64,000 nucleotides of DNA from an uncultured bacterium (GTDB lineage Bacteria; Verrucomicrobiota; Lentisphaeria; Oligosphaerales; Oligosphaeraceae): NCBI GenBank assembly GCA_902776645.1, contig CACYQT010000004.1:62001-126000 (forward strand). The letters are read 5' to 3'. The position numbers and the translations under genes were made by a program. Of this stretch, positions 1-64,000 are shown piece by piece. The notes under the pieces are model-generated. The model made no database searches, was not told the origin of the DNA, and saw nothing but the letters and a program-made list of their open reading frames with translations. Within the stretch, counting starts at the first letter, position 1. Each line of letters starts with the position of its first letter.

Positions 1-1595
1 AGTTTCAGCGCATGGGCGGCTGCATACATGCAGTTGATCCAGTCGGCGTCCGGGCCAGTCTTCCAGTTGCACCACGTTGGAATGCGTCCATTGGCCATCT
101 GGATGCGCGTCAGCGAATCGCCCAACGCGCGCGCCTTCGCCAAATCCAGCGGATTCTTCTCAAAATCGTACATCAGCAGATAGAAGCGGATCATCTTCGC
201 GATGGAGGCGTCGACGTTCTTGTAGCAACTGTACTGCTCCATCGCCGAAGGTGCCAGCATCCAGTTGTTCTTCCGCCAGACGACAAACTGGTCTTCCGCA
301 AAACGCAACGATTCACGTGCCTGCGCAATGAATTCCGGCGGTATGACACGCCCTTCCCGCTTCCAGATCTCGGTTATGAACAAGAAGCTGTCCGCCGCAG
401 GATGCTTCGAGAGGTTCCTGTACGGCGCCACCTGCGCATTGACATCTTCAAACTGCCCTTCCCAGTCAAGCGTCTTGATGCGTTTTTTGACGATGTCCAT
501 GCCGCGTTCCGCCGCTTCACGGAAATCGTCACGTCCCGTCGCCAAGCCTAAGTTGTTCAGGAATGGCACGATATCGACTGGCTCACAGGCGTTGTCCGCT
601 ACGACTGATCCATCTTCAATCTTATAGACGAGCGCCCATGTGCCGTCCTCCCGCTGGAGTCGCAAATACTGTTCGCCGATCTTCACCGCGTAATCCAAAT
701 AGGCCTTATTCTTCGTCTCTTTGTATAAACGAATCATCGCATTGCCGGTTTTCACCGGATAAATCATCATGATCGTTCCGAGTTTGGGCACAGCCGCCAA
801 ATTCTTGCCGGCCTCCGTTGTCGGCATAAGATACGTCCGTGGAAGATATTCCAGCGGCTGTCCGGCAGGAATCGCCGTCCGGATCATGAAATTCGCGCTC
901 TGCGTCGCGATTTCAATGGCTTCCGCTTTCACAGCAGGTTCCAACTCAGCATGTTCGAGTAAACCTTCAATAATGGCGGAATGCATTTTGCTTGGATAAC
1001 AGTAACGCGTATAGTTCGGGCTCGGTTCGCCTTTCTTCAGATGCTGGATGGCTTCGAACGTCAAAAGATAATGATAGGTGTCCTTCGCGGCTTCCAGATA
1101 TGATTTCGCCTTCGGGGGGTAGCGGTTGTCAAACGGCGGCATGCGGTAGAATTTGCGTTCGCCGCTGACGCCCAGTTCTTTTCCATCCGCATCGATTCCA
1201 ACGGCTTTCACGGTCGTGTCGCCTTCGCGCACGGCGCCCCAGACAGGCGTCAAAGCCGCGTATGGCGAATCCGCGACGAATTCCAGCAACGCGCCGTCCG
1301 CGCCTTTGACCGTGAAGCGGTATTTCACGGCGCCTTCCACGGGCTTGAATTCGAAATACGGCGCGTAGGTGAACTGCCTCGCGTAACCGTTCCAGAAGAC
1401 CTGCCCGTATTCAAAACTGCGCCGCACAGGCAGCAGCGTATCCGCAAACGACTGGACCGCAAGCTTGTCCGAAACCGCTTCCGGACTGTACTGCCCCGTT
1501 TTCACGATTTCGACTGGCTTGCCGTCAATCTGCAGAATTTCACCGCCCAAGACTACCGACACCGACACTGCCAGAATAAAACCTACGATTTTCAT
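1..1595 (-). CDS. Secreted protein with Ig-like and helical-toroid-like regions, 3' end outside window
   Basis: The reading frame is open from an ATG at 1595 to the left edge, about 531 codons with no stop, so the C-terminus is missing. It begins with a hydrophobic signal peptide (MKIVGFILAVSVSVVLGG). Residues of roughly 60-130 look like a beta-sandwich of the Ig/FN3 kind (YFEFKPVEGAVKYRF...). The rest is rich in helices with many Tyr and Trp, as in (alpha/alpha)6-toroid carbohydrate enzymes such as lyases, epimerases and unsaturated uronyl hydrolases. I cannot name the family or see catalytic residues. It starts 38 bases after purA and may be read from the same transcript. The export call is fairly sure; a carbohydrate role is a guess. 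Confidence 0.6.
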   Translation of the reverse strand, partial: MKIVGFILAVSVSVVLGGEILQIDGKPVEIVKTGQYSPEAVSDKLAVQSFADTLLPVRRSFEYGQVFWNGYARQFTYAPYFEFKPVEGAVKYRFTVKGADGALLEFVADSPYAALTPVWGAVREGDTTVKAVGIDADGKELGVSGERKFYRMPPFDNRYPPKAKSYLEAAKDTYHYLLTFEAIQHLKKGEPSPNYTRYCYPSKMHSAIIEGLLEHAELEPAVKAEAIEIATQSANFMIRTAIPAGQPLEYLPRTYLMPTTEAGKNLAAVPKLGTIMMIYPVKTGNAMIRLYKETKNKAYLDYAVKIGEQYLRLQREDGTWALVYKIEDGSVVADNACEPVDIVPFLNNLGLATGRDDFREAAERGMDIVKKRIKTLDWEGQFEDVNAQVAPYRNLSKHPAADSFLFITEIWKREGRVIPPEFIAQARESLRFAEDQFVVWRKNNWMLAPSAMEQYSCYKNVDASIAKMIRFYLLMYDFEKNPLDLAKARALGDSLTRIQMANGRIPTWCNWKTGPDADWINCMYAAAHALK

Positions 1596-1633
1596 AAATC
1601 TCCCAATGGCTTTTATATAAATGTCTTACGTTT

Positions 1634-2917
1634 TCAGAACATCGGTTCCAGAACGATCGTCTGGTCGCGGTCCGGTCCGACGGACACGATGCCGATGCGC
1701 GTCTTCGCGAGTTCGCCGATGCGCTCCACATAGCGGCGGCAGTTCGGCGGCAGCTTGTCATATTCACGGATGCCGCTCGTGTTCGTATTCCAGCCGGGCA
1801 GCGTCTCATAGACGGGTTCGACTTCGCCCAAAACCTTCAGGCTGGCGGGGAACTCGTTCAGCAGCTTGCCGTTGTGACGGTAGCCCGTGCAGATTTTGAT
1901 TTCAGGGAACGTGTCCAGAATGTCCAGCCGCGTCAACGCGATGCAGTCCAGGCCGTTGATCTGCGCGGCGTATTTGACGACGCACATGTCCAGCCAGCCC
2001 GTGCGGCGCGGACGGCCCGTCGTCGCGCCGTATTCGTGGGCTATTTCGCGCAGTTTCACGCCGTTTTCGTTCAGCTGCTCCGTCGGGAACGGCCCTTCGC
2101 CGACGCGCGTCGCGTAGGCTTTCACGACGCCGACGATCTTGTTGATGTGCTTCGGTCCGATGCCGAGACCGACGCAGACCGCGCCCGCCGTCGGATGTGA
2201 GCTGGTGACAAATGGATACGTTCCATGGGACAGGTCCAGCATGGCCGCCTGGGCGCCTTCGAAGAGGATCTTCTTATCCGCTTCCAGAATTTCATGCATC
2301 AGCGCGCATGTGTCGCAGACGTAGGGGCGGAGCCTGTCCGCATAGCCGCAGTATTCGTCGTAGATGGCCTGGAAATCGAACGGCTCTTCGCCGAAGACCT
2401 GCGTCATGATGCGGTTCTTGTATTCCAGAACGGATTTCAGCTCCGCCGCGAAGGCCTCCTTGTCCATCCAGCTGACGACGCGGATGCCGATGCGGTCCGC
2501 CGCGTCCGCATAGCACGGGCCGATGCCGCGGCCCGTCGTGCCGACCTTCGTGTTCCCCTTGAATTTCTCCTCCAGAGCGTCGAACCGCTTATGGTACGGC
2601 ATCACGACATGCGCCCTGTTGGAAATCCACAACGTGCTGACTTTCTGGTTCTTGGACGCCATGTCGTCCAATTCGTCCAGAAGCTCCTTCGGATCGACGA
2701 CCACGTCGTTTCCGATGATGCATGTGCAGCCCGGATAAAGGATGCCCGACGGCAGCAGATGCAACTTGAATTCATGTCCGTTGGCCACGACGGTATGGCC
2801 TGCATTGCTTCCGCCCTGATAACGCGCGACTACATCGGCTTGGGAGGCAAGATAATCGACGATTTTCCCCTTGCCTTCGTCACCCCACTGGGTTCCGACA
2901 ACAACGACTGATGGCAT
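1634..2917 (-). CDS. purA: Adenylosuccinate synthetase
   Basis: Cytosolic enzyme that joins IMP and aspartate with GTP to form adenylosuccinate, the first committed step to AMP. The 427-residue length is normal for the family. The N-terminus has the P-loop-like GTQWGDEGKGK, followed by the IMP-binding region (GSNAGHTVV) and TTGRGIGP; the C-terminal part has the GTGRPRRTGWLD-type base-recognition segment (here TTGRPRRTGWLD). AAGGAC lies seven bases before the ATG. It follows purB after 70 bases and purC-purB-purA reads as one operon. Other purine genes of the window (purF, guaA) sit instead in the glutamine operon. Confidence 0.97.
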   Translation of the reverse strand: MPSVVVVGTQWGDEGKGKIVDYLASQADVVARYQGGSNAGHTVVANGHEFKLHLLPSGILYPGCTCIIGNDVVVDPKELLDELDDMASKNQKVSTLWISNRAHVVMPYHKRFDALEEKFKGNTKVGTTGRGIGPCYADAADRIGIRVVSWMDKEAFAAELKSVLEYKNRIMTQVFGEEPFDFQAIYDEYCGYADRLRPYVCDTCALMHEILEADKKILFEGAQAAMLDLSHGTYPFVTSSHPTAGAVCVGLGIGPKHINKIVGVVKAYATRVGEGPFPTEQLNENGVKLREIAHEYGATTGRPRRTGWLDMCVVKYAAQINGLDCIALTRLDILDTFPEIKICTGYRHNGKLLNEFPASLKVLGEVEPVYETLPGWNTNTSGIREYDKLPPNCRRYVERIGELAKTRIGIVSVGPDRDQTIVLEPMF

Positions 2918-2987
2918 GTTTGTCCTTTTTGTTGAATTGTAATGTGAACATCCGCGGCAAAAGGCCGCGGACGGTTTGAATCGTTCT

Positions 2988-4421
2988 TCAAACGTTCACG
3001 GCGCCGCCGTCCACGGCGTTCGCGGCATTGGCGGCCAGGAACGGCTTGACGCACTGTTCCAGATAGCCGACCGTCTGCTCGGGGGCGCGCCCCACGTAGC
3101 GGGCCGGATCGAGAGCCGCCTTGAGATCGATGTCGATCTTCGCGAAGTGCTCGTCTTTCGCAAGTCGCTCCAGTAGATCGTTTTCGCCGCCGTTCTGCTT
3201 GACGTTGGCGGCCGCGGCCTGTGCGTTGACGCGAATCGCCTCATGCAGCTCCTGACGGTCGCCGCCGGCCTTCACGGCGTCCATCATGATGTTTTCGGAC
3301 GCCATGAACGGAAGCTCCTGCTCCAACCGCCGCCGGATGACTTTCGGATAGACGACGAGACCGTTGGAGACATTGCTGTAAAGCGTCAGAATGCCGTCCA
3401 CGGCCAGGAAGGCCTCCGCAACGGCGATGCGTTTGTTGGCGGAATCGTCCAGCGTGCGTTCGAACCACTGCGTCGCCGCCGTGATGGCGGGATTCAGCGC
3501 ATCGCAAATCACGTATCTGGCGATGGATGCGATGCGTTCGCTACGCATCGGGTTTCGCTTGTAGGCCATGGCGGAGGAACCGATCTGCGACTTTTCGAAC
3601 GGCTCCTCCACTTCCTTCAGATGCTGAAGCAGGCGGATGTCGTTGGAGAATTTCGCCGCACTCTGCGCGATGCCCGAAAGGACGTTCAGAATGCGCGAAT
3701 CGATCTTGCGCGAATATGTCTGGCCGGAGACGGCGTAGCAGCCGGGGAAGCCCATCTTCTCCGCGATCATCGCGTCAAGCTTCTCGCAACGGGCGTGGTC
3801 GCCGCCGAACAATTCGAGGAAGCTGGCCTGCGTGCCCGTCGTGCCTTTCGAGCCGAGCAGTTTCAGGCCATTCATGACGTAGTCCAGATCCTCCACGTCC
3901 GCCAGCAGATCCTGTATCCACAGCGTGGCGCGCTTGCCGACAGTCGTCGGCTGGGCGGGCTGGAAATGCGTGAAGGCGAGCGTCGGCAGCGACGCGTACT
4001 TTTCCGCGAAGGCGGCCAGATTGCCGATGGTCGTCACAAGCTTGCCGCGCAACAGCGCGAGGCCTTCCTTCATGATGATAAGATCCGTGTTGTCACCGAC
4101 ATAGCACGACGTCGCGCCAAGATGGATGATGCCCTTCGCGTCCGGGCACTGCAGGCCGTACGCATAGACGTGGCTCATGACGTCATGACGGACGATCTTC
4201 TCCCGCGCCTCCGCGTCCGCGAAGTTGATGTCCAGCGCATGTTCCTTCAGCTGAGCGATCTGCGCATCCGTGATGTCCAGCCCGAGCTCCTTTTCGACTT
4301 CCGCCAAGGCGATCCACAAACGGCGCCATGTGCGGAACTTATGCTGTTCGGAGAAGATTTCCTGCATCTGCGGCCCCGCGTAGCGGGTCGAAAACGGGCT
4401 CTGGTAGGTATCGTACGGCAT
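2988..4421 (-). CDS. purB: Adenylosuccinate lyase, long (human/clostridial-type)
   Basis: Cleaves SAICAR to AICAR and adenylosuccinate to AMP, releasing fumarate both times. At 477 residues it belongs to the long subtype shared by clostridia and animals rather than the roughly 430-residue Bacillus type. Matching landmarks are LGATSCYVGDNTD, KGTTGTQASF, the fumarase-superfamily signature SSAMAYKRNP near residue 290, and WFERTLDDSANKR. It lies between purC and purA, the two steps on either side of its reactions in the pathway, with short gaps (36 and 70 bases), so coordinated expression is likely. Confidence 0.97.
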   Translation of the reverse strand: MPYDTYQSPFSTRYAGPQMQEIFSEQHKFRTWRRLWIALAEVEKELGLDITDAQIAQLKEHALDINFADAEAREKIVRHDVMSHVYAYGLQCPDAKGIIHLGATSCYVGDNTDLIIMKEGLALLRGKLVTTIGNLAAFAEKYASLPTLAFTHFQPAQPTTVGKRATLWIQDLLADVEDLDYVMNGLKLLGSKGTTGTQASFLELFGGDHARCEKLDAMIAEKMGFPGCYAVSGQTYSRKIDSRILNVLSGIAQSAAKFSNDIRLLQHLKEVEEPFEKSQIGSSAMAYKRNPMRSERIASIARYVICDALNPAITAATQWFERTLDDSANKRIAVAEAFLAVDGILTLYSNVSNGLVVYPKVIRRRLEQELPFMASENIMMDAVKAGGDRQELHEAIRVNAQAAAANVKQNGGENDLLERLAKDEHFAKIDIDLKAALDPARYVGRAPEQTVGYLEQCVKPFLAANAANAVDGGAVNV

Positions 4422-4457
4422 GGTTGCTCTTCCTGTCTGAATTTTTACGGAAACGGA

Positions 4458-5348
4458 TTATTTCTTCAGCACTTCCAACGCGTTGCGGTATTTCTCCGCC
4501 GTCTTTTCGACGATGTCCTGCGGAAGTTCGGGCGCGGGCGGCTGATGGTTAAAATGGACGCTGTCCAGCCAGTCGCGGACGAACTGCTTGTCCAGCGACG
4601 GCGGATTCTTGCCAGGCGTGTAGGAGGAAACGGGCCAGAAGCGGCTGGAATCTGGCGTAAGGACTTCATCCGCAAGAACTAGGCCGCCCTGCTCGTCCAG
4701 GCCGAATTCGAATTTCGTGTCCGCGACGATGATGCCGCGTTCGCGGGCGTAGTCCGCCGCCTGCGTATAGAGGGAGATGGCCGCGTTCTTGAGCTTCTCC
4801 GTCAGTTCCTTTCCGATGATGCCGCCCAGTTCTTCGGCGGTGATGGCCATGTCATGGCCCGTCTCCTCCTTCGTGGTGGGCGTGAAGATCGGTTCGTCCA
4901 GCTTGGAGGCGTTGACGTAGCCCGCGCGGAGCGGGATGCCGCAGACCTTGCCGCTCTTCTGGTAGCTTTCCCAGCCGGAGCCTGTCAGATAGCCGCGAAC
5001 AATGCATTCCACGGGAAGCATTTTCAACTTACGGACGATCATCGAGCGGCCGTCCAGATCCGCCGCGTATTTGCGCAGGGCTTCCGGATATTTCGCCACA
5101 TCCGCCGTGATGAGATGGTTCGGCAGGCCTTTGAGGACTTTGAACCAGTTCAGCGTGATCTGCGTCAGAACAGCGCCTTTGCCGGGGATGCCGTTGGGCA
5201 TGATGCAGTCAAACGCGCTGATGCGGTCCGTCGCGACGAACAGCAGCGAATCGCCCAAATCATAGACATCGCGGACTTTGCCGCGTTTCGGCTCGCTGAT
5301 TTCAGGAATTTCGGTACTCAAAAGGGCATGGTTCTTGTCGTATTTCAT
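4458..5348 (-). CDS. purC: SAICAR synthetase
   Basis: Phosphoribosylaminoimidazole-succinocarboxamide synthase joins CAIR and aspartate with ATP. The chosen start (MKYDKNHALLS) has AGGGGAAAAGCA in front of the ATG; an upstream in-frame ATG at 5399 has no ribosome site and would add 17 non-conserved residues. The 296-residue protein is the longer, yeast-like subtype. Landmarks are KRGKVRDVYDLGDSLLFVATDRISAFD at the N-terminus, VECIVRGYLTGSGW in the middle and FEFGLDEQG plus DEVLTPDSSRFWP towards the end. It heads the purC-purB-purA run. Confidence 0.96.
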   Translation of the reverse strand: MKYDKNHALLSTEIPEISEPKRGKVRDVYDLGDSLLFVATDRISAFDCIMPNGIPGKGAVLTQITLNWFKVLKGLPNHLITADVAKYPEALRKYAADLDGRSMIVRKLKMLPVECIVRGYLTGSGWESYQKSGKVCGIPLRAGYVNASKLDEPIFTPTTKEETGHDMAITAEELGGIIGKELTEKLKNAAISLYTQAADYARERGIIVADTKFEFGLDEQGGLVLADEVLTPDSSRFWPVSSYTPGKNPPSLDKQFVRDWLDSVHFNHQPPAPELPQDIVEKTAEKYRNALEVLKK

Positions 5349-5436
5349 TGCTTTTCCCCTGTGGTGACGGTGTGTCGCGCCCACGCGCGTATAAAACAAA
5401 ACTTATAATGTAATGCATAATCCGTGATTCTCAATC

Positions 5437-5465
5437 TTGACATCCACAACTTCTCCTGCTATTTT
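5437..5465 (+). promoter_or_regulatory. Probable sigma-70 promoter
   Basis: TTGACA (5437-5442), 17 bases, TATTTT (5460-5465). Transcription would begin near 5472, downstream of the longer upstream start codons, which supports the ATG at 5517 for the next gene. Confidence 0.55.
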
Positions 5466-5516
5466 AGTCACGAAAATCCATTGATACCCACTATCGCCTC
5501 CCATACGCAATCCACC

Positions 5517-6551
5517 ATGTCCAATCCACTGTTCACACGCATCGGCGTCATCAACTGGGACTGCAGCGTCCCGTCGGAAACAACATTCTTCGGGCGTTAC
5601 GCCACGCGTTCGCTCGGGCCGCGCGAATTCCGCGACCGCACACCATATTACGCCATCGAGACCGGGCCGGACACGATTCTATATCGCGAACGAACCGTCG
5701 CCGACTACGAAATCGAACTGCGCCACGCCATCGCCGCAGGCATCGACTATTTCGCCTACTGCTGGTATGACCGCGAGCCGCACAGCGACCATGTCGTGGA
5801 CGGCTCCGCCACCACCGTGGACGACACCGTCTGCGAACTCGTGGACGCCCGCATGAAGCATCTGGCCAGCCCATTGCGCGACCAGATCGGCCTCTGCGCC
5901 ATTCTCATCACATGCCATCCCTATACGGATGAAGAACTTGCGGATCTCGCCGAAACGATGAAACAGCCCTATTACGAGAAAATCGACGGACGGCCGCTGG
6001 TCTATCTGTTCGCCGGACCATGGCAGGAACTGATTGAACGGCTGCGCAAAATCTGCAAAAACGCAGGCGTCGCCGATCCTTACGCCGTCTTGATGGCGGA
6101 TCGCGTTTCGCCTGAAGACGCGACGAAAGTGCAGGCTCTCAGCTCCTATGCGGGAGCCACCGCCCAAGGCAGGACGTGGAACGAATTCTTCGATAACGAA
6201 TTGGCCCGCAACGACGTGCGTGCAGGCAACGGCCTGCCAGTCGTGCCGCATTTCTCCATGGGCTGGAATCCGACGCCGCGCATCAAGCATACCGTGCCAT
6301 GGACATCTTATCCGGAGGGCGTCTATGCGCCGCCAGCTACCGTAGAAGAACTGTTCGCCGCCGCAAAACGCCTCAAATCTTGGACGGAGGAGCATCAAGC
6401 CCTCTGTCCGACAGGCCACGTCCTGACGTTCGCATGGAACGAGTTCGAGGAAGGCGCGTGGATCTGCCCCACGTTCGGAAAGGACGCCGCCACGCCGGAC
6501 ACGCATTATCGCGACGCCTTCGCGCAAATCGCCGCCAATTGGAAAAAATGA
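5517..6551 (+). CDS. WbsX/GH99-like TIM-barrel protein
   Basis: The protein opens with IGVINWDCSVPSETTFFGRY, continues with GIDYFAYCWYD and DGRPLVYLF, and ends with TFAWNEFEEGAWICPT. This order of blocks is that of the WbsX family, linked by fold to GH99 endomannosidases and often found in surface-polysaccharide loci or among sugar-degrading genes. The late NEFEEG supplies a carboxylate pair in the usual place. I see no signal peptide from the chosen start, so it probably acts in the cytosol. The ATG at 5517 lies after a plausible promoter; it has no clear Shine-Dalgarno sequence. The substrate is unknown. The gene stands alone, diverging from purC. Confidence 0.7.
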   Translation: MSNPLFTRIGVINWDCSVPSETTFFGRYATRSLGPREFRDRTPYYAIETGPDTILYRERTVADYEIELRHAIAAGIDYFAYCWYDREPHSDHVVDGSATTVDDTVCELVDARMKHLASPLRDQIGLCAILITCHPYTDEELADLAETMKQPYYEKIDGRPLVYLFAGPWQELIERLRKICKNAGVADPYAVLMADRVSPEDATKVQALSSYAGATAQGRTWNEFFDNELARNDVRAGNGLPVVPHFSMGWNPTPRIKHTVPWTSYPEGVYAPPATVEELFAAAKRLKSWTEEHQALCPTGHVLTFAWNEFEEGAWICPTFGKDAATPDTHYRDAFAQIAANWKK

Positions 6552-6600
6552 CAGATTCCCGCCTTCGCGAAAGCGTCATGAAACCGCCTTTGACGGATCC

Positions 6601-6734
6601 AGTGGTTAGTGGTTAGTGGCTAGTGGTTAGTGGTTGGGAGAGTCCCGTTTCCACGGGACCGGTGGTTAGTGGTTAGTGGTTGGGAGGGTCCCGTTTCCAC
6701 GGGACCGGTGGTTAGTGGTTAGTGGTTAGTGGCT
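6601..6734 (+). repeat. Heptamer array AGTGGTT with two embedded hairpins
   Basis: Three tandem blocks of a 7-bp unit (AGTGGTT, sometimes AGTGGCT or GGTGGTT): five units at 6601-6635, three at 6661-6681, four at 6707-6734. Between the blocks lie two near-identical hairpins, 6641-6660 and 6687-6706, preceded by GGGAGA/GGGAGG. The same composite element, inverted, is found at 12211-12296. Confidence 0.9.
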
Positions 6735-6876
6735 AGTCAGCTGCAGCTTATGGCTTTTGCATTTGGCGTTTAGCCTTTGGTTTTAACCCCGTAAAGTGGT
6801 TTTGTACTGCTATCGTTCATTCTCTTGATTTTTGGAAAAGATTTTTTCTACTGTCTTATCGTCTGTCGTCTCCGCT

Positions 6877-6918
6877 CGTCTCACGTCTCACGTCTCTCGT
6901 CTCTCGTCTCTCGTCTCA
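6877..6918 (+). repeat. Heptamer array CGTCTCA/CGTCTCT, six units
   Basis: Six uninterrupted 7-bp units begin at 6877, 6884, 6891, 6898, 6905 and 6912, varying only in the last base (A or T). The reverse-complement type, ATGAGAC, forms a shorter array at 7002-7029, so the two form an imperfect inverted pair around the terminator at 6931-6954. Confidence 0.9.
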
Positions 6919-6930
6919 TGTCCCCCCACT

Positions 6931-6954
6931 AAAAAGCAATCCTGATTGCTTTTT
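6931..6954. terminator. Bidirectional intrinsic terminator
   Basis: AAAAAGCAATC (6931-6941) and GATTGCTTTTT (6944-6954) form a perfect 11-bp stem with a two-base gap and A/T tails on both sides. It lies between the converging WbsX-like gene and the beta-helix gene and can serve both. Confidence 0.7.
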
Positions 6955-7001
6955 CCTCCCCCTTCCTTCAGGGCGCAATGGCTCCGCCATGACGCGGTTT
7001 G

Positions 7002-7029
7002 ACATGAGACATGAGACATGAGACGAGAA
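7002..7029 (+). repeat. Heptamer array ACATGAG
   Basis: Three ACATGAG units and a fourth imperfect one in direct tandem. This is the reverse complement of the CGTCTCAT-type units at 6877-6918. The rest of the 6552-7101 gap holds only AT-rich sequence and no reading frame I would defend. Confidence 0.8.
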
Positions 7030-7101
7030 CGAAAGACAATAGATTACAAGACAAAGAGACCGAATTGATCAATTTGGTTGCGGCCAAAGGTCGTTCCAAG
7101 T

Positions 7102-9444
7102 TCATTCGCGTTCATTCGTGGTTCTAAAATTCAAGTTCGGATGATTGAATTGGAGGTCGAGGAGGCCGACGCGGCGGAAATCTTCCAGCGTGACCTGCAT
7201 TTGCCCACGGATTTCATCGACGGAAGCATCCGCATGGGTGTTGAAGAAGTGTTCCTTCGTTTCCGTCTTGGCTTGAGAACCGCCCGTGGCGAGAAATCGC
7301 GCCCGGAACGAGCCGTCGGCAGGCCATTCGAGGGAATGATGATAGTAGAACGGCGCGACCTCCAGATAGTCCACGCTCGCGCCATTCTGCGTCTTCCACA
7401 CGGCCACGCCGTTGAGATTGTTGTTGTAGTACTGCGGATACAGGAGCGTAAGCCGCCCGTGGTATCCGCTTATGGTTCGCGCTGAATTCTCGACTTTGAT
7501 GGAGCCCAGCGAAATACGTCCAGCCGGAAGATCGCCGTTGCCTTCGAGGCGGTAGAGGGAGCGGGACTGCTCGTTGTAGAAATCGGTCATAACCAACGAG
7601 TTGTTGTCTTCCACCCAGATGCATGGATTGCAGATTTCCAGAAGCACGAACTGGAAAGCGGTGATTCCGTTGCGGTTTGGATTCACGCCTTTGATATGCA
7701 TCGTGCCTTCATAATGGCTGTCGATCAGAATGGTCGCCGCGCCGCAGTTTTCGAAAACCATGTTGCCGTAGGTGGCGATGGAATGGACGACATCATGCGG
7801 GCCAAGATTTTTGAAATGCATCCCGCGCACGTCCGGTTCGGCGACCAGCCAGCCATGTCCGCGTATGTTGTCGTAAAGCGTGTAGGAAGCCTCTTCACTG
7901 CCGATATGGAGGACATCCTGTCCATCACGCCGGCCGCCCATCCGCATGAACTGCATGTCAATGATCCCCAATGCTTTCGGAGATTTCACAAGCAGCAACG
8001 GAAGGTCCTTTTCACCATACCATGAAAGCGTGGTCGCCAAACCGGAGCCGCCGAAATACCAGTCGTCACCGTCGAGTTCCAGTGTCTGGCGGACGGTGTA
8101 ATGGCCGTGCGGAATATAAACCATCGCGCCATGCCCGTGCGCCTTCGCGGCGGCGATGGCGGCCTGGAAGGCCGCCGTGTCGTCGGCCTCGCCTCCCTTC
8201 GCGCCGAAGTCCCGCTTGACATCGAATATCTTGCCTGGCATGACAGCTGTATGCGGCTTGTCCGTCCGGACGGCCTGGACGATTTCCGTCTTGAGGAAGG
8301 AGGTCCGCGGCGTGAGACCGCTGGCCGGATAACGGCTTTCGCCGCTGAAGTCGAAGACCTTCTGGGCGTCTTTGAGACCGTTCACGAAGTGATTATTGGC
8401 CATAACAAGCTTGAAATCAGAATTCAGCGCATTGCTTCCCACCAACTTTTCCGTATCCGTATGGCGGAAGGCGATGGGGGGAGCGGCTGCATTGCTTGCG
8501 GCGGGTTCGATGGACGTATCGAAGATCAACGCGGGCACGACATTCTGCAGGATAGCGCCGTCCGGCGACGTGAAACCGCCGACATGGCAGTCCTGCACGA
8601 CGGTGGCGCAATGCGGATTCTCCTGCAGTAGGAAATGCGCGCTACCATCGGACGTGCAACGGCGGATCGTGGCCGTGTGTTCGCAGAAAGTACGGAAATC
8701 AGTGGTTTTACTGCGTTCGAAATGGCAGTCTCTTGCATAGAAGTTTCCTTTGTTGGTGCGCACGGCGACGCCGCAGTCGCGAAATTCGCAGCCGGAAATG
8801 ACGCAGTCGTAGTCGTTGAAATGGCTCAGAAAGACGCCCGTTCCAGAATTTTCGAAGAGACAGTTTTCGATGCGATGTTCCGTGCAGGATGTATTGATTT
8901 TCACACGGCTGGCCATGACCGCGGCCTGCCGTGCGTTTTTGAACGCGCAGTGGCGGAAGAGATTATGGCTCTGGAAGGCAGGCCCGCCCATGTCGATGCA
9001 GGAACTTGCCCTGCCCGCCGCATCGAACTCCACGCCGATGATGCGGGACTGCAGGATGCCGGTCAGGCGGAGCATCGGTTGATCGATGGGGCCGTCCCAG
9101 ACGATGGTCGTGTCACGGCCGCATCCGATGATGGAGAAGCCGCGTGGCCGCGTTGTGGAATCCAGCTGGTAGGTGCCGTAGAAGAGCGTTTCCGTGATGC
9201 GGTAGCGGCCTGGCGGCAGATAGACCGTGCCGCCTTCACGCGGAACGGCGGCCATGGCGCATTGGAGCGCCGCCGTGTCGTCCGCCACACCGTCGCCGAC
9301 AGCCTTCACGTTGTTCCATGTGTGCGGCGTCTTGACATTCGTCCAATCCGAACGGACCTCCCATGGGATGGAGGGAATCTGTGGCGCGGCGAAGAGCGGA
9401 ACATTGATCAGCAGAATAAAGAAGAAAAGGTTTATGTTTTTCAT
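7102..9444 (-). CDS. Secreted double pectate-lyase-3-type beta-helix protein
   Basis: A 780-residue exported protein. The start at 9444 (MKNINLFFFILLINVPLFA) gives a clean signal peptide; the longer frame begins upstream of the promoter. Two copies of the Pectate_lyase_3 / phage tailspike N-terminal motif occur: residues ~40-110 (GDGVADDTAALQCAMAA, GGTVYLPPGRYRI) and ~420-490 (DFGAKGGEADDTAAFQAAIAAA, AMVYIPHGHYTV). Each is followed by a right-handed beta-helix stretch with repeated GCxF and CxF turns. This suggests a polysaccharide lyase or hydrolase acting outside the cytoplasm. I cannot assign a substrate or catalytic residues. It stands alone and diverges from the next gene. Confidence 0.8.
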   Translation of the reverse strand: MKNINLFFFILLINVPLFAAPQIPSIPWEVRSDWTNVKTPHTWNNVKAVGDGVADDTAALQCAMAAVPREGGTVYLPPGRYRITETLFYGTYQLDSTTRPRGFSIIGCGRDTTIVWDGPIDQPMLRLTGILQSRIIGVEFDAAGRASSCIDMGGPAFQSHNLFRHCAFKNARQAAVMASRVKINTSCTEHRIENCLFENSGTGVFLSHFNDYDCVISGCEFRDCGVAVRTNKGNFYARDCHFERSKTTDFRTFCEHTATIRRCTSDGSAHFLLQENPHCATVVQDCHVGGFTSPDGAILQNVVPALIFDTSIEPAASNAAAPPIAFRHTDTEKLVGSNALNSDFKLVMANNHFVNGLKDAQKVFDFSGESRYPASGLTPRTSFLKTEIVQAVRTDKPHTAVMPGKIFDVKRDFGAKGGEADDTAAFQAAIAAAKAHGHGAMVYIPHGHYTVRQTLELDGDDWYFGGSGLATTLSWYGEKDLPLLLVKSPKALGIIDMQFMRMGGRRDGQDVLHIGSEEASYTLYDNIRGHGWLVAEPDVRGMHFKNLGPHDVVHSIATYGNMVFENCGAATILIDSHYEGTMHIKGVNPNRNGITAFQFVLLEICNPCIWVEDNNSLVMTDFYNEQSRSLYRLEGNGDLPAGRISLGSIKVENSARTISGYHGRLTLLYPQYYNNNLNGVAVWKTQNGASVDYLEVAPFYYHHSLEWPADGSFRARFLATGGSQAKTETKEHFFNTHADASVDEIRGQMQVTLEDFRRVGLLDLQFNHPNLNFRTTNERE

Positions 9445-9514
9445 TTTCTGCAAATAAGAAAAATCATCAGGGGAAAATATCTCTTTTGTCCATGTGGCAT
9501 GATCCGTCAATTTT

Positions 9515-9565
9515 ATTATAATCAATCCCACATGGTTTGCAAACATCAAGACGGTATTTTACATT
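9515..9565. promoter_or_regulatory. Divergent promoters sharing one palindromic -35 box
   Basis: TTGCAA at 9537-9542 is its own reverse complement. Leftward it is followed after 16 bases by TATAAT (9520-9515), for the beta-helix gene. Rightward it is followed after 17 bases by TACATT (9560-9565), for the gene at 9609. The leftward promoter is good; the rightward -10 is weaker. Confidence 0.45.
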
Positions 9566-9608
9566 AACCTATGGTTGCATTGAACGAATTTTCTCTTGGG
9601 AGACAACA

Positions 9609-10448
9609 ATGAACAATTCCTACTTGCCATATACGAACGAATTGCAGGATGGTCTGTGGATGTGGGGCCATGAGACAGGCGTCTACGACGGTCCGGACAA
9701 CTGCTACAACATTCCCGTGAGCGAGCCGATCGGCATGGCCCACGCCTGCGGCTACATGGGCATCCCGAACGTCTGCTCCGTGCGGTGGGAGACCTGCGGG
9801 AAGGCGCATTTGTGGCAGTACCGCAACATGAAACGCTTCGGATGGGTCATCGGCCACAATCCCGAAACGTACGCGCGGCTCTATCCGTTTGCGGAAAGCC
9901 TTGTCGCCGACTATCCGAATCTGACGGCGTTCGAACTGGACGATTTCTTCGACAACAAGCCAGACGTATTGCAGGCAGATCCGAAGGGCGGCGAGACGCT
10001 CGTCTCGCCTGCGACGCTGACGCTGCAGGAACTGGACGCCCTCAAGAAGCGGATGGCGACGCTACCGCATCCCGTCGAGCTGCGCATCGTCCTGTACGCG
10101 AGGCAGTTGAAACCGACCATCGTGCCCGCCTTGAACTACGCCGACACGATCCTCTTCTGGACATGGAACGGCGCCGACATCAGCAAACTGCCGGAAAACT
10201 TCCATAAATACCGCGAACTGGCGCCCGACAAACCGACGCTTCTCGGCATCTACATGTGGGATTTCGGCGACCGGAAATCATTGGATCTCAGCTTCATGAA
10301 GGAGCAGCTGGCGATCTCTTTGGAATGGTGGAAGAACCGTGAAATCAACGGGTTGATCTTCCACTGCACACCATTGGTGAACAAAGACCTCCCCGCCGTC
10401 GAATACTGCCGCGAATGGATTGCAGAACACGCGAAAGAGACAAGGTGA
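9609..10448 (+). CDS. Uncharacterised TIM-barrel-like protein
   Basis: A 279-residue protein without a signal peptide. GGGAG lies five bases before the ATG at 9609, which decides the start against an upstream in-frame codon. The alternation of short hydrophobic strands with charged clusters (NLTAFELDDFFDNK, VELRIVLYARQ, TILFWTWNGADI, TLLGIYMWDFGD, INGLIFHCTP) looks like a beta/alpha barrel. The acidic pair after a strand (ELDDFFD) resembles a sugar-hydrolase active site, but I do not recognise the family. It may share a transcript with the next gene, six bases away. Confidence 0.55.
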   Translation: MNNSYLPYTNELQDGLWMWGHETGVYDGPDNCYNIPVSEPIGMAHACGYMGIPNVCSVRWETCGKAHLWQYRNMKRFGWVIGHNPETYARLYPFAESLVADYPNLTAFELDDFFDNKPDVLQADPKGGETLVSPATLTLQELDALKKRMATLPHPVELRIVLYARQLKPTIVPALNYADTILFWTWNGADISKLPENFHKYRELAPDKPTLLGIYMWDFGDRKSLDLSFMKEQLAISLEWWKNREINGLIFHCTPLVNKDLPAVEYCREWIAEHAKETR

Positions 10449-10454
10449 GAAAGA

Positions 10455-11156
10455 ATGAGCCTTTTGGATTTTGAATTTGATGCTGAATATGATTTGATGC
10501 TTTCCGCCTGGGGCGAAGGGACCGTGAAGGAAGGCATTTTCCATACGAATCTTAGCACAATCTACAGAAAATTCAAAAAGGAATACGCACGCGAGCCCAG
10601 GGATGTCTCCCTTCTCATCGAAGACACCTTCGCATGCGGCTATGGCTATGGTTTCACGGAAATTGACACCGCCTTTCTTGAACAAATAAACACACTTGCG
10701 GAACTGGTTCTGCCGAATTCGATAACCAATATCGACATGACGCCGACGTTGGAGCAAATCCTCAAGCGGAACAACGTCCTGATACGCGGCTCCTTCGATT
10801 CCTTCGCGGAGAAATTCGCGGCGGAAAACCATCTGAATTTCAGACCGGCGGATTTTCTCTTCGCCAAGGATTTTTTTGAACCCGCGCTGGAAACAACGTT
10901 GCTGACCATGACGTTCAGACGCAACGGCAACGTGGTGGTGGAGATATCCGTCAGCTCTCCAGGCTCATCCGCCGGAAATACCTTTGGCGGAACGTTCTAC
11001 CGTGATCTTCCGAAGAACTTCTACAATGTGAAGACGGCGGAGCAAATCGCCGAAATGTTCGGTCAACGCACGAAAAAAACAATCCTGGAAGACGGAAGGC
11101 TGGCGGCTTTCATCGAAAATGCCAGAACACACAAGATATTCATGGGGAAGAATTAG
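10455..11156 (+). CDS. Uncharacterised protein, 233 residues
   Basis: AGGTGAGAAAGA precedes the ATG, six bases after the previous stop, so the two genes are probably co-transcribed. The protein is soluble, mixed alpha/beta and acidic, with no signal peptide and no motif that I recognise. The middle carries a long hydrophobic-charged segment (ITNIDMTPTLEQILKRNNVLIRG). Base use is intermediate between the GC-rich neighbours and the AT-rich genes that follow. No function can be proposed. Confidence 0.5.
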   Translation: MSLLDFEFDAEYDLMLSAWGEGTVKEGIFHTNLSTIYRKFKKEYAREPRDVSLLIEDTFACGYGYGFTEIDTAFLEQINTLAELVLPNSITNIDMTPTLEQILKRNNVLIRGSFDSFAEKFAAENHLNFRPADFLFAKDFFEPALETTLLTMTFRRNGNVVVEISVSSPGSSAGNTFGGTFYRDLPKNFYNVKTAEQIAEMFGQRTKKTILEDGRLAAFIENARTHKIFMGKN

Positions 11157-11184
11157 AAAACTTTTATTACAGATAACATTAGCA

Positions 11185-11637
11185 ATGATTCATTTGGAGA
11201 AAATAACTCGTAAGAACTGGCGAAAGGCCACATTTGTCACAACAGATCCGCAAAGGAAATGTCCGTTGGACGAAGAATGGGTGACCAGCGCCGCATTCTC
11301 CATCGTTCAATCCGTGTTTGAGCCAGAATGGCAAAGCAGAGTGATCATGGATGATGATACAATCATCGGTTTTGTCTTCTATGGCATGTGGGAAGAAAAG
11401 AACGCGCCATTGTTCTGCCGATATATGATCGACATTGAGTACCAAGGCAAAGGATATGGAAAACGTGCGCTCCCAATCATCGTTGATGAAATGATGAGAG
11501 AATATCAGACAGACTGTATTTATCTGACTCTGGAAGCGAAGAATGAACGGGCAGTCCATCTTTATACCCAGTTTGGTTTTGTTCCAACAGGGGAAATGGA
11601 TGGAGAGGAAACAATATATGTATATAAAAAGCAATGA
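11185..11637 (+). CDS. GNAT acetyltransferase, PaiA/SpeG-like
   Basis: A 150-residue N-acetyltransferase. It has the GNAT acetyl-CoA signature in YMIDIEYQGKGYGKRAL (Q-x-x-G-x-G/A) and the C-terminal LTLEAKNERAVHLYTQFGF, typical of this fold. The order of blocks recalls polyamine acetyltransferases (PaiA, SpeG) and unnamed clostridial GNATs; the acceptor is unknown. The gene is visibly AT-richer than the core genes around it and overlaps the next GNAT by four bases (ATGA), so the pair is translationally coupled. Likely acquired from a Firmicute-like donor (inference). Confidence 0.75.
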   Translation: MIHLEKITRKNWRKATFVTTDPQRKCPLDEEWVTSAAFSIVQSVFEPEWQSRVIMDDDTIIGFVFYGMWEEKNAPLFCRYMIDIEYQGKGYGKRALPIIVDEMMREYQTDCIYLTLEAKNERAVHLYTQFGFVPTGEMDGEETIYVYKKQ

Positions 11638-12101
11638 TTATCAGACGATTCAATATTCAAGATGCAAATACCGTATCGGATTTGATTGCAACTACACTGA
11701 GGATTTCAAATCAAAAAGATTATTCGGAGGAATATCTTGAAAAGGATATTCAGTGTTTGCAATCCCAAGACATCATCGAACGTGCAAATCGACAGCATTT
11801 CTATGTCGTTGAAGAGAATGGCCAAATCATCGGATGTGGTTCCATCGGTTCATATTGGGGCAAAGAAGATGAAAGTAGCCTATTTACAATCTTCGTGCTT
11901 CCGGATTATCAACGTAAAGGAATCGGAAGAAAGATTATACAAACACTTGAACAAGATGAGTTCTTTCTGCGTGCAAAGCGGATTGAGATACCTGCGTCGA
12001 TTACCGCAATACCGTTTTATCTGAAGATGGGTTACACCTATAAAAATGGTATCACTGAACCAGATGAAGAACAACTTGTCCGCTTGGAAAAGTTTCGGTA
12101 A
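11634..12101 (+). CDS. GNAT acetyltransferase
   Basis: A 155-residue GNAT protein starting inside the stop of the previous one. The acetyl-CoA motif is IFVLPDYQRKGIGRKII; the C-terminal part has the usual ITAIPFYLKMGY. The first half (MIIRRFNIQDANTVSDLIATTLR) fits the elongated subtype with substrate-binding helices. The substrate is unknown. AT-rich like its partner. A perfect hairpin with a T-run follows at 12174. Confidence 0.75.
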   Translation: MIIRRFNIQDANTVSDLIATTLRISNQKDYSEEYLEKDIQCLQSQDIIERANRQHFYVVEENGQIIGCGSIGSYWGKEDESSLFTIFVLPDYQRKGIGRKIIQTLEQDEFFLRAKRIEIPASITAIPFYLKMGYTYKNGITEPDEEQLVRLEKFR

Positions 12102-12173
12102 TTTTCTGTTTAGTCATTTCGAATTACGAGAAGATTTGACATGATTAAAATCCTTTCGCCGCTATGTGGCTTG

Positions 12174-12197
12174 AAATCTGCACATGTGCAGATTTTT
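12174..12197. terminator. Palindromic terminator
   Basis: A 22-bp perfect palindrome, AAATCTGCACA followed by its complement, ending in TTTTT. It closes the acetyltransferase pair, 72 bases after the stop. Confidence 0.65.
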
Positions 12198-12210
12198 GAG
12201 CGTCCCGTCT

Positions 12211-12296
12211 AACTACTAGCCACTAGCCACTAGCCACTAACCACTGGTCCCGCAGGAGCGGGACCCTCCCAAACACGATCCCGCAGGAGCGGGACC
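12211..12296 (-). repeat. Inverted copy of the heptamer-plus-hairpin element
   Basis: Five heptamers (read on the minus strand AGTGGTT, AGTGGCT three times, AGTAGTT) at 12211-12245 abut two hairpins, 12246-12265 and 12277-12296, each followed by CCTCCC. Stems match those at 6641-6706, but the loop-closing pair and loop differ (see findings). The element also lies just beyond the stop of the minus-strand phosphotransferase gene. Confidence 0.88.
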
Positions 12297-12302
12297 CTCC
12301 CG

Positions 12303-13199
12303 TCACCGTTCAGAATACCAGCGGGGAATGATCTTCTTAAATCCATCGAAATCCGCAAAAGCCCTTTTGGCTCTTGCCACCATCCCGTCGATTTCCTGTT
12401 GTCCGAATTTCTCAGCCCATTTGATGGAAAACAAAGACGCCTGCGCGACATAAACTGCATTTGCAATCCAAAAATCCATCGGCACGGAATCATCAAAATA
12501 GGCGTCGATTTGTCCTATGCAGAAAGGAATGCTGCTTTCAATTCCAAAATTCTCCAATTTGTAAAACTCCTCGAACGGATCGCCGACCTCCCAACGATTG
12601 AAATCGATGACACCGATGGAGCCATCTTGCATATAGATCAGATTTCCAGGATGAAAATCGCCATGCAGATATGCCGGCGGTTTCTTCCATATCTGATCGA
12701 TGTTTTCCTTAACATAACGAATGGCTATTTCATCATCCGGAATTCGAAGACCGGATTCTTCATACTTTGCCAATTGAAGCAGTTTCTTCTCTTTCTTTGT
12801 CTTAATGGGAACATCCTCTTCTTCCAACGGGACAGAATGAATCTTCTTTAGGATGGTTCCCGCTTGCCGTCCTAACCGATACTGCTCGTTTTCAGATAAT
12901 TGCGGAAGCGCGTCCTCCAAATCGCGCCCTTCAAGCCAAGTCAGAAGCATGTATGTGTTTTGATTCCCATTGCATACACCGAACTCTTTGGGCATCGACA
13001 TCCGGAAACCTAATTTTGCATATTTTTCGATTATCTCAAACTCTTTCTTTTTATTTTCATATTCTTCAATGCTTGACAATCGAAGCAATAGATGTTCACC
13101 GGAAAGAGTTTTTATATGATATTTCTTATCGGTCGACCATCCTTTGTCCACAGGCTCCACGGAAGCCCAATTCGTACTTGATGATATATCACGAAACAT
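12303..13199 (-). CDS. Aminoglycoside phosphotransferase (APH) family kinase
   Basis: A 298-residue kinase-fold protein. It shows the APH catalytic loop HGDFHPGN near residue 190 and the metal-binding segment GVIDFNRWEVGDP that follows; HxDxxxxN and the following D are intact. Its fit to a known resistance enzyme is loose, so the substrate may be a small metabolite. I start it at the ATG at 13199, preceded by GGGGGGA at ten bases; a TTG start 12 codons earlier would sit only three bases after guaA. It is the last gene of the glutamine operon by position, but is AT-rich and Firmicute-like, so it looks like a later arrival that uses the operon's transcription. Confidence 0.8.
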   Translation of the reverse strand: MFRDISSSTNWASVEPVDKGWSTDKKYHIKTLSGEHLLLRLSSIEEYENKKKEFEIIEKYAKLGFRMSMPKEFGVCNGNQNTYMLLTWLEGRDLEDALPQLSENEQYRLGRQAGTILKKIHSVPLEEEDVPIKTKKEKKLLQLAKYEESGLRIPDDEIAIRYVKENIDQIWKKPPAYLHGDFHPGNLIYMQDGSIGVIDFNRWEVGDPFEEFYKLENFGIESSIPFCIGQIDAYFDDSVPMDFWIANAVYVAQASLFSIKWAEKFGQQEIDGMVARAKRAFADFDGFKKIIPRWYSER

Positions 13200-13238
13200 C
13201 TCTTGAAATCCCCCCAAAACTTTTGTTTCGCACAAAGA

Positions 13239-14780
<1,542 letters not shown>

Positions 14781-14806
14781 GTCTTCAGCCTTTTTTTATT
14801 ATCGCC

Positions 14807-14883
14807 GACGGCGTGACACCGTCGCTACCATTCAACGGCGTGACGCCGTCGCTACCATTCAACGGCGGGACGCCGTCGTTACT
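14807..14883. repeat. 27-bp tandem repeat forming three hairpins
   Basis: Units begin at 14809, 14836 and 14863. Each contains a short self-complementary stretch (CGGCG-TGA-CGCCG and variants) joined by a CGCTACCATTCAA-type linker. The array fills most of the hisF-guaA gap inside the operon, so it may tune relative expression by attenuation or mRNA protection. Confidence 0.8.
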
Positions 14884-14888
14884 GTTAC

Positions 14889-15659
14889 TCAATAGCTCAT
14901 GCGCGTCGGGATGCCCGCATCCCGCATGGCGCGTTTGATATCCGTGATCGTATAGTCGCCCGTGTGGATCATGCCTGCGACGATGGCCGCGTCCGCATGG
15001 CCGTCGCGGAACACCGTCACGAGATGATCGGGCCTGCCCGCCCCGCCGGACGCGACGACGGGAACGCCGACGGCGTCGGCGATCATTTTCGTGATCGTCA
15101 GTTCGAAGCCTTCACGCGTTCCATCCGCATCCACCGAATTGACAACGATTTCCCCTGCTCCCAAATCGACCGCGCGTTTCGCCCATTCGAGGGCGTCCAT
15201 GCCCGTGAATTCGCGGAAGCCGCGCGTCGTGATTTCATAGCCGCATGGGCATTTCGGATTGTGGACGGGGTCCATGCCGAGCACGATGCACTGCCGTCCG
15301 AACGCCGCCGCGCCTTCCGCGATGATGTCCGGCTGACGCACCGCCAATGAATTGACGGAGATCTTCTCCGCTCCCGCGAGAATGACGCGCTCCATGTCCG
15401 CCACGCACGAAATGCCGCCGCCGACGGCCAGCGGGATGTGGATGGATTTCGCCACTTCCGTGACCATCTGGATGTCGATGGGACGCCGTTCGGCGGACGC
15501 CGTGATGTCATAGACGACCAGTTCGTCCGCACCGCCGTCCGAATAGGCGACGGCCATTTCGACGGGATCGCCCAAGTCGATGTTGTTCTTGAATTTCGTC
15601 CCTTTTGTGACACGTCCCTGACGGACGTCCAGACATGGTATGATACGTTTTGTCAGCAT
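14889..15659 (-). CDS. hisF: Imidazole glycerol phosphate synthase, cyclase subunit
   Basis: A (beta/alpha)8 enzyme that takes ammonia from HisH and converts PRFAR to IGP and AICAR. It has 256 residues, with catalytic Asp11 in IPCLDVRQGRV and the second catalytic Asp in VNSVDADGTREGF near residue 130, and the phosphate sites typical of the family. It overlaps hisH by seven bases, matching the obligate HisF-HisH complex. No other histidine genes are nearby: the pair has been drawn into the glutamine operon without the rest of the pathway. AICAR feeds back into purine synthesis. Confidence 0.97.
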   Translation of the reverse strand: MLTKRIIPCLDVRQGRVTKGTKFKNNIDLGDPVEMAVAYSDGGADELVVYDITASAERRPIDIQMVTEVAKSIHIPLAVGGGISCVADMERVILAGAEKISVNSLAVRQPDIIAEGAAAFGRQCIVLGMDPVHNPKCPCGYEITTRGFREFTGMDALEWAKRAVDLGAGEIVVNSVDADGTREGFELTITKMIADAVGVPVVASGGAGRPDHLVTVFRDGHADAAIVAGMIHTGDYTITDIKRAMRDAGIPTRMSY

Positions 15660-16222
15660 GTTGCAAACTCCTTCAGGAGCGCCAGCCCCGCCTTGCCGGA
15701 CTTCTCCGGATGGAACTGGTAGGCGAACAGGTTCCCTTTGCGGACGGCGCTCGTGAACGTGACGCCCGCGTATTCCGTCCTGCCCGTCGTGTAGGGGCCG
15801 ATTTCCGCGTAGTAGGAATGGACGAAATAGTAGTCGATGTCGCCGTTCACTTGGTTCCAGCCGATTTCAGGAATCTTGAATCCAGGCGTGTCCGGAAAGC
15901 GTTTCACCTTGCCGGGCAGGATGTTAAGCAGATTGACGCCGCCGTCCTCCTCGGAGTGTTCGAACAGGATCTGCATGCCCAGGCAGATGCCCAGAAACGG
16001 CTTGCCGGACAACGCCTGTTCGCGGACGACATCCGCCAGCCCGAACGCCGTGAGATTCTCCATGGCGCTTTTCGCCGCGCCGACGCCCGGAAAGACGATC
16101 CGCTCCGCCTTCGCGATGACATCCGCCTCCCTTGTCACGACCGTTTCGACGCCCAGGGAGGCGAACGCGTTCAAGACGCTTGTGCAATTACCTGCCTTGT
16201 AGTCGATTATCGCTATTGTCAT
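15653..16222 (-). CDS. hisH: Imidazole glycerol phosphate synthase, glutaminase subunit
   Basis: Class I amidotransferase that releases ammonia from glutamine for HisF. The triad is visible: Cys in LGICLGMQ near residue 80 and His/Glu in YQFHPEKSG near the end. At 189 residues it is slightly shorter than most. Its ATG at 16222 overlaps the stop of the activator gene by four bases, so hisH translation is tied to that of the regulator, and its own end overlaps hisF. Confidence 0.96.
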   Translation of the reverse strand: MTIAIIDYKAGNCTSVLNAFASLGVETVVTREADVIAKAERIVFPGVGAAKSAMENLTAFGLADVVREQALSGKPFLGICLGMQILFEHSEEDGGVNLLNILPGKVKRFPDTPGFKIPEIGWNQVNGDIDYYFVHSYYAEIGPYTTGRTEYAGVTFTSAVRKGNLFAYQFHPEKSGKAGLALLKEFATC

Positions 16223-17772
16223 TGGACACCTGCCTTATTGAGATGATAATTCATCATGCGCGGGGAAAGCCCCAGTTCGCGGCCGGCGGCGGTACGGTTG
16301 CCGTTGTGGCGCTTCAGGGCGTTCTCCAGAATGTGCTTTTCAACCATGGCCATCTGCTTCTCAAAGGAGAGCTGTTCATCCGGATTGAACGGATCTTCTG
16401 TGAAATCAGGCGATTGCATCGTCGGCGGAAGATTGTAGCTATGGATGCAGTCGTCCTTCGCTGTCAGCACGGCGCGTTCGATGCAGTTTTCCAGTTCGCG
16501 GACGTTGCCCGGCCATGAGTACGACTGAAGCAGATTGGCCGCCGGAGACGAAATGCTCGTGATGTTCTTGCCGTATTTCGCGTTCATTATCGAAAGGAAA
16601 TGCTGCGCCAGAGGCAGAATGTCCTCCGCCCGTTCCACAAGCGACGGCACGACGATGGGGAACACGGACAGCCGATAGTAAAGGTCTTCGCGGAAGAGCT
16701 TCCGCGCCATCAGATCCTCCAGATTGCGGCTCGTCGCCGCAATGAAACGGACGTCGCTTCTCAGCTCTTCATTGGATCCGATCCGCGTGAACGTACGCTC
16801 CTGCAGGAAGCGCAACAGCTTCACCTGCACGGAGATGGAAAGATCGCCGATTTCGTCCAGAAACAGCGTTCCGCCGTTCGCCGCCTCCGCCAGGCCGATG
16901 CGCCGTTCGCGTGCGTCCGTGAACGCGCCTTTCTCATGGCCGAACAATTCGGATTCGACCAACGTCTCCGGCAACGCCGCGCAGTTGAACACGATGAACG
17001 GCTTGTCGGCTCGTGGCGACAAGCCCTGTATCGCCCTCGCCACCAGCTCTTTGCCAGTTCCGCTGGCGCCGCGGATCAGCACCGTCGCGTCACTGGACGC
17101 GACCTGCCGGATCTGCTCGTAGACGACGCGCATCTGCTTGCAGTTGCCGACAAAATGGTCCGGATTGTTCGGCAGCATGCGACGCAGGATGCGGTTCTCC
17201 TCCTGCAGCGCCTCGCGTTCCGCGCATTCCTCACGGCAGACGACGGCCGCCTCAGCCGTGATGTTCGCGATGATCTCCAGAAACGCCACGTCCTTCGTCA
17301 ACGCGCTCGTGTCCTTCTGGATCTCCTTGTCGACGGACAGCGTCCCGATGACCTGCCCCAAGTGGATCAGCGGCACGCAGATGAATGACAACGGCTCGTT
17401 GACGCCGCGGCTTTTCGTGCGGTTCAGAAAACGGCGGTCCTTTCGGACATCGACAACGATTTCCGCCTTGCCCGTCTTCGCCACAAGCCCCGTGATGCCT
17501 TCACCGATGTGGTAGCGGCCCAACACGCGTTCCTCCGCGTTCAGACGACGCGACGTCGCCTCGATGCGCAGTTCGTCGCCTTCCAGCAACGTGAACGTGC
17601 CGCGCAGCATGCTCATCTGGTGCTCAAGAATCTCAAGCACCTCCTCAAGCAGGCGGCGGACGTTCTTCTCACGCACGAGAACGGACGTGATCTCCCGCAG
17701 CACGGATATCTCTGATAATGCACTCATGGTCATGGTGTAGTATTGGTATTTTTGGATGATGGCGTTTGTCAT
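16219..17772 (-). CDS. NifA-like sigma-54 activator (GAF-AAA+-Fis)
   Basis: A 517-residue enhancer-binding protein. Order: GAF domain (about residues 35-170), AAA+ domain (about 205-435) with Walker A GASGTGKE, Walker B GGTLFLDEIG and the arginine-rich second region of homology, then a Fis-type helix-turn-helix at the end (NRTAAGRELGLSPRMMNYHL). There is no receiver domain, so it is not NtrC. The sigma-54 contact loop reads GAFTDA instead of the usual GAFTGA. AGGTG lies six bases before the ATG at 17772; a start 30 codons upstream lacks a ribosome site. It sits inside the glutamine operon, 184 bases after carB and overlapping hisH. No nitrogen-fixation genes occur nearby. I infer it drives the three sigma-54 promoters here, sensing a metabolite (2-oxoglutarate or glutamine) or PII through GAF. 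Confidence 0.9.
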   Translation of the reverse strand: MTNAIIQKYQYYTMTMSALSEISVLREITSVLVREKNVRRLLEEVLEILEHQMSMLRGTFTLLEGDELRIEATSRRLNAEERVLGRYHIGEGITGLVAKTGKAEIVVDVRKDRRFLNRTKSRGVNEPLSFICVPLIHLGQVIGTLSVDKEIQKDTSALTKDVAFLEIIANITAEAAVVCREECAEREALQEENRILRRMLPNNPDHFVGNCKQMRVVYEQIRQVASSDATVLIRGASGTGKELVARAIQGLSPRADKPFIVFNCAALPETLVESELFGHEKGAFTDARERRIGLAEAANGGTLFLDEIGDLSISVQVKLLRFLQERTFTRIGSNEELRSDVRFIAATSRNLEDLMARKLFREDLYYRLSVFPIVVPSLVERAEDILPLAQHFLSIMNAKYGKNITSISSPAANLLQSYSWPGNVRELENCIERAVLTAKDDCIHSYNLPPTMQSPDFTEDPFNPDEQLSFEKQMAMVEKHILENALKRHNGNRTAAGRELGLSPRMMNYHLNKAGVQ

Positions 17773-17913
17773 GGCGGTCACCTGCAAATCTTTGCGGATA
17801 AACGGACGACTGCCGCGCCTGCCCGGAAGCGGATTCGCATACCAACAGCGACCTTCCGGCAACTCATATAATATAAAGCGTCAACAGTCATTTGCTTGCC
17901 AATCTCCCATATT

Positions 17914-17931
17914 AAACGTTATTTAACGTTT
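17914..17931. promoter_or_regulatory. Perfect 8-bp-arm palindrome upstream of the activator gene
   Basis: AAACGTTA-TT-TAACGTTT lies 142 bases before the activator's start codon and just beyond the carB stop. It differs from the T(G/T)ACA-N5-TGT(A/C)A sites. It could be an operator for a secondary promoter or a weak hairpin; the sequence alone does not decide. Confidence 0.4.
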
Positions 17932-17956
17932 GATTTGGCCACGATGCCGCCCCGTC

Positions 17957-20900
17957 CTATCTGGCGGAAGCTGCGTTGGCGACCATGCGGTGGTATTCCT
18001 GCAACGAGCAGATGTCGACGCGGCCCGCGTCAACCGCCGAATTGGCAAGCCCTTCCGTGGCCATCTGCAAGGCCGCCGTCGTCGTCGTGATCGGCAGACC
18101 GAACTCGATGGCAAGCGAACGCATCTTCGCGCCGTCGTCGCCGACGTCCGGAATGTTCACGATCCAGCCGATCTTCTTCTCCAGAATCAAATCGCGCAGG
18201 TTCGGCCGTCCGGCGGCGAGCCTGAAGACGGCGTGGCACGGAATGCCCGCCGCGTAAAGCATCTCGCCTGTTCCGGCCGTCGCATAGAACTCGAACTGAT
18301 GGACTTCCGCCAGATGCTTGATGAACGGCAACGCCAGCGACTTGTCGGAATCGCGGATTGAAAGGAACAGTCCGCCGGAGCGCGGGATGCGGTTGCCCGC
18401 CGCATCCTGCGACTTCAGATAGGCGTTCGCGGCATCAATGTCCAGCCCCATGACTTCGCCTGTGGATTTCATTTCAGGAGAAAGGGTTATGTCGACGCCA
18501 GGGAATTTCGCGAACGGGAAGACGGCCTCCTTGAAGGCCGAATACGGAATGCGCGGCGACTGTGTGAAACCAAGCTCCGTCAGCGTCTTGCCCGCCATGC
18601 ACAGCGCTGCGTGCTTCGCCAGCGGGACGCCCGTCGCCTTGCTCGCGAACGGCACCGTCCGCGACGCACGCGGGTTGACTTCAATCACATACAATGTGTC
18701 ATGCTGCACGGCGAACTGGATGTTCATCAGGCCGACGACATGCAGAGCCTTCGCCAGTTTGCGGGAGGCCGCATGGATTTCCGCCAGAACCTTTTCGGAC
18801 AAATCGCGCGGCGGAATGGAGCAGGCCGAATCGCCGGAATGGATGCCCGCCTGCTCGACGTGCTCCATGATCGCGCCGACGACCGTCTCGCGGCCGTCCG
18901 AAAGGCAGTCGACGTCCAGTTCCTGCGCGTCGCTGAGGAATTTGTCGATGAGAATCGGATGGCCTTCGGAGACGCGCGTCGCCTCCGCCATATAGGAGCG
19001 CAGCGCAACTTCCTGATTGACAATCGCCATCGCACGGCCGCCCAACACGAACGACGGACGGACGAGCACGGGATAACCGATCTTCGCCGCGATGCGGCAT
19101 GCGTCCTCCGTGTCCGCCGCCATGCCGCTGGCGGGCTGCCGGATGCCGACCTGCTTCGCGATTTCCTTGAAGACGCCGCGGTCGTCCGCCGCGTCGATGT
19201 CCGCAGGCGGCGTGCCGATAATTTTGACGCCGGCATGCTCCAGTTCGCTGGCCAGATTCAGCGGCGTCTGGCCGCCGAGCTGCACGATGACGCCGTCGCA
19301 TTGCTCGCGTTCGTAGATATTCAGCACGTCTTCAAACGTCAGCGGCTCGAAATAGAGGCGGTCCGCCGTGTCATAATCCGTCGAAACGGTTTCCGGATTG
19401 GAATTGACCATGATCGTTTCATAACCCGCGTCTTTCAGGGCGAAGACGGCATGGCAGCAGCAGCAGTCGAACTCGATGCCCTGCCCGATTCGGTTCGGCC
19501 CGCCACCGAGAATCATGATTTTCTTCCGCCCCGCCACGTCGCGGACGGGTTCGTCATATTCCGCATAGGTTGAATAATAGTACGGCGTCGTTGCGGCGAA
19601 TTCGCCCGCGCATGTATCGACAGTGCCGTAGGCGGGATGGATGCCGTATTCCTTCCGCAACGCGCGAATCCGCAATTCGTCCATGCCCAACGCATAGGCC
19701 AGCTGCCTGTCCGAATAGCCAAGCTCCTTCGCTTTCCGCAGGCTTTGCGGCGTGTTTTTGATCGTCGCTTCAAAAGCGGCAAGTTCCGACAGTTTGCGGA
19801 GATAGAACATGTCGAAACCAGTCAGTTCCTGAATCTTCTCCAACGGCCAGCCGCGTTTGAGGGCGGCATGGAGCACATAGACACGGTCGGCGTTCGGACG
19901 GGCCAGTTCGGCCGAGATTTTTTCATCGTCCAATTGGTCGAATTCGGCCTGTTTTTTCTCCAGCCCGAAGCCCCAATGGCCCGTCTCCAACGAGCGGATG
20001 GCCTTCTGGAAGGCCTGGTTGAAGTTCCGTCCGATCGACATCGCTTCGCCGACGGCCTTCATCTGCGTGCCAAGCGTCGAATTCGCCGCGGGAAACTTTT
20101 CGAATGTGAACCGCGGCATTTTCACGACAACATAGTCCAACACAGGCTCGAAGCAGGCGGGCGTGTTCTCCGTGATGTCGTTGCGCAGTTCATCCAGTGA
20201 ATAACCAACGGCCAATAGCGCCGCGATTTTGGCGATCGGGAAGCCCGTCGCCTTGGAAGCCAGTGCGGATGAACGGGATACGCGTGGATTCATTTCAATG
20301 ATCAGCCGTTCGCCGTTCTGCGGATTGACCGCCCACTGCACGTTGGAGCCGCCCGTCTGGATGCCGATGGCGCGCATGACGTTCAGCGAATCCTCCCGCA
20401 TGGCCTGGTATTCGCGATCCGTCAGCGTCATGGCGGGCGCCACCGTGATGGAATCGCCCGTATGGACGCCCATGGGGTCCATGTTCTCGATGGAACAGAC
20501 GATGACGGATGTGCCGCGTTTGTCGCACATGACTTCCATCTCGTACTCCTTCCATCCCAGAAGTGATTCCTCCACAAGCACTTCGTGATTGAGACTGGCC
20601 TCCAGGCCGCGTTCGACAATCGTCTTGAATTCCGCTTCGTCATGGGCGATGCCGCCGCCCGAACCGCCCAGCGTGAAGCCTGGCCGCACGATCAGCGGCC
20701 ATTTGCCGATGGCCCGCGCGATGACCATCGCCTCCTTCAGACTGTGGGCCGAATCGGAATTCGCGCTGCGGATGCCGATGCCGTCCATCGTCGCCTTGAA
20801 CAGCCTGCGGTCCTCCGCGCGGGCGATCGCATCCGCATCGGCGCCAATGAGTTCGACATGATAGCGCTTCAGCACGCCGCTCCGACACGCCTCCATGGCG

Positions 20901-21193
20901 AGATTCAGCGCCGTCTGCCCGCCAAGCGTCGGCAGCAGCGCGTCCGGCCGTTCACGGCGGATGATTTCATGGAGATATTCGGGCGTCATCGGCTCAAGAT
21001 ACGTGCGGTCCGCGAATTCCGTGTCCGTCATGATCGTGGCCGGATTGCTGTTGAGCAAGACGATTTCATAGCCTTCGCGCTTCAGCGCCTTGCAGGCCTG
21101 CACGCCTGAATAGTCGAACTCGCAGCCCTGCCCGATGACGACGGGGCCCGCGCCCAGCAGCATGATTTTATGGATGTCTGTCCGTTTCGGCAT
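17957..21193 (-). CDS. carB: Carbamoyl phosphate synthetase, large subunit
   Basis: Uses the ammonia released by CarA, bicarbonate and two ATP to make carbamoyl phosphate for pyrimidines and arginine. At 1078 residues it is full length: two homologous ATP-grasp halves ([17 protein letters not shown] near the start; [17 protein letters not shown] near 560), paired [18 protein letters not shown] / [18 protein letters not shown] motifs, and a C-terminal allosteric MGS-like domain. Only one base separates it from pyrG upstream. It is split from carA by pyrG, an unusual order. Confidence 0.97.
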
Positions 21194-21194
21194 G

Positions 21195-22793
21195 TCATTT
21201 CTCCTGATGCTTCAAAGCCGCTTCCACCAATCCGACGAACAGCGGATGCGGCGCGAACGGCCTTGATTTGAATTCCGGATGGAACTGGCAACCGACGTAG
21301 AACGGATGTTCCGGCACTTCGACCATTTCCACCAATGATTCGTCCGGGCTGGTTCCCCCTATCCGCAACCCTGCTGATTCCAACTCCTTCCGATAGTCGT
21401 TGTTGAATTCGAAACGATGGCGGTGGCGTTCCGAAATCTCCTTTTCGCCGTACAGTTCCGCCGCGCGGCTACCATCGGCAAGACGGCATGGATACGCGCC
21501 AAGCCGCATCGTGCCGCCTTTGCTGGACACGCCGCGCTGGTCGAGCATGAGATCGATGACGGGATGGGACGTCTTTTCGTCGAATTCCGTCGAATTCGCA
21601 TCCGCATAGCCTAAGACATGCCGCGCATATTCAATGACCATGCATTGCAGGCCGAGGCAGATGCCGAGGCATGGAATTCCTTTATTCCGAGCATGTTGCA
21701 ACGCGGCGACCTTCCCTTCGATGCCCCGCGAGCCGAAACCGCCGGGCACGAGAACGCCGTCGTAGCCGTCCAGCCGCGAGCAGTCGTTTTCCAGTTCCTC
21801 CGCCTCCACCATGTCGCATATCACCTTCGTGCGCAATGCGATGCCTGCATGCGCGAACGATTCGAAGATGCTCTTGTAGGCGTCCCGCAGGCCCGCATAT
21901 TTGCCGACCAACGCGATGCGGCAGGTCTTTTCCGGATGGAGGACGCGGTCCAGCAGTTCATGCCAATCGTCCAGATGGCTTTCCGTAATGGGAAGTCTCA
22001 GAAGCTCAAGGACTTTCACATCCATTCCACGGTCCGCCAATTCCTGCGGGACTTCGTAGATGGAATGCTGCACGTCGCACTCTTCGATGACCATTTCATC
22101 GGGCACGTTGCAGAACAGCGACAGCTTGCGGCGCTGTTCGTCCGCCATCGCCATTTCCGTGCGACAGACCAGCATGTCCGGAAAGATGCCGATGTTGTGC
22201 AGGATGCTGACCGACTGTTGGCTCGGCTTCGTTTTCATCTCGCCGACGGATTTGATGTACGGAACCAACGTCAGATGAATGACGATGGCGTTGCCAAGGC
22301 CCGCCTCGTTCTTGAACTGGCGGACGGCCTCCAGAAACGGCAGCGATTCGATGTCGCCCGCCGTGCCGCCGATTTCCGTCATGACGATGTCGATGCCGGG
22401 CTTTGCCGCGCTGCGGATGGCCTGTTTGATTTCATCCGTGATATGCGGAATCATCTGGACGGTCGCGCCCAGATAGGCGCCCTCCCGTTCGCGGGCGATG
22501 ACGCTGCTGTAGATTTTTCCGCTCGTGTAGTTGCTGTGGCGATCACAACGGACGCCCGCAAATCGTTCATAATGACCAAGATCGAGATCCGTTTCCGTCC
22601 CGTCGTCCGTCACGTAGACCTCCCCGTGCTGATAGGGGGACATCGTGCCCGGATCGACGTTCAGATACGGGTCGAATTTCTGCATGGCGACGGTGTAGCC
22701 GTGCGACTTGAGCAGATATGCGAGACTGGCGGCCGTGATGCCTTTTCCAAGCCCCGAAACGACGCCGCCTGTGATGAAGATGAATTTTGTCAT
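21195..22793 (-). CDS. pyrG: CTP synthetase
   Basis: Converts UTP to CTP with glutamine and ATP. The 532-residue protein has the amidoligase domain first ([14 protein letters not shown] at the start, [13 protein letters not shown] near 140) and a C-terminal class I amidotransferase domain with Cys in LGICLGLQ and His/Glu in [11 protein letters not shown]. It is packed between carA (15 bases) and carB (one base), so pyrimidine amidation steps are consecutive in the operon. Confidence 0.97.
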
Positions 22794-22808
22794 GGTTATT
22801 TGAATTTG

Positions 22809-23891
22809 TTAATGGTTGAGCATGAGTTCCTTGAACTGCCCGAAGAGATAGCGTGCGTCGAACGGGCCGGGCGCGGCTTCCGGATGGTACTGCACGGAAA
22901 ACGCGGGCAGCGTCCTGTGGCGGACGCCTTCGATCGTGCCGTCGTTCAAATTGACATGCGTGACCTCCAGATTGTCGCCCAGAGAATCGGGCATGATGGC
23001 GAAATTGTGGTTCTGCGATGTGATCTCCACCGTGTTCGTCAGCAGATTTTTGACAGGATGGTTGCAGCCATGGTGGCCGAAATGGAGCCGCCCCGTCCGT
23101 GCTCCGCAAGCGAGTCCTAAAATCTGATGGCCCAGGCAGATGCCCATGATCGGAACTTTGCCGAGAAGCTTTTTCACGCAATCGACGACACCGACGACGC
23201 CGTCCGGATCGCCCGGCCCGTTGGAGAGCAGCACGCCGTCCGGCCGCAGGTTGAAAATCGCCTCCGCTGTCGTCCCGCATGGCACGACCGTCACGCGAAA
23301 ACCGTTCGCCGCCAGCTGCCGCAAGATGTTGTATTTCACGCCGCAGTCGATGACGACGACATGCAAATCGCCTTTATCCGACCAATTGTAAGGCTTCGCG
23401 GCGGCTACTTCCGCCGCGCAGTCCAATCCGTCCAATCCGCTCCAAGCGCGCGCCTTCGCGACGGCCTCCTCCACAGGAAGATCCGTTCCGTCCGCATGCA
23501 GCCACGCCTTCTGCGTGCCGTTTTCACGGATGTGCAGCACGAGACGGCGCGTATCGACGCCGCTCAGAATCGGCCGGCCGGAATTTCTCAGCAAATCGTC
23601 CAAACTGCGACGGCTCCGCCATGACGACGGCGGATTCAGATTCTGCACGATGAGGCCGTTCAGAAAGACGCCGCGAGATTCCATGTCTTCGTCGTTGCAG
23701 CCGTAGTTGCCGACTTCCGCCGTCGAAAGCGTCACGATCTGCCCGAAATAGGACGGATCGGAGACGATTTCCTGATAGCCGCTCATGCCTGTATTGAAGA
23801 CCGCCTCGCCGGGCAGGTCGCAGGCGGCGCCGCAGGAGACGCCGTTGAAGACCGTTCCGTCGGCCAGGGCGAGATATGCTTGTGAACTCAT
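22809..23891 (-). CDS. carA: Carbamoyl phosphate synthetase, small (glutaminase) subunit
   Basis: A 360-residue class I amidotransferase. The N-terminal CarA-specific domain (MSSQAYLALADGTVF, FNTGMSGYQEIVSDPSY) is followed by the glutaminase domain with Cys in GICLGHQ and His/Glu in VQYHPEAAPGP. The ATG at 23891 has GAGGATC at eight bases; the longer frame runs back into purF and is not used. It begins 11 bases after purF. Confidence 0.97.
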   Translation of the reverse strand: MSSQAYLALADGTVFNGVSCGAACDLPGEAVFNTGMSGYQEIVSDPSYFGQIVTLSTAEVGNYGCNDEDMESRGVFLNGLIVQNLNPPSSWRSRRSLDDLLRNSGRPILSGVDTRRLVLHIRENGTQKAWLHADGTDLPVEEAVAKARAWSGLDGLDCAAEVAAAKPYNWSDKGDLHVVVIDCGVKYNILRQLAANGFRVTVVPCGTTAEAIFNLRPDGVLLSNGPGDPDGVVGVVDCVKKLLGKVPIMGICLGHQILGLACGARTGRLHFGHHGCNHPVKNLLTNTVEITSQNHNFAIMPDSLGDNLEVTHVNLNDGTIEGVRHRTLPAFSVQYHPEAAPGPFDARYLFGQFKELMLNH

Positions 23892-23902
23892 GGTAAGATC
23901 CT

Positions 23903-25639
23903 CTAATATGCGCGGATGGAAAGATGATGGGCGTAATTGACGAGAGCCTGGTTGACGACGCGGTTGCCGCCGGGCGTCGGATAGTCGCCGGTGAAATACC
24001 AGTCGCCCGTATGGTCCGGAATGCATCGCCGCAGGTCTTCGCAGGAGAGGAAGACGACTTTCAGCTCGGCGTTGAGATTGTCCGGAAGAAGCCGTTTCGT
24101 AATGGCTTCCGTCAGTTCGTCGTCGGTGAACTGCGCATAGAGTCGGGCGGCGATGTTCTGCATGTCGCGATCCGGCCTGGCGAGTTCCTCCTCCGCCAGA
24201 TGGACGTTTTCCTCAAAGAACGCATCCATCTTACGTTCATGAATCAGATCCATGCACGCCTGGAAGGCGACCAATTCGCTGAAGGACGCCATGTCGATGC
24301 CGTAGCAGTCTGGATAGCGGATCTGCGGCGCCGACGAGACGATGACGATTCGTTTCGGCTCCAGCCGGTCAAGAATCGGCAGGATGGCGCGGCGCATCGT
24401 GTTGCCGCGGACGATGGAATCGTCGATGACGACGAGATTGTCCTCATGGGACTGGATCAGCCCGTATGTCACGTCGTAGACGTGCGGAAACAGCTCTTCG
24501 CGGTGGTTCGCGTCGCTGATGAACGTGCGGAATTTCGCGTCTTTGACGGCGATCATCCCGAAACGCAGCTTGTGGCCGCCGCGGCAGTCGTCCAACGCCT
24601 CCAGCATGCCGTGGAAGCTGACCTGCGCCGTATTCGGTATGTAGGAGAAGAACGTATGGTCGTAGTCGAGGTCAATGGCGTCCAGTACTTTCGGTACGAC
24701 GGCGCGGCCGAGGGCGCGCCGTTCACGCTGGATGTCCGCGTCGTTGCCGCGTGAGAAGTAGATTCTCTCGAACACGCAATGGCGGACTGGCGCATGCGGA
24801 AGACATTGCTTCAACGTGATTTCGCCTTTCGCGGGAATGCTGAGCAAATGTCCGGCCGGCAGTTCCTTGACGTCTTCGCTGCCGAGATTGAAGGCCGTCT
24901 GGATGGTGACGCGCTCCGACGCGAGAACCGCCACTTCGTCATCGATATAATAATAGGCGGGGCGGATGCCCGCGGCATCACGGAAGGCGAAGGCGTCGCC
25001 GTTGCCGATGATGCCGCCGATGACAAAACCGCCGTCCCATTGGGCGGAGGCGTTTTTCACCGCCTGAAGCAAGTCGCCATGGTATTCCCCAAGATAATGC
25101 GAAAGCATGGTCAGCAGGATTTCGCAGTCCTGATGACCATGCGGATGATAGCCGAGCGATGTCAGATGGTTGAACACGTCCGGCGTGTTTGTCAGATTGA
25201 AGTTGCCCGCCACCAGCAATGTGCCTGCGCGGCGGGCGTTGTCGGAGACCATTGGATGGCAGGCCGCCAGCGTGCGGTTGCCGTAAGTTCCGTAGCGGAG
25301 ATGCCCGAGATAGACCTCCCCGCAGAACGGCCGCGCGAGCGAATCGGCGGCCGCCCCTCCCCCGGTTTCGATCATCCCTGAAATCCGCTCCAGCAGGTCC
25401 GCCAGCGGCATGGAGGAGCAGCTTTTCTCCAGCTGGTAGAACGGCTTGCCGGGCGGCACGTCCAGGCCGACGCAGGCGATGCCCGCGCCGTCCTGCCCGC
25501 GGTTGTGCTGCTTCTCCATCAGCAACGACAGCTTCGAAAAACCGTACGCCGTGGTGCCGTATTTCGTCGCGTAGTACTCCAATGGCTTGCGCAAACGGAG
25601 CAGCGCGACGCCGCATTCATGCTTGAGTGGATCCGACAA
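23903..25639 (-). CDS. purF: Amidophosphoribosyltransferase, long type
   Basis: First step of purine synthesis: PRPP plus glutamine give phosphoribosylamine. The class II (Ntn) nucleophile is Cys9, after a short propeptide to be removed (MSDPLKHE). The PRPP-binding signature VVIDDSIVRGNTMRR lies near residue 405. At 578 residues it is longer than the E. coli type (about 505) and resembles the Bacteroidetes-like subgroup; insertions occur around residues 70-90 and at the C-terminus. It follows glnN after 17 bases, placing the first purine enzyme directly behind glutamine synthetase. Confidence 0.95.
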   Translation of the reverse strand: MSDPLKHECGVALLRLRKPLEYYATKYGTTAYGFSKLSLLMEKQHNRGQDGAGIACVGLDVPPGKPFYQLEKSCSSMPLADLLERISGMIETGGGAAADSLARPFCGEVYLGHLRYGTYGNRTLAACHPMVSDNARRAGTLLVAGNFNLTNTPDVFNHLTSLGYHPHGHQDCEILLTMLSHYLGEYHGDLLQAVKNASAQWDGGFVIGGIIGNGDAFAFRDAAGIRPAYYYIDDEVAVLASERVTIQTAFNLGSEDVKELPAGHLLSIPAKGEITLKQCLPHAPVRHCVFERIYFSRGNDADIQRERRALGRAVVPKVLDAIDLDYDHTFFSYIPNTAQVSFHGMLEALDDCRGGHKLRFGMIAVKDAKFRTFISDANHREELFPHVYDVTYGLIQSHEDNLVVIDDSIVRGNTMRRAILPILDRLEPKRIVIVSSAPQIRYPDCYGIDMASFSELVAFQACMDLIHERKMDAFFEENVHLAEEELARPDRDMQNIAARLYAQFTDDELTEAITKRLLPDNLNAELKVVFLSCEDLRRCIPDHTGDWYFTGDYPTPGGNRVVNQALVNYAHHLSIRAY

Positions 25640-25656
25640 GGCGACTTCCTCCTGTA

Positions 25657-27750
25657 TCAGCAGATGAAAAGCATTTCACGATATTTCGGCAGCGGCCAGA
25701 CGTTGTCGTCGGTGATGGCCTCCAGGGCATCGACCTTGTGGCGGAGGAACAACATGGCCGGGATGATTCCGTGGCCTTCCGCAAGAGCCTGCTGCAGGGA
25801 GTCGATCGCGACGGTCAGCTCGTCCAGCTCATCGCCCATTTCCTTCTTGACGGAATCGATGGCGGCGCAGCCTTTCGCGTCCTGCATCGTCAGATACTCC
25901 TTGATGACGACCGGGCGGATCATGTTCTTGGCGATTTCCAGCGCGATGCGGGCCTCGATTTCAAGACGCCGCTCGTAGTCTTCGCGGAAGACTTCGTAGC
26001 GCGACTCCAGTTCGGCCTTCGTCAGCACGCCGTACTTTTCGAAGAGCTTCTGGTTCTCCTTGTCCAGCAACGGCTTGATGGCTTCGGGCGTCGACGGCAG
26101 GTTGGGCAGTCCGCGCTTCGTCGCCTCCTTGATCCATTCGGGCTTGTAGCCGTCGCCGTTGAAGATGACGCGCTGATGGGCGGAAATCTCCTTCTTGAGC
26201 AACGCCTGCAGATCCGCGTTGAAGGTCTTCGCGGAGAACTTCTCCATCTGGTCGCTGATGGCGTCCATCGCCTCCGCGACGATCGTGTTGAGAATCATGT
26301 TCGCCTCCGCGCAGGACTGCGAGGAGCCCGGGGCGCGGAATTCGAACTTGTTGCCGGTGAACGCGAAAGGCGATGTACGGTTACGGTCGGTCGCGTCGCG
26401 GTTCAGCGGCGGCAGCGCGTCGATGCCGATCCGCAGCGACGACGCCTTGCTCTTGCTGGCGGCCGTTCCGCTGACGATCTGGTTGATGACGCCTTCCAGC
26501 TGTTCGCCGACGAACATGGAGATGATGGCGGGCGGCGCTTCGTTCGCGCCCAGACGATGGTCGTTGCCCAGGCCGGAAGTCGCGGTCCGCAGGATGTCGC
26601 TGTGCGAGTCCAACGCATGGATGACGGCGGTCAGAACCGTCAGGAAGACGGCGTTTTCCGCAGGGTTGCTGCCCGGATCCAGCAGGTTGCGCTTTCCGTA
26701 GGCGATGCCCCAGTTGTTGTGCTTGCCGGAGCCGTTGACGCCCGCGAACGGCTTCTCGTGGAGGAGGCAGACCAGCCCGTAGCGGTCCGCCGTCTGCCGA
26801 AGCACTTCCATGATCAACATGTTATGGTCAACGGCCAAGTTCAGATCCTCGAAAATCGGCGCCAGTTCGAACTGCGCGGGCGCCACTTCGTTATGACGGG
26901 TCTTCGCGGGGATTCCGAGGCTCCACAGCGCCTTCTCGACGTCCGTCATGAAGGCCAGAATGCGCGACGGGATGCTTCCGAAGTAATGGTCCTCCAGCTG
27001 CTGGTGCTTCGCGGGCGGCGCGCCGTACAGCGTGCGGCCGGTCTGCAGCAGGTCAGGCCGCTGCAGGTAGAACTTCTTGTCAATCAGGAAGTACTCCTGC
27101 TCGACGCCCAGCGTGATTTTGACCGGTTCCTCCGGCTGGCCGAAGCATTTCATCAGCCGGACGACCGCCTTCTTCAAAATCTGCGTGGACCGCAGCAACG
27201 GCGTCTTCTTGTCGAGGACTTCGCCCGTGTAGGAGCAGAAAATCGTCGGGATGCAGAGCGTTCCGCCGTTGTCATGGCGTTTGATGAAGGCGGGGCTCGT
27301 CGGATCCCACGCCGTGTAGCCGCGCGCCTCGAACGTGCTGCGCAGGCCGCCCGACGGGAAGCTGGACGCGTCCGGTTCGCCGACCGCCAGCGTCTTGCCG
27401 GAGAATTCAAAAATCGCCTTGCCGTTGGAGAAGTCCAGGAAGGAATCGTGCTTCTCCGCCGTTCCGCCCGTCAACGGCTGGAACCAGTGCGTGTAGTGCG
27501 TCGCGCCGCGGGAAACGGCCCATTCCTTCATGGCCGTGGCGACTTCATCCGCGATGTCCGGATCCAGCGGCTGCATGCCGTTGATGGTCGCCATGAGCTT
27601 CTTGTAGGTGTTCTTCGGCAGATGCTCCGCCATTTTCGCGATGTCGAAGACATCCTCCGCGAAGTAGTCCAGGACCTTCGCCCCCTGCGGCTCCGCAGGG
27701 CTTGTGTGGCGATCTGAAATCTTGCATACGGCGTCAAATCTCTTTTGCAT
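25657..27750 (-). CDS. glnN: Glutamine synthetase type III
   Basis: A 697-residue GSIII, the large subtype known from Bacteroides, Butyrivibrio and some cyanobacteria, which forms dodecamers and condenses glutamate and ammonia with ATP. Landmarks include the ATP/metal segments VEQEYFLIDKKF near residue 230 and KHNNWGIAYG near 350, and NGDGYKPEW in the C-terminal part, plus the N-terminal extension absent from type I. It lacks the type I adenylylation-loop context, so control must be transcriptional or by ligand. It heads the operon of glutamine-using enzymes; a sigma-54 promoter lies 66 bases upstream of its start. No type I glnA is seen in the window. Confidence 0.96.
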   Translation of the reverse strand: MQKRFDAVCKISDRHTSPAEPQGAKVLDYFAEDVFDIAKMAEHLPKNTYKKLMATINGMQPLDPDIADEVATAMKEWAVSRGATHYTHWFQPLTGGTAEKHDSFLDFSNGKAIFEFSGKTLAVGEPDASSFPSGGLRSTFEARGYTAWDPTSPAFIKRHDNGGTLCIPTIFCSYTGEVLDKKTPLLRSTQILKKAVVRLMKCFGQPEEPVKITLGVEQEYFLIDKKFYLQRPDLLQTGRTLYGAPPAKHQQLEDHYFGSIPSRILAFMTDVEKALWSLGIPAKTRHNEVAPAQFELAPIFEDLNLAVDHNMLIMEVLRQTADRYGLVCLLHEKPFAGVNGSGKHNNWGIAYGKRNLLDPGSNPAENAVFLTVLTAVIHALDSHSDILRTATSGLGNDHRLGANEAPPAIISMFVGEQLEGVINQIVSGTAASKSKASSLRIGIDALPPLNRDATDRNRTSPFAFTGNKFEFRAPGSSQSCAEANMILNTIVAEAMDAISDQMEKFSAKTFNADLQALLKKEISAHQRVIFNGDGYKPEWIKEATKRGLPNLPSTPEAIKPLLDKENQKLFEKYGVLTKAELESRYEVFREDYERRLEIEARIALEIAKNMIRPVVIKEYLTMQDAKGCAAIDSVKKEMGDELDELTVAIDSLQQALAEGHGIIPAMLFLRHKVDALEAITDDNVWPLPKYREMLFIC

Positions 27751-27815
27751 GGCTCTGTTCCTTTATGGTGATTGGTTTGGTTCCTTTCGCTCTTTTTCCA
27801 ATGTCGAAATCCATT

Positions 27816-27831
27816 AGCAAATCCCATGCCA
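27816..27831 (-). promoter_or_regulatory. Sigma-54 promoter of glnN operon
   Basis: On the minus strand: TGGCATG-GGAT-TTGCT, matching the -24/-12 consensus TGGCACG-N4-TTGCW at all but one position (T for C). The expected start of transcription is near 27806, leaving a 55-base leader. Confidence 0.88.
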
Positions 27832-27943
27832 AGTTTTGAGAAAACCGTTTTGCACAATGTCAATTTATGGTCAATCAGCCTCGCAACCGCCTAAAATCTG
27901 TAAAATCAGCCATGGTTTCCCCAACAACAACCTGTAAAGCACA

Positions 27944-28067
27944 CCGCAATTTTTGTCAACATATTACATTTTTTGCACGTCCATCAGCGGAATATTACAT
28001 TTTTTGTAACATCCGAATTCATGCTCCACCTGACAAAAAATGTCACCCTGCCTGACATTTTTTGTCA
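27944..28067. promoter_or_regulatory. Cluster of four to five enhancer-like palindromes
   Basis: Shared control region between glnN and gltB. Sites of the form T(G/T)ACA-N5-TGT(A/C)A: 27995-28009 (TTACA/TGTAA), 28031-28045 (TGACA/TGTCA) and 28053-28067 (TGACA/TGTCA) are perfect. 27964-27978 (TTACA/TGCAC) and 27944-27958 (CCGCA/TGTCA) are degenerate. The spacers are A or T runs. Centre spacings are 20, 31, 36 and 22 bases, mostly near whole helical turns. They lie roughly 90-260 bases from both sigma-54 promoters, the usual range for an enhancer-binding activator. The N5 architecture is like NtrC boxes, but the half-site differs. Confidence 0.75.
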
Positions 28068-28158
28068 CCCTGGGCCTTTTAGCCCCTATCCATTTATTCC
28101 ATAATAATAATACGCGCCATCGCCCGGCCGTACTCCAAGCCATTCATTTGGACACTAT

Positions 28159-28174
28159 TGGCACGGTTTCTGCT
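28159..28174 (+). promoter_or_regulatory. Sigma-54 promoter of gltB operon
   Basis: TGGCACG-GTTT-CTGCT, the complete -24 element and the essential GC of -12. Transcription is expected near 28185, 43 bases before gltB. Confidence 0.88.
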
Positions 28175-28227
28175 AAAGACATTCTGTTTTTGTCCAACAC
28201 AACCATTGCCCAAAGGAATCACCGAAC

Positions 28228-31200
28228 ATGGAACAGGATTTGAAATACCGACAGCGCAGCCTGGCGTTGCCACAGGACGAAGGGCTGTACCATTTCAGCA
28301 ACGAGCATGACGCCTGCGGCGTCGGCCTCGTCGCCAATCTGAGCGGTCAATCGACGCACGACATCGTGATCAAGGGATTGACCATCCTCCGGCGGCTTCT
28401 GCATCGCGGGGCCGCCGGAAGCGACGCCCTGTCCGGCGACGGCGCCGGGCTACTCTGCGTGATTCCGCATGATTTCTTCCAGCGGGAGCTGGGCGGCGTC
28501 CTGCCGCCCGCCGGCCAGTACGCCATCGGCATGATGTTCAACGGCGTCGGCGAAGAGGCCGCGCTGGAGGCCATCATCGAAGAGGAAGGCTGCAGGATTC
28601 TCGCATGGCGCGACGTCCCGACGGACGCCGCGCAGCTCGGCGAACAGGCCCGCCAGAGCTGTCCCGCCATCCGGCAGATTTTCGTCGTCTCGAAAAACGG
28701 CCTGTCCGGCGACGCCCTGGAGCGGAAGATCTTCGTCATCCGCCGCCGTCTGGAGCGCGAACTTCTGGACGTGTATTTCCCAAGCTTCAGCACAAAGACG
28801 GTCGTCTACAAAGGCCTGATGCTGGCCACGCAGATCGAAGCCTTCTACAAGGATCTTGCGGACGAAATGTTCGCGTCGCCGCTGGCGCTCGTCCATCAGC
28901 GCTACAGCACGAACACGTTCCCGACGTGGCGGCTGGCCCATCCGTTCCGCTATCTGGCCCACAACGGCGAAATCAACACGCTGCGCGGCAACCTGAACCA
29001 CGCCCGCACACGCGAGGCCTTCCTGAAAACGGACCTTTTCGGCGACGATCTGAAAAAGCTGCTGCCGCTGATCGACGAGACGCAGAACGATTCCGCATGC
29101 CTCGACAACATGGCCGAACTGCTTGCCCAGTCCGGCCGCTGGCTGCCGCATGTCATGATGATGCTGATCCCCCAGGCATGGGGCGTCAACTACCACATGA
29201 CAAAGGACATCTGCGGTTTCTTCGACTACCATTCCGCCCTGGTCGAGCCATGGGACGGCCCCGCCGCCGTTTCGTTCACCGACGGCGTCGGCGCGGGCGC
29301 CATGCTGGACCGCAACGGCCTCCGCCCCGCCCGTTATTCACTGACGAAAGACGGCCTGTTTGTTCTCGCCTCCGAAACCGGCGTGCTCGATCTGAAGCCT
29401 GAAGACATCGTCCGCCGCGGCCGTCTGAAGCCCGGCGAAATCCTCTGGTGCGATCTGCAGGCCCATCGGCTGGTTCTCGACGCCGAACTGAAGAACACGA
29501 TCGCGCGGCAGGCCCCCTACCGCCGCTGGGCGCAGGAGAACAAGATTCCCGTCGCGGGGCTGTTCGATTCCATCGCGGCCGCCCGCGTCACGGATGATCT
29601 CAAGGAAAAGCAGCGGCTCTTCGGCTGGACGCAGGAGGACATCGAACTGATCGTCCGCCCCATGGTCGAAACAGGAAAGGAGCCCGTCGGCTCCATGGGC
29701 AACGACGCGGCGTTGGCCGTCCTTTCACCGCGTCCGCAACTGCTGTTCAACTACTTCAAGCAGCGCTTCGCGCAGGTGACCAACCCGCCGATCGATCCGA
29801 TCCGCGAACAGCTGGTCATGAGCCTGACGACGTATATCGGCAACCAGGGCAATATCTTGTCGGAGGAAGACCACCGCGCCAGCGTCATCCGTCTGGCCCG
29901 CCCGATTCTCACCGGCGGCGATCTGGCCCGCCTGCTCGTCATGGAAGTGCCTCATATCCAAGTCCAGACGCTGTCCATTGGCTGGAAGGATGATTTGGAA
30001 TCCGCCCTTCATGAATTGGAGCAGAAGGCCGTCCAGGCCGCCCGTGACGGCAAGAGCGTGCTCGTCCTCAGCGACAAGACGCTGCCGGACGACGAACTGC
30101 CCATGCCGTCGCTGCTGGCCGTCTCCGCCGTCAACCGCGCGTTGACGGCCGCCGGCCTGCGGCCGCCCGTCGGCATCATCGTCGAATCCGGCGAAGTGCG
30201 GGAAGTCATGCACTATGCATTGTTACTCGGCTACGGCGCCACGGCCGTCCACCCCTATCTCGCATTGGAGACGGTCTCCGCCCTCGCGAAGGACGGCGAC
30301 GCCGCAAAAGCCACGGAGAATTATATTTCCGCCATCGACAAAGGATTGCTGAAATGCATGTCCAAGATGGGCATCGCCACGCTGCGCAGCTACCGTTCCG
30401 CGCAGATGTTCGAAGCGCTCGGCATCGGGGCGGACGTCATCCGCCGCTACTTCCCGGGCACGCCCTCCGCCGTCGGCGGCATCGGGCTGGCCGAAATCGC
30501 GGCGGAAGTCCGTTCACGCGTGCAGGATGCGCGGTCGGCGGCAAGCGACAAGCCGCTGCCTGTCGGCGGCAACTACCGCTGGCGTTCCGTCGGCGAGCCG
30601 CATCTGGTCACGCCGCTGTCCGTCTGCGCGTTGCATCGCGCCGTCCGCGAAAATGATCTATCGCAATATCAAGCGTTTGCGAAAGGCATCAACGAACCCG
30701 CCATTCCGATCCGCCTGCGAGACCTGCTGCAGTTCCGCAAATCGGAACAGGCCGTCCCGCTGGACGAAGTGGAATCCGTCGAAAGCATCCTGAAGCATTT
30801 CGTCGGCGGCGCCATGAGTTTCGGCGCGTTGAGCCCGGAGGCCCACGAGGCCATCGCCGTCGCCATGAACCGCATCGGCTGCATGAGCAACTCCGGTGAA
30901 GGCGGCGAAGATTCCGAACGCGACACGCCGAACGCCGACGGCGAATGCCGCGCCAGCGCCATCCGCCAGGTGGCCTCCGGACGTTTCGGCGTGACCATCA
31001 ACTATCTGGCCCGCGCCAAGGATCTGCAGATCAAGATGGCGCAGGGCGCCAAGCCGGGCGAAGGCGGCCAGCTGCCGGGCGACAAGGTCAACGAAGCCAT
31101 CGCCCGTACGCGCCATGCCACGCCAAAAATCACGTTGATTTCACCGCCGCCGCATCACGACATCTATTCCATTGAAGATCTCGCGCAGTTGATTCACGAC

Positions 31201-32652
31201 CTCCGCGCCTCCAACGCCGCCGCGCGAATCTCCGTGAAACTCGTCTCCGAAAACGGCGTCGGAACCGTCGCGGCGGGCGTCGCGAAGGCCCATGCGGACG
31301 TGGTTGTCATCTCCGGCCACGACGGCGGCACAGGCGCCGCCCCGCTGAGCTCCATCAAGCATACGGGCATGCCGTGGGAAATCGGCCTGGCCGAAACGCA
31401 TCAGACATTGGTGAAGAACAACTTGCGCGGTAAAATCAAGCTGCAGGTGGACGGCCAGTTGCGCACTGGCCGCGACATCGTCGTCGCGGCCCTGCTGGGC
31501 GCGGAGGAGTTCGGCTTCGCCACCTCCCTGCTGCTCGCTCTGGGCTGCATGATGTTGCGTCAATGCCAGGACAACACCTGCCCCGCCGGCATCACGACGC
31601 AGGATCCCGAAATCCGCAAACGCTTCCAGGGCAAGCCAGAACACATCATCGCCTACCTGCGTTTCATCGCAGAGGAAGCCCGCGGCATTCTCGCCTCGCT
31701 CGGCCTCCGTTCACTGGACGAAGCCGTCGGCCGCGCGGATCTGCTCGAAGTCAATCCCGCCATGGCCGCCGGCAAGGCCGCCCTGCTGGATTTCCAGCCC
31801 ATGCTCCATCGCGTGGAAGGCGACGTCGTCCGCTGGAAAGGCGAAAAATACACGCAGTCGACATTGGACGACGAAAAGCTCATGCCGAAGCTCGGCAAGG
31901 CGTTGACGACCTTCAAGCCAGCCTCCTTCAGCCTGCCGATCGCCAACTCGGACCGTTCTGTCGGCGCACGACTGTCCAGCAAAATCGCGCTCGCCAAAGG
32001 CGAGGCGGGCCTGCCGGACGACACGTGGCGGATATCGTTCCACGGCGTCGCAGGTCAAAGCTTCGGCGCGTTTTTAGCCAAAGGCGTCACCTTCAGCCTC
32101 GAAGGCGAGGCGAACGACTACGTCGGCAAAGGAATCTCCGGCGGCAAGATCATCATCGTGCCGGACGCGAAAGCCGTCTGCAAGGCGGATGAAAACGTCG
32201 TCGCGGGCAACGTCATCGGCTATGGCGGCACAAGCGGCGAAATCTACATCAACGGACAGGCCGGCGAACGCTTCGCCATCCGCAACAGCGGTTTCAAGGC
32301 GGTCGTCGAAGGTGTCGGCGACCATGGCTGCGAATACATGACGGGCGGCTGTGTCGTCGTGCTCGGCCGCACAGGCGTGAACTTCGCGGCCGGCATGACA
32401 GGCGGCACCGCGTATGTTCTCGATGAAGACGGCGACTTCGACCTGCGCTGCAATCTCGACACGGTCGATCTGGAATCCATTCACGCCGACACGCGCGAAG
32501 AAAATGAACTTCTGGACATGCTGAAACGCCATGAAGCCGCCACCGGCAGCCCAAAAGTACAGCATATCCTTCAGAACTGGAATGATTTCCGTGGACGCTT
32601 CGTTTGCGTCATGCCCGTTGAATACAAGAAAATCCTTCGGAGTGCACGATAA
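28228..32652 (+). CDS. gltB: Glutamate synthase (NADPH), large subunit
   Basis: Transfers the amide of glutamine to 2-oxoglutarate, yielding two glutamates. 1474 residues, normal length. The class II amidotransferase nucleophile is expected at Cys30 (NEHDACGVGLV) after a propeptide. The FMN/glutamate-synthase core is near residues 850-1200, with GGEDSERD, KPGEGGQLPG, VISGHDGGTGAAP and the Fe-S Cys cluster CMMLRQCQDNTCPAGI. The beta-helix C-terminal domain has repeated GG-turn motifs (GGKIIIVPDAKA, GGTSGEIYINGQAG). A sigma-54 promoter lies just upstream. The stop overlaps the gltD start by one base. Confidence 0.97.
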   Translation: MEQDLKYRQRSLALPQDEGLYHFSNEHDACGVGLVANLSGQSTHDIVIKGLTILRRLLHRGAAGSDALSGDGAGLLCVIPHDFFQRELGGVLPPAGQYAIGMMFNGVGEEAALEAIIEEEGCRILAWRDVPTDAAQLGEQARQSCPAIRQIFVVSKNGLSGDALERKIFVIRRRLERELLDVYFPSFSTKTVVYKGLMLATQIEAFYKDLADEMFASPLALVHQRYSTNTFPTWRLAHPFRYLAHNGEINTLRGNLNHARTREAFLKTDLFGDDLKKLLPLIDETQNDSACLDNMAELLAQSGRWLPHVMMMLIPQAWGVNYHMTKDICGFFDYHSALVEPWDGPAAVSFTDGVGAGAMLDRNGLRPARYSLTKDGLFVLASETGVLDLKPEDIVRRGRLKPGEILWCDLQAHRLVLDAELKNTIARQAPYRRWAQENKIPVAGLFDSIAAARVTDDLKEKQRLFGWTQEDIELIVRPMVETGKEPVGSMGNDAALAVLSPRPQLLFNYFKQRFAQVTNPPIDPIREQLVMSLTTYIGNQGNILSEEDHRASVIRLARPILTGGDLARLLVMEVPHIQVQTLSIGWKDDLESALHELEQKAVQAARDGKSVLVLSDKTLPDDELPMPSLLAVSAVNRALTAAGLRPPVGIIVESGEVREVMHYALLLGYGATAVHPYLALETVSALAKDGDAAKATENYISAIDKGLLKCMSKMGIATLRSYRSAQMFEALGIGADVIRRYFPGTPSAVGGIGLAEIAAEVRSRVQDARSAASDKPLPVGGNYRWRSVGEPHLVTPLSVCALHRAVRENDLSQYQAFAKGINEPAIPIRLRDLLQFRKSEQAVPLDEVESVESILKHFVGGAMSFGALSPEAHEAIAVAMNRIGCMSNSGEGGEDSERDTPNADGECRASAIRQVASGRFGVTINYLARAKDLQIKMAQGAKPGEGGQLPGDKVNEAIARTRHATPKITLISPPPHHDIYSIEDLAQLIHDLRASNAAARISVKLVSENGVGTVAAGVAKAHADVVVISGHDGGTGAAPLSSIKHTGMPWEIGLAETHQTLVKNNLRGKIKLQVDGQLRTGRDIVVAALLGAEEFGFATSLLLALGCMMLRQCQDNTCPAGITTQDPEIRKRFQGKPEHIIAYLRFIAEEARGILASLGLRSLDEAVGRADLLEVNPAMAAGKAALLDFQPMLHRVEGDVVRWKGEKYTQSTLDDEKLMPKLGKALTTFKPASFSLPIANSDRSVGARLSSKIALAKGEAGLPDDTWRISFHGVAGQSFGAFLAKGVTFSLEGEANDYVGKGISGGKIIIVPDAKAVCKADENVVAGNVIGYGGTSGEIYINGQAGERFAIRNSGFKAVVEGVGDHGCEYMTGGCVVVLGRTGVNFAAGMTGGTAYVLDEDGDFDLRCNLDTVDLESIHADTREENELLDMLKRHEAATGSPKVQHILQNWNDFRGRFVCVMPVEYKKILRSAR

Positions 32653-34007
32653 TGAGCAAGACTTTCATTGACATCCCCCGCCTTGAACACGTCTATCGTC
32701 CGATTGACGAACGGGTCAACGACTGCTCGGAAGTCGAAATGGCCTTGCCGTCGGACGACATCCGGCAGCTTGCGAAACGCTGCCAGAACTGCGGCCTCCC
32801 GTTCTGCCACGCCATGGGCTGCCCGCTGCAGAACGCCGTTCCGGACATGAACCGCGCCGTCATGCACGGCAATTGGCGCGACGCATGGGAACGGCTCGCC
32901 GAAACCAGCCCGTTCCCTGAATTCACGAGCCGTATCTGCCCCGCCCTCTGCGAAGCGTCCTGTTGCTTGGAAGGCGAAGGCTTCGGCGCCACGAACGTCC
33001 GCCAGATTGAAAAGAAAGTCGTCGACACGGCCTTCGCCAACGGCTGGGTCCTTCCACGGAAGCCGTTGAAGCGCAATGGCCGCCGCATAGCCGTCATCGG
33101 CGGCGGCCCCGCAGGGCTCGCCGCCGCCGTCAAATTGAACGAAGCGGGCTGCGACGTCGCCATCTACGACCGCAATGAAAAGCCCGGCGGCCTGCTCCGC
33201 TACGGCATCCCATGCTTCAAGCTCGACAAACAGCTCATCGACCGCCGCTGGGCGTTGATGCAGGAGGCAGGCATTTCATTCCATGGCAAGACGGAAATCG
33301 GACAGGACGTCTCCGGCTCCTATCTGATGAAGCACTACGACGCGGTCGTCGTCGCCAACGGCACGCCCGTTCCGCGTGATTTAAAAGTCCCCGGCCGTGA
33401 TTTGAAAGGCATCGTCCAGGCGTTGGAACTGCTTGGCGGACAGAATCGTGCGAATACGGGCGAAGCCGCCGAAGCTCCCGTTTCCGGCTACGGGAAGGAC
33501 GTGCTGATCATCGGCGGCGGCGACACGGGCAACGACTGCGGGGGAACGGTCATCCGCCAAGGCGCCAATTCCGTCATGTCCATCGACCTGATGCCGAAAC
33601 CGCCCGTCGAACGAGACGTCCACACGCCATGGCCGATGTGGCCGTACAAGCTACGCGGCTCGTCGTCCGTCGACGAAGGCCTGCAGCGCTTCTGGGCGTT
33701 GAACACGTTGCGTTTCATCGGCGAAGACGGCCATGTCACAGGCGTGGAAGTCGTTCCCGTGAAATGGGAGTTCGCCCCCAACGGCAAGCCGTCGAAATTC
33801 ACGGTGGCCGGCCCGTCGCGAACCATTAACTGCGGACTGGTCGTGCTGGCGATGGGCTTCCTGAAGCGGAGCCGTGAAGACGTGCTCGCCAGCCTCGGCT
33901 TGCCGGATCAGGAAAACGTCTTGATCGCGGGCGACGCCGCATCGGGCCCGTCGCTTGTCGTGCGGGCCATCGCGGACGGTTTGAAATGCGCCAAACAATT
34001 GATATAA
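32652..34007 (+). CDS. gltD: Glutamate synthase, small subunit
   Basis: NADPH-dependent flavoprotein partner of GltB. 451 residues. Two N-terminal cysteine clusters for Fe-S centres are present (CQNCGLPFCHAMGCPLQN near residue 44; CPALCEASC near 97), then an FAD Rossmann motif (VIGGGPAGLAAAVKLNEAG near 145) and an NADPH motif (IIGGGDTGNDCGGTVIR near 285). TAATG coupling to gltB fixes the start. Twelve bases separate it from asnB. Confidence 0.97.
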   Translation: MSKTFIDIPRLEHVYRPIDERVNDCSEVEMALPSDDIRQLAKRCQNCGLPFCHAMGCPLQNAVPDMNRAVMHGNWRDAWERLAETSPFPEFTSRICPALCEASCCLEGEGFGATNVRQIEKKVVDTAFANGWVLPRKPLKRNGRRIAVIGGGPAGLAAAVKLNEAGCDVAIYDRNEKPGGLLRYGIPCFKLDKQLIDRRWALMQEAGISFHGKTEIGQDVSGSYLMKHYDAVVVANGTPVPRDLKVPGRDLKGIVQALELLGGQNRANTGEAAEAPVSGYGKDVLIIGGGDTGNDCGGTVIRQGANSVMSIDLMPKPPVERDVHTPWPMWPYKLRGSSSVDEGLQRFWALNTLRFIGEDGHVTGVEVVPVKWEFAPNGKPSKFTVAGPSRTINCGLVVLAMGFLKRSREDVLASLGLPDQENVLIAGDAASGPSLVVRAIADGLKCAKQLI

Positions 34008-34019
34008 GGAGTGAAAACC

Positions 34020-35717
34020 ATGTGCGGTTTTGTCGGTATTTTTGATATTCAGGACGGCAAGGCGACCGCCTTGCGAAAACAGCTGTTGCAGATGTCGCGG
34101 AAGATACGCCATCGCGGACCCGACTGGTCCGGCGTCTTCGAATGCCCGCGCGCGTTGATCTCCCATGAACGGCTGGCCATCATCGACCCGCTGTCAGGCA
34201 AGCAGCCGCTCTACAGTCCGGACGGACGCTACGTCCTCGCCGTCAACGGCGAAATCTACAACCACAAGGAGCTACGGCGCGAACTGGAAGGCTGTTACCA
34301 ATTCCAGACTCAATCCGACTGCGAAGTGCTTCTGCCGCTTTATATTAAATACGGCGCGGATTTTCTCGACAAGCTGAAGGGAATCTTCGCCTTCGCCCTC
34401 TATGACTCGCAGGAAGACGTATTTCTCATCGGCCGCGATCCCATCGGCGTCATCCCGCTGTATGAAGGCTGGGACGACGACGGCCACTACTACGTCGCCT
34501 CCGAACTGAAGGCCCTCGAAGGCGTCTGCGGCACGTTGCAGGAATTCCAGCCAGGCTACTATCTGCGCAGCGGCGACACGAAGCCGACCCGCTGGTATCA
34601 GCGCGACTGGTTCGAATTCGACAACGTGAAACACAACAAATCGTCCATCTCCGGCCTGCGCGACGCGCTTGAAGCCGCCGTCAAACGCCAGATGATGAGC
34701 GACGTGCCGTACGGCGTTCTGCTCTCCGGCGGGCTCGACTCTTCCGTCATCGCGGCCATCACGGCGAAATTCGCCCGCCGCCGCGTCGAGACTGGCGACA
34801 CGCAGGAAGCATGGTGGCCGCGGCTCCATTCCTTCGCCGTCGGCCTGGAGGATTCGCCCGATCTCGTCGCCGCCCGGAAGGCCGCCGACTTTTTGGGCAC
34901 CGTCCACCACGAAATCCATTTCACCATCCAGGAGGCCATCGACGCACTGCCCGACGTCATCTATCATCTTGAAACGTATGACATCACGACGATCCGCGCC
35001 TCCACGCCGATGTTCCTCATGGCCCGCGCCATCAAGGCCATGGGCATCAAGATGGTCCTTTCCGGCGAAGGATCGGACGAAATCTTCGGCGGCTACCTCT
35101 ATTTCCACAAGGCTCCGAACGCCAAGGAGTTCCATGAGGAGACCGTCCGCAAGCTCGGCAAGCTCCATCTCTACGACTGCCTCCGCGCCAACAAGGCGCT
35201 TGCCGCATGGGGCGTCGAAGGCCGTGTGCCGTTTTTGGATCAGGAGTTTCTCGACGTCGCCATGCGCCTCAATCCGGCCGACAAGATGTGCCACGGCCGC
35301 AAACTGCCCGCGACCACCGGCGACCACGGCGGCGACGCCATCGAAAAATGGATCCTCCGCGAAGCCTTCCATGACATGCTCCCGCCGGAAATCGTCTGGC
35401 GGCAGAAGGAGCAGTTCTCCGACGGCGTCGGCTATTCATGGATCGACACGCTGAAGGAGATGACCGCACGCGAAGTGACGGACGCGCAGTTCGCGTTGGC
35501 CGCCAAACGCTTCCCCGTGAACACGCCCGCCACAAAGGAGGAATACTACTACCGCAGCATCTATGCGGAGTTCTTCCCCTCCGAATCGGCCGCGGCCTGC
35601 GTCCCGCACGAGGCGTCGGTGGCCTGCTCGACGGCGAAGGCCTTGGAATGGGACGAAGCCTTCAAGCACATGAACGAACCGTCCGGCCGCGCCGTGGCCG
35701 GCGTCCATCGCGGCTGA
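34020..35717 (+). CDS. asnB: Asparagine synthetase B, E. coli AsnB-like
   Basis: Makes asparagine from aspartate, glutamine and ATP. I start at ATG 34020, which gives the required Met-Cys N-terminus (MCGFVGIF) and has TAAGGAG at eight bases; the in-frame GTG nine bases earlier would bury the catalytic cysteine. The 565-residue protein matches the E. coli AsnB subtype closely: RHRGPDWSG, VNGEIYNHKEL, LLSGGLDSSVIAA, VLSGEGSDEIFGGY, ARANKALAAWG-type VPFLD segment, RQKEQFSDGVGYSWID. Third gene of the gltB operon; a long hairpin follows. Confidence 0.96.
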   Translation: MCGFVGIFDIQDGKATALRKQLLQMSRKIRHRGPDWSGVFECPRALISHERLAIIDPLSGKQPLYSPDGRYVLAVNGEIYNHKELRRELEGCYQFQTQSDCEVLLPLYIKYGADFLDKLKGIFAFALYDSQEDVFLIGRDPIGVIPLYEGWDDDGHYYVASELKALEGVCGTLQEFQPGYYLRSGDTKPTRWYQRDWFEFDNVKHNKSSISGLRDALEAAVKRQMMSDVPYGVLLSGGLDSSVIAAITAKFARRRVETGDTQEAWWPRLHSFAVGLEDSPDLVAARKAADFLGTVHHEIHFTIQEAIDALPDVIYHLETYDITTIRASTPMFLMARAIKAMGIKMVLSGEGSDEIFGGYLYFHKAPNAKEFHEETVRKLGKLHLYDCLRANKALAAWGVEGRVPFLDQEFLDVAMRLNPADKMCHGRKLPATTGDHGGDAIEKWILREAFHDMLPPEIVWRQKEQFSDGVGYSWIDTLKEMTAREVTDAQFALAAKRFPVNTPATKEEYYYRSIYAEFFPSESAAACVPHEASVACSTAKALEWDEAFKHMNEPSGRAVAGVHRG

Positions 35718-35745
35718 CGCTCATCAGTGAAACCACATATCTTTC

Positions 35746-35791
35746 GCGCCTCATGCCTTGTATCGTTACTATTGAACAAGGCATGAGGCGC
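35746..35791 (+). terminator. Long perfect hairpin after asnB
   Basis: A 16-bp perfect stem (35746-35761 with 35776-35791) and a 14-base loop, followed by ATTGTTTC. The T-run is weak, but the stem is strong and lies 28 bases after the asnB stop, so it probably ends or processes the gltB-gltD-asnB mRNA. Confidence 0.65.
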
Positions 35792-35828
35792 ATTGTTTCA
35801 AGAACTTGTCACCCAATTATCCTGTTTT

Positions 35829-35863
35829 TTACAATATTTGTAATCGACTTTCATAAGATGTAA
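35829..35863. promoter_or_regulatory. Two enhancer-like palindromes upstream of glnK
   Basis: 35829-35843 is TTACA-ATATT-TGTAA, perfect. 35849-35863 is TTTCA-TAAGA-TGTAA, one mismatch. Centres are 20 bases apart (two helical turns). They are of the same type as the sites in the glnN-gltB region and lie 46 to 80 bases upstream of the sigma-54 promoter. A further TGTCA half-site lies at 35807-35811. Confidence 0.7.
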
Positions 35864-35908
35864 ATATTTCCAGCTGTTCAGGTATGTTTTCAGGCTGGAG
35901 CAACAAGT

Positions 35909-35924
35909 TGGCATGGTAATTGCT
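35909..35924 (+). promoter_or_regulatory. Sigma-54 promoter of glnK-amtB
   Basis: TGGCATG-GTAA-TTGCT, near-perfect -24/-12 elements, identical in its conserved parts to the glnN promoter. Transcription is expected near 35934, leaving a 75-base leader. Confidence 0.9.
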
Positions 35925-36008
35925 ATAATGATGGCAGACATGCAAGATCATGGCCCGCTGCGTACGGGTTGGCCATGGATTGCAAACCATCATCACAAGG
36001 AGAATACC

Positions 36009-36350
36009 ATGAAACTCATCATCGCGTACATTCAGCCGGATCGGCTGAATCCAGTCAAGCAGGCGTTGTACGCCCGCAAGGTCTTCAAGATATCCGTCAC
36101 CAATGCGTTGGGCTGCGGCCAGCAGCAAGGCTACATGAACGTATGGCGTGGCACCCTGCGGGAAGTCAACCTGCTGAAGAAGATACGGCTTGCGATTGCG
36201 GTCAACGACGATTTTGTCGAAACGACCATCGAAGGCATCATCGAAGGGGCCCGGACGGGTCACATCGGCGACGGCAAGATATTCGTCCTGCCGATGGAGG
36301 ATTGCATCCGCATCAGAACCGGTGAACGTGGCGGCGAAGCGATTGGATAG
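36009..36350 (+). CDS. glnK: PII nitrogen signalling protein, lacks Tyr51
   Basis: A 113-residue PII protein that aligns without gaps to E. coli GlnB/GlnK. It would bind ATP/ADP and 2-oxoglutarate and gate the adjacent ammonium channel. Ligand residues Gln39, Lys58, Lys90 and Arg101/Arg103 are kept (GDGKIFVLPMEDCIRIRTGE). The T-loop is unusual (GCGQQQGYMNVWRGTLREVNLL): Tyr51, the uridylylation site, is Arg51, and Tyr46 is Trp. Control by uridylylation at the classical site is therefore impossible; Thr49 occupies the place of cyanobacterial Ser49. The ATG follows AAGGAG. Six bases separate it from amtB. Confidence 0.95.
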   Translation: MKLIIAYIQPDRLNPVKQALYARKVFKISVTNALGCGQQQGYMNVWRGTLREVNLLKKIRLAIAVNDDFVETTIEGIIEGARTGHIGDGKIFVLPMEDCIRIRTGERGGEAIG

Positions 36351-36356
36351 GAGATT

Positions 36357-37715
36357 ATGAAGATGAAAATACCTATGAGAATATTGATCTTGATGATGTT
36401 CGGTGCGGTCGGCATGCTGGCCGCGGAGGAGAAAGGAGCGTCCGCGGCGCAGGTCCAGATCAACCTGAACATCGTGTGGACGATTATCGGCGGCATTTTG
36501 GTTTTCGCCATGCAGGCGGGCTTCGCAATGGTTGAAACAGGCATGACCCGCGCAAAAAACGCGGCCAACATCATGATGAAGAACATGTTGGACTTCGGTC
36601 TGGGATCCATCGCGTTCTTTCTGATCGGCGCCGCATTCATGTTCGGCAAGACCGCCTGCGGCGTCATCGGTACGGACGGATGGCTGATGAGTTCGCTCCA
36701 TGGAGCGGCGGACTGGGATTGGACGTTCATGTTCTTCCAGACGATGTTCGCCGCGACATCGGCGACCATCGTCTCGGGCGCAGTGGCGGAACGGACCAAA
36801 TTTTCGGCATATTTGGTCTATTCCATTATCGTCAGCGCATTCATCTATCCAATTTCGGGGAAATGGGCGTGGGGCAGCCTCTTCAATGCCGAAGCGGCCG
36901 GATGGCTTGGCAACCTTGGGTTCACGGATTTCGCGGGCTCGAACGTCGTCCATAGCGTCGGCGGCTGGCTCGCGCTGGCGGGGGCGATCATGCTCGGGCC
37001 ACGCATCGGCAAATACAATCCCGACGGCAAGCCCAATGCGATTCCAGGCCACAATCTGGTTATCGCCACGCTCGGCGTGCTGATCCTGTGGATCGGCTGG
37101 TTCGGATTCAACCCGGGCTCCACGACACAGGGCGTCGGCGATATCGGACGGATCGCGCTGGTCACCAATTTCGGCGCCGTCTCAGGCATGATCACCGCGA
37201 TGGTGATGGCATGGATTCTCATGAAGAAGCCTGATTTGTCCATGACGCTCAACGGCGCGCTTGCCGGGCTTGTGGCGATTACCGCCCCGTGCAACACCGT
37301 CACGCCCGCCGCGGCGATTCTAATCGGTGTCATTGCGGGTATTCTTGTGACGTTCAGCGTGATGACGTTCGACCGCCTCGGCATCGACGATCCCGTCGGC
37401 GCCGTCAGCGTCCATGCGATAAACGGCCTGTGGGGCACGATTTCCTGTGGTTTCTTCAATGCGGAGGCCGTTTTGGAAGTCGGCGACGCAAACACGGGGC
37501 TGTTCTACGGAGGCGGATTCCATCAGCTTGGCGTCCAGCTGCTTGGTGCGGGATGCACGTTCATTTGGGCGTTCGGCCTCGGCTTGCTGATGTTTTACAT
37601 CATCAAAAAGACCATGGGGCTCCGTGTCACAGCCGAAGAGGAATTCAAAGGTCTGGACATCGTGGAGCATGGCAACGACGCCTACGCCGGATTCCAGATT
37701 TTCCCGAATGAATAA
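36357..37715 (+). CDS. amtB: Ammonium transporter
   Basis: Inner-membrane ammonium channel, 452 residues, with a cleavable-looking N-terminal signal (MRILILMMFGAVGMLAAEE) and eleven membrane segments. Family motifs are VFAMQAGFAMVETGMTRAKN, DFAGSNVVHSVGGW, WIGWFGFNPGS and GAVSVHAINGLWGT; the pore histidines (VHSVGG, VHAINGLWG) are present. AGGAG precedes the ATG. The glnK-amtB pairing is the classical one and supports regulation of the channel by PII trimer docking. Confidence 0.97.
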   Translation: MKMKIPMRILILMMFGAVGMLAAEEKGASAAQVQINLNIVWTIIGGILVFAMQAGFAMVETGMTRAKNAANIMMKNMLDFGLGSIAFFLIGAAFMFGKTACGVIGTDGWLMSSLHGAADWDWTFMFFQTMFAATSATIVSGAVAERTKFSAYLVYSIIVSAFIYPISGKWAWGSLFNAEAAGWLGNLGFTDFAGSNVVHSVGGWLALAGAIMLGPRIGKYNPDGKPNAIPGHNLVIATLGVLILWIGWFGFNPGSTTQGVGDIGRIALVTNFGAVSGMITAMVMAWILMKKPDLSMTLNGALAGLVAITAPCNTVTPAAAILIGVIAGILVTFSVMTFDRLGIDDPVGAVSVHAINGLWGTISCGFFNAEAVLEVGDANTGLFYGGGFHQLGVQLLGAGCTFIWAFGLGLLMFYIIKKTMGLRVTAEEEFKGLDIVEHGNDAYAGFQIFPNE

Positions 37716-37739
37716 CGGTTGACAGATTCAGCCACATTC

Positions 37740-37784
37740 TTTCCCCAAGAGGGGCACAACCTCCCTTGGGGAAATTCTATTTTT
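37740..37784 (+). terminator. Intrinsic terminator after amtB
   Basis: TTTCCCCAAG (37740-37749) and CTTGGGGAAA (37765-37774) form a perfect 10-bp stem, followed by TTCTATTTTT. It separates glnK-amtB from the second asparagine synthetase. Confidence 0.75.
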
Positions 37785-37809
37785 CCATCTCGTCAGCGAA
37801 TATAAGACC

Positions 37810-39702
37810 ATGTGCGCGATCACAGGCATCATCAATCATCACGCATGCGCCGAAATCGAACGGCTGGTTCGGCGAATGGCTGATGCACAGGCCCATCGCG
37901 GCCCAGACGATGAAGGCTTTTTCATCAACGGCGATGTCGCATTCGGCCATCGCCGCCTGGCCGTCATATCCCCCGAAACAGGCCACCAGCCGATTTTCAA
38001 CGAAGACGGAACAGTCGTCGCCATTTTAAACGGTGAAATCTACAATCATTTGGAATTGAGGCGGGAACTGGAGAAAAAAGGCCATCGCTTCACGACAAAA
38101 TCCGACACGGAAACACTGGTCCACCTCTACGAAGAGCTTGGCGATTCGTTTGTCCCACGTCTGCAAGGCATGTTCGCCTTCGCGATCTATGATCGCTACA
38201 ACCGCCATTTGCTGCTGGCCCGTGATCGACTGGGCCAGAAGCCGTTGTTTTATTCCATGGCCAACGACATGCTTGTCTTCGCCAGTGAACTGTCCGGCCT
38301 GCTGGCCCATCCAGATGTTGACAAGAGTCTGGATACGAGTGCGTTGAATGATTATTTCTCGCTTCTATACATACCAGAGCCGAAGACCGTTTACACCCAT
38401 GTCAAACGTCTGCCGCCTGGCTACACGATGACGTTTTCCATCGACAGTCCACGCCCTGTCGTCCAGCCCTACTGGCGGCTCGATTTCTCCCATAAGAATT
38501 TGGAAATAAATTTTCTGGAAGCAACGAAAGAAGTACGCAGCCTGGTCGAAAACGCCGTCCGCAAACGGATGGTGGCGGATGTCCCGCTAGGCGTGTTTTT
38601 GTCGGGCGGGCTTGATTCCGCCATCGTCGCGGCCGTCGCCGCCCAAATTCGTTCAACGGCCGGCTGCGACGCCTATACCATCGGCTTTGCAGACGCCGCA
38701 TACGATGAACGCGCGGCGGCCCGCGCGACCGCCGCCGCGATTTCACGCCTGCCAGGCGTCAATCTGCGCCATCATGAATTGGAAGTCACGCCTGCCGATT
38801 TCGATGTCCTGCGGAAGCTGATCCGCCATTTCGGACAGCCTTTTGCGGATGCATCCATGCTGCCGACGTTCCTTCTCAGCCAATTCACCCGCACGGGCCT
38901 GACCGTTGCCCTGAGCGGAGACGGCGCCGACGAAATATTCGGCGGCTACGAACGATACATCGCCATGCGGATGTTCCATACCATGCAACGACTTCGGCGG
39001 CCGACACAGGTCATGTTCAAGGCATTTGCGACCATCCTGCCCGATTCAGGCGAAAGGACGTTCCGCGGCCGTCTGAGACGCCTTTGCCAACTGTTCGCCA
39101 ATTCAAAAGAAAACGCCTATTTCAGCCTGCTCGACCGCTGCCCAGCCTCCATTCGCAAACGTCTTTTCGGCCCGCGACTACATGATTCTGTGAACAACGA
39201 CTGCATGCTTCTTTTCGCTGAAATTGAAAAGTCGTTGACGGCGACGGATTTCACGGAACGATGCTCCGAACTGGACATCCACACCTACCTGCCAGGCGAT
39301 GTGCTGACAAAAGTCGATATCGCCAGCATGGCCTGCGCGTTGGAGGTCCGTTCACCGTTTCTCGACCACGAACTGGTCGAATTTGCCGCCACTCTTCCAT
39401 GGGATTTCAAACTCCATGGCAACAATCGCAAACGTATTCTGAAAGCGGCCTTCGCCGATTTGCTGCCGAACGAAATCATGAACTGCCGCAAACGCGGCTT
39501 CGGCGTGCCATTAGCCGCATGGCTGCGAACGACATGGCGCAAGCAGGCGGAGGAGGCGTTGTTCGACGGCCCGCTCTTCTCCGAAGGCTTCGTCGAACGT
39601 GTTCCGCTTCTCAAAATCTGGAACGCCCATCAATCCGCCCGTTCCGACTGGAGCTACTTGCTTTGGACATTGCTGATGCTGTCGCTGTTTTTGGACAAAT
39701 AA
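37810..39702 (+). CDS. Asparagine synthetase (glutamine-hydrolysing), second type
   Basis: A 630-residue AsnB-family protein of the longer Bacillus/exopolysaccharide-locus subtype. It begins MCAITGI with the catalytic Cys2, has HRGPDDEGFF, LNGEIYNHLELR, FLSGGLDSAIVAAVA, ALSGDGADEIFGGYERY, and LEVRSPFLDHELVEF. It differs clearly from the AsnB at 34020, so this is not a recent duplication. It lies behind the amtB terminator with no sigma-54 promoter or enhancer box in the 94-base gap, and its ribosome site is weak. It either depends on read-through or lies outside the regulon. It may amidate aspartyl groups in a product other than free asparagine. Confidence 0.88.
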   Translation: MCAITGIINHHACAEIERLVRRMADAQAHRGPDDEGFFINGDVAFGHRRLAVISPETGHQPIFNEDGTVVAILNGEIYNHLELRRELEKKGHRFTTKSDTETLVHLYEELGDSFVPRLQGMFAFAIYDRYNRHLLLARDRLGQKPLFYSMANDMLVFASELSGLLAHPDVDKSLDTSALNDYFSLLYIPEPKTVYTHVKRLPPGYTMTFSIDSPRPVVQPYWRLDFSHKNLEINFLEATKEVRSLVENAVRKRMVADVPLGVFLSGGLDSAIVAAVAAQIRSTAGCDAYTIGFADAAYDERAAARATAAAISRLPGVNLRHHELEVTPADFDVLRKLIRHFGQPFADASMLPTFLLSQFTRTGLTVALSGDGADEIFGGYERYIAMRMFHTMQRLRRPTQVMFKAFATILPDSGERTFRGRLRRLCQLFANSKENAYFSLLDRCPASIRKRLFGPRLHDSVNNDCMLLFAEIEKSLTATDFTERCSELDIHTYLPGDVLTKVDIASMACALEVRSPFLDHELVEFAATLPWDFKLHGNNRKRILKAAFADLLPNEIMNCRKRGFGVPLAAWLRTTWRKQAEEALFDGPLFSEGFVERVPLLKIWNAHQSARSDWSYLLWTLLMLSLFLDK

Positions 39703-39775
39703 ATGCAAAAAGGCTTACAAGAGAAGTTCATGGCATAAATCGAAACAAAGAGGTCTATCTATCAACAGGTTAGAC

Positions 39776-40003
39776 CTATTCAAACAATTCCGGCTCGTTT
39801 TCTATCAAATCCGCCGCTAGATATCGTGCATCCATATTATCGATACCGTACTTGCCGGCATTGATTTGACGGGCAAGTTTGCTTTTGTAATAGATATCCA
39901 TCGCCTTGCGCAAATCAAGGCTTTTCATTTTCGCCAAACAGGCGATGATGGATTCCTCCAGATTCTGTCGATAAACGGCTGTCAACTGCTTGTAATCCGT
40001 CAT
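39776..40003 (-). CDS. Small helical protein of a DUF3990 module
   Basis: A 75-residue protein (MTDYKQLTAVYRQNLEESI...) predicted to be helical. GGAGG lies seven bases before the ATG, inside the end of the DUF3990 gene, with a one-base gap. It contains KAMDIYYKSKLARQINAGKYGIDNMDARYLAADLI, a pattern I associate with small proteins that accompany DUF3791/DUF3990 genes, possibly the antitoxin or an accessory part. Third gene of a tightly coupled trio. Confidence 0.6.
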   Translation of the reverse strand: MTDYKQLTAVYRQNLEESIIACLAKMKSLDLRKAMDIYYKSKLARQINAGKYGIDNMDARYLAADLIENEPELFE

Positions 40004-40004
40004 T

Positions 40005-40487
40005 TCAAGCCTCCAGCGCCACGGACTGCACAAATCTCAATGATTCATCAATGACTTTCTGCGAAATAATCGCCGTCTGGTCATTGGGAGCGAAGAATCG
40101 AAGTTCCTTCACTGTTCTTTCCTTATCCCAAATACCACGACGATAGAAATCTATGGTCTTAAAAACATCATCATCCGCCACTTTGCCATGCACCAAATCA
40201 TAATTCAGATAAATCTTATCTCCATTACGGCATGCACATACAAAATCCAGCCAATCTGAATCCGCATTCTGAAAAACCAAGGCACGGTATGGCGTCCAAT
40301 CATCCGTGAAATCATATATGTTCAGGGTTGGCTGGCCTTGATGGCGCATGGCTTTCCGTCTGGCCCATTTCTCCGCCTGCTCCCGATAGCTTGTCAAATA
40401 GAAAGCGCACCCAAAATCCAGATTGCTCTTTGAAAAAGAGACATCAGGATGACGAATTTCACAAATGCTTCCATGATACAGAATCAT
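40005..40487 (-). CDS. DUF3990 family protein, probable ADP-ribosyltransferase-fold toxin
   Basis: A 160-residue protein that begins MILYHGSICEIRHPDVSFSKSNLDFGCAFYLT. The YHGS start, the G-x-x-FYLT segment and the late DEQ/SLRF block are those of DUF3990. By family knowledge this is related to the ADP-ribosyltransferase (ART) superfamily, with Y-H-G and the second strand S/T lining the NAD pocket. It overlaps the upstream DUF3791 gene by four bases. The arrangement suggests a toxin-antitoxin or abortive-infection cassette; the target is unknown. It is AT-richer than flanking genes. Confidence 0.7.
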   Translation of the reverse strand: MILYHGSICEIRHPDVSFSKSNLDFGCAFYLTSYREQAEKWARRKAMRHQGQPTLNIYDFTDDWTPYRALVFQNADSDWLDFVCACRNGDKIYLNYDLVHGKVADDDVFKTIDFYRRGIWDKERTVKELRFFAPNDQTAIISQKVIDESLRFVQSVALEA

Positions 40488-40693
40488 CCTGCATGCTCCT
40501 TCATGAAGCTCGTGATATCGTCAATCAAATACTCCCGCCCCAATGAATGCAGAGTATCGTAATGCCTGATGACATATTCATCCAGAATATGCTTGCCTAC
40601 AAGACGTTCATAGACCTGCATAGGGGACTGACCCCATGCCTCGGCCAGCTGGTGGATCACAAATACCACAAATGTCAATTGTTCTCTGCTCAT
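40484..40693 (-). CDS. DUF3791 family small protein
   Basis: A 69-residue protein (MSREQLTFVVFVIHQLAEAWGQSPMQVYERL...), the DUF3791 pattern: VVFVI-HQLAEAWG followed by Y-x-x-L and a late IDDI. AAGGAG precedes the ATG at 40693; the longer frame upstream has no ribosome site. It is the first gene of the trio and overlaps the DUF3990 gene by ATGA. By analogy with other two- or three-gene modules it may neutralise the DUF3990 protein. Confidence 0.7.
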   Translation of the reverse strand: MSREQLTFVVFVIHQLAEAWGQSPMQVYERLVGKHILDEYVIRHYDTLHSLGREYLIDDITSFMKEHAG

Positions 40694-40813
40694 GTCATTT
40701 TCTCCTTGTCTATGACTATAACATAATACTTTTTTGTTATTTTCCAACTGCCTTGCACCCTATTGCCACAAGCCATTTTTTATGTTTCTACACAAATCCT
40801 ACAATCATTCAAT

Positions 40814-40843
40814 TTGCAATTTACACAAAAGCAGACATACTAT
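40814..40843 (+). promoter_or_regulatory. Probable sigma-70 promoter
   Basis: TTGCAA (40814-40819), 18 bases, TACTAT (40838-40843), 70 bases before the next ATG. The segment after -35 (TTT..CAAAAGCAG) recurs at the promoter at 42616. Confidence 0.5.
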
Positions 40844-40912
40844 ATCCCTATGTATCATGGCATCAACGTGACATCCCATGCCGCCCCTATCAACATAAGG
40901 AAATGTCCGCTC

Positions 40913-42445
40913 ATGAAAAAAAACATATTGACCTTCTGCATGGCTCTTTCCTGCGCATTCTTCACAGTATCACAGCATGCCTCGGCCGAAGAACACGGCT
41001 GGCTCGGCGTCAATCTGGACGGTCTCGCCGATTATTCCTCCACTGAAACGTTCAATGACGCGATGAAATCGTCACGCCGTTGGGGCCGCCCACGCGAGCC
41101 ATGGAAACACGAAGTCAAGACCGACGAGCTCGGCTGGCCAACTGAAGATGCGGGCGTCATCGTTTTCGCCGACCGCGCTCCGGAGGAAATCGAAGGCCGC
41201 TATCATTTGTCTTTCGAAGGCCAGGCCGTTGTCGAGCCGTTGCTTGGCTGCGCGACAATCAGCGATCAGTCAACTGACGCGACGGGCCGCAACCATGCGA
41301 CGATCACTGTCCTCAAAGGCAAATCCATGCTGATGATCAGCTTCACGAAAACAAACGGCGGCGTGCGGAATGTGACGCTCGTCCGTGAATCGCGCATTGA
41401 CAAAGGGACGTTCACGCCTGAACTGCTCGCCGCTCTCCAGCCGTTCCAAGTCATTCGTTTCATGGATCTTGAGAACACCAATTCCCAAAACAGGAAACCA
41501 GAGCCGCCATGGTTTGACGCGACGCCGCTGGAATGGTCGCAGCGGACGACGCCGCGTCACGCCACGCAGGCCTGCCAGCATGGCGCGGCCTACGAATATG
41601 TCGTGGAACTTGCGAACACGGCGAAAAAAGACGCGTGGATCACCGTGCCGATCCATGCGTCAAAAGACTACCAGCGCCGGATGGCGACGTTCTTCAAGGA
41701 GCATCTGGATCCGGAACGCGTTCTATATGTGGAACTTGGAAACGAAGTCTGGAATTGGTCGTTCGCCGCGGCGCAGTACAACTTGAGCCTCGCGAAAGCG
41801 AATCCGTTGTTCGATGGAAAATATTATCTCTGCCATGCCTGGCGGACATACGAGTGCGCGCAGAATTTCATCGACGTTTTCGGAAAGGAAGCCGTCAACA
41901 AAAACCTGCGGTTCATTCTCGCATGGCAGTTCGGCTGGAATCCGCCCGATGCGCAACCACGTGAAATGCTGGAATTTGTGCAAAAACAATCCGGCAAGCC
42001 TGTCTCCGAATGGCTCCATGCGCTGTCGATCGCGCCATATTTCAGCGAACCGAAGCCGGAGGACTGCAAGGATGTCGAAACCATCCATGAACAATTCAAA
42101 CTTTCCAGCGACAAATCCGTCGAAGGCAAGACGAAACTGCTCAAACTGACGAAAGAATTCAACCTGCCCGGCGGCCTATGCTGCTACGAAGGCGGCCCGC
42201 ACCATCGTGGACAGGTCGAAACGAATCTCGCCATCCGCATGGCGGCTCATCGCGCACCGCAGATGAAGGACTGTGTCATGCACGATTTGGGCGACAATTG
42301 GCGGAAGCTTGGCGGCGGGATTTTCTGCTATTTCTCGCTTTCCGGCCGATACTCCAAATGGGGCTGCTGGGGCGCCGTCGAGAGCCTGTATCGCCTTGAC
42401 ACGCCCAAGTACCAGGCGCTGAAGGAGTTGAGTACGATGCCATAG
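40913..42445 (+). CDS. Secreted glycoside-hydrolase-like protein, clan GH-A pattern
   Basis: A 510-residue exported protein. The start at 40913 gives the signal MKKNILTFCMALSCAFFTVSQHASA and has AAGGAA in front; the longer frame begins before the promoter. The first third has beta-rich blocks (GRYHLSFEGQA, NHATITVLKGKSMLM). The second half has the clan GH-A layout: VLYVELGNEVWNWSF, with Asn-Glu as likely acid/base near residue 285, a later HALSIAPYFSEP, and CCYEGGPHH with a Glu as likely nucleophile near 425. The family and substrate cannot be named from the sequence. It stands alone. Confidence 0.7.
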   Translation: MKKNILTFCMALSCAFFTVSQHASAEEHGWLGVNLDGLADYSSTETFNDAMKSSRRWGRPREPWKHEVKTDELGWPTEDAGVIVFADRAPEEIEGRYHLSFEGQAVVEPLLGCATISDQSTDATGRNHATITVLKGKSMLMISFTKTNGGVRNVTLVRESRIDKGTFTPELLAALQPFQVIRFMDLENTNSQNRKPEPPWFDATPLEWSQRTTPRHATQACQHGAAYEYVVELANTAKKDAWITVPIHASKDYQRRMATFFKEHLDPERVLYVELGNEVWNWSFAAAQYNLSLAKANPLFDGKYYLCHAWRTYECAQNFIDVFGKEAVNKNLRFILAWQFGWNPPDAQPREMLEFVQKQSGKPVSEWLHALSIAPYFSEPKPEDCKDVETIHEQFKLSSDKSVEGKTKLLKLTKEFNLPGGLCCYEGGPHHRGQVETNLAIRMAAHRAPQMKDCVMHDLGDNWRKLGGGIFCYFSLSGRYSKWGCWGAVESLYRLDTPKYQALKELSTMP

Positions 42446-42536
42446 CCTGGATGCTTGTGGATTGTCGCAGTCTTCTTGGCTTTGACAATGCCCAAAACGC
42501 CACGTAATTCATTAATTATCATTATAATTCAATAAT

Positions 42537-42591
42537 CATAAAGATTCCTATAAAATCATACTCGTTTTATGACTTTATAGGAATCTTTATG
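42537..42591. repeat. 18-bp perfect inverted repeat
   Basis: The arms 42537-42554 (CATAAAGATTCCTATAAA) and 42574-42591 are exact complements, separated by 19 bases that can extend the stem imperfectly. It lies in the AT-rich 42446-42693 gap, 25 bases before the -35 box of the next gene. It could be a terminator for the secreted hydrolase or an operator. Confidence 0.7.
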
Positions 42592-42615
42592 ACTTCATAA
42601 TATTTCTAAATAAAG

Positions 42616-42643
42616 TTGCAATTTGCAAAAGCAGGTGTATTTT
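42616..42643 (+). promoter_or_regulatory. Probable sigma-70 promoter of the DUF1016 gene
   Basis: TTGCAA (42616-42621), 16 bases, TATTTT (42638-42643), 51 bases before the ATG. Confidence 0.5.
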
Positions 42644-42693
42644 ATGGGAAAATCATTTTCATCTATTATTAAAAGAAGAAAAGACATACCCAT

Positions 42694-43998
42694 ATGATAT
42701 TGGATCTGACAAATGATGTCAAAGCGATCAAGACTGCCATTTTGAGAAGTCGATATGTTGCGGCACGTCTTGCCAATGGCGAGATGTTGAAGCTCTACTT
42801 TGCCATAGGTGGCTATGTCTCAAGCAATTCCCGCAATGGACGGTGGGGCACTGGAGTGATTGATGAAATCTCTCGTCTGCTGCAGAAGGAGCTGCCAGGA
42901 TTACGCGGTTTCTCTGCGCAGAACATGCGTAACATGCGTCTGTTCTATGAAGAATGGAATGAACTGGCAATTTGCCAGACAGTGTCTAGCAAATTGGAAC
43001 AGGCGTTTTCCGACCGAATTCCAGCTATTCCGGTAAGCGATTTAGATTTGCCACCTTCTCGCAAGTCAGAAATACCTGCTGACAAAACCGATATTGAAAT
43101 TTGCCAGTCACTGACTAGCAAATTGGGACCAGATGATTCCAACGCCATGCATTTGCAATCTTCTGGCAAGTTGGATCTCCCCGCTGACAAGGCTGATATC
43201 AAAATTTGCCAGCCAGTGGCTAGCAAATTGGGACCAGATGATTCCAACGCATTCATGAGTATAGGTTTTTCACATCACATGGCCATCATACGTGCCTGTA
43301 AATCATTGGATGAACGATTATTCTATATTCGAAATGCAGCTTCTTGCTTTTGGTCATACCGTTCACTGCAACAACATCTCAAGGCAAATGATTTTGCCAC
43401 GCAAGGCAGGATGGTCAACAACTTTGCTTTGACAATGCCAGATGACAAGCAGGTCTCACGGGCTGTGCAGGCATTCAAAAGCGAGTATTTGCTTGATTTT
43501 GTCAATATTATCGATGCAGCCGACGACGAGGAGACTTTGGATGAACCAGAATGGATGATGGAGATGGTCTTGAAAATCCGCCATTTCATCCAAACGCTAG
43601 GTCCGGATTTTTGTTTCATGGATGTGAAGAAGCGTTTTATTGTGGATGACAAGGAGTATTTCGCGGATCTTGTCTTTTTCCATCGTGTTCTGAAATGCAT
43701 GGTCGCCGTTGAATTGAAGCGCGGGATTTTCAAACCGGCCTATCTTGGCCAGTTGGAATTCTATCTTGCCTGCCTTGACAAATATGTAAAATATGAAGAC
43801 GAGAATCCATCCATTGGTTTGTTGATATGCCATGAGATGAGCCGTTCAGTCGTTGAATTGACTATAGGACGACACAATTCACCACTTGGAGTTGCAACCT
43901 ATCGAACAGCGGAGGATGTCCCAGATGCATATAAAACTCTTCGCCCGCTATTGGACGGAGCACAAAAGCTTTTTGATGACAAATCTTCTGGCAGATGA
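42694..43998 (+). CDS. DUF1016 (YhcG-type) PD-(D/E)XK nuclease-like protein
   Basis: A 434-residue protein. The N-terminal DUF1016 domain occupies residues 1-95 (RYVAARLANGEMLKLYFAIGGYVS, LPGLRGFSAQNMRNMRLFYEEW). The C-terminal PD-(D/E)XK domain lies from about 270 (LGPDFCFMDVKKRFIVDDKEYFADLVFFHRVLKCMVAVELKRG), where the D, the E and the K of the nuclease motif (DLVFFH...VAVELKRG) are visible. Between them, residues ~90-190 are a repeat-rich linker with three ICQ-x-x-x-SKL copies. Relatives are found near restriction-modification and other defence genes, or alone. This one is alone and AT-rich, probably horizontally acquired. Confidence 0.85.
   Translation: MILDLTNDVKAIKTAILRSRYVAARLANGEMLKLYFAIGGYVSSNSRNGRWGTGVIDEISRLLQKELPGLRGFSAQNMRNMRLFYEEWNELAICQTVSSKLEQAFSDRIPAIPVSDLDLPPSRKSEIPADKTDIEICQSLTSKLGPDDSNAMHLQSSGKLDLPADKADIKICQPVASKLGPDDSNAFMSIGFSHHMAIIRACKSLDERLFYIRNAASCFWSYRSLQQHLKANDFATQGRMVNNFALTMPDDKQVSRAVQAFKSEYLLDFVNIIDAADDEETLDEPEWMMEMVLKIRHFIQTLGPDFCFMDVKKRFIVDDKEYFADLVFFHRVLKCMVAVELKRGIFKPAYLGQLEFYLACLDKYVKYEDENPSIGLLICHEMSRSVVELTIGRHNSPLGVATYRTAEDVPDAYKTLRPLLDGAQKLFDDKSSGR
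42969..43229 (+). repeat. Three 27-bp palindromes inside the DUF1016 gene
   Basis: Copies at 42969-42995, 43098-43124 and 43203-43229, 129 and 105 bases apart and therefore in frame. Outer arms AATTTGC/GCAAATT are constant with one fixed C-A mismatch. An inner base pair is A-T, T-A and C-G in the three copies. The last two copies belong to a diverged 105-bp tandem repeat. Confidence 0.85.
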
Positions 43999-44034
43999 TT
44001 GTTAGCCTACGGCTGCGGATGTACCGCCCGGCGT

Positions 44035-44049
44035 CCAGCCTTCGGCTGG
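44035..44049. terminator. Short GC-rich hairpin between converging genes
   Basis: CCAGCC-TTC-GGCTGG, a perfect 6-bp stem, 37 bases after the DUF1016 stop and 46 bases from the stop of the opposite gene. No T-run follows, so its role as terminator is uncertain. Confidence 0.4.
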
Positions 44050-44094
44050 AAGAATTGCCCAATGGAGGGCCGCCGTCGTTACACCGTTACGCCA

Positions 44095-47000
44095 TCAATG
44101 AATTTTCACCCTTTTCCTCCATACGCCGCCGCCGTACGGCGTAATGATCTTCGCAGGCTTGCCAGCGGCAAGCTGCTCGGATGACGGCATTTCCGTCGCG
44201 CCTTCTTTAAGAGGCAATGTGAGCCATGACGCATCCGTGGCGATTGTTTTCCCATCCATTTGCAGTTCGGCGAGAATGCCGCAGGGCAGGCCGCCTTTGT
44301 CCATGCCATGGATCGCGACATGGTTTGTTCCTTTGACCAGATACGGCTTGATATCGATCTTGTTCATGATCGCCCAGCCGTTGTTTTTTACAACGAATTT
44401 TCCATTGACAAACAATTCAAACGCATCGTCCGCAGCCACGAAAGCGAAGGCGTCCTGATTGACATCGTTGACTTCAACCTCCTTGTAGACAACACATTCC
44501 GCACCAACGGACACGCTGGCGGCATCCCATATCCACGCCGCATCGCCTTCGTAGCCCGGCCTCAGGCTCTCTTCATACGCCAGACGGATTTTTTCAGGGA
44601 ACGGCGAGCCTTTCGCCGCCAGTTCGGGAATCGCCGGCGGAATCGGATTGACGGACGGCGGCAATTCCGGACCGCACGTCAGAACGCCCCACGGCCCCAA
44701 TTGCAGATTTTGGAAATCGACGGCGACGCCGCTGGCATAATCGCGCAGGCCGTCGGGAGCCGTTTCACCGTCGGCGACAGCGCCTTTGAGCGGCTTGTCC
44801 GTCAGATTCAGAATGAAATAATAACGTTTCCCCTGATGTTCGATGGCGGCGACTTTCAGATCGGAAGTCGTTGTCTTCAAGTCAGGAAGGCGTTTTCCTT
44901 CGACAAACAGACGCGACATTCCGTTCAGCTCGCGCGTGACTTGGAAGATCTCCTCGATGAATTCATTGTGAAGGGCGTAGCGCAATCCGTAAACGCCATA
45001 GCCCGTGCCGCCGTTGAGCAGCGTGTCGAACGCCATGAAACGGGACTGCATGAGTGTCGGATACGGCTTCGGATTCGCGGGCTTCCATCGGTCGTCGCCG
45101 AATTCATGCCATGAGAATCCCTGCAGCCAGTTGATGATCGGCTTGCGTCCGTTGACGATCTCCGCCATTCTCTGCGCATACTTGCCGCAGGCGGTCAGCG
45201 TCTTGTCGTCAAGCCCCGAATGGTTGTTCGGCCACGGCACGGGATAGATGTCCACGCCGTAGATGTCGCAGGCGGCGCCGTAGGGCTTCAGCTCGCTGAT
45301 TTCATTGCGCGGCGCGGCGTTGATCCACGTCGGATGATATGGATCGAACGTCTGGTGGATTGCCTGCAATTCCTTGAAAACGGCATGCGGAATGCCGCCC
45401 CAAAGCGGTTCATCCGCAATGAAATAGCCAAAGAACGCAGGATGTTCGCGGACTTCGCGCGGATAGGCCTTCTCCAGGCGTTTTTTGTAGAAAGTGATTT
45501 CAGACAGTTTGTGCGGGAAGCCGATGTAGAAACAAAGCTTGACGCCGCAACGCTGCGCCTTGTCCAACGCGTTCAGGCCTTCCTTCACAATTCCGTTGTA
45601 ATTATGGCGGATGAGCGTGATACCGTTCTGCGCATACGTGTACATTTCCTGAAGAATGTCTTCGCAGCATAAATCAAACGGGACGATCGGGAAGAGCCAT
45701 TCGCCGTTGCAGGTGAAATAGCCGTTCGGATGGGCCTTGATCTCCCGTGGCTGCGAAGGGACTCTCTGCAACGTCTCCGTGAAGGTTCTCATTGATTTAT
45801 CGTTACTTCCATAAACAACAACTTCCAATCTGGCCTGCCCGTACGTTTCCGTCCACGGCGGCAATATGATGCGGGCCTGTCCATTCTCAAATTCCGCATC
45901 CGCCGTTTTGACAATGCCTTGCGGCAACGACAGACGCGCGACGGCACGCCGCGCAGAATCGTCGGCATGGACGGCCAGGCGGATGTCCGACGGCGGATCG
46001 GACGCGAAAATCGTATTACGGTAGAACGGCGATTCGACGACAAGCTCCCATTTCTCCGTCGGATCAATAGGAACTTCCTCCAGTTGGAAATCGCTGAAAC
46101 GGACCGTGCCAAGAGACGCGACGGACAGCGAAAAATTGATATGGTTTCCTTTGAAATTCTCCGGAACGGTGAACGTCTGGAATTTGCGCTGCGGCGAATT
46201 CCGTGCGTCGTTGAAACCGAATTTGCCGTCGACGGAGGGGCTGATCGACGTGTTGATTTCATGGAATCCCGTGAGGCTCCGCGCATCGTCCAGACCAACT
46301 GCCGTGTAACTGACACGATACCGTTTCCCCGCGGTGACGGGAATGCCGCACAGCTTCACAACTCCCTTTTGTCCAAACACATCGACCTTTCCATCGTCCA
46401 GAATGTGCGGCTCCGGAACATCCCAGAAGCCGCCCAAGGCGCCTTTGTCTTCACTGGCGGCTGCCTTGAGATTCCGTATGGACAGGGGGGCGCCTTTCTG
46501 CGTCGCGAAAACAAGAATGCACCGCGTGTAAGGGCCATCCGGAAGAAGAATCGTCCGCATTGGCTTCCAAGCATTTGTGGCTGTTTTCCATTGGACGTCC
46601 GTCTTGCAGTATTTCTGGCCTTCATACCATTCGACGTATGAGCGCCAGACGCCTTCCGAACGGATTTCAAACGTGACTTCCGTCGGAATGTCGAGACGCG
46701 GCCGCAAATGGTTGAAAATCAGGACATCCTTGCCATCGGCATTGAAGATGGTCGCATCCGCGCCGTCGTCCTCATAGCGGACGGACGCGCCGCGAATCTT
46801 CCACCCAACCGGCATCCCGTTGCCGTCACGCAACTTGAAATCCGCATTCTCCAGCATCGGCCTTTCGAAGGTTTCCAACGTCAGGCCGCGGCATTCCACC
46901 GTCCCGTCGCCTTTAGCGGCCATGACGGCAAAATGGGCATGGTCGTATTTGAAAGCGACTTTGAAAATCCGCTCGAACGGCTGCGGTTCGCCCGTGCCTT

Positions 47001-47352
47001 CGATCCAGTCGGCGCCGCTGTTCATCCATCGTTCACCCGTGCCGTCCGGCTTCTTTTCCGTCCAGTATTCCGCATACAGACGAAATTTGAGCCCTTTTGT
47101 CGCGGTAATGGACGCCTGGACACGCAATTCACCGTCAAGCGGCAAGGTGATCCGCTGCACGGCGACGGCCCCCGCGCCCAGCGAAAAACCGCCTTCGACG
47201 GCGCGCCATGTCCCGTTTCGAACGTTCCACGAAACAGGCAATCCATTGGCCGCCTTGTCGGACATCAATGGATTTCTGAGTATGTTCTCCGCGTAAATCG
47301 ACAGTTGGATGGCGAAAATCAGCAACAGAATAAGTGCTCGGCGTGTTTTCAT
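44095..47352 (-). CDS. Large secreted glycosidase-like protein with carbohydrate-binding ends
   Basis: A 1085-residue exported protein; the start at 47352 gives the signal peptide MKTRRALILLLIFAIQLSIYA, although no good ribosome site is seen. Residues ~25-480 hold two or three beta-sandwich, CBM-like modules. A TIM barrel of clan GH-A appearance follows from ~545 (GYFTCNGEWLFPIVPFDLC, GVKLCFYIGFP, GYFIADEPLWGG with Asp-Glu as likely acid/base, YGVDIYPVPW, PIINWLQGFSW). The C-terminal ~150 residues resemble the jelly-roll domain seen in rhamnosidases (AAWIWDA, AFEFVAADD-like, VNGKFV, GTNHVAIHG). The substrate is unknown. Confidence 0.7.
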   Translation of the reverse strand: MKTRRALILLLIFAIQLSIYAENILRNPLMSDKAANGLPVSWNVRNGTWRAVEGGFSLGAGAVAVQRITLPLDGELRVQASITATKGLKFRLYAEYWTEKKPDGTGERWMNSGADWIEGTGEPQPFERIFKVAFKYDHAHFAVMAAKGDGTVECRGLTLETFERPMLENADFKLRDGNGMPVGWKIRGASVRYEDDGADATIFNADGKDVLIFNHLRPRLDIPTEVTFEIRSEGVWRSYVEWYEGQKYCKTDVQWKTATNAWKPMRTILLPDGPYTRCILVFATQKGAPLSIRNLKAAASEDKGALGGFWDVPEPHILDDGKVDVFGQKGVVKLCGIPVTAGKRYRVSYTAVGLDDARSLTGFHEINTSISPSVDGKFGFNDARNSPQRKFQTFTVPENFKGNHINFSLSVASLGTVRFSDFQLEEVPIDPTEKWELVVESPFYRNTIFASDPPSDIRLAVHADDSARRAVARLSLPQGIVKTADAEFENGQARIILPPWTETYGQARLEVVVYGSNDKSMRTFTETLQRVPSQPREIKAHPNGYFTCNGEWLFPIVPFDLCCEDILQEMYTYAQNGITLIRHNYNGIVKEGLNALDKAQRCGVKLCFYIGFPHKLSEITFYKKRLEKAYPREVREHPAFFGYFIADEPLWGGIPHAVFKELQAIHQTFDPYHPTWINAAPRNEISELKPYGAACDIYGVDIYPVPWPNNHSGLDDKTLTACGKYAQRMAEIVNGRKPIINWLQGFSWHEFGDDRWKPANPKPYPTLMQSRFMAFDTLLNGGTGYGVYGLRYALHNEFIEEIFQVTRELNGMSRLFVEGKRLPDLKTTTSDLKVAAIEHQGKRYYFILNLTDKPLKGAVADGETAPDGLRDYASGVAVDFQNLQLGPWGVLTCGPELPPSVNPIPPAIPELAAKGSPFPEKIRLAYEESLRPGYEGDAAWIWDAASVSVGAECVVYKEVEVNDVNQDAFAFVAADDAFELFVNGKFVVKNNGWAIMNKIDIKPYLVKGTNHVAIHGMDKGGLPCGILAELQMDGKTIATDASWLTLPLKEGATEMPSSEQLAAGKPAKIITPYGGGVWRKRVKIH

Positions 47353-47475
47353 ATTGGATAATGTTTCTTTGGCTTCAGTAGAATCGTTTTTCATCAATAT
47401 AATCCACATTGCGCCTCCATCAATTGAAAATCGCCATACCATATATTATTGTTTATGGATGAAAAAGGATTATCC

Positions 47476-48474
47476 ATGAGCCAACCAGACGACACACATT
47501 CCAGACGACGCAACAACATCATCAGCGGAATCATCTTGGCGATGATTCTGCTTTTCATCGGTGGCTTCTTCCTCTCGCCGCGCTTCCCGTCGGAAGAACA
47601 GCAACTGTCGAACACACCATGGATGGCGACAACTGCGGAAACAGACCAAGCGGAGGCGGCGGAAATCCATGACATCGTGCTCAATTTCCGCCCCGTCGTC
47701 ATCGGCGATCCGATCACGGGCGCCGAATATCGTTATTTTCCGAAATCGGCATGCTGGATATGCTGTGGATTGACCGCACTGCTCGGCGCCGCCGTTTCAT
47801 GGATTTTCATGAAAAAGCGCCGCCGCAAAGCCTCACGGAAACGCAAAATCATCACGGTTCTTTCATGCACGTTGTGCCCCGCCATCATGGCATACGCCGT
47901 GGGATATGCCGCATCATATTATTTCGGCGGCCCTTACAATTATGGAAACTACGCCGTTCCGACGGAACCGTGCGACGTTCTCATCTGGTTCTCCGGCTCC
48001 GACGACGGCGCGTATTTCATGGACAACTATGCTCGCTCCATCCGTGAATTCGGCTACGACCGCGCCGCCCTTTTCAATTTCCGCGACATCCCGCAGGCCA
48101 TCCAATTCGCGGAAAAACTGCCTGAAGGCTGCCGCGTCATGGTCCGCGGCCACAGCATGGGCGCCTCCGCCGCGTTTCATTTCGCAGAAAAATGCCGCCG
48201 CGACATCCTGCTGCTGGACACACGGGATCCGACCAGCTGGTTCAACCATCCTAAGTCCAAGCCGTCCAATGTGATCCATTGGCGAAACGTCCTGCCTGGC
48301 GAGCCGTTTCTACGCACGCCGGAATCGCGCCACATGGACACATTCTACTTTTGCGGCTTCAACATGGCGAATGTCTTCAGACGGCTGGGCGGACCATGGG
48401 GCATGCGCAACGGCGCGGTCAATCTCATGCCGTCCGCCTGCGACCACCACGACGTCGGCGAAGCCATCGACTAA
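47476..48474 (+). CDS. Membrane-anchored alpha/beta-hydrolase-like protein
   Basis: A 332-residue protein. AAAGGA lies seven bases before the ATG at 47476. Three hydrophobic segments are visible, at about residues 16-35, 92-110 and 123-145, so the N-terminal half is membrane-bound. The second half has a hydrolase-like order: DVLIWFSGSDDG, then VMVRGHSMGASAAFHFAEKC with a G-x-S-x-G nucleophile elbow, then DILLLDTRDPTSW and a late His-rich ACDHHDVGEAID. A serine esterase or lipase activity is plausible. I do not know the family. Confidence 0.6.
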   Translation: MSQPDDTHSRRRNNIISGIILAMILLFIGGFFLSPRFPSEEQQLSNTPWMATTAETDQAEAAEIHDIVLNFRPVVIGDPITGAEYRYFPKSACWICCGLTALLGAAVSWIFMKKRRRKASRKRKIITVLSCTLCPAIMAYAVGYAASYYFGGPYNYGNYAVPTEPCDVLIWFSGSDDGAYFMDNYARSIREFGYDRAALFNFRDIPQAIQFAEKLPEGCRVMVRGHSMGASAAFHFAEKCRRDILLLDTRDPTSWFNHPKSKPSNVIHWRNVLPGEPFLRTPESRHMDTFYFCGFNMANVFRRLGGPWGMRNGAVNLMPSACDHHDVGEAID

Positions 48475-48486
48475 TGCTTAATGCTT

Positions 48487-49206
48487 TTACCGCAGGGCGA
48501 AACCAAGAATCCCCACGAGAAGCATCGTCAGTTCGCCGAAGGCCAGATATAAAGACTTGGCCAGCAGCTGCCTGTCATACTCGCCGAACGGCGAAAAACG
48601 TATGACGGTCGGCGGCAGCAGAAACGCCGCGGCGATCGCCACGCATGAAACCAACGTGAAACGTACGCCGCACAAAGCCCCCATCAGGCAGCACACGACG
48701 ACGGCGACAATCCAATGCGCGACGGCCTTCCACGAATGCGTCTGCCGCCTCTTCAGCACCGCGCCGCTCATGTCCAGCATGATGCACGTCGAAAGCACCG
48801 CGACCGGAATCAGCCAACCAGTCCGCCGCATTCCGAACAGCGCCACCAGCAGTACGGGCTTCAGCACCATGGCGAGAAGCCGTGCCACCACCATCCATGC
48901 CTGGTCCGTTTCATCCACGCCGTTCAGCCGCATCAGGAGGCGGATCAGAAGCGTGATCCCGTTGGACAGCTTCCCCTTGCGCACATAGTTCTGCCAGATG
49001 CAGATGACGGCCGCGCTGATGATCACACCGATGGAACGAACACCGAAGAGGCTGCACAAAATGGCCGCCGCAATCCAGCAGACGATGCCGTCAGCCAATG
49101 CGACGCCCGCGATCCACGCGCGCCAGCCCGCCGGCCGATCCGCATTCGTGATGTCGGGCCGGCCAAAACGAGTGACTTCAGACAGCGCCCAGTACAGGTG
49201 TCTCAT
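48487..49206 (-). CDS. Integral membrane protein, unknown
   Basis: A 239-residue protein with about six or seven hydrophobic segments (WIAGVALADGIVCWIAAAILCSLFG, GVIISAAVICIW, VVARLLAMVLKPVLLVALFG, WLIPVAVLSTCIMLDMSG, WIVAVVVCCLMGALCG, LTMLLVGILGFAL). Its length and helix pattern are loosely those of CobS-like or CDP-alcohol/polyprenyl transferases, but the metal-binding Asp motifs of those families are not seen. It begins 27 bases after the dapA stop and is probably co-transcribed with it. Confidence 0.5.
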   Translation of the reverse strand: MRHLYWALSEVTRFGRPDITNADRPAGWRAWIAGVALADGIVCWIAAAILCSLFGVRSIGVIISAAVICIWQNYVRKGKLSNGITLLIRLLMRLNGVDETDQAWMVVARLLAMVLKPVLLVALFGMRRTGWLIPVAVLSTCIMLDMSGAVLKRRQTHSWKAVAHWIVAVVVCCLMGALCGVRFTLVSCVAIAAAFLLPPTVIRFSPFGEYDRQLLAKSLYLAFGELTMLLVGILGFALR

Positions 49207-49233
49207 GCTGGTTCATCCCATCGGTTCGTGGTT

Positions 49234-50151
49234 TCAGAAATCAAGATTTTTCGTATCGATCTTTCCGCTGTTGTCCTTTCCCGTGAGGAGGCCGACGCGG
49301 CTCAACGTCGCGCGGAGCTTGTCGCGGTTGGTGGCGGTCATTTCGCACAGCGGCAGACGGTACTCTTCCGCAATCATGCCCAGATCGGCCATGGCGGCCT
49401 TGATCGGAATCGGATTCGATTCGATGAACAGGTCGCGGTACAGCGGATAGTACTTGCGATGGATTGCCAGCGCCGTCGCGAAATCACCGTCCAACGCGGC
49501 CTGCGCCATCTTCGAGACTTCGGCGGGAATGATGTTCGACGCCACGCTGATGATACCGGACGCACCGACGGCCATCATCGGCAGCGTCAGGCTGTCGTCG
49601 CCGCTGAGAACCGTGATGTCGCATGCGTCTTTGATCGCGTTCACGCGTTCGACGCTGCCGCCCGCCTCCTTGATGGCGGCCACCAGCTTGTGCTTCGACA
49701 GCCGCGCGACGATGTCGACGGGAATCTCACGCCCCGTGCGGCCGGGCACATTGTACAGGACGATCGGCAGGCCGGATTCCTCCGCCACCATGGAGAAATG
49801 GCGGTAAAGGCCTTCCGGCGTCGGCTTGTTATAATAAGGTGTGACCTGCAACGTCGCGTCCGCGCCGAATTCCGCCGCGTTCTTCGACAGATGAATCGCC
49901 TCGAACGTCGAATTTCCGCCCGTTCCCGCGATGATCTGGCAGCGTTTGTTGGCCTTTTCCGTCACGAACTTTATCACATCGTCATGTTCACGATACGTGA
50001 GCGTAGGCGACTCACCGGTCGTGCCGACCGGAACGAGGCCGGCCACGCCGCCCGCGATCTGCTGTTCGACGATGACGCCCAACGCGTCGAAATCCACCTG
50101 TCCGTTCCGGAACGGCGTGATCAATGCGGTATAACAACCTGCAAGCTTCAT
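49234..50151 (-). CDS. dapA: 4-hydroxy-tetrahydrodipicolinate synthase
   Basis: Condenses pyruvate and aspartate semialdehyde on the way to diaminopimelate and lysine. 305 residues; the start at 50151 (MKLAGCYTALITPF) has AAAGGAG at nine bases, while the longer frame crosses the promoter. Landmarks are GTTGESPTLTYREH, YYNKPTPEGLYRHF, VLYNVPGRTG with the catalytic Tyr, and AIKEAGG with the Schiff-base Lys. The C-terminus (KDNSGKIDTKN) is slightly extended. The gene is isolated from other lysine genes. Confidence 0.95.
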   Translation of the reverse strand: MKLAGCYTALITPFRNGQVDFDALGVIVEQQIAGGVAGLVPVGTTGESPTLTYREHDDVIKFVTEKANKRCQIIAGTGGNSTFEAIHLSKNAAEFGADATLQVTPYYNKPTPEGLYRHFSMVAEESGLPIVLYNVPGRTGREIPVDIVARLSKHKLVAAIKEAGGSVERVNAIKDACDITVLSGDDSLTLPMMAVGASGIISVASNIIPAEVSKMAQAALDGDFATALAIHRKYYPLYRDLFIESNPIPIKAAMADLGMIAEEYRLPLCEMTATNRDKLRATLSRVGLLTGKDNSGKIDTKNLDF

Positions 50152-50202
50152 TGGAAATGCTCCTTTGTTGATGTCTGCACAAAAATCCTTTTTTCTTACT
50201 AT

Positions 50203-50230
50203 ATCATAATATGAAAAACGGATTTGGCAA
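50203..50230 (-). promoter_or_regulatory. Probable sigma-70 promoter of dapA
   Basis: On the minus strand TTGCCA (50230-50225), 16 bases, TATGAT (50208-50203), 51 bases before the dapA start. Confidence 0.5.
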
Positions 50231-50383
50231 CAAAAACCATTTAAAAATACCGCTTCACGGAGCTGAAAGCCGAAAGCACACATAAGCCCAAGCCTGAAAC
50301 CTTTCGTCGCTTATGTCCCTTTCGTCCCCTTCCACATCATAATCCATAGGCCTTCGGCCATCAGCGTCTTCCGTGAGGAAGAC

Positions 50384-50452
50384 AAAAAAAGGCCCCGGCT
50401 GGTAGTTGGGGGAGGAGAGAGGGAGGTGGGAAGGAGAATACCAGCCGGGGCC
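50384..50452 (-). terminator. Strong minus-strand terminator, possible 3' end of a small RNA
   Basis: A 14-bp perfect GC-rich stem (50439-50452 with 50391-50404) encloses a 34-base pyrimidine loop holding several CCTCC-like runs, and is followed on the minus strand by seven T. No protein gene ends here on that strand. In the rest of the 50152-50739 gap I see the dapA promoter, a small imperfect hairpin with a GAAA loop at 50475-50490, AT-rich sequence and no credible gene. Confidence 0.7.
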
Positions 50453-50739
50453 AAATCTAAGATTTTCGAGCATGTCTAATTTCTAAGACGAAACATACTG
50501 TACACCCTCAAATAAAGATTACAAGTTATTAACAGGTCTTTTTAGGTCTTTTTAGGACTTTTTTAGAGTTTTATGGTACTATTTGGATGCATTTTTAGCT
50601 CAAAACATATTTGTATTGATCATTTTTAGGCGCAACAGCAATATCATTTTCCTTCATATAAGGAAATGAAAAAAAGGTGGGAAAACCTAGTGCAGGAGAG
50701 TTGTGAACAATCGCAACCGGACATGCGGAAGCGCCCCCC

Positions 50740-51834
50740 CTATTTTTTCTTGAACTTTTCATCCGCCATTTGGCAGAATGTCTTGATGATTTTGATTTCC
50801 TTCGGGTCGTACGGACGAAGGTTCGGCCTCATCAGATCGTGCTGCCATTTAGTGAAATCCCAGTCGGCTGGAGCAGTTCCCGCATCGACACGCTGCCACA
50901 TGCCTTCCCATGGCTCGTAGGTCTGGTAGAGCCCCGCCACGAAGCCCCAGTTGTAGGAGCCGATCTTCTCCAGATAGAACAACGGGAAGATCTCCTGCAC
51001 ATTGTTATGGTAGATGCGGTGCAGCCATTCCGTATTGACGAGCGGGCGGCCGTACAGCTCCTTCAGGAAGTCGATGACCTTGATCATGTCCGTATAGGGC
51101 GAGTAGCAGTGGAAGGAGACGATGTCGGACAGATCGGCCGCCAGGCGTTCGCTCGGGTTGCCGCCCTTCAGAATCTGCGACCACATGCACGACGTCAACG
51201 GCTGGTCCGGATTGATGTCCCATCCGATTTCGAAGAACTTCCGCACGATCGGCACGGAAACTTCGCCGCGGCCCGCCGCTCCAGGCTCGTTGATCAAATC
51301 CCACATGATGATGCGCGGATCCTTCGCGTATTTCGTCATCAGCTCCGCCGTCATTTCATAGAATTGAACGGACAGCTCCGGATCGTCCAAGACCGTGTAG
51401 CCATGGCCCCCCGCATGCGACATGTGCGGCGACTTCTTCACGCCGCCGTGATAGCCCCAATCGACCTTCTGCGGGCCGAGCGTTTTCGGCTCGTAGATTT
51501 CTTTTGGAACGGAGCAGTCGTTGCCGATCGTGACCATCACGTTGATACCGTGCTTCGCGCACGTCTGGATGTAGCGTTCGAAGCGCTCCATGAAGCCGTC
51601 GTGCTCCTGCTGCCACACTTCGAACTGCACGATGAGACGGACGGAATTGAAGCCGATGGAGGCCGCCAGTTCCAGTTCGCGATCCGCCGTCTTCAGACGT
51701 TCCTCGAAGCCAAGCTCCTGCCATTGATCGACGCGGTTCGCGCAGTCGCTCCCCATGAAATTGCAGCCACGCAGCCACGGTTGCGCATCATACCATTCCC
51801 ATGCTTTTTCCTTCGACCATCTCGGTTTATCCAT
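50740..51834 (-). CDS. Cytosolic GH5/GH2-like TIM-barrel glycosidase
   Basis: A 364-residue protein with no signal peptide. AAAGGA lies nine bases before the ATG. The clan GH-A blocks are clear: LRGCNFMGSDCANR, GFNSVRLIVQFEVW, MWDLINEPGAAGRGE with Asn-Glu as acid/base near residue 200, VSFHCYSPYTD, and RPLVNTEWLHR with Glu as nucleophile near 275. The layout resembles GH5-type mannanases and cellulases or GH2-like enzymes lacking the beta domains. An intracellular oligosaccharide is the likely substrate. The next gene upstream on this strand is the secreted DUF4091 protein 80 bases away. Confidence 0.8.
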   Translation of the reverse strand: MDKPRWSKEKAWEWYDAQPWLRGCNFMGSDCANRVDQWQELGFEERLKTADRELELAASIGFNSVRLIVQFEVWQQEHDGFMERFERYIQTCAKHGINVMVTIGNDCSVPKEIYEPKTLGPQKVDWGYHGGVKKSPHMSHAGGHGYTVLDDPELSVQFYEMTAELMTKYAKDPRIIMWDLINEPGAAGRGEVSVPIVRKFFEIGWDINPDQPLTSCMWSQILKGGNPSERLAADLSDIVSFHCYSPYTDMIKVIDFLKELYGRPLVNTEWLHRIYHNNVQEIFPLFYLEKIGSYNWGFVAGLYQTYEPWEGMWQRVDAGTAPADWDFTKWQHDLMRPNLRPYDPKEIKIIKTFCQMADEKFKKK

Positions 51835-51853
51835 TGTGTTATATCCTTTTAGG

Positions 51854-51898
51854 CTAGATTTTCTAGAACCGCTAGAACTTCTAGAGATTCTAGATTTT
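51854..51898. repeat. 9-bp tandem repeat CTAGANNTT, five units
   Basis: CTAGA occurs at 51854, 51863, 51872, 51881 and 51890, exactly nine bases apart. The array fills the gap between the stop of the DUF4091 gene and the start of the next gene. Confidence 0.85.
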
Positions 51899-51914
51899 CT
51901 TGAGCTTCCTCTTC

Positions 51915-54900
51915 TTACTTGGACAGTTCCGCAATCGCGGCCGCCAGTTTCAGGCGGTGCGCCTCGTACGTGGCGGGATCCTTCGTGAATTCCGTCATCG
52001 TGCGCGTCACATTTTCGGGAACCGTCAGCAAGGCTTCGTATTCAGCGCGTTTCGCCGTCGGCAGATTGGCGCCCTTCGCCGCCAAGAGACGCTTCAGCAT
52101 GGCGAAATACTCATAGTCTTCGATACCGTCGCGAAGCATTTCGAAACGGATGGAAACGACTGGATCGTCCATCACGGGACCGTTCTGCTTGCCGTCGGCG
52201 GCGGCCTCCGGCGGATAGACGAAACGGCCGTCGCCGTTGCCCCACGGCGAGCGGACACCGGCGGGCGTGTCGTAGCCGGAGACCCAGCTCATCGGATCCT
52301 CGTAAGGATTCTGCAAGGAGTCGGGATATGCGCAAGGGCTTGACCAGTAATCACTTGCCCAGACAAGAATGCCGTCCACCTGATAGTCCCACGTCTGCCA
52401 CAGCCAGACGCGCATCTCTGTTCCGGGATGGTCGATGAACAGCGTCGCATACGGCGCTTTCGGGCCTGTGCAGACATACCACCAGAACTGTTCGCCCAAC
52501 GCCTTGCGCTCAGGAACCTGTTCCTTCTTCAAACGCGGCGTCACGGGGCACCACAGATTCGGACCGCCGATCAAACCGTCTTCAATCTGCTCCGTCAGCA
52601 TGCGGCGGATGCCGGGCGCGTATTTCTTCAGTTTGCGGAAGCCGTTCATCACGAATTCGTAGTCCTTCGGATCGGGCTCGTCAAACCAATAAATATACGC
52701 CTTGTCCAGCCATCCTTTCTCCTTCAGATGGGCCTCGATTTCGCCAAGATACTCTTTCATCAGCTTGTCGTACTGCGGCGTGCCTTCCGCATAGCCCATG
52801 AATCTCGGATCGACACGCGAATGGAACGTGCCGCCGCCCAAGCCCGCGACATTCATCTTGATGGTGTTGAAATGGTATTCGTTGAACGCCTTCTCCATGG
52901 CCTTGTCCCATTTGTCCCAATGGAAGACAAGTTTCAGATTCTCCTCTTTAACAGGTTCGAAATCGCTGTCGATAAACACCTTGCCGGTCGTGCTGTTCGT
53001 CAGCTTGAAATTATCGATCCACACTTCGCCCGTCCGTTCGCCGGCGTCCGAATAGAGCGTCGTGAAAACCGCCACATCGAACTTCACGGCGCCTTCCGGA
53101 TACGTGCTGAACGTTTCATCGAACGTCTGCCATGAACCGTCGCCTTTCACATGGAAGTCATGGTTGCGGCCACGCATCCACTGGCCGAACTCATCGTAAT
53201 GCATGAAGCAGATCGTGAAGACGTTGCCCGGATTCGTCTTGTATTCAAGATGAACCTTCATCTCGCCCTTTTCGATATCGAACGTCTTGTTATATCTGAA
53301 CGACACATTGGCGGTCTTCTTGTCGTCTTTCAGATACATGGAATGGCCGCCTTCCGTCTGCGAAACAGGCTCCATCGGCGCACCCGTCCACGTATTCTCC
53401 AGACCTTCCAACGTGCACGACCAGTTGTCCAGCTGCGTGGGATTGTACGGGCTGATGTGATGCTGCGAATATACCTTAAGATACTTGTCCCAAAGCTCGC
53501 GGCGCTGCGCGCCGTTCGCGGGCTTGTGATAGCGCCACAGCGCGCCTGCGTCGAAACCGAACGCCGTCTGGCATGTCATCTTGTCGGGCAGCTGGAAGCC
53601 AAACACTTCCACCTGCATCGGAACGGAAACCGTCCAGCCGTCCGCTTCAACTTTTATGATTCCATTGTACTTGCCCGCTTTGGCATCCTTTGGAACATTG
53701 ACGCGAACCCAAATCGGCTGGTTCACGCCGGCCTTGATGCTCAGGCCGGGCTTCAGCGGCGGCAATGCATCCGGCCAGAGCCCCAAAATTCCCGTGCTGT
53801 CCGTTTTGATTTCAATATTATGGTAATAGACGCGCAGCAAATCGATGTTCTTCGCGGCTATCTCCGCACCGTCCGGGCCTTTCAAATCGGAAGCGACGAC
53901 TTTCACGTTGGTCACATCCACTTCCGGACGGATGACGAGCTGCGCCGCCTCCGACTCGCCCTGCGCCGCGCCGATGGCCAGCGCCGTGCCAGTCTTTTCC
54001 GGCAGACCACGGCCAACCGGAATCTTCCAGCCGGAGGATGTCCACCAGACCGAACCGCGCGCATCCGGAACGCTCAGCAGTTCGCCGTAATTCGTATTGT
54101 AGAAATCCGACACGAAAAAGTCGCTGCCGATCTTGAAGGCCGAATCGCCGCCGAGCGCCATCGTCATCCGCCAGTCGCCCGTGCCTTTCACGTCATACGG
54201 AATCTCCAACGTCTTCTTTTCGTTGGCCCTGATGACCTGTTCGCCGGCCGCATATTGCTTTCCGTCGCCATTTGGACGGGCGACCGTCACGACAGGCTTC
54301 AACGTCACATTCTTCGCGGTCGCGTTCTCGACGGCGACCTTCACGACATTCTGCCCGCCGGGCAGCCCGTCACCGATTTCCAACACACGGACATTCAACG
54401 ACTTGTCTTCGGAAAGAATCTCAATGTAGCGCGTATCGCCGGCGATCTCCGTCGGCGTTCCGCTCACCGACGCAAAATAGCGGTAGGAATTGATCTGGAA
54501 GGAGCCCGGATCCGAATCCTGCGCGCCAACCTTCTGCTTCGATTCCGCCTTCATGCGGATGTAGATTTCATCGGCCGGATACATGGAGGCCGGAATTTCC
54601 GCCTTCAGCGTCCCCATTTCCTCCTGCGTGCCGATCACGATCCATTCCTTCCCGTCACGGCTGGCTTCCATCGTCAGCTTGCCGCCGACATAGTAATTGA
54701 TAGTAGCCTCCAAACGGCCTGAAAGCTGCCTGCGGCCCGCAACCGCATGGCGATACGTCACTTCCGTGCCTTTTCCGAACAGCCAGCGGTGGGTGTTGAA
54801 ACTGGCGTTCGTCGAAACCAGCGAACGGCTGTGGTTGCGCCCTTCACTGGAATAATTCGACTCAAAACGGTATTCGTTCACAAGAATCTTCTCGTCATGG

Positions 54901-55409
54901 CCGAGCTGCATGCCCTGCTCTTCATGGTAGATCGGCACAACCGGTGTCACGGAGACGTCGTCGAATTCGAAACGGCCCGTGCCATGCCACTGGCCAAGGC
55001 GAATCCGGCCGGATTCGCCCTGCCCGTTCTCCGGCACGACAAACACATGGCCATACGCCGTCCACGAATCCTTCGGCGTGCCCATGTCGACGTTGCAGAA
55101 GACCGGTCCCGTGATCGCCGTCCCCCCGGCATTGCCGACGGCACGCGCCTTGAACCGCAACCTGTATGTTTTGCCTACTTCGAAAGGAACCTTGTCGGAC
55201 AGCCAGTAATTCGAATCCTCCCCGCCGCCGACCACATACGCGGCGCGTCTGCCTGCCACCGCGCCGTCTTCCGACACGCCGCCAGGCTGCCCGGACAGCT
55301 TCCAGCCATCCGCCGCATCCTTTCCCCCCTGCTCAAAAGACGAATTTTTGACCATCTGCCCATGGCATAAAAGCCCGAACATCATGACAATAGACAAAAG
55401 ACGTTTCAT
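51915..55409 (-). CDS. Secreted DUF4091 (GH123-like) multidomain protein
   Basis: A 1164-residue exported protein. The ATG at 55409 begins the signal MKRLLSIVMMFGLLCHG; a TTG two codons earlier is ignored. The N-terminal ~170 residues look like a CBM4/9-type sandwich (MVKNSSFEQGGKDAADGW). Middle modules are beta-rich, with a further sandwich around 700-850 (VHLEYKTNPGN, IDSDFEPV). The C-terminal TIM-barrel part carries DKAYIYWFDEPDPKDYEF with the Asp-Glu pair typical of GH123/DUF4091, then DDPVVSIRFEMLRDGIEDYEYFAML, a strong DUF4091 signature. Probably an exo-acting glycosidase on host or plant glycans; the substrate is unknown. Confidence 0.8.
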   Translation of the reverse strand: MKRLLSIVMMFGLLCHGQMVKNSSFEQGGKDAADGWKLSGQPGGVSEDGAVAGRRAAYVVGGGEDSNYWLSDKVPFEVGKTYRLRFKARAVGNAGGTAITGPVFCNVDMGTPKDSWTAYGHVFVVPENGQGESGRIRLGQWHGTGRFEFDDVSVTPVVPIYHEEQGMQLGHDEKILVNEYRFESNYSSEGRNHSRSLVSTNASFNTHRWLFGKGTEVTYRHAVAGRRQLSGRLEATINYYVGGKLTMEASRDGKEWIVIGTQEEMGTLKAEIPASMYPADEIYIRMKAESKQKVGAQDSDPGSFQINSYRYFASVSGTPTEIAGDTRYIEILSEDKSLNVRVLEIGDGLPGGQNVVKVAVENATAKNVTLKPVVTVARPNGDGKQYAAGEQVIRANEKKTLEIPYDVKGTGDWRMTMALGGDSAFKIGSDFFVSDFYNTNYGELLSVPDARGSVWWTSSGWKIPVGRGLPEKTGTALAIGAAQGESEAAQLVIRPEVDVTNVKVVASDLKGPDGAEIAAKNIDLLRVYYHNIEIKTDSTGILGLWPDALPPLKPGLSIKAGVNQPIWVRVNVPKDAKAGKYNGIIKVEADGWTVSVPMQVEVFGFQLPDKMTCQTAFGFDAGALWRYHKPANGAQRRELWDKYLKVYSQHHISPYNPTQLDNWSCTLEGLENTWTGAPMEPVSQTEGGHSMYLKDDKKTANVSFRYNKTFDIEKGEMKVHLEYKTNPGNVFTICFMHYDEFGQWMRGRNHDFHVKGDGSWQTFDETFSTYPEGAVKFDVAVFTTLYSDAGERTGEVWIDNFKLTNSTTGKVFIDSDFEPVKEENLKLVFHWDKWDKAMEKAFNEYHFNTIKMNVAGLGGGTFHSRVDPRFMGYAEGTPQYDKLMKEYLGEIEAHLKEKGWLDKAYIYWFDEPDPKDYEFVMNGFRKLKKYAPGIRRMLTEQIEDGLIGGPNLWCPVTPRLKKEQVPERKALGEQFWWYVCTGPKAPYATLFIDHPGTEMRVWLWQTWDYQVDGILVWASDYWSSPCAYPDSLQNPYEDPMSWVSGYDTPAGVRSPWGNGDGRFVYPPEAAADGKQNGPVMDDPVVSIRFEMLRDGIEDYEYFAMLKRLLAAKGANLPTAKRAEYEALLTVPENVTRTMTEFTKDPATYEAHRLKLAAAIAELSK

Positions 55410-55648
55410 TTGCAACTTTTCCTCTTTTCTTCCTGAACCTTAGAGGCACACATCTTTCAACCCAATCATAACGCCTCAAAAGGCAAAGGCTTATTATATT
55501 CAACCCATATCAAAGATAGGACAAATCACAGATAACTTGCATTACCGGCAAACATGTTTTTTAATGTACCCACGGTTCAGAAGATATCAACTCTCACGAT
55601 TGTTTTTCCTCCCTTTCTCCTCGCAAACCTCATGGGAGAGAGATTGCG

Positions 55649-56680
55649 TCAGTATTTCATCTTCCCGTCTTTGACCCATTCCTCGAACGGCGGGCGCGGG
55701 GCGAAACGTTGCTCCTTCATGGCCTTCCTCGCCTCCTTGAAGCATTTTAGAATCAACTCGCCGCTTTCGTCGGAACCGACATAGACGAGGTCCTCCAGGC
55801 TTCTGCTCCCATAGGGGTTGACAAGGACTTTGCAGGAAAAAAACACCCCGTTCTCCGATACATGGCCGTGTTCAACGTCGAACCGGGCGTACATGCCGCA
55901 GTCGCGGAGGCGCAGGTAGAGGTGCTTCAGCGGCGGCTTGTCCGAATATTTGAAAGTCAAGGTAACTTCTTTCGCGTAGCCGACAGCAGGCGCCTCGTAG
56001 AGCAGCTTGTCGGACATCAGGACGCCCGCTTGCTCGCCGTTCATCTTGATAGTCAGAGTCCATTCCTTCTTTTCCGCGTCGTGCTCCCCCGTGACCTCGT
56101 AGTCACGGAAATAGCCGGGCTCGGGGGCGGCCGGCGCGGTCCATTCCCTGCACGAGGCGACGTCCCATCCGAACCAGCTTATGTTTTTCGGAGCGGACAG
56201 CAGGATGGATGCGCGTGAATTCAGCAGGACCACGGCCTCCGTGTGCTTTTTGCGGAGATGGAACACGACGGGATTCTCTTTGTCCGGGCGATGTCTTTCG
56301 ACGTACGCAAGGTCGTATGTGAACCCTCTTGTATTCCCCTCCCGGGGAAAATCATACCCATGGCATTCGATGTCTTCAAGGTAGAGCCTGGCCCCCTTTC
56401 CCCCGTGGATTTCGAAACGCCCGTCCGCCCCGGACACGGCCGCCAGCCTCGTGTATTTCGGTCGCAGGATGCCGTAGGCGCTGGCGTGGAAGGTTGCCTT
56501 GGCCCCTTCGACGGGCTTCCCGTGCTGATCGATGGCAATCCCGTAGAAGTCGATCTTCTGCTCCCCCGTCTGCAGCTTCTTCAGCGCGTCCTCCATCTCG
56601 CCGGCCTCAAGGGATGACAGATGGAGAGTGAATGTCATGACCAGCAGGATAACCGACAGGATGTGTATTTGTCTTGGCAT
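55649..56680 (-). CDS. Secreted protein with carboxypeptidase-regulatory-like domain, paralogue A
   Basis: A 343-residue exported protein. AAAAAGGAG precedes the ATG; the signal is MPRQIHILSVILLVMTFTLHLSS. Residues ~40-110 form a transthyretin-like carboxypeptidase-regulatory domain (GIAIDQHGKPVEGAKATFHA, SGADGRFEIHG). The remainder is beta-rich. The C-terminus ends with EQRFAPRPPFEEWVKDGKMKY. It is a tandem paralogue of the next gene, 46 bases away. Function unknown; a surface or periplasmic role is likely. Confidence 0.7.
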   Translation of the reverse strand: MPRQIHILSVILLVMTFTLHLSSLEAGEMEDALKKLQTGEQKIDFYGIAIDQHGKPVEGAKATFHASAYGILRPKYTRLAAVSGADGRFEIHGGKGARLYLEDIECHGYDFPREGNTRGFTYDLAYVERHRPDKENPVVFHLRKKHTEAVVLLNSRASILLSAPKNISWFGWDVASCREWTAPAAPEPGYFRDYEVTGEHDAEKKEWTLTIKMNGEQAGVLMSDKLLYEAPAVGYAKEVTLTFKYSDKPPLKHLYLRLRDCGMYARFDVEHGHVSENGVFFSCKVLVNPYGSRSLEDLVYVGSDESGELILKCFKEARKAMKEQRFAPRPPFEEWVKDGKMKY

Positions 56681-56726
56681 GGTTGCTCCTTTTTCCCCGT
56701 CATGCAGCGGCGGGGGATGGATTGCG

Positions 56727-57761
56727 TCAGTATTTCGCCTTGCCTTCCTTGATCAGTTGTTCAAATGGCGGACGCGGGGCGAGGCGCTGCTGTTCCATGG
56801 CTTTTTCAGCATCTCTCTTGCATTTTTTATAATCCTCATATCCAATATCCGTAAACTCAATCGCTTCCAGGCATCTGTCGCCGTAAGGATTGACGAATGC
56901 GTTTCCCCGCATGTACAGCCTGTTTCCGTCAATGGCGGCCCCCGCCAGCTCTATCCGCGCATACATTCCGCAGTCGCGGATGCGGACGTAGAGGAAACGC
57001 CCCTTGAGTTTCGGCTCGTCCCCTTCTTTCAGGACAAGCGGCAGTTCCGTTATATATCCGTCTGCCGGTGCCTCGTACAGTTTTTCCCCCAGAAGCTGAA
57101 TACCGGCGTTTTCCCCGCCGGGGCGCAGAATCACCTTCCAGGTTTTTGTGGCCTCGTCATACTCCCCCGTCATTCGGACATCGGGAAAGACCTCCTTGCT
57201 TTCCCTTTCATTCCAGCTTATGCGCCCTCTGACTGCAAAATCGTATGCGCTCCATTTATCCGGTTTCCGTTCCAGAAGCTCCAGTCCGAACTGGCTTTCC
57301 CAAATGAAAACCGCCTCAGGATTTCTTCGCCTGATGCGGAACACGACCGGGTTGTCCTTGTCGGGATGGTGGAGGGCCGTGCGGCTCCGACGGAAATCTA
57401 CTCGACGTGCTTCAATTGACTGCATATTTTCATGATATTCATATCCTTTCAACTTGATGTCCAGGATGTCCATCAAGGATGCGGGCAACCCATGGATGGA
57501 GAAACGCCCGTCCTTCCCCGTCTTGACACTCCCTTTCGTGACAATGGGCACGTACAGGGCGGCCCGATGTATCTCGTATTCCACTTTTGCCCCCTGTACA
57601 GGGTTGTCGTTCTGGTCGAGAAGAAGTCCGTAGTATCTGACCATCGTTTCGTCCCCCCGAGCCATCTCCAGCCATTCTGACGCACGGTCACCAAAAGTGA
57701 GACTGTTTATTATAAAGCAGGAAATGAAGAAAAGTTTTTTGATAATGTGTGTTGGATACAT
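56727..57761 (-). CDS. Secreted protein with carboxypeptidase-regulatory-like domain, paralogue B
   Basis: A 344-residue protein with the same layout as paralogue A: signal peptide (LFFISCFIINSLTFG), regulatory-like domain (GLLLDQNDNPVQGAKVEYEI, GKDGRFSIHGLP), HPDKDNPVVFRIRRRNPEAV, LRDCGMYAR-type segment (here IRDCGMYARIE), VNPYGDRCLE and EQQRLAPRPPFEQLIKEGKAKY. The two differ enough to be an old duplication. Likely one transcript in the order B then A. Confidence 0.7.
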   Translation of the reverse strand: MYPTHIIKKLFFISCFIINSLTFGDRASEWLEMARGDETMVRYYGLLLDQNDNPVQGAKVEYEIHRAALYVPIVTKGSVKTGKDGRFSIHGLPASLMDILDIKLKGYEYHENMQSIEARRVDFRRSRTALHHPDKDNPVVFRIRRRNPEAVFIWESQFGLELLERKPDKWSAYDFAVRGRISWNERESKEVFPDVRMTGEYDEATKTWKVILRPGGENAGIQLLGEKLYEAPADGYITELPLVLKEGDEPKLKGRFLYVRIRDCGMYARIELAGAAIDGNRLYMRGNAFVNPYGDRCLEAIEFTDIGYEDYKKCKRDAEKAMEQQRLAPRPPFEQLIKEGKAKY

Positions 57762-57808
57762 TTTGTTGCAGCCCTTTGTAATTATATTGATTTTATTACC
57801 ACTTGCTT

Positions 57809-58212
57809 TTATTGTTTAATACCACATTCAAACAATATTTGATTCCAGTAATTTCTTTGCTCTGTAATATCTGAACGGAATTGTTTGCTATGTGAATAAT
57901 GGAAAGAATTATAGAATAAAGAAGAGCTTCTGAGATTTAGACCATTGGTAAAACCTGCAACAGAAGCAACGATTCCCATCGGTTTTCCCCAAGCCTCCGC
58001 CGCATAGGAGAGAATGGTGAAAGCGTCCACCATGGCAATATCGTAGGGATTGGAAGCTCCCGAAACGGCAGGCTGTGGAAAATCCAGTTTCTGAAAATTA
58101 GGCAGGTTGGTGATTATATCTGGGGCAGTTTTGTAGAATGCGCTGGGATTGCCGCTTGAGTGGCGAAGAACAAAAGCATCGGCACTAAAAGGCGGCGTGT
58201 CATTTTCAGCAT
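57809..58212 (-). pseudogene. Frameshifted secreted protein gene
   Basis: An ATG at 58212 with AGGAGAG in front starts a signal peptide (MLKMTRRLLVPMLLFFATQAA) that ends at a TAA at 58116-58114. The next frame is open through the same region and continues to 57809 with HSSGNPSAFYKTAPDIITNL, then ASNPYDIAMVDAFTILSYAAEAWGKP and a C-terminus ...FECGIKQ. That frame has no ribosome site or early ATG of its own. The two halves fit one exported protein of about 130 residues broken by a single-base shift near 58140-58180. No known family. It could be a true pseudogene or a sequencing error. Confidence 0.6.
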
Positions 58213-58270
58213 GGCGTCTCTCCTGCGGTTGTTGAAACTTGACTTGCGGCGGTTGAAGCTGATATTAAAA

Positions 58271-58299
58271 TTAATAGAATTCTAATATAGTTTTGTCAA
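58271..58299 (-). promoter_or_regulatory. Probable sigma-70 promoter
   Basis: On the minus strand TTGACA (58299-58294), 17 bases, TATTAA (58276-58271), 59 bases before the start of the frameshifted gene, so transcription was meant to begin there. The remainder of 58213-58542 is AT-rich and holds only this and the htrA promoter. Confidence 0.6.
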
Positions 58300-58431
58300 A
58301 ATGCAAATACCAAAAATAAAAAACAGGACAAAAAATATGTTTTCCTCATTGAAAATGTATTTTTTCATAATTGCAAAAGATAAAAAATGCTCCTTTCATG
58401 TATTTTTTTTGCAAAAACTTGCATTTCCCTC

Positions 58432-58459
58432 TTGACAATCAAAAAAACGCCTTTAATTT
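58432..58459 (+). promoter_or_regulatory. Probable sigma-70 promoter of the htrA gene
   Basis: TTGACA (58432-58437), 16 bases, TAATTT (58454-58459); the -10 is less certain than the -35. Confidence 0.45.
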
Positions 58460-58542
58460 ATTAAAATGTAAAAAGAAATCTCAGGGATAGACCGTCTCTA
58501 TTCCGTATCTGCCATTCTTTATTCATTGCCGCCGAACATTCC

Positions 58543-59910
58543 GTGAAACATCTTCTTCTTTCCATTCTGATCTGCATGGCCACCTGCCTCTGCATGGCGC
58601 AGGAAAAACCGCTCAGCAATCGCACAACGCCCACCGTGCAGGCCGTGGCAAACGCCCTTCCATGGGTCGTGAATATTGGAACGGAAGCACTTGTGAAAGT
58701 CAACGACGGCTATGACGACTTCTTCACGGACTTCTATTTCTTCCGTCTGCGCCGCATGAAGCAGAAGGTCGTCAAGGAATACAACCCGCTGGGCAGCGGC
58801 ATCATCGTCGATCCAAGAGGCTTCGTCTTGACCAACCTTCACGTCGTCAAACGCGCCCACAACATCGAAATCCGTTTGTGGAACGGGACGTCCTTCAAAG
58901 GCGAACTCATCGGTTTTGACGCGCCGAACGACCTCTGTCTCATCCGCATGGCCGGTGGGACGATTCCAGAAGACCTCAAGACGGCGCCGTTCGCGCTGCC
59001 GGACGACGTCATGCTCGGCGAAAGCGTCATCACGGTCGGCAATCCGTTCGGTCTTGAGCATTCCGTCTCGCAGGGCGTACTGTCCGCCATCAACCGCAGC
59101 TACGAAGACGAATCGTATCCGTTCAACGACATCCTGCAGACGGATGCGGCGATCAACCCCGGCAACTCCGGCGGTCCGCTCATCAATCTCGACGGCAATC
59201 TCATCGGCATCAACCAGGCCATCCGCAAGAACGCCTCCGGCATCGGCTTCGCGATTCCGATCAAACGCATCGAGCAGTTCCTCTCCCACTGGCTCCTCCC
59301 CTGCCGTCTTTCCAACGCCTATCTGGGCATCTCCCCCTCCGCCCAGTTGGAGACCGGAAAGCGCGGCGTCATCCTCACGGAAATCCTGCCGGACAGCCCC
59401 GCGGCCAAGGCAGGCCTCAAGGCCGGAGACGAAATCATCGACGTCAACGGCAAACCCACCCTGCGGCTCATCGATTTCAGCCGCGCCATCTGTCTCACCC
59501 AATCAAACGAAAAGGTCATTCTCACACTCGCAGACAACAGAAAAATCAAACTGACAGCGGAGCCAATGCCTCCGCAGCTTCTCATCCAGACAAGACTCGG
59601 CATTCAAGTCCAGGAGCTGACGCCCAACTTGAATGACGCGCTGAACCTCCGGCAGGACCTCAAGGGACTCGTCATCAATGAAATGATGCCTGAAACCCTG
59701 TTCGTATCGCACAAGGAAAACTGGCGCGATGTCATCAAACGCGGTGACATCATCATGAAAGTGAACGGCCAGGATGTGAAATCCACGCAGGAACTCGCCA
59801 ACTGGCTGGCCAGCAGCCGCAGCGGGCAGTCCCTTGAATTCCTTGTACTCTGCTTTGAGCATCAGCGCCAAAGCCTTGTGGCTTTGGAAGTCACCACCTG
59901 CCTTTACTGA
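58543..59910 (+). CDS. HtrA/DegP-type periplasmic serine protease
   Basis: A 455-residue protein starting at GTG (no ATG is available) with the signal MKHLLLSILICMATCLCMAQ. The trypsin-like domain shows the triad: His in GFVLTNLHVVKRA near residue 105, Asp in DAPNDLCLIRM near 135, Ser in NPGNSGGPLINLDG near 210. Two PDZ domains follow, at about 255-345 (LGISPSAQLETGKRGVIL, AKAGLKAGDEIIDVNGKP) and 355-450 (LGIQVQELTPNLNDAL, RGDIIMKVNGQDV). Full length for the family. It degrades or refolds damaged envelope proteins. Which degP/degQ/degS paralogue it is cannot be told. Confidence 0.92.
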   Translation: MKHLLLSILICMATCLCMAQEKPLSNRTTPTVQAVANALPWVVNIGTEALVKVNDGYDDFFTDFYFFRLRRMKQKVVKEYNPLGSGIIVDPRGFVLTNLHVVKRAHNIEIRLWNGTSFKGELIGFDAPNDLCLIRMAGGTIPEDLKTAPFALPDDVMLGESVITVGNPFGLEHSVSQGVLSAINRSYEDESYPFNDILQTDAAINPGNSGGPLINLDGNLIGINQAIRKNASGIGFAIPIKRIEQFLSHWLLPCRLSNAYLGISPSAQLETGKRGVILTEILPDSPAAKAGLKAGDEIIDVNGKPTLRLIDFSRAICLTQSNEKVILTLADNRKIKLTAEPMPPQLLIQTRLGIQVQELTPNLNDALNLRQDLKGLVINEMMPETLFVSHKENWRDVIKRGDIIMKVNGQDVKSTQELANWLASSRSGQSLEFLVLCFEHQRQSLVALEVTTCLY

Positions 59911-60001
59911 ATCTTCAGGCCGCATGCGGCCATCGCCATTTGCCTCCCGACGGGGGGCGGGAAGAAAACAAGGTCAAAACAAACAAAAAAAGGAGAAGCA
60001 C

Positions 60002-60304
60002 ATGTCAGCAAAAGAAGTCGGGCTCATCGTCATTTTCACATTCATCGCCATCGGCGGATTCATTTTTCTGGCGCCTGAATACCAGAAAAACGCGCAGTTG
60101 AAGGAATCGCTGGCCCACAACCAGAAGATGGTCAACGATCTGAAAGCGGACATCGAATACAAGGACAAGCTCGTCCGCAAGCTGGACGCCGGCGATCCCG
60201 CCACCATCACACGCGTCCTCCGCGAACGCTTTCCGTTCTGTCCCCCGGAGGAAATGATCATCCGCTTCAAAGAAGACGCTAACAACGTCAAACAGGCCGA
60301 TTGA
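60002..60304 (+). CDS. DivIC/FtsB-like septum protein
   Basis: A 100-residue protein with one membrane segment near the start (VGLIVIFTFIAIGGFIFLAP), a short coiled coil (residues 30-65, LKESLAHNQKMVNDLKADIEYKDKLVRKL) and a C-terminal FPFCPPEEMIIRF. This layout, with R-x-x-F-x-x-P-x-E-x-I-x-R-F, is that of DivIC/FtsB cell-division proteins. AAAGGAG precedes the ATG. It is followed by a strong terminator and probably shares a transcript with the protease gene. Confidence 0.7.
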   Translation: MSAKEVGLIVIFTFIAIGGFIFLAPEYQKNAQLKESLAHNQKMVNDLKADIEYKDKLVRKLDAGDPATITRVLRERFPFCPPEEMIIRFKEDANNVKQAD

Positions 60305-60344
60305 GGCGATCTCCGTTCATCAGCCTCTTCAAAGAAAATCTTTT

Positions 60345-60377
60345 GGCGGCCGCCCGTATGGACGGCCGCCTTTTTTT
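60345..60377 (+). terminator. Intrinsic terminator
   Basis: GGCGGCCG (60345-60352) and CGGCCGCC (60363-60370) pair perfectly, followed by seven T, 40 bases after the DivIC-like gene. Confidence 0.9.
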
Positions 60378-60379
60378 CA

Positions 60380-60407
60380 ATTACTCTTTATTCATTACTC
60401 ATTACTC
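60380..60407 (+). repeat. Heptamer array ATTACTC, four units
   Basis: ATTACTC, TTTATTC, ATTACTC, ATTACTC in exact 7-bp register between the terminator and the next ribosome site. Confidence 0.65.
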
Positions 60408-60428
60408 AATAATTCAAGGAGCTTTCCC

Positions 60429-62099
60429 ATGAAACGATTCCTGCTAGCATTGATTTTGACGGCTTTCGCCTGCCTCCATGCGCAGCAACCTCCAGCGGAC
60501 GAACCGACCAGAATTCTCGCCTACAATGTTGAAATCGGCTTCAACAATGCGGCCAAACTGATGGAGACGGCCGAATGGATCCGTTCCTATGATCCGGAAG
60601 TCATTCTCTTCCAGGAAATAGCGCGACAGGACAGCAAAGGTTTCGCCGAAATGGCAAGACTTTGGGGGCATTCCTACGCGGCCGTCGCCAAGCCGTTCAC
60701 GGACTATTCCATCGGACTGACCTCCCGCCATCCGTTTGAAATCATCGAGACGCGCACGGCAGATCTCCACCACGGTTACGTTCTCGCGAAAATCCACGGC
60801 GTCTATTTCATGTCCATCCACACGTCCCCCTTCGATTTCAAGCGCCGCATCCATGAGACCGCCATCTACGTCCGCCGCATCAAACCGCTTCTCGACGCAG
60901 GAGAGAAACTCATCATGATGGGCGATTTCAACAACTACTCCCCTCTGGACAAGGAGCGTTTCGATGACCGCCTTGAGAAAATGGATCCCGCCAAACGCGA
61001 AACCTACATCAAAGGCCGCGGGAAAAACATGAACAACGGCAAATACGACTATGTCTCCACGCAGCAGCTGCTCGACGCGGGGCTCGTCGATGTCGGATTC
61101 TACTGGATGAAAGAGCATGGAATCAGATACAGCAGCCGCATCGATCTCGCCCTGCTGTCGCCGAATCTGAAGGACGACGTCGTCGAATCCTACGTCGAAT
61201 TTCCGAAGTGGAAATACTTCAGCGAGTTTTCGGACCACTGGCCCAATCTCCTGAAGCTCCGCAACTTGAACTTCCCGAAAGCCCCCGCACCGCTTCCGTT
61301 GCCGCCGACGCCTGAACCGGAAGTCGTTCCGGGCGCCGTCAATCTCGTCGTCAACGGCTCCTTCGACAACGGCCTCGAAGGCTGGAAAAAGGAAATCCGC
61401 ACGGCGGACCTTGGCTCCGTGGAAGTCGTCGACGGTGCCGCCAAAATCACCCGCCTGCCCAAATCCACCTTCGGGCGGATCTATCAGGACATGGCCGTCG
61501 AGCCGGGCAAATACTACACGCTCACGTTCCGCCGCTTCATGGACAAAGGCGCCTTGGCGAAGGCCCTCGTCATCTTCCGCGGTCCGGACAATGAATGGCG
61601 TGAAAAGACGCGCTTCACATACCAATTCCCTTGGCGCCCAGGCGTTTGGCAACAGGGAAAATATACGTTCAAGACGTCGGACGACGTCAATTACCTGCGG
61701 CTGGACTTCCGCCTCGACCGGAACGACTTCCGCCGCGAGTTCGAAATTTCCTATAAGATGGACGACGTCGTCCTCCGCCTCGCGACCGAAAAGGAAATCG
61801 CCGATGTGACGCTGCCGCCGCCCGAACAGCGCCCCGCCTGGCAGCCGTCGGACGAATGGAAGACCGAAAACGGCCTCTCCTTCCGCGACATGGACGTCGC
61901 CGCCAATGCCAACATGACGCTGAAAATGCAGGTTCCGCCGCTTGAGAAGGCCACCGAACTCCATGTCTTCTTCATGGACAAGGATGGCAATCGCATCCGC
62001 AACAGCCTCATCACGTTCAGCCTCCCCGCCAGCCAGACGGCGCAGACCATCGACTATCCGATTCTCACGTCGTTCACTTCTAGTATTCTAGCATTCTAG
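60429..62099 (+). CDS. Secreted endo/exonuclease/phosphatase-fold protein with CBM-like module
   Basis: A 556-residue exported protein (signal MKRFLLALILTAFACLHA; AAGGAG before the ATG). Residues ~25-285 are an EEP domain: ILAYNVEIGF with the metal Asn, VILFQEIARQD with the metal Glu, MGDFNNYSPLD, SRIDLALLS and SDHWPNL with the catalytic Asp-His. This fold covers nucleases, phosphodiesterases and phosphatases; the extracellular target is unknown. Residues ~305-450 look like a CBM4/9-type sandwich (NLVVNGSFDNGLEGWKKE). The last residues (SSILAF) are encoded by a TTCTAG repeat. Confidence 0.8.
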   Translation: MKRFLLALILTAFACLHAQQPPADEPTRILAYNVEIGFNNAAKLMETAEWIRSYDPEVILFQEIARQDSKGFAEMARLWGHSYAAVAKPFTDYSIGLTSRHPFEIIETRTADLHHGYVLAKIHGVYFMSIHTSPFDFKRRIHETAIYVRRIKPLLDAGEKLIMMGDFNNYSPLDKERFDDRLEKMDPAKRETYIKGRGKNMNNGKYDYVSTQQLLDAGLVDVGFYWMKEHGIRYSSRIDLALLSPNLKDDVVESYVEFPKWKYFSEFSDHWPNLLKLRNLNFPKAPAPLPLPPTPEPEVVPGAVNLVVNGSFDNGLEGWKKEIRTADLGSVEVVDGAAKITRLPKSTFGRIYQDMAVEPGKYYTLTFRRFMDKGALAKALVIFRGPDNEWREKTRFTYQFPWRPGVWQQGKYTFKTSDDVNYLRLDFRLDRNDFRREFEISYKMDDVVLRLATEKEIADVTLPPPEQRPAWQPSDEWKTENGLSFRDMDVAANANMTLKMQVPPLEKATELHVFFMDKDGNRIRNSLITFSLPASQTAQTIDYPILTSFTSSILAF

Positions 62100-62101
62100 A
62101 A
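62078..62101. repeat. 8-bp tandem repeat TTCTAGNA at the gene end
   Basis: CTAG occurs at 62080, 62088 and 62096, eight bases apart. The third unit supplies the stop codon of the EEP-fold protein, and the outer units form a CTTCTAG/CTAGAAG inverted repeat. Confidence 0.7.
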
Positions 62102-62168
62102 GCCTGGTGCGTATATTTATTCATGAGACGCAATTATATATTAAGGTAAAGGTCTTTTTCCGTCTTTC

Positions 62169-62870
62169 ATGAAACGTTTCCTCTATTCCATACTAAAAGG
62201 GCTGGCCGATCTGGCCATCTGGTTCATCACGCTGGCCCTTCTCATCTGCCTCATCAGGCTGCCGCGTTCGTTTGAGGACGCCAATCTGGCGTGGGCGTTT
62301 CTCGCGGGATTCGCGGTCGGCGTGCCGTTGTTCCACAGATTCCGCTGCATCCCGTGCTATGTCTTCGGGCATGAGCTGACCCATTGGGCCGTCGCCACGC
62401 TGTTTCTCCGCAAGACGTCCAACATCCGCCTGAGCTTCCGTTCGGGCAGCGTAGACGTGGACCGCCCCAACATCTGGATCATCCTCGCGCCCTATTTCCT
62501 TCCGTTCTACATGCTTTGCATTCTAGGCATTTACGGGATCGTGCTCATTTTCGACCCGCCGTTTCCGGCCTGGGTGGACATCACAATCGCCGCCGTCATC
62601 GGCCTTTCATACGCCTACCATGTCGTGCTCACCTGCATCGCCATCTCCAAAGGGCAGCAGGATCTGCAGATCAACGGCGTCGTCTTTTCGCTGTCGCTCA
62701 TCATCGTCTGCAACATCTTCTTCGTCTATCTTGGCCTGATGATCGCGACGCGGCAGCTTCTGCCAGGCTTCAAACTGCTTTTCGACCAATTAGCCGCGCA
62801 GTCCGAAATCGTCTGGCAGGCGTTTCGAAGCCTCATCGCCCTCTGCCGCGCGGAAGCCGTTGAAAATTAA
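62169..62870 (+). CDS. Membrane protein with HExxH motif (M50-like)
   Basis: A 233-residue integral membrane protein with about five hydrophobic segments. HELTHW near residue 70 (YVFGHELTHWAVATLF) is an HExxH zinc motif lying in or near a membrane segment, as in site-2 protease-like M50 enzymes. A later Asp ligand motif (N-P-D-G) is not obvious; DVDRPNIW or DPPFPAW may serve or it may be inactive. An intramembrane protease is possible but not shown. It ends eight bases from the dnaG stop on the other strand. Confidence 0.6.
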   Translation: MKRFLYSILKGLADLAIWFITLALLICLIRLPRSFEDANLAWAFLAGFAVGVPLFHRFRCIPCYVFGHELTHWAVATLFLRKTSNIRLSFRSGSVDVDRPNIWIILAPYFLPFYMLCILGIYGIVLIFDPPFPAWVDITIAAVIGLSYAYHVVLTCIAISKGQQDLQINGVVFSLSLIIVCNIFFVYLGLMIATRQLLPGFKLLFDQLAAQSEIVWQAFRSLIALCRAEAVEN

Positions 62871-62877
62871 CGAACCG

Positions 62878-64000
62878 CTACCGTTTCCGTAACTTGTTTT
62901 TTCGTGCGATCAATTCGCAGAATTCGCGCTGAAGCTGCACCAACGCCTCGCCCGTCTCCGTGGCCATCGACTGCTTCAACGCCGCGATTTTCACATCCAA
63001 ATCATTGCGCAGCAATTCGTTGACGCAGTCGCTGTAAGCGGCTTTCACTTTCTCTCGCTTGAGTTCAATCGCGGCGGCGTCATCGCCTTCCTCCGGCAGC
63101 AGCTTGACGTATTGCGGATTGTTCAGCACTTTGCCGACGGACGGATTGACCGCCAGATCGGAATTGATGATGCTCTGCTCCGCCATCTCCCATTCGCCCT
63201 CCGCCGTTTCGGCGACGACCATGTTGATGGCCTGCCCCAACGGCGTGTCCGGAATCAACGCGGCGACGTCGTCGTTGCCGGCCAGATCCTTCGCCAGAAA
63301 GTCATGGCGCAGAATCAGTTCCAGCAGGACTTGGAACGTGGCCTCCCCCGTCTGCTGCATGTGGAAGGCAGGCATCTGGTTCGGCATCAACGGCCGCGGG
63401 ACCATTTTCGGAATCGCGGCGTCAAACGCGCTCTTATGGCTGTCGTCCACGACTTTCAATTCCTGCATGACAACGTTTTCCGGAATGTGCAACTGTTGCG
63501 CAAGCCATTGGCAATGACCGGCTTTCACAACAGGATCCGCCAACGGCCGGATCACTTCCAAAACCTCCTTGACGATGATCGACAGCTCCTCCGGCTGGGT
63601 ACGGTCATGTTCCGCGCACATCGCGTTGAACAAAAACGGCACGGCGGGCGTCGTTTGCGACATGATGGCGGACAACGCATGGGCGCCGCCTTTGCGGAAG
63701 ATGGAATCCGGGTCCTCCCCTTCCGGCAGCGTGACGACATCCACCGCAAGTCCTTGTCCATGAAGGATCGCCATCGTGCGGACGGTCGCCTTGCGGCCTG
63801 CCCCGTCCGCGTCGAACGCCAGCGTCACGCGGCTTGTCGAACGCTTCAGAAGACGCGCGTGGAATTCCGTAAACGCCGTTCCTTGCGCCGCCACGGCGTA
63901 GTCGAGCCCCGCCCTGTGGCAGGCGATGACGTCCAGCTGGCCTTCGCAGATCAAAGCCTTGCCGGAATTCTTAAACGCTTGTCGCGCAAAATTATAGGCA
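62878..64000 (-). CDS. dnaG: DNA primase, C-terminal part
   Basis: The frame is open to the right edge, so the 5' end is outside the window. The seen 374 residues contain the end of the TOPRIM domain (SGKALICEGQLDVIACHRAGLDYAVAAQGTAF with the metal Glu, then VTLAFDADGAGRKA with the Asp pair) and a helical C-terminal domain that binds the DnaB helicase. The N-terminal zinc domain and the RNA polymerase core are not visible. It synthesises RNA primers for replication. Confidence 0.93.
   Translation of the reverse strand, partial: AYNFARQAFKNSGKALICEGQLDVIACHRAGLDYAVAAQGTAFTEFHARLLKRSTSRVTLAFDADGAGRKATVRTMAILHGQGLAVDVVTLPEGEDPDSIFRKGGAHALSAIMSQTTPAVPFLFNAMCAEHDRTQPEELSIIVKEVLEVIRPLADPVVKAGHCQWLAQQLHIPENVVMQELKVVDDSHKSAFDAAIPKMVPRPLMPNQMPAFHMQQTGEATFQVLLELILRHDFLAKDLAGNDDVAALIPDTPLGQAINMVVAETAEGEWEMAEQSIINSDLAVNPSVGKVLNNPQYVKLLPEEGDDAAAIELKREKVKAAYSDCVNELLRNDLDVKIAALKQSMATETGEALVQLQREFCELIARKNKLRKR

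Follow-up and report, generated by a model that had tools for sequence, protein, structure and literature searches.

The genome searched was a 5.01-Mb MAG of the Victivallales (Lentisphaeria), and the genomes compared with it were mostly MAGs, some of them incomplete. In the window, by which we mean the whole 64,000-nucleotide stretch that was analysed, glnN (25657-27750, reverse strand), encoding a type III glutamine synthetase with GSIII_N and Gln-synt_C domains, is divergent from gltB (28228-32652, forward strand), encoding the glutamate synthase large subunit. The space between these genes is a control region that contains palindromic boxes, and a second box site lies 5' of glnK-amtB (glnK, encoding PII, 36009-36350, forward strand, then amtB, 36357-37715). 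Downstream of the boxes are clear sigma-54 (-24/-12) promoters for glnN (27816-27831, reverse strand, TGGCATGGGATTTGCT), gltB (28159-28174, forward strand, TGGCACGGTTTCTGCT) and glnK-amtB (35909-35924, forward strand, TGGCATGGTAATTGCT). AAA+ activators with a helix-turn-helix (HTH) are encoded in the genome, and four are full sigma-54 activators: C26, whose gene adjoins that of a histidine kinase; C20; C14, divergent from a VIT-VWA gene; and a GAF-AAA-Fis protein encoded in the window (16219-17862, reverse strand, likely start 17772; GAF-Sigma54_activat-HTH_8), hereafter the GAF EBP. The last of these is 96% shared with its closest named records, the rumen Victivallales MAGs RGIG7578 and RGIG7794. 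Its gene is part of a one-stranded run with short gaps, glnN-purF-carA-pyrG-carB-[GAF EBP]-hisH-hisF (14889-27750, reverse strand), which lies downstream of the sigma-54 glnN promoter and consists largely of glutamine-using enzymes; this position inside a glnN-started run suggests indirect autoregulation.

An earlier, sequence-only reading of this DNA had described the boxes as a single enhancer palindrome, T(G/T)ACA-N5-TGT(A/C)A. Five exact copies of this pattern (TKACA-N5-TGTMA) occur in the window, where shuffled sequences predict 0.06, and four of them are at regulatory positions (all on the forward strand): 27995-28009 (TTACATTTTTTGTAA), 28031-28045 (TGACAAAAAATGTCA) and 28053-28067 (TGACATTTTTTGTCA) between glnN and gltB, and 35829-35843 (TTACAATATTTGTAA) before glnK. 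The fifth, at 42707, coincides with the start of a coding ORF and was treated as a chance match. Genome-wide, 20 exact matches were found compared to 8 for the reversed-pattern control; for seven of the 20, one of 24 sigma-54-like sites follows within 260 bp (0.025 expected, P ~4e-16), and most of those away from such sites are inside ORFs. Raw genome-wide counts of TTACA-N4/N5-TGTAA barely exceed the reversed control and are uninformative without promoter context. The palindromes are thus real at the places described, being far above chance and upstream of sigma-54 promoters. The genes glmS, pabA, purL and nadE, which had been suggested for checking as further targets, were not recognisable after any of the 24 listed sigma-54-like sites.

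The exact copies fall into two classes that the single palindrome had lumped together, one with T and one with G at position 2. T-class boxes (TTACA-N5-TGTAA) form pairs 31 bp apart in the control region (27964-27978, forward strand, TTACATTTTTTGCAC, with 27995-28009) and 20 bp apart before glnK (35829-35843 with the near copy at 35849-35863, forward strand, TTTCATAAGATGTAA), and their centres lie mostly ~38 to 179 bp upstream of the -24 element, placing the -24/-12 sequences (GG-N10-GC) within looping distance. At 31 bp the top-scoring T pair in the window is 27964/27995 (33.2 bits; next 6.4), at 20 bp it is 35829/35849 (37.0 bits), and the G-class boxes at 28031 and 28053 form a 22-bp pair (46.9 bits; next in the window 14.3). 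The perfect and near-perfect copies reported before glnK stand, and a perfect TTACA-N5-TGTAA occupies the position of the near copy in G002 and G004. Between the divergent promoters, where three perfect and two degenerate copies had been counted, the three perfect ones hold and the degenerate 27964 copy is a genuine partner because its distance from 27995 is exactly 31 bp, which is conserved across phyla and also found for this pair in G002 and G004; the other, at 27944-27958, lacks support, with -3.2 bits under the T model and 3.3 under the G model. Start-to-start spacings are 20, 31, 36 and 22 bp in the cluster and 20 bp at glnK; of the 20, 22 and 20 bp emphasised before, the 22 of the G pair and the 20 at glnK survive, while the 20 of the cluster used the unsupported copy; conserved spacings are the 31 of the T pair and the 22 of the G pair.

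The T-class box precedes glnN, gltB, glnK, gdhA and the activator gene across Lentisphaeria, rumen Kiritimatiellae and some Fibrobacter; named loci with the N5 box include Kiritimatiellae and Fibrobacter MAGs and Lentisphaeria UBA1732, and their spacers are often non-AT. It was found before glnN, glnK and gdhA in G000, G002 or G004 (gdhA in G002 and G004). Six further genomes (G005, G009, G012, G014, G019 and G021) have it before glnN. In G005, G009 and G019 it also precedes the gene of the GAF activator, from which a small GltB-C-terminal-like gene, itself furnished with a sigma-54 site, diverges. The dominant pair distance, 31 bp, is kept across phyla, and strict N5 pairs at this distance were present in 28 genomes out of 198 in the class (reversed control, one). 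Divergent glnN and gltB-side promoters flank the 31-bp pair in G014, L113/G107 and G091, and a 29-bp pair in G166, in agreement with the earlier proposal that one enhancer serves both directions. Two members of the same genus, G001 and G003, keep only the second GSIII, and no GAF EBP ortholog, VIT-EBP, glnK or window-type glnN was detected in them at the cut-offs used; in these genomes the nitrogen module is lost or was never gained. GAF EBPs 61-74% identical to that of the window, with the same N5 boxes, were seen in Fibrobacter horse-gut MAGs (L110-L112, L122) and in Kiritimatiellae and others (L096-L109), and it is possible that regulator and box spread horizontally among herbivore-gut bacteria.

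Tandem pairs of the second class, TGACA/GTACA-AAAAA-TGTCA, whose starts are 22 bp apart, stand before about nine other sigma-54 promoters of the genome (C2, C4:192413, C8, C14, two in C27, C60, C65 and C82), most at -80/-58 from the -24 element, and the genes that follow encode mostly signal-peptide or lipobox proteins, as judged by eye. The TGACA...TGTCA copies of the control region thus belong to a second, larger, non-nitrogen regulon, and occurrence of the motif before unrelated genes, which the sequence-only reading had named as counting against it, was found for half of the motif, the TGACA class. On C14 the VIT-VWA gene and its divergent EBP (hereafter VIT-EBP) are separated by a 22-bp pair, and relatives keep related pairs at this locus, with a distance of 21 or 22 bp in the ones gauged by eye. 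The gltB-side G pair is present in G000, G002 and G004 and was not found in the glnN-gltB intergenic regions of G014, G051, G056, G059, L113 and others, and therefore appears as a genus-level addition at gltB. Where its two boxes face each other (28041-28057), TGTCA-N7-TGACA fits the GlnR/TnrA operator, TGTNA-N7-TNACA, exactly; we regard such an operator as extremely improbable, however, as the site is formed by the facing halves of two G boxes at 22-bp spacing, other 22-bp pairs likewise place TGTCA seven bases ahead of a half-site ending in ACA, and the one match compares to 0.36 expected by chance.

The two classes are doubly dissociated from the two activators. G006 has the VIT-EBP and its boxes but lacks a GAF ortholog, while G012, G021, G013 and G022 have the GAF EBP and N5 or N4 nitrogen boxes (see below) but lack the VIT-EBP; we therefore take the GAF EBP as the activator of the T class and the VIT-EBP as the likely reader of the 22-bp G pairs, as judged from these co-occurrences. 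Were the GAF EBP instead the sole protein to bind all T(G/T)ACA-N5-TGT(A/C)A copies, position-2 G being mere degeneracy, one would expect the ACA-N5-TGT core that both classes share within the same intergenic region, and hybrid boxes such as TTACATTTTTTGTCA at glnK of G051. Position 2 of nitrogen boxes elsewhere is indeed occasionally G (for example, TGACCATTTTTGTCA in G054). This alternative nevertheless seems unlikely to us, since the G class has an A6 core and an invariant 22-bp spacing, is found before promoters of VIT-VWA and lipoprotein genes, and accompanies the VIT-EBP in G006, a genome without a GAF ortholog, and since T boxes at 31- or 20-bp spacing are found in genomes without the VIT-EBP. 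G006 also has a sigma-54 glnK promoter with T-like boxes (one mismatch each) despite the missing GAF ortholog.

A further line of evidence connects the T class to the GAF EBP. At the equivalent promoters of other lineages the box is one bp shorter, TTACA-N4-TGTAA; this form precedes gdhA in G010, G022 and G028 and purF in G010. Among exact sites at nitrogen promoters, N5 genomes have 29 with N5 and none at the other spacers from 0 to 12, and N4 genomes have seven with N4 and none other, a spectrum that demonstrates purity within groups, as the genomes were grouped after inspection. Residue 537 of the activator, in the HTH recognition helix (SPRM-M-NYHL; codon computed from the ORF at 16252-16254, reverse strand), is Met in 38 of 38 N5 users and Ile or Leu in 20 of 20 N4 users, and is the sole alignment column of the protein that separates the two; two records seen twice (L113 = G107, L114 = G187) had been removed from these totals, and G015 and G027 were uninformative. 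Predictions made beforehand agreed: all 15 new genomes found by the N5 pair alone carry Met, G166 (Met) has N5, and G100, G103b, G105b, G101b, G010 and G024 (Ile) have N4. Five Met loci (L098, L101, L103, L107 and L110) showed no box near a sigma-54 site. On an activator tree built without the HTH the residue switches state twice, and G101 carries both paralogs and both box types.

Because spacer length covaries with its residue 537, the GAF EBP is assigned as the T-class activator, and that it reads the TTACA box is strongly supported by this comparison of genomes; the earlier proposal that it is the activator of the cluster is upheld for this class and not for TGACA. We infer that residue 537 is causal for the spacing, in no stronger terms because the sequences share ancestry and the rows of known box state force no more than two independent switches. 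A fuller version, in which Met versus Ile/Leu at 537 would set N5 versus N4, the two having switched together at least twice, and in which the G101 paralogs would run insulated regulons, strikes us as evenly poised between right and wrong.

In this genus the VIT-EBP might conceivably read every glnN-gltB box, leaving the GAF EBP to act at glnK only, as the A6 core of the second class is present also in the boxes at 27964 and 27995, which score 21.1 and 23.5 bits on the G (VIT-regulon) model, so that by sequence both EBPs could bind them. We consider this improbable, more so than a single GAF EBP reading both classes, as the 31-bp pair between glnN and gltB is conserved, with arbitrary spacers, in lineages without a VIT-EBP, and follows residue 537 of the GAF EBP.

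From the computed boxes and promoters, their conservation, the two classes, the double dissociation and the covariation, we propose, with a probability of roughly 0.8, that the control region is a composite sigma-54 enhancer in which the T pair is read by the GAF EBP and the G pair by the C14/VIT-EBP as a second input to gltB; binding, looping, the nitrogen-limitation signal and the direction of regulation are predictions of this model. Dimers of the NifA/AnfA-like GAF-AAA-Fis protein would bind the TTACA-N5-TGTAA pair, oligomerise into an active ring upon what is presumably nitrogen limitation, and loop to sigma-54 holoenzyme at the -24/-12 promoters of glnN, gltB and glnK to open them, the single pair 31 bp (~three helical turns) apart serving both divergent promoters. 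The box would represent an AnfA/VnfA-type dyad (TAC-N6-GTA) extended by one bp, matched by Met in place of Ile/Leu at residue 537. The 22-bp TGACA-A5-TGTCA pair, added in this genus, would be read by the VIT-EBP, which otherwise would control exported proteins and lipoproteins, and would give gltB a second, envelope-related input; gltB may thus integrate two activators.

Likeness to known systems is closest for AnfA and VnfA. AnfA of Rhodobacter capsulatus, a GAF-AAA-Fis protein, binds TAC-N6-GTA at two sites (PMC7294313), and VnfA of Azotobacter binds GT(T/A)C-N6-GTAC (PMC9542535); here, too, a dyad, usually at two sites per sigma-54 promoter, would be read by a GAF-AAA-Fis EBP. The N4 box of relatives with Ile or Leu at 537 contains TAC-N6-GTA exactly, whereas the box of the window is TAC-N7-GTA, one bp longer, and does not fit TAC-N6-GTA; on the strength of site and domain architecture, the features on which the likeness is drawn, the nitrogen box is a putative AnfA/VnfA-type variant lengthened by one bp. 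AnfA and VnfA serve alternative nitrogenases, whereas this box serves ammonium assimilation. NifA has the same domain order as the GAF EBP and is its best NCBIfam model, full-length NifA (9qq6) is its best PDB match and, with the NifA-like Nlh1/Nlh2, is among the solved relatives of its GAF domain. The GAF EBP (432.2 bits) nevertheless falls below the NifA cut-off (528.85), no nif target was seen, and TGT-N10-ACA is absent from both control regions; the sequence-only reading had likewise noted that the NifA box differs. A homolog on a Desulfovibrio plasmid was dropped, as it is not beside nif genes.

In function the system resembles NtrC/NtrB, which likewise activates glutamine synthetase, glnK-amtB and other nitrogen genes through sigma-54. 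The boxes could accordingly be taken for NtrC sites with one of the response-regulator EBPs, C26 or C20, as NtrC, and the C26 gene does adjoin a histidine kinase gene, its product scoring 448.8 bits on the NtrC model. That score is below the NtrC cut-off (558.6), which, like that for NifA, no protein reaches, AtoC scores higher, the half-site differs, neither control region has a dyad of the NtrC type (TGCACC-N5-GGTGCA), and the covarying protein is the GAF EBP, so that we give this alternative very little credence; likening the N5 spacer to that of NtrC, as had been done, was misleading, AnfA's TAC-N6-GTA being the closest known site. GlnK of this genus differs as well, Trp replacing the uridylylated Tyr of the T-loop (NVWRG; checked in g1, g10, g11 and g3; Tyr in f14, g7, g8 and others), which argues against a classical uridylylation cascade.

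We found no description of a sigma-54 nitrogen regulon of Lentisphaeria in the open-access literature searched. With the activator, box, pair geometry and targets (glnN, gltB, glnK-amtB, gdhA and the activator's own gene) assigned here, this regulon can also be followed into Kiritimatiellae and Fibrobacter from herbivore guts. The one-base/one-residue covariation provides a rule, open to direct test, on the way in which half-site spacing is set by a Fis-type HTH dimer; for this question, nature seldom provides switches repeated twice or two paralogs within the same cell. The second class points to the stacking of two sigma-54 activators with similar sites on a single promoter. That sigma-54 controls exported and envelope genes is known (PMC3162934), and the G-class regulon likewise comprises mostly exported proteins or lipoproteins; for the VIT-associated EBP, its box pair and its VIT-VWA partner, no description was found in the open-access literature searched.

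The EBP family divergent from VIT-VWA genes is found across Lentisphaeria (L016 4489-8279; L236-L264), Pfam recognising the AAA region only, and 48-52% paralogs are divergent from an acyl-CoA-synthetase-like gene with TACAT-AAAATGTA boxes. Repeated small lipoprotein/exported paralogs (L265, L270, L278, L279, L286, L288, L147 and L160) have near-identical 22-bp box pairs and sigma-54 promoters; the window ORFs at 55649-56680 and 56727-57761 resemble the L147/L160 proteins and have no 22-bp boxes nearby. At C30:31301, TGACATTTTTTGTAA is conserved in G002 and G004 between two exported-protein genes, with no good sigma-54 site. Directly 5' of a MerR-like regulator gene without a sigma-54 promoter, TTACAGTAACTGTAA (L022 3989-4003; C16:5488) is probably an unrelated operator, and similar sites (TTACAGTTACTGTAA) recur in G005 and G010. 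Finally, dnaK-like and small-heat-shock-protein-like genes with good sigma-54 promoters (G000:C22:2872 and C54:5660; L276, L281) have neither box class and carry TGGCAC/GTGCCA-type repeats upstream.
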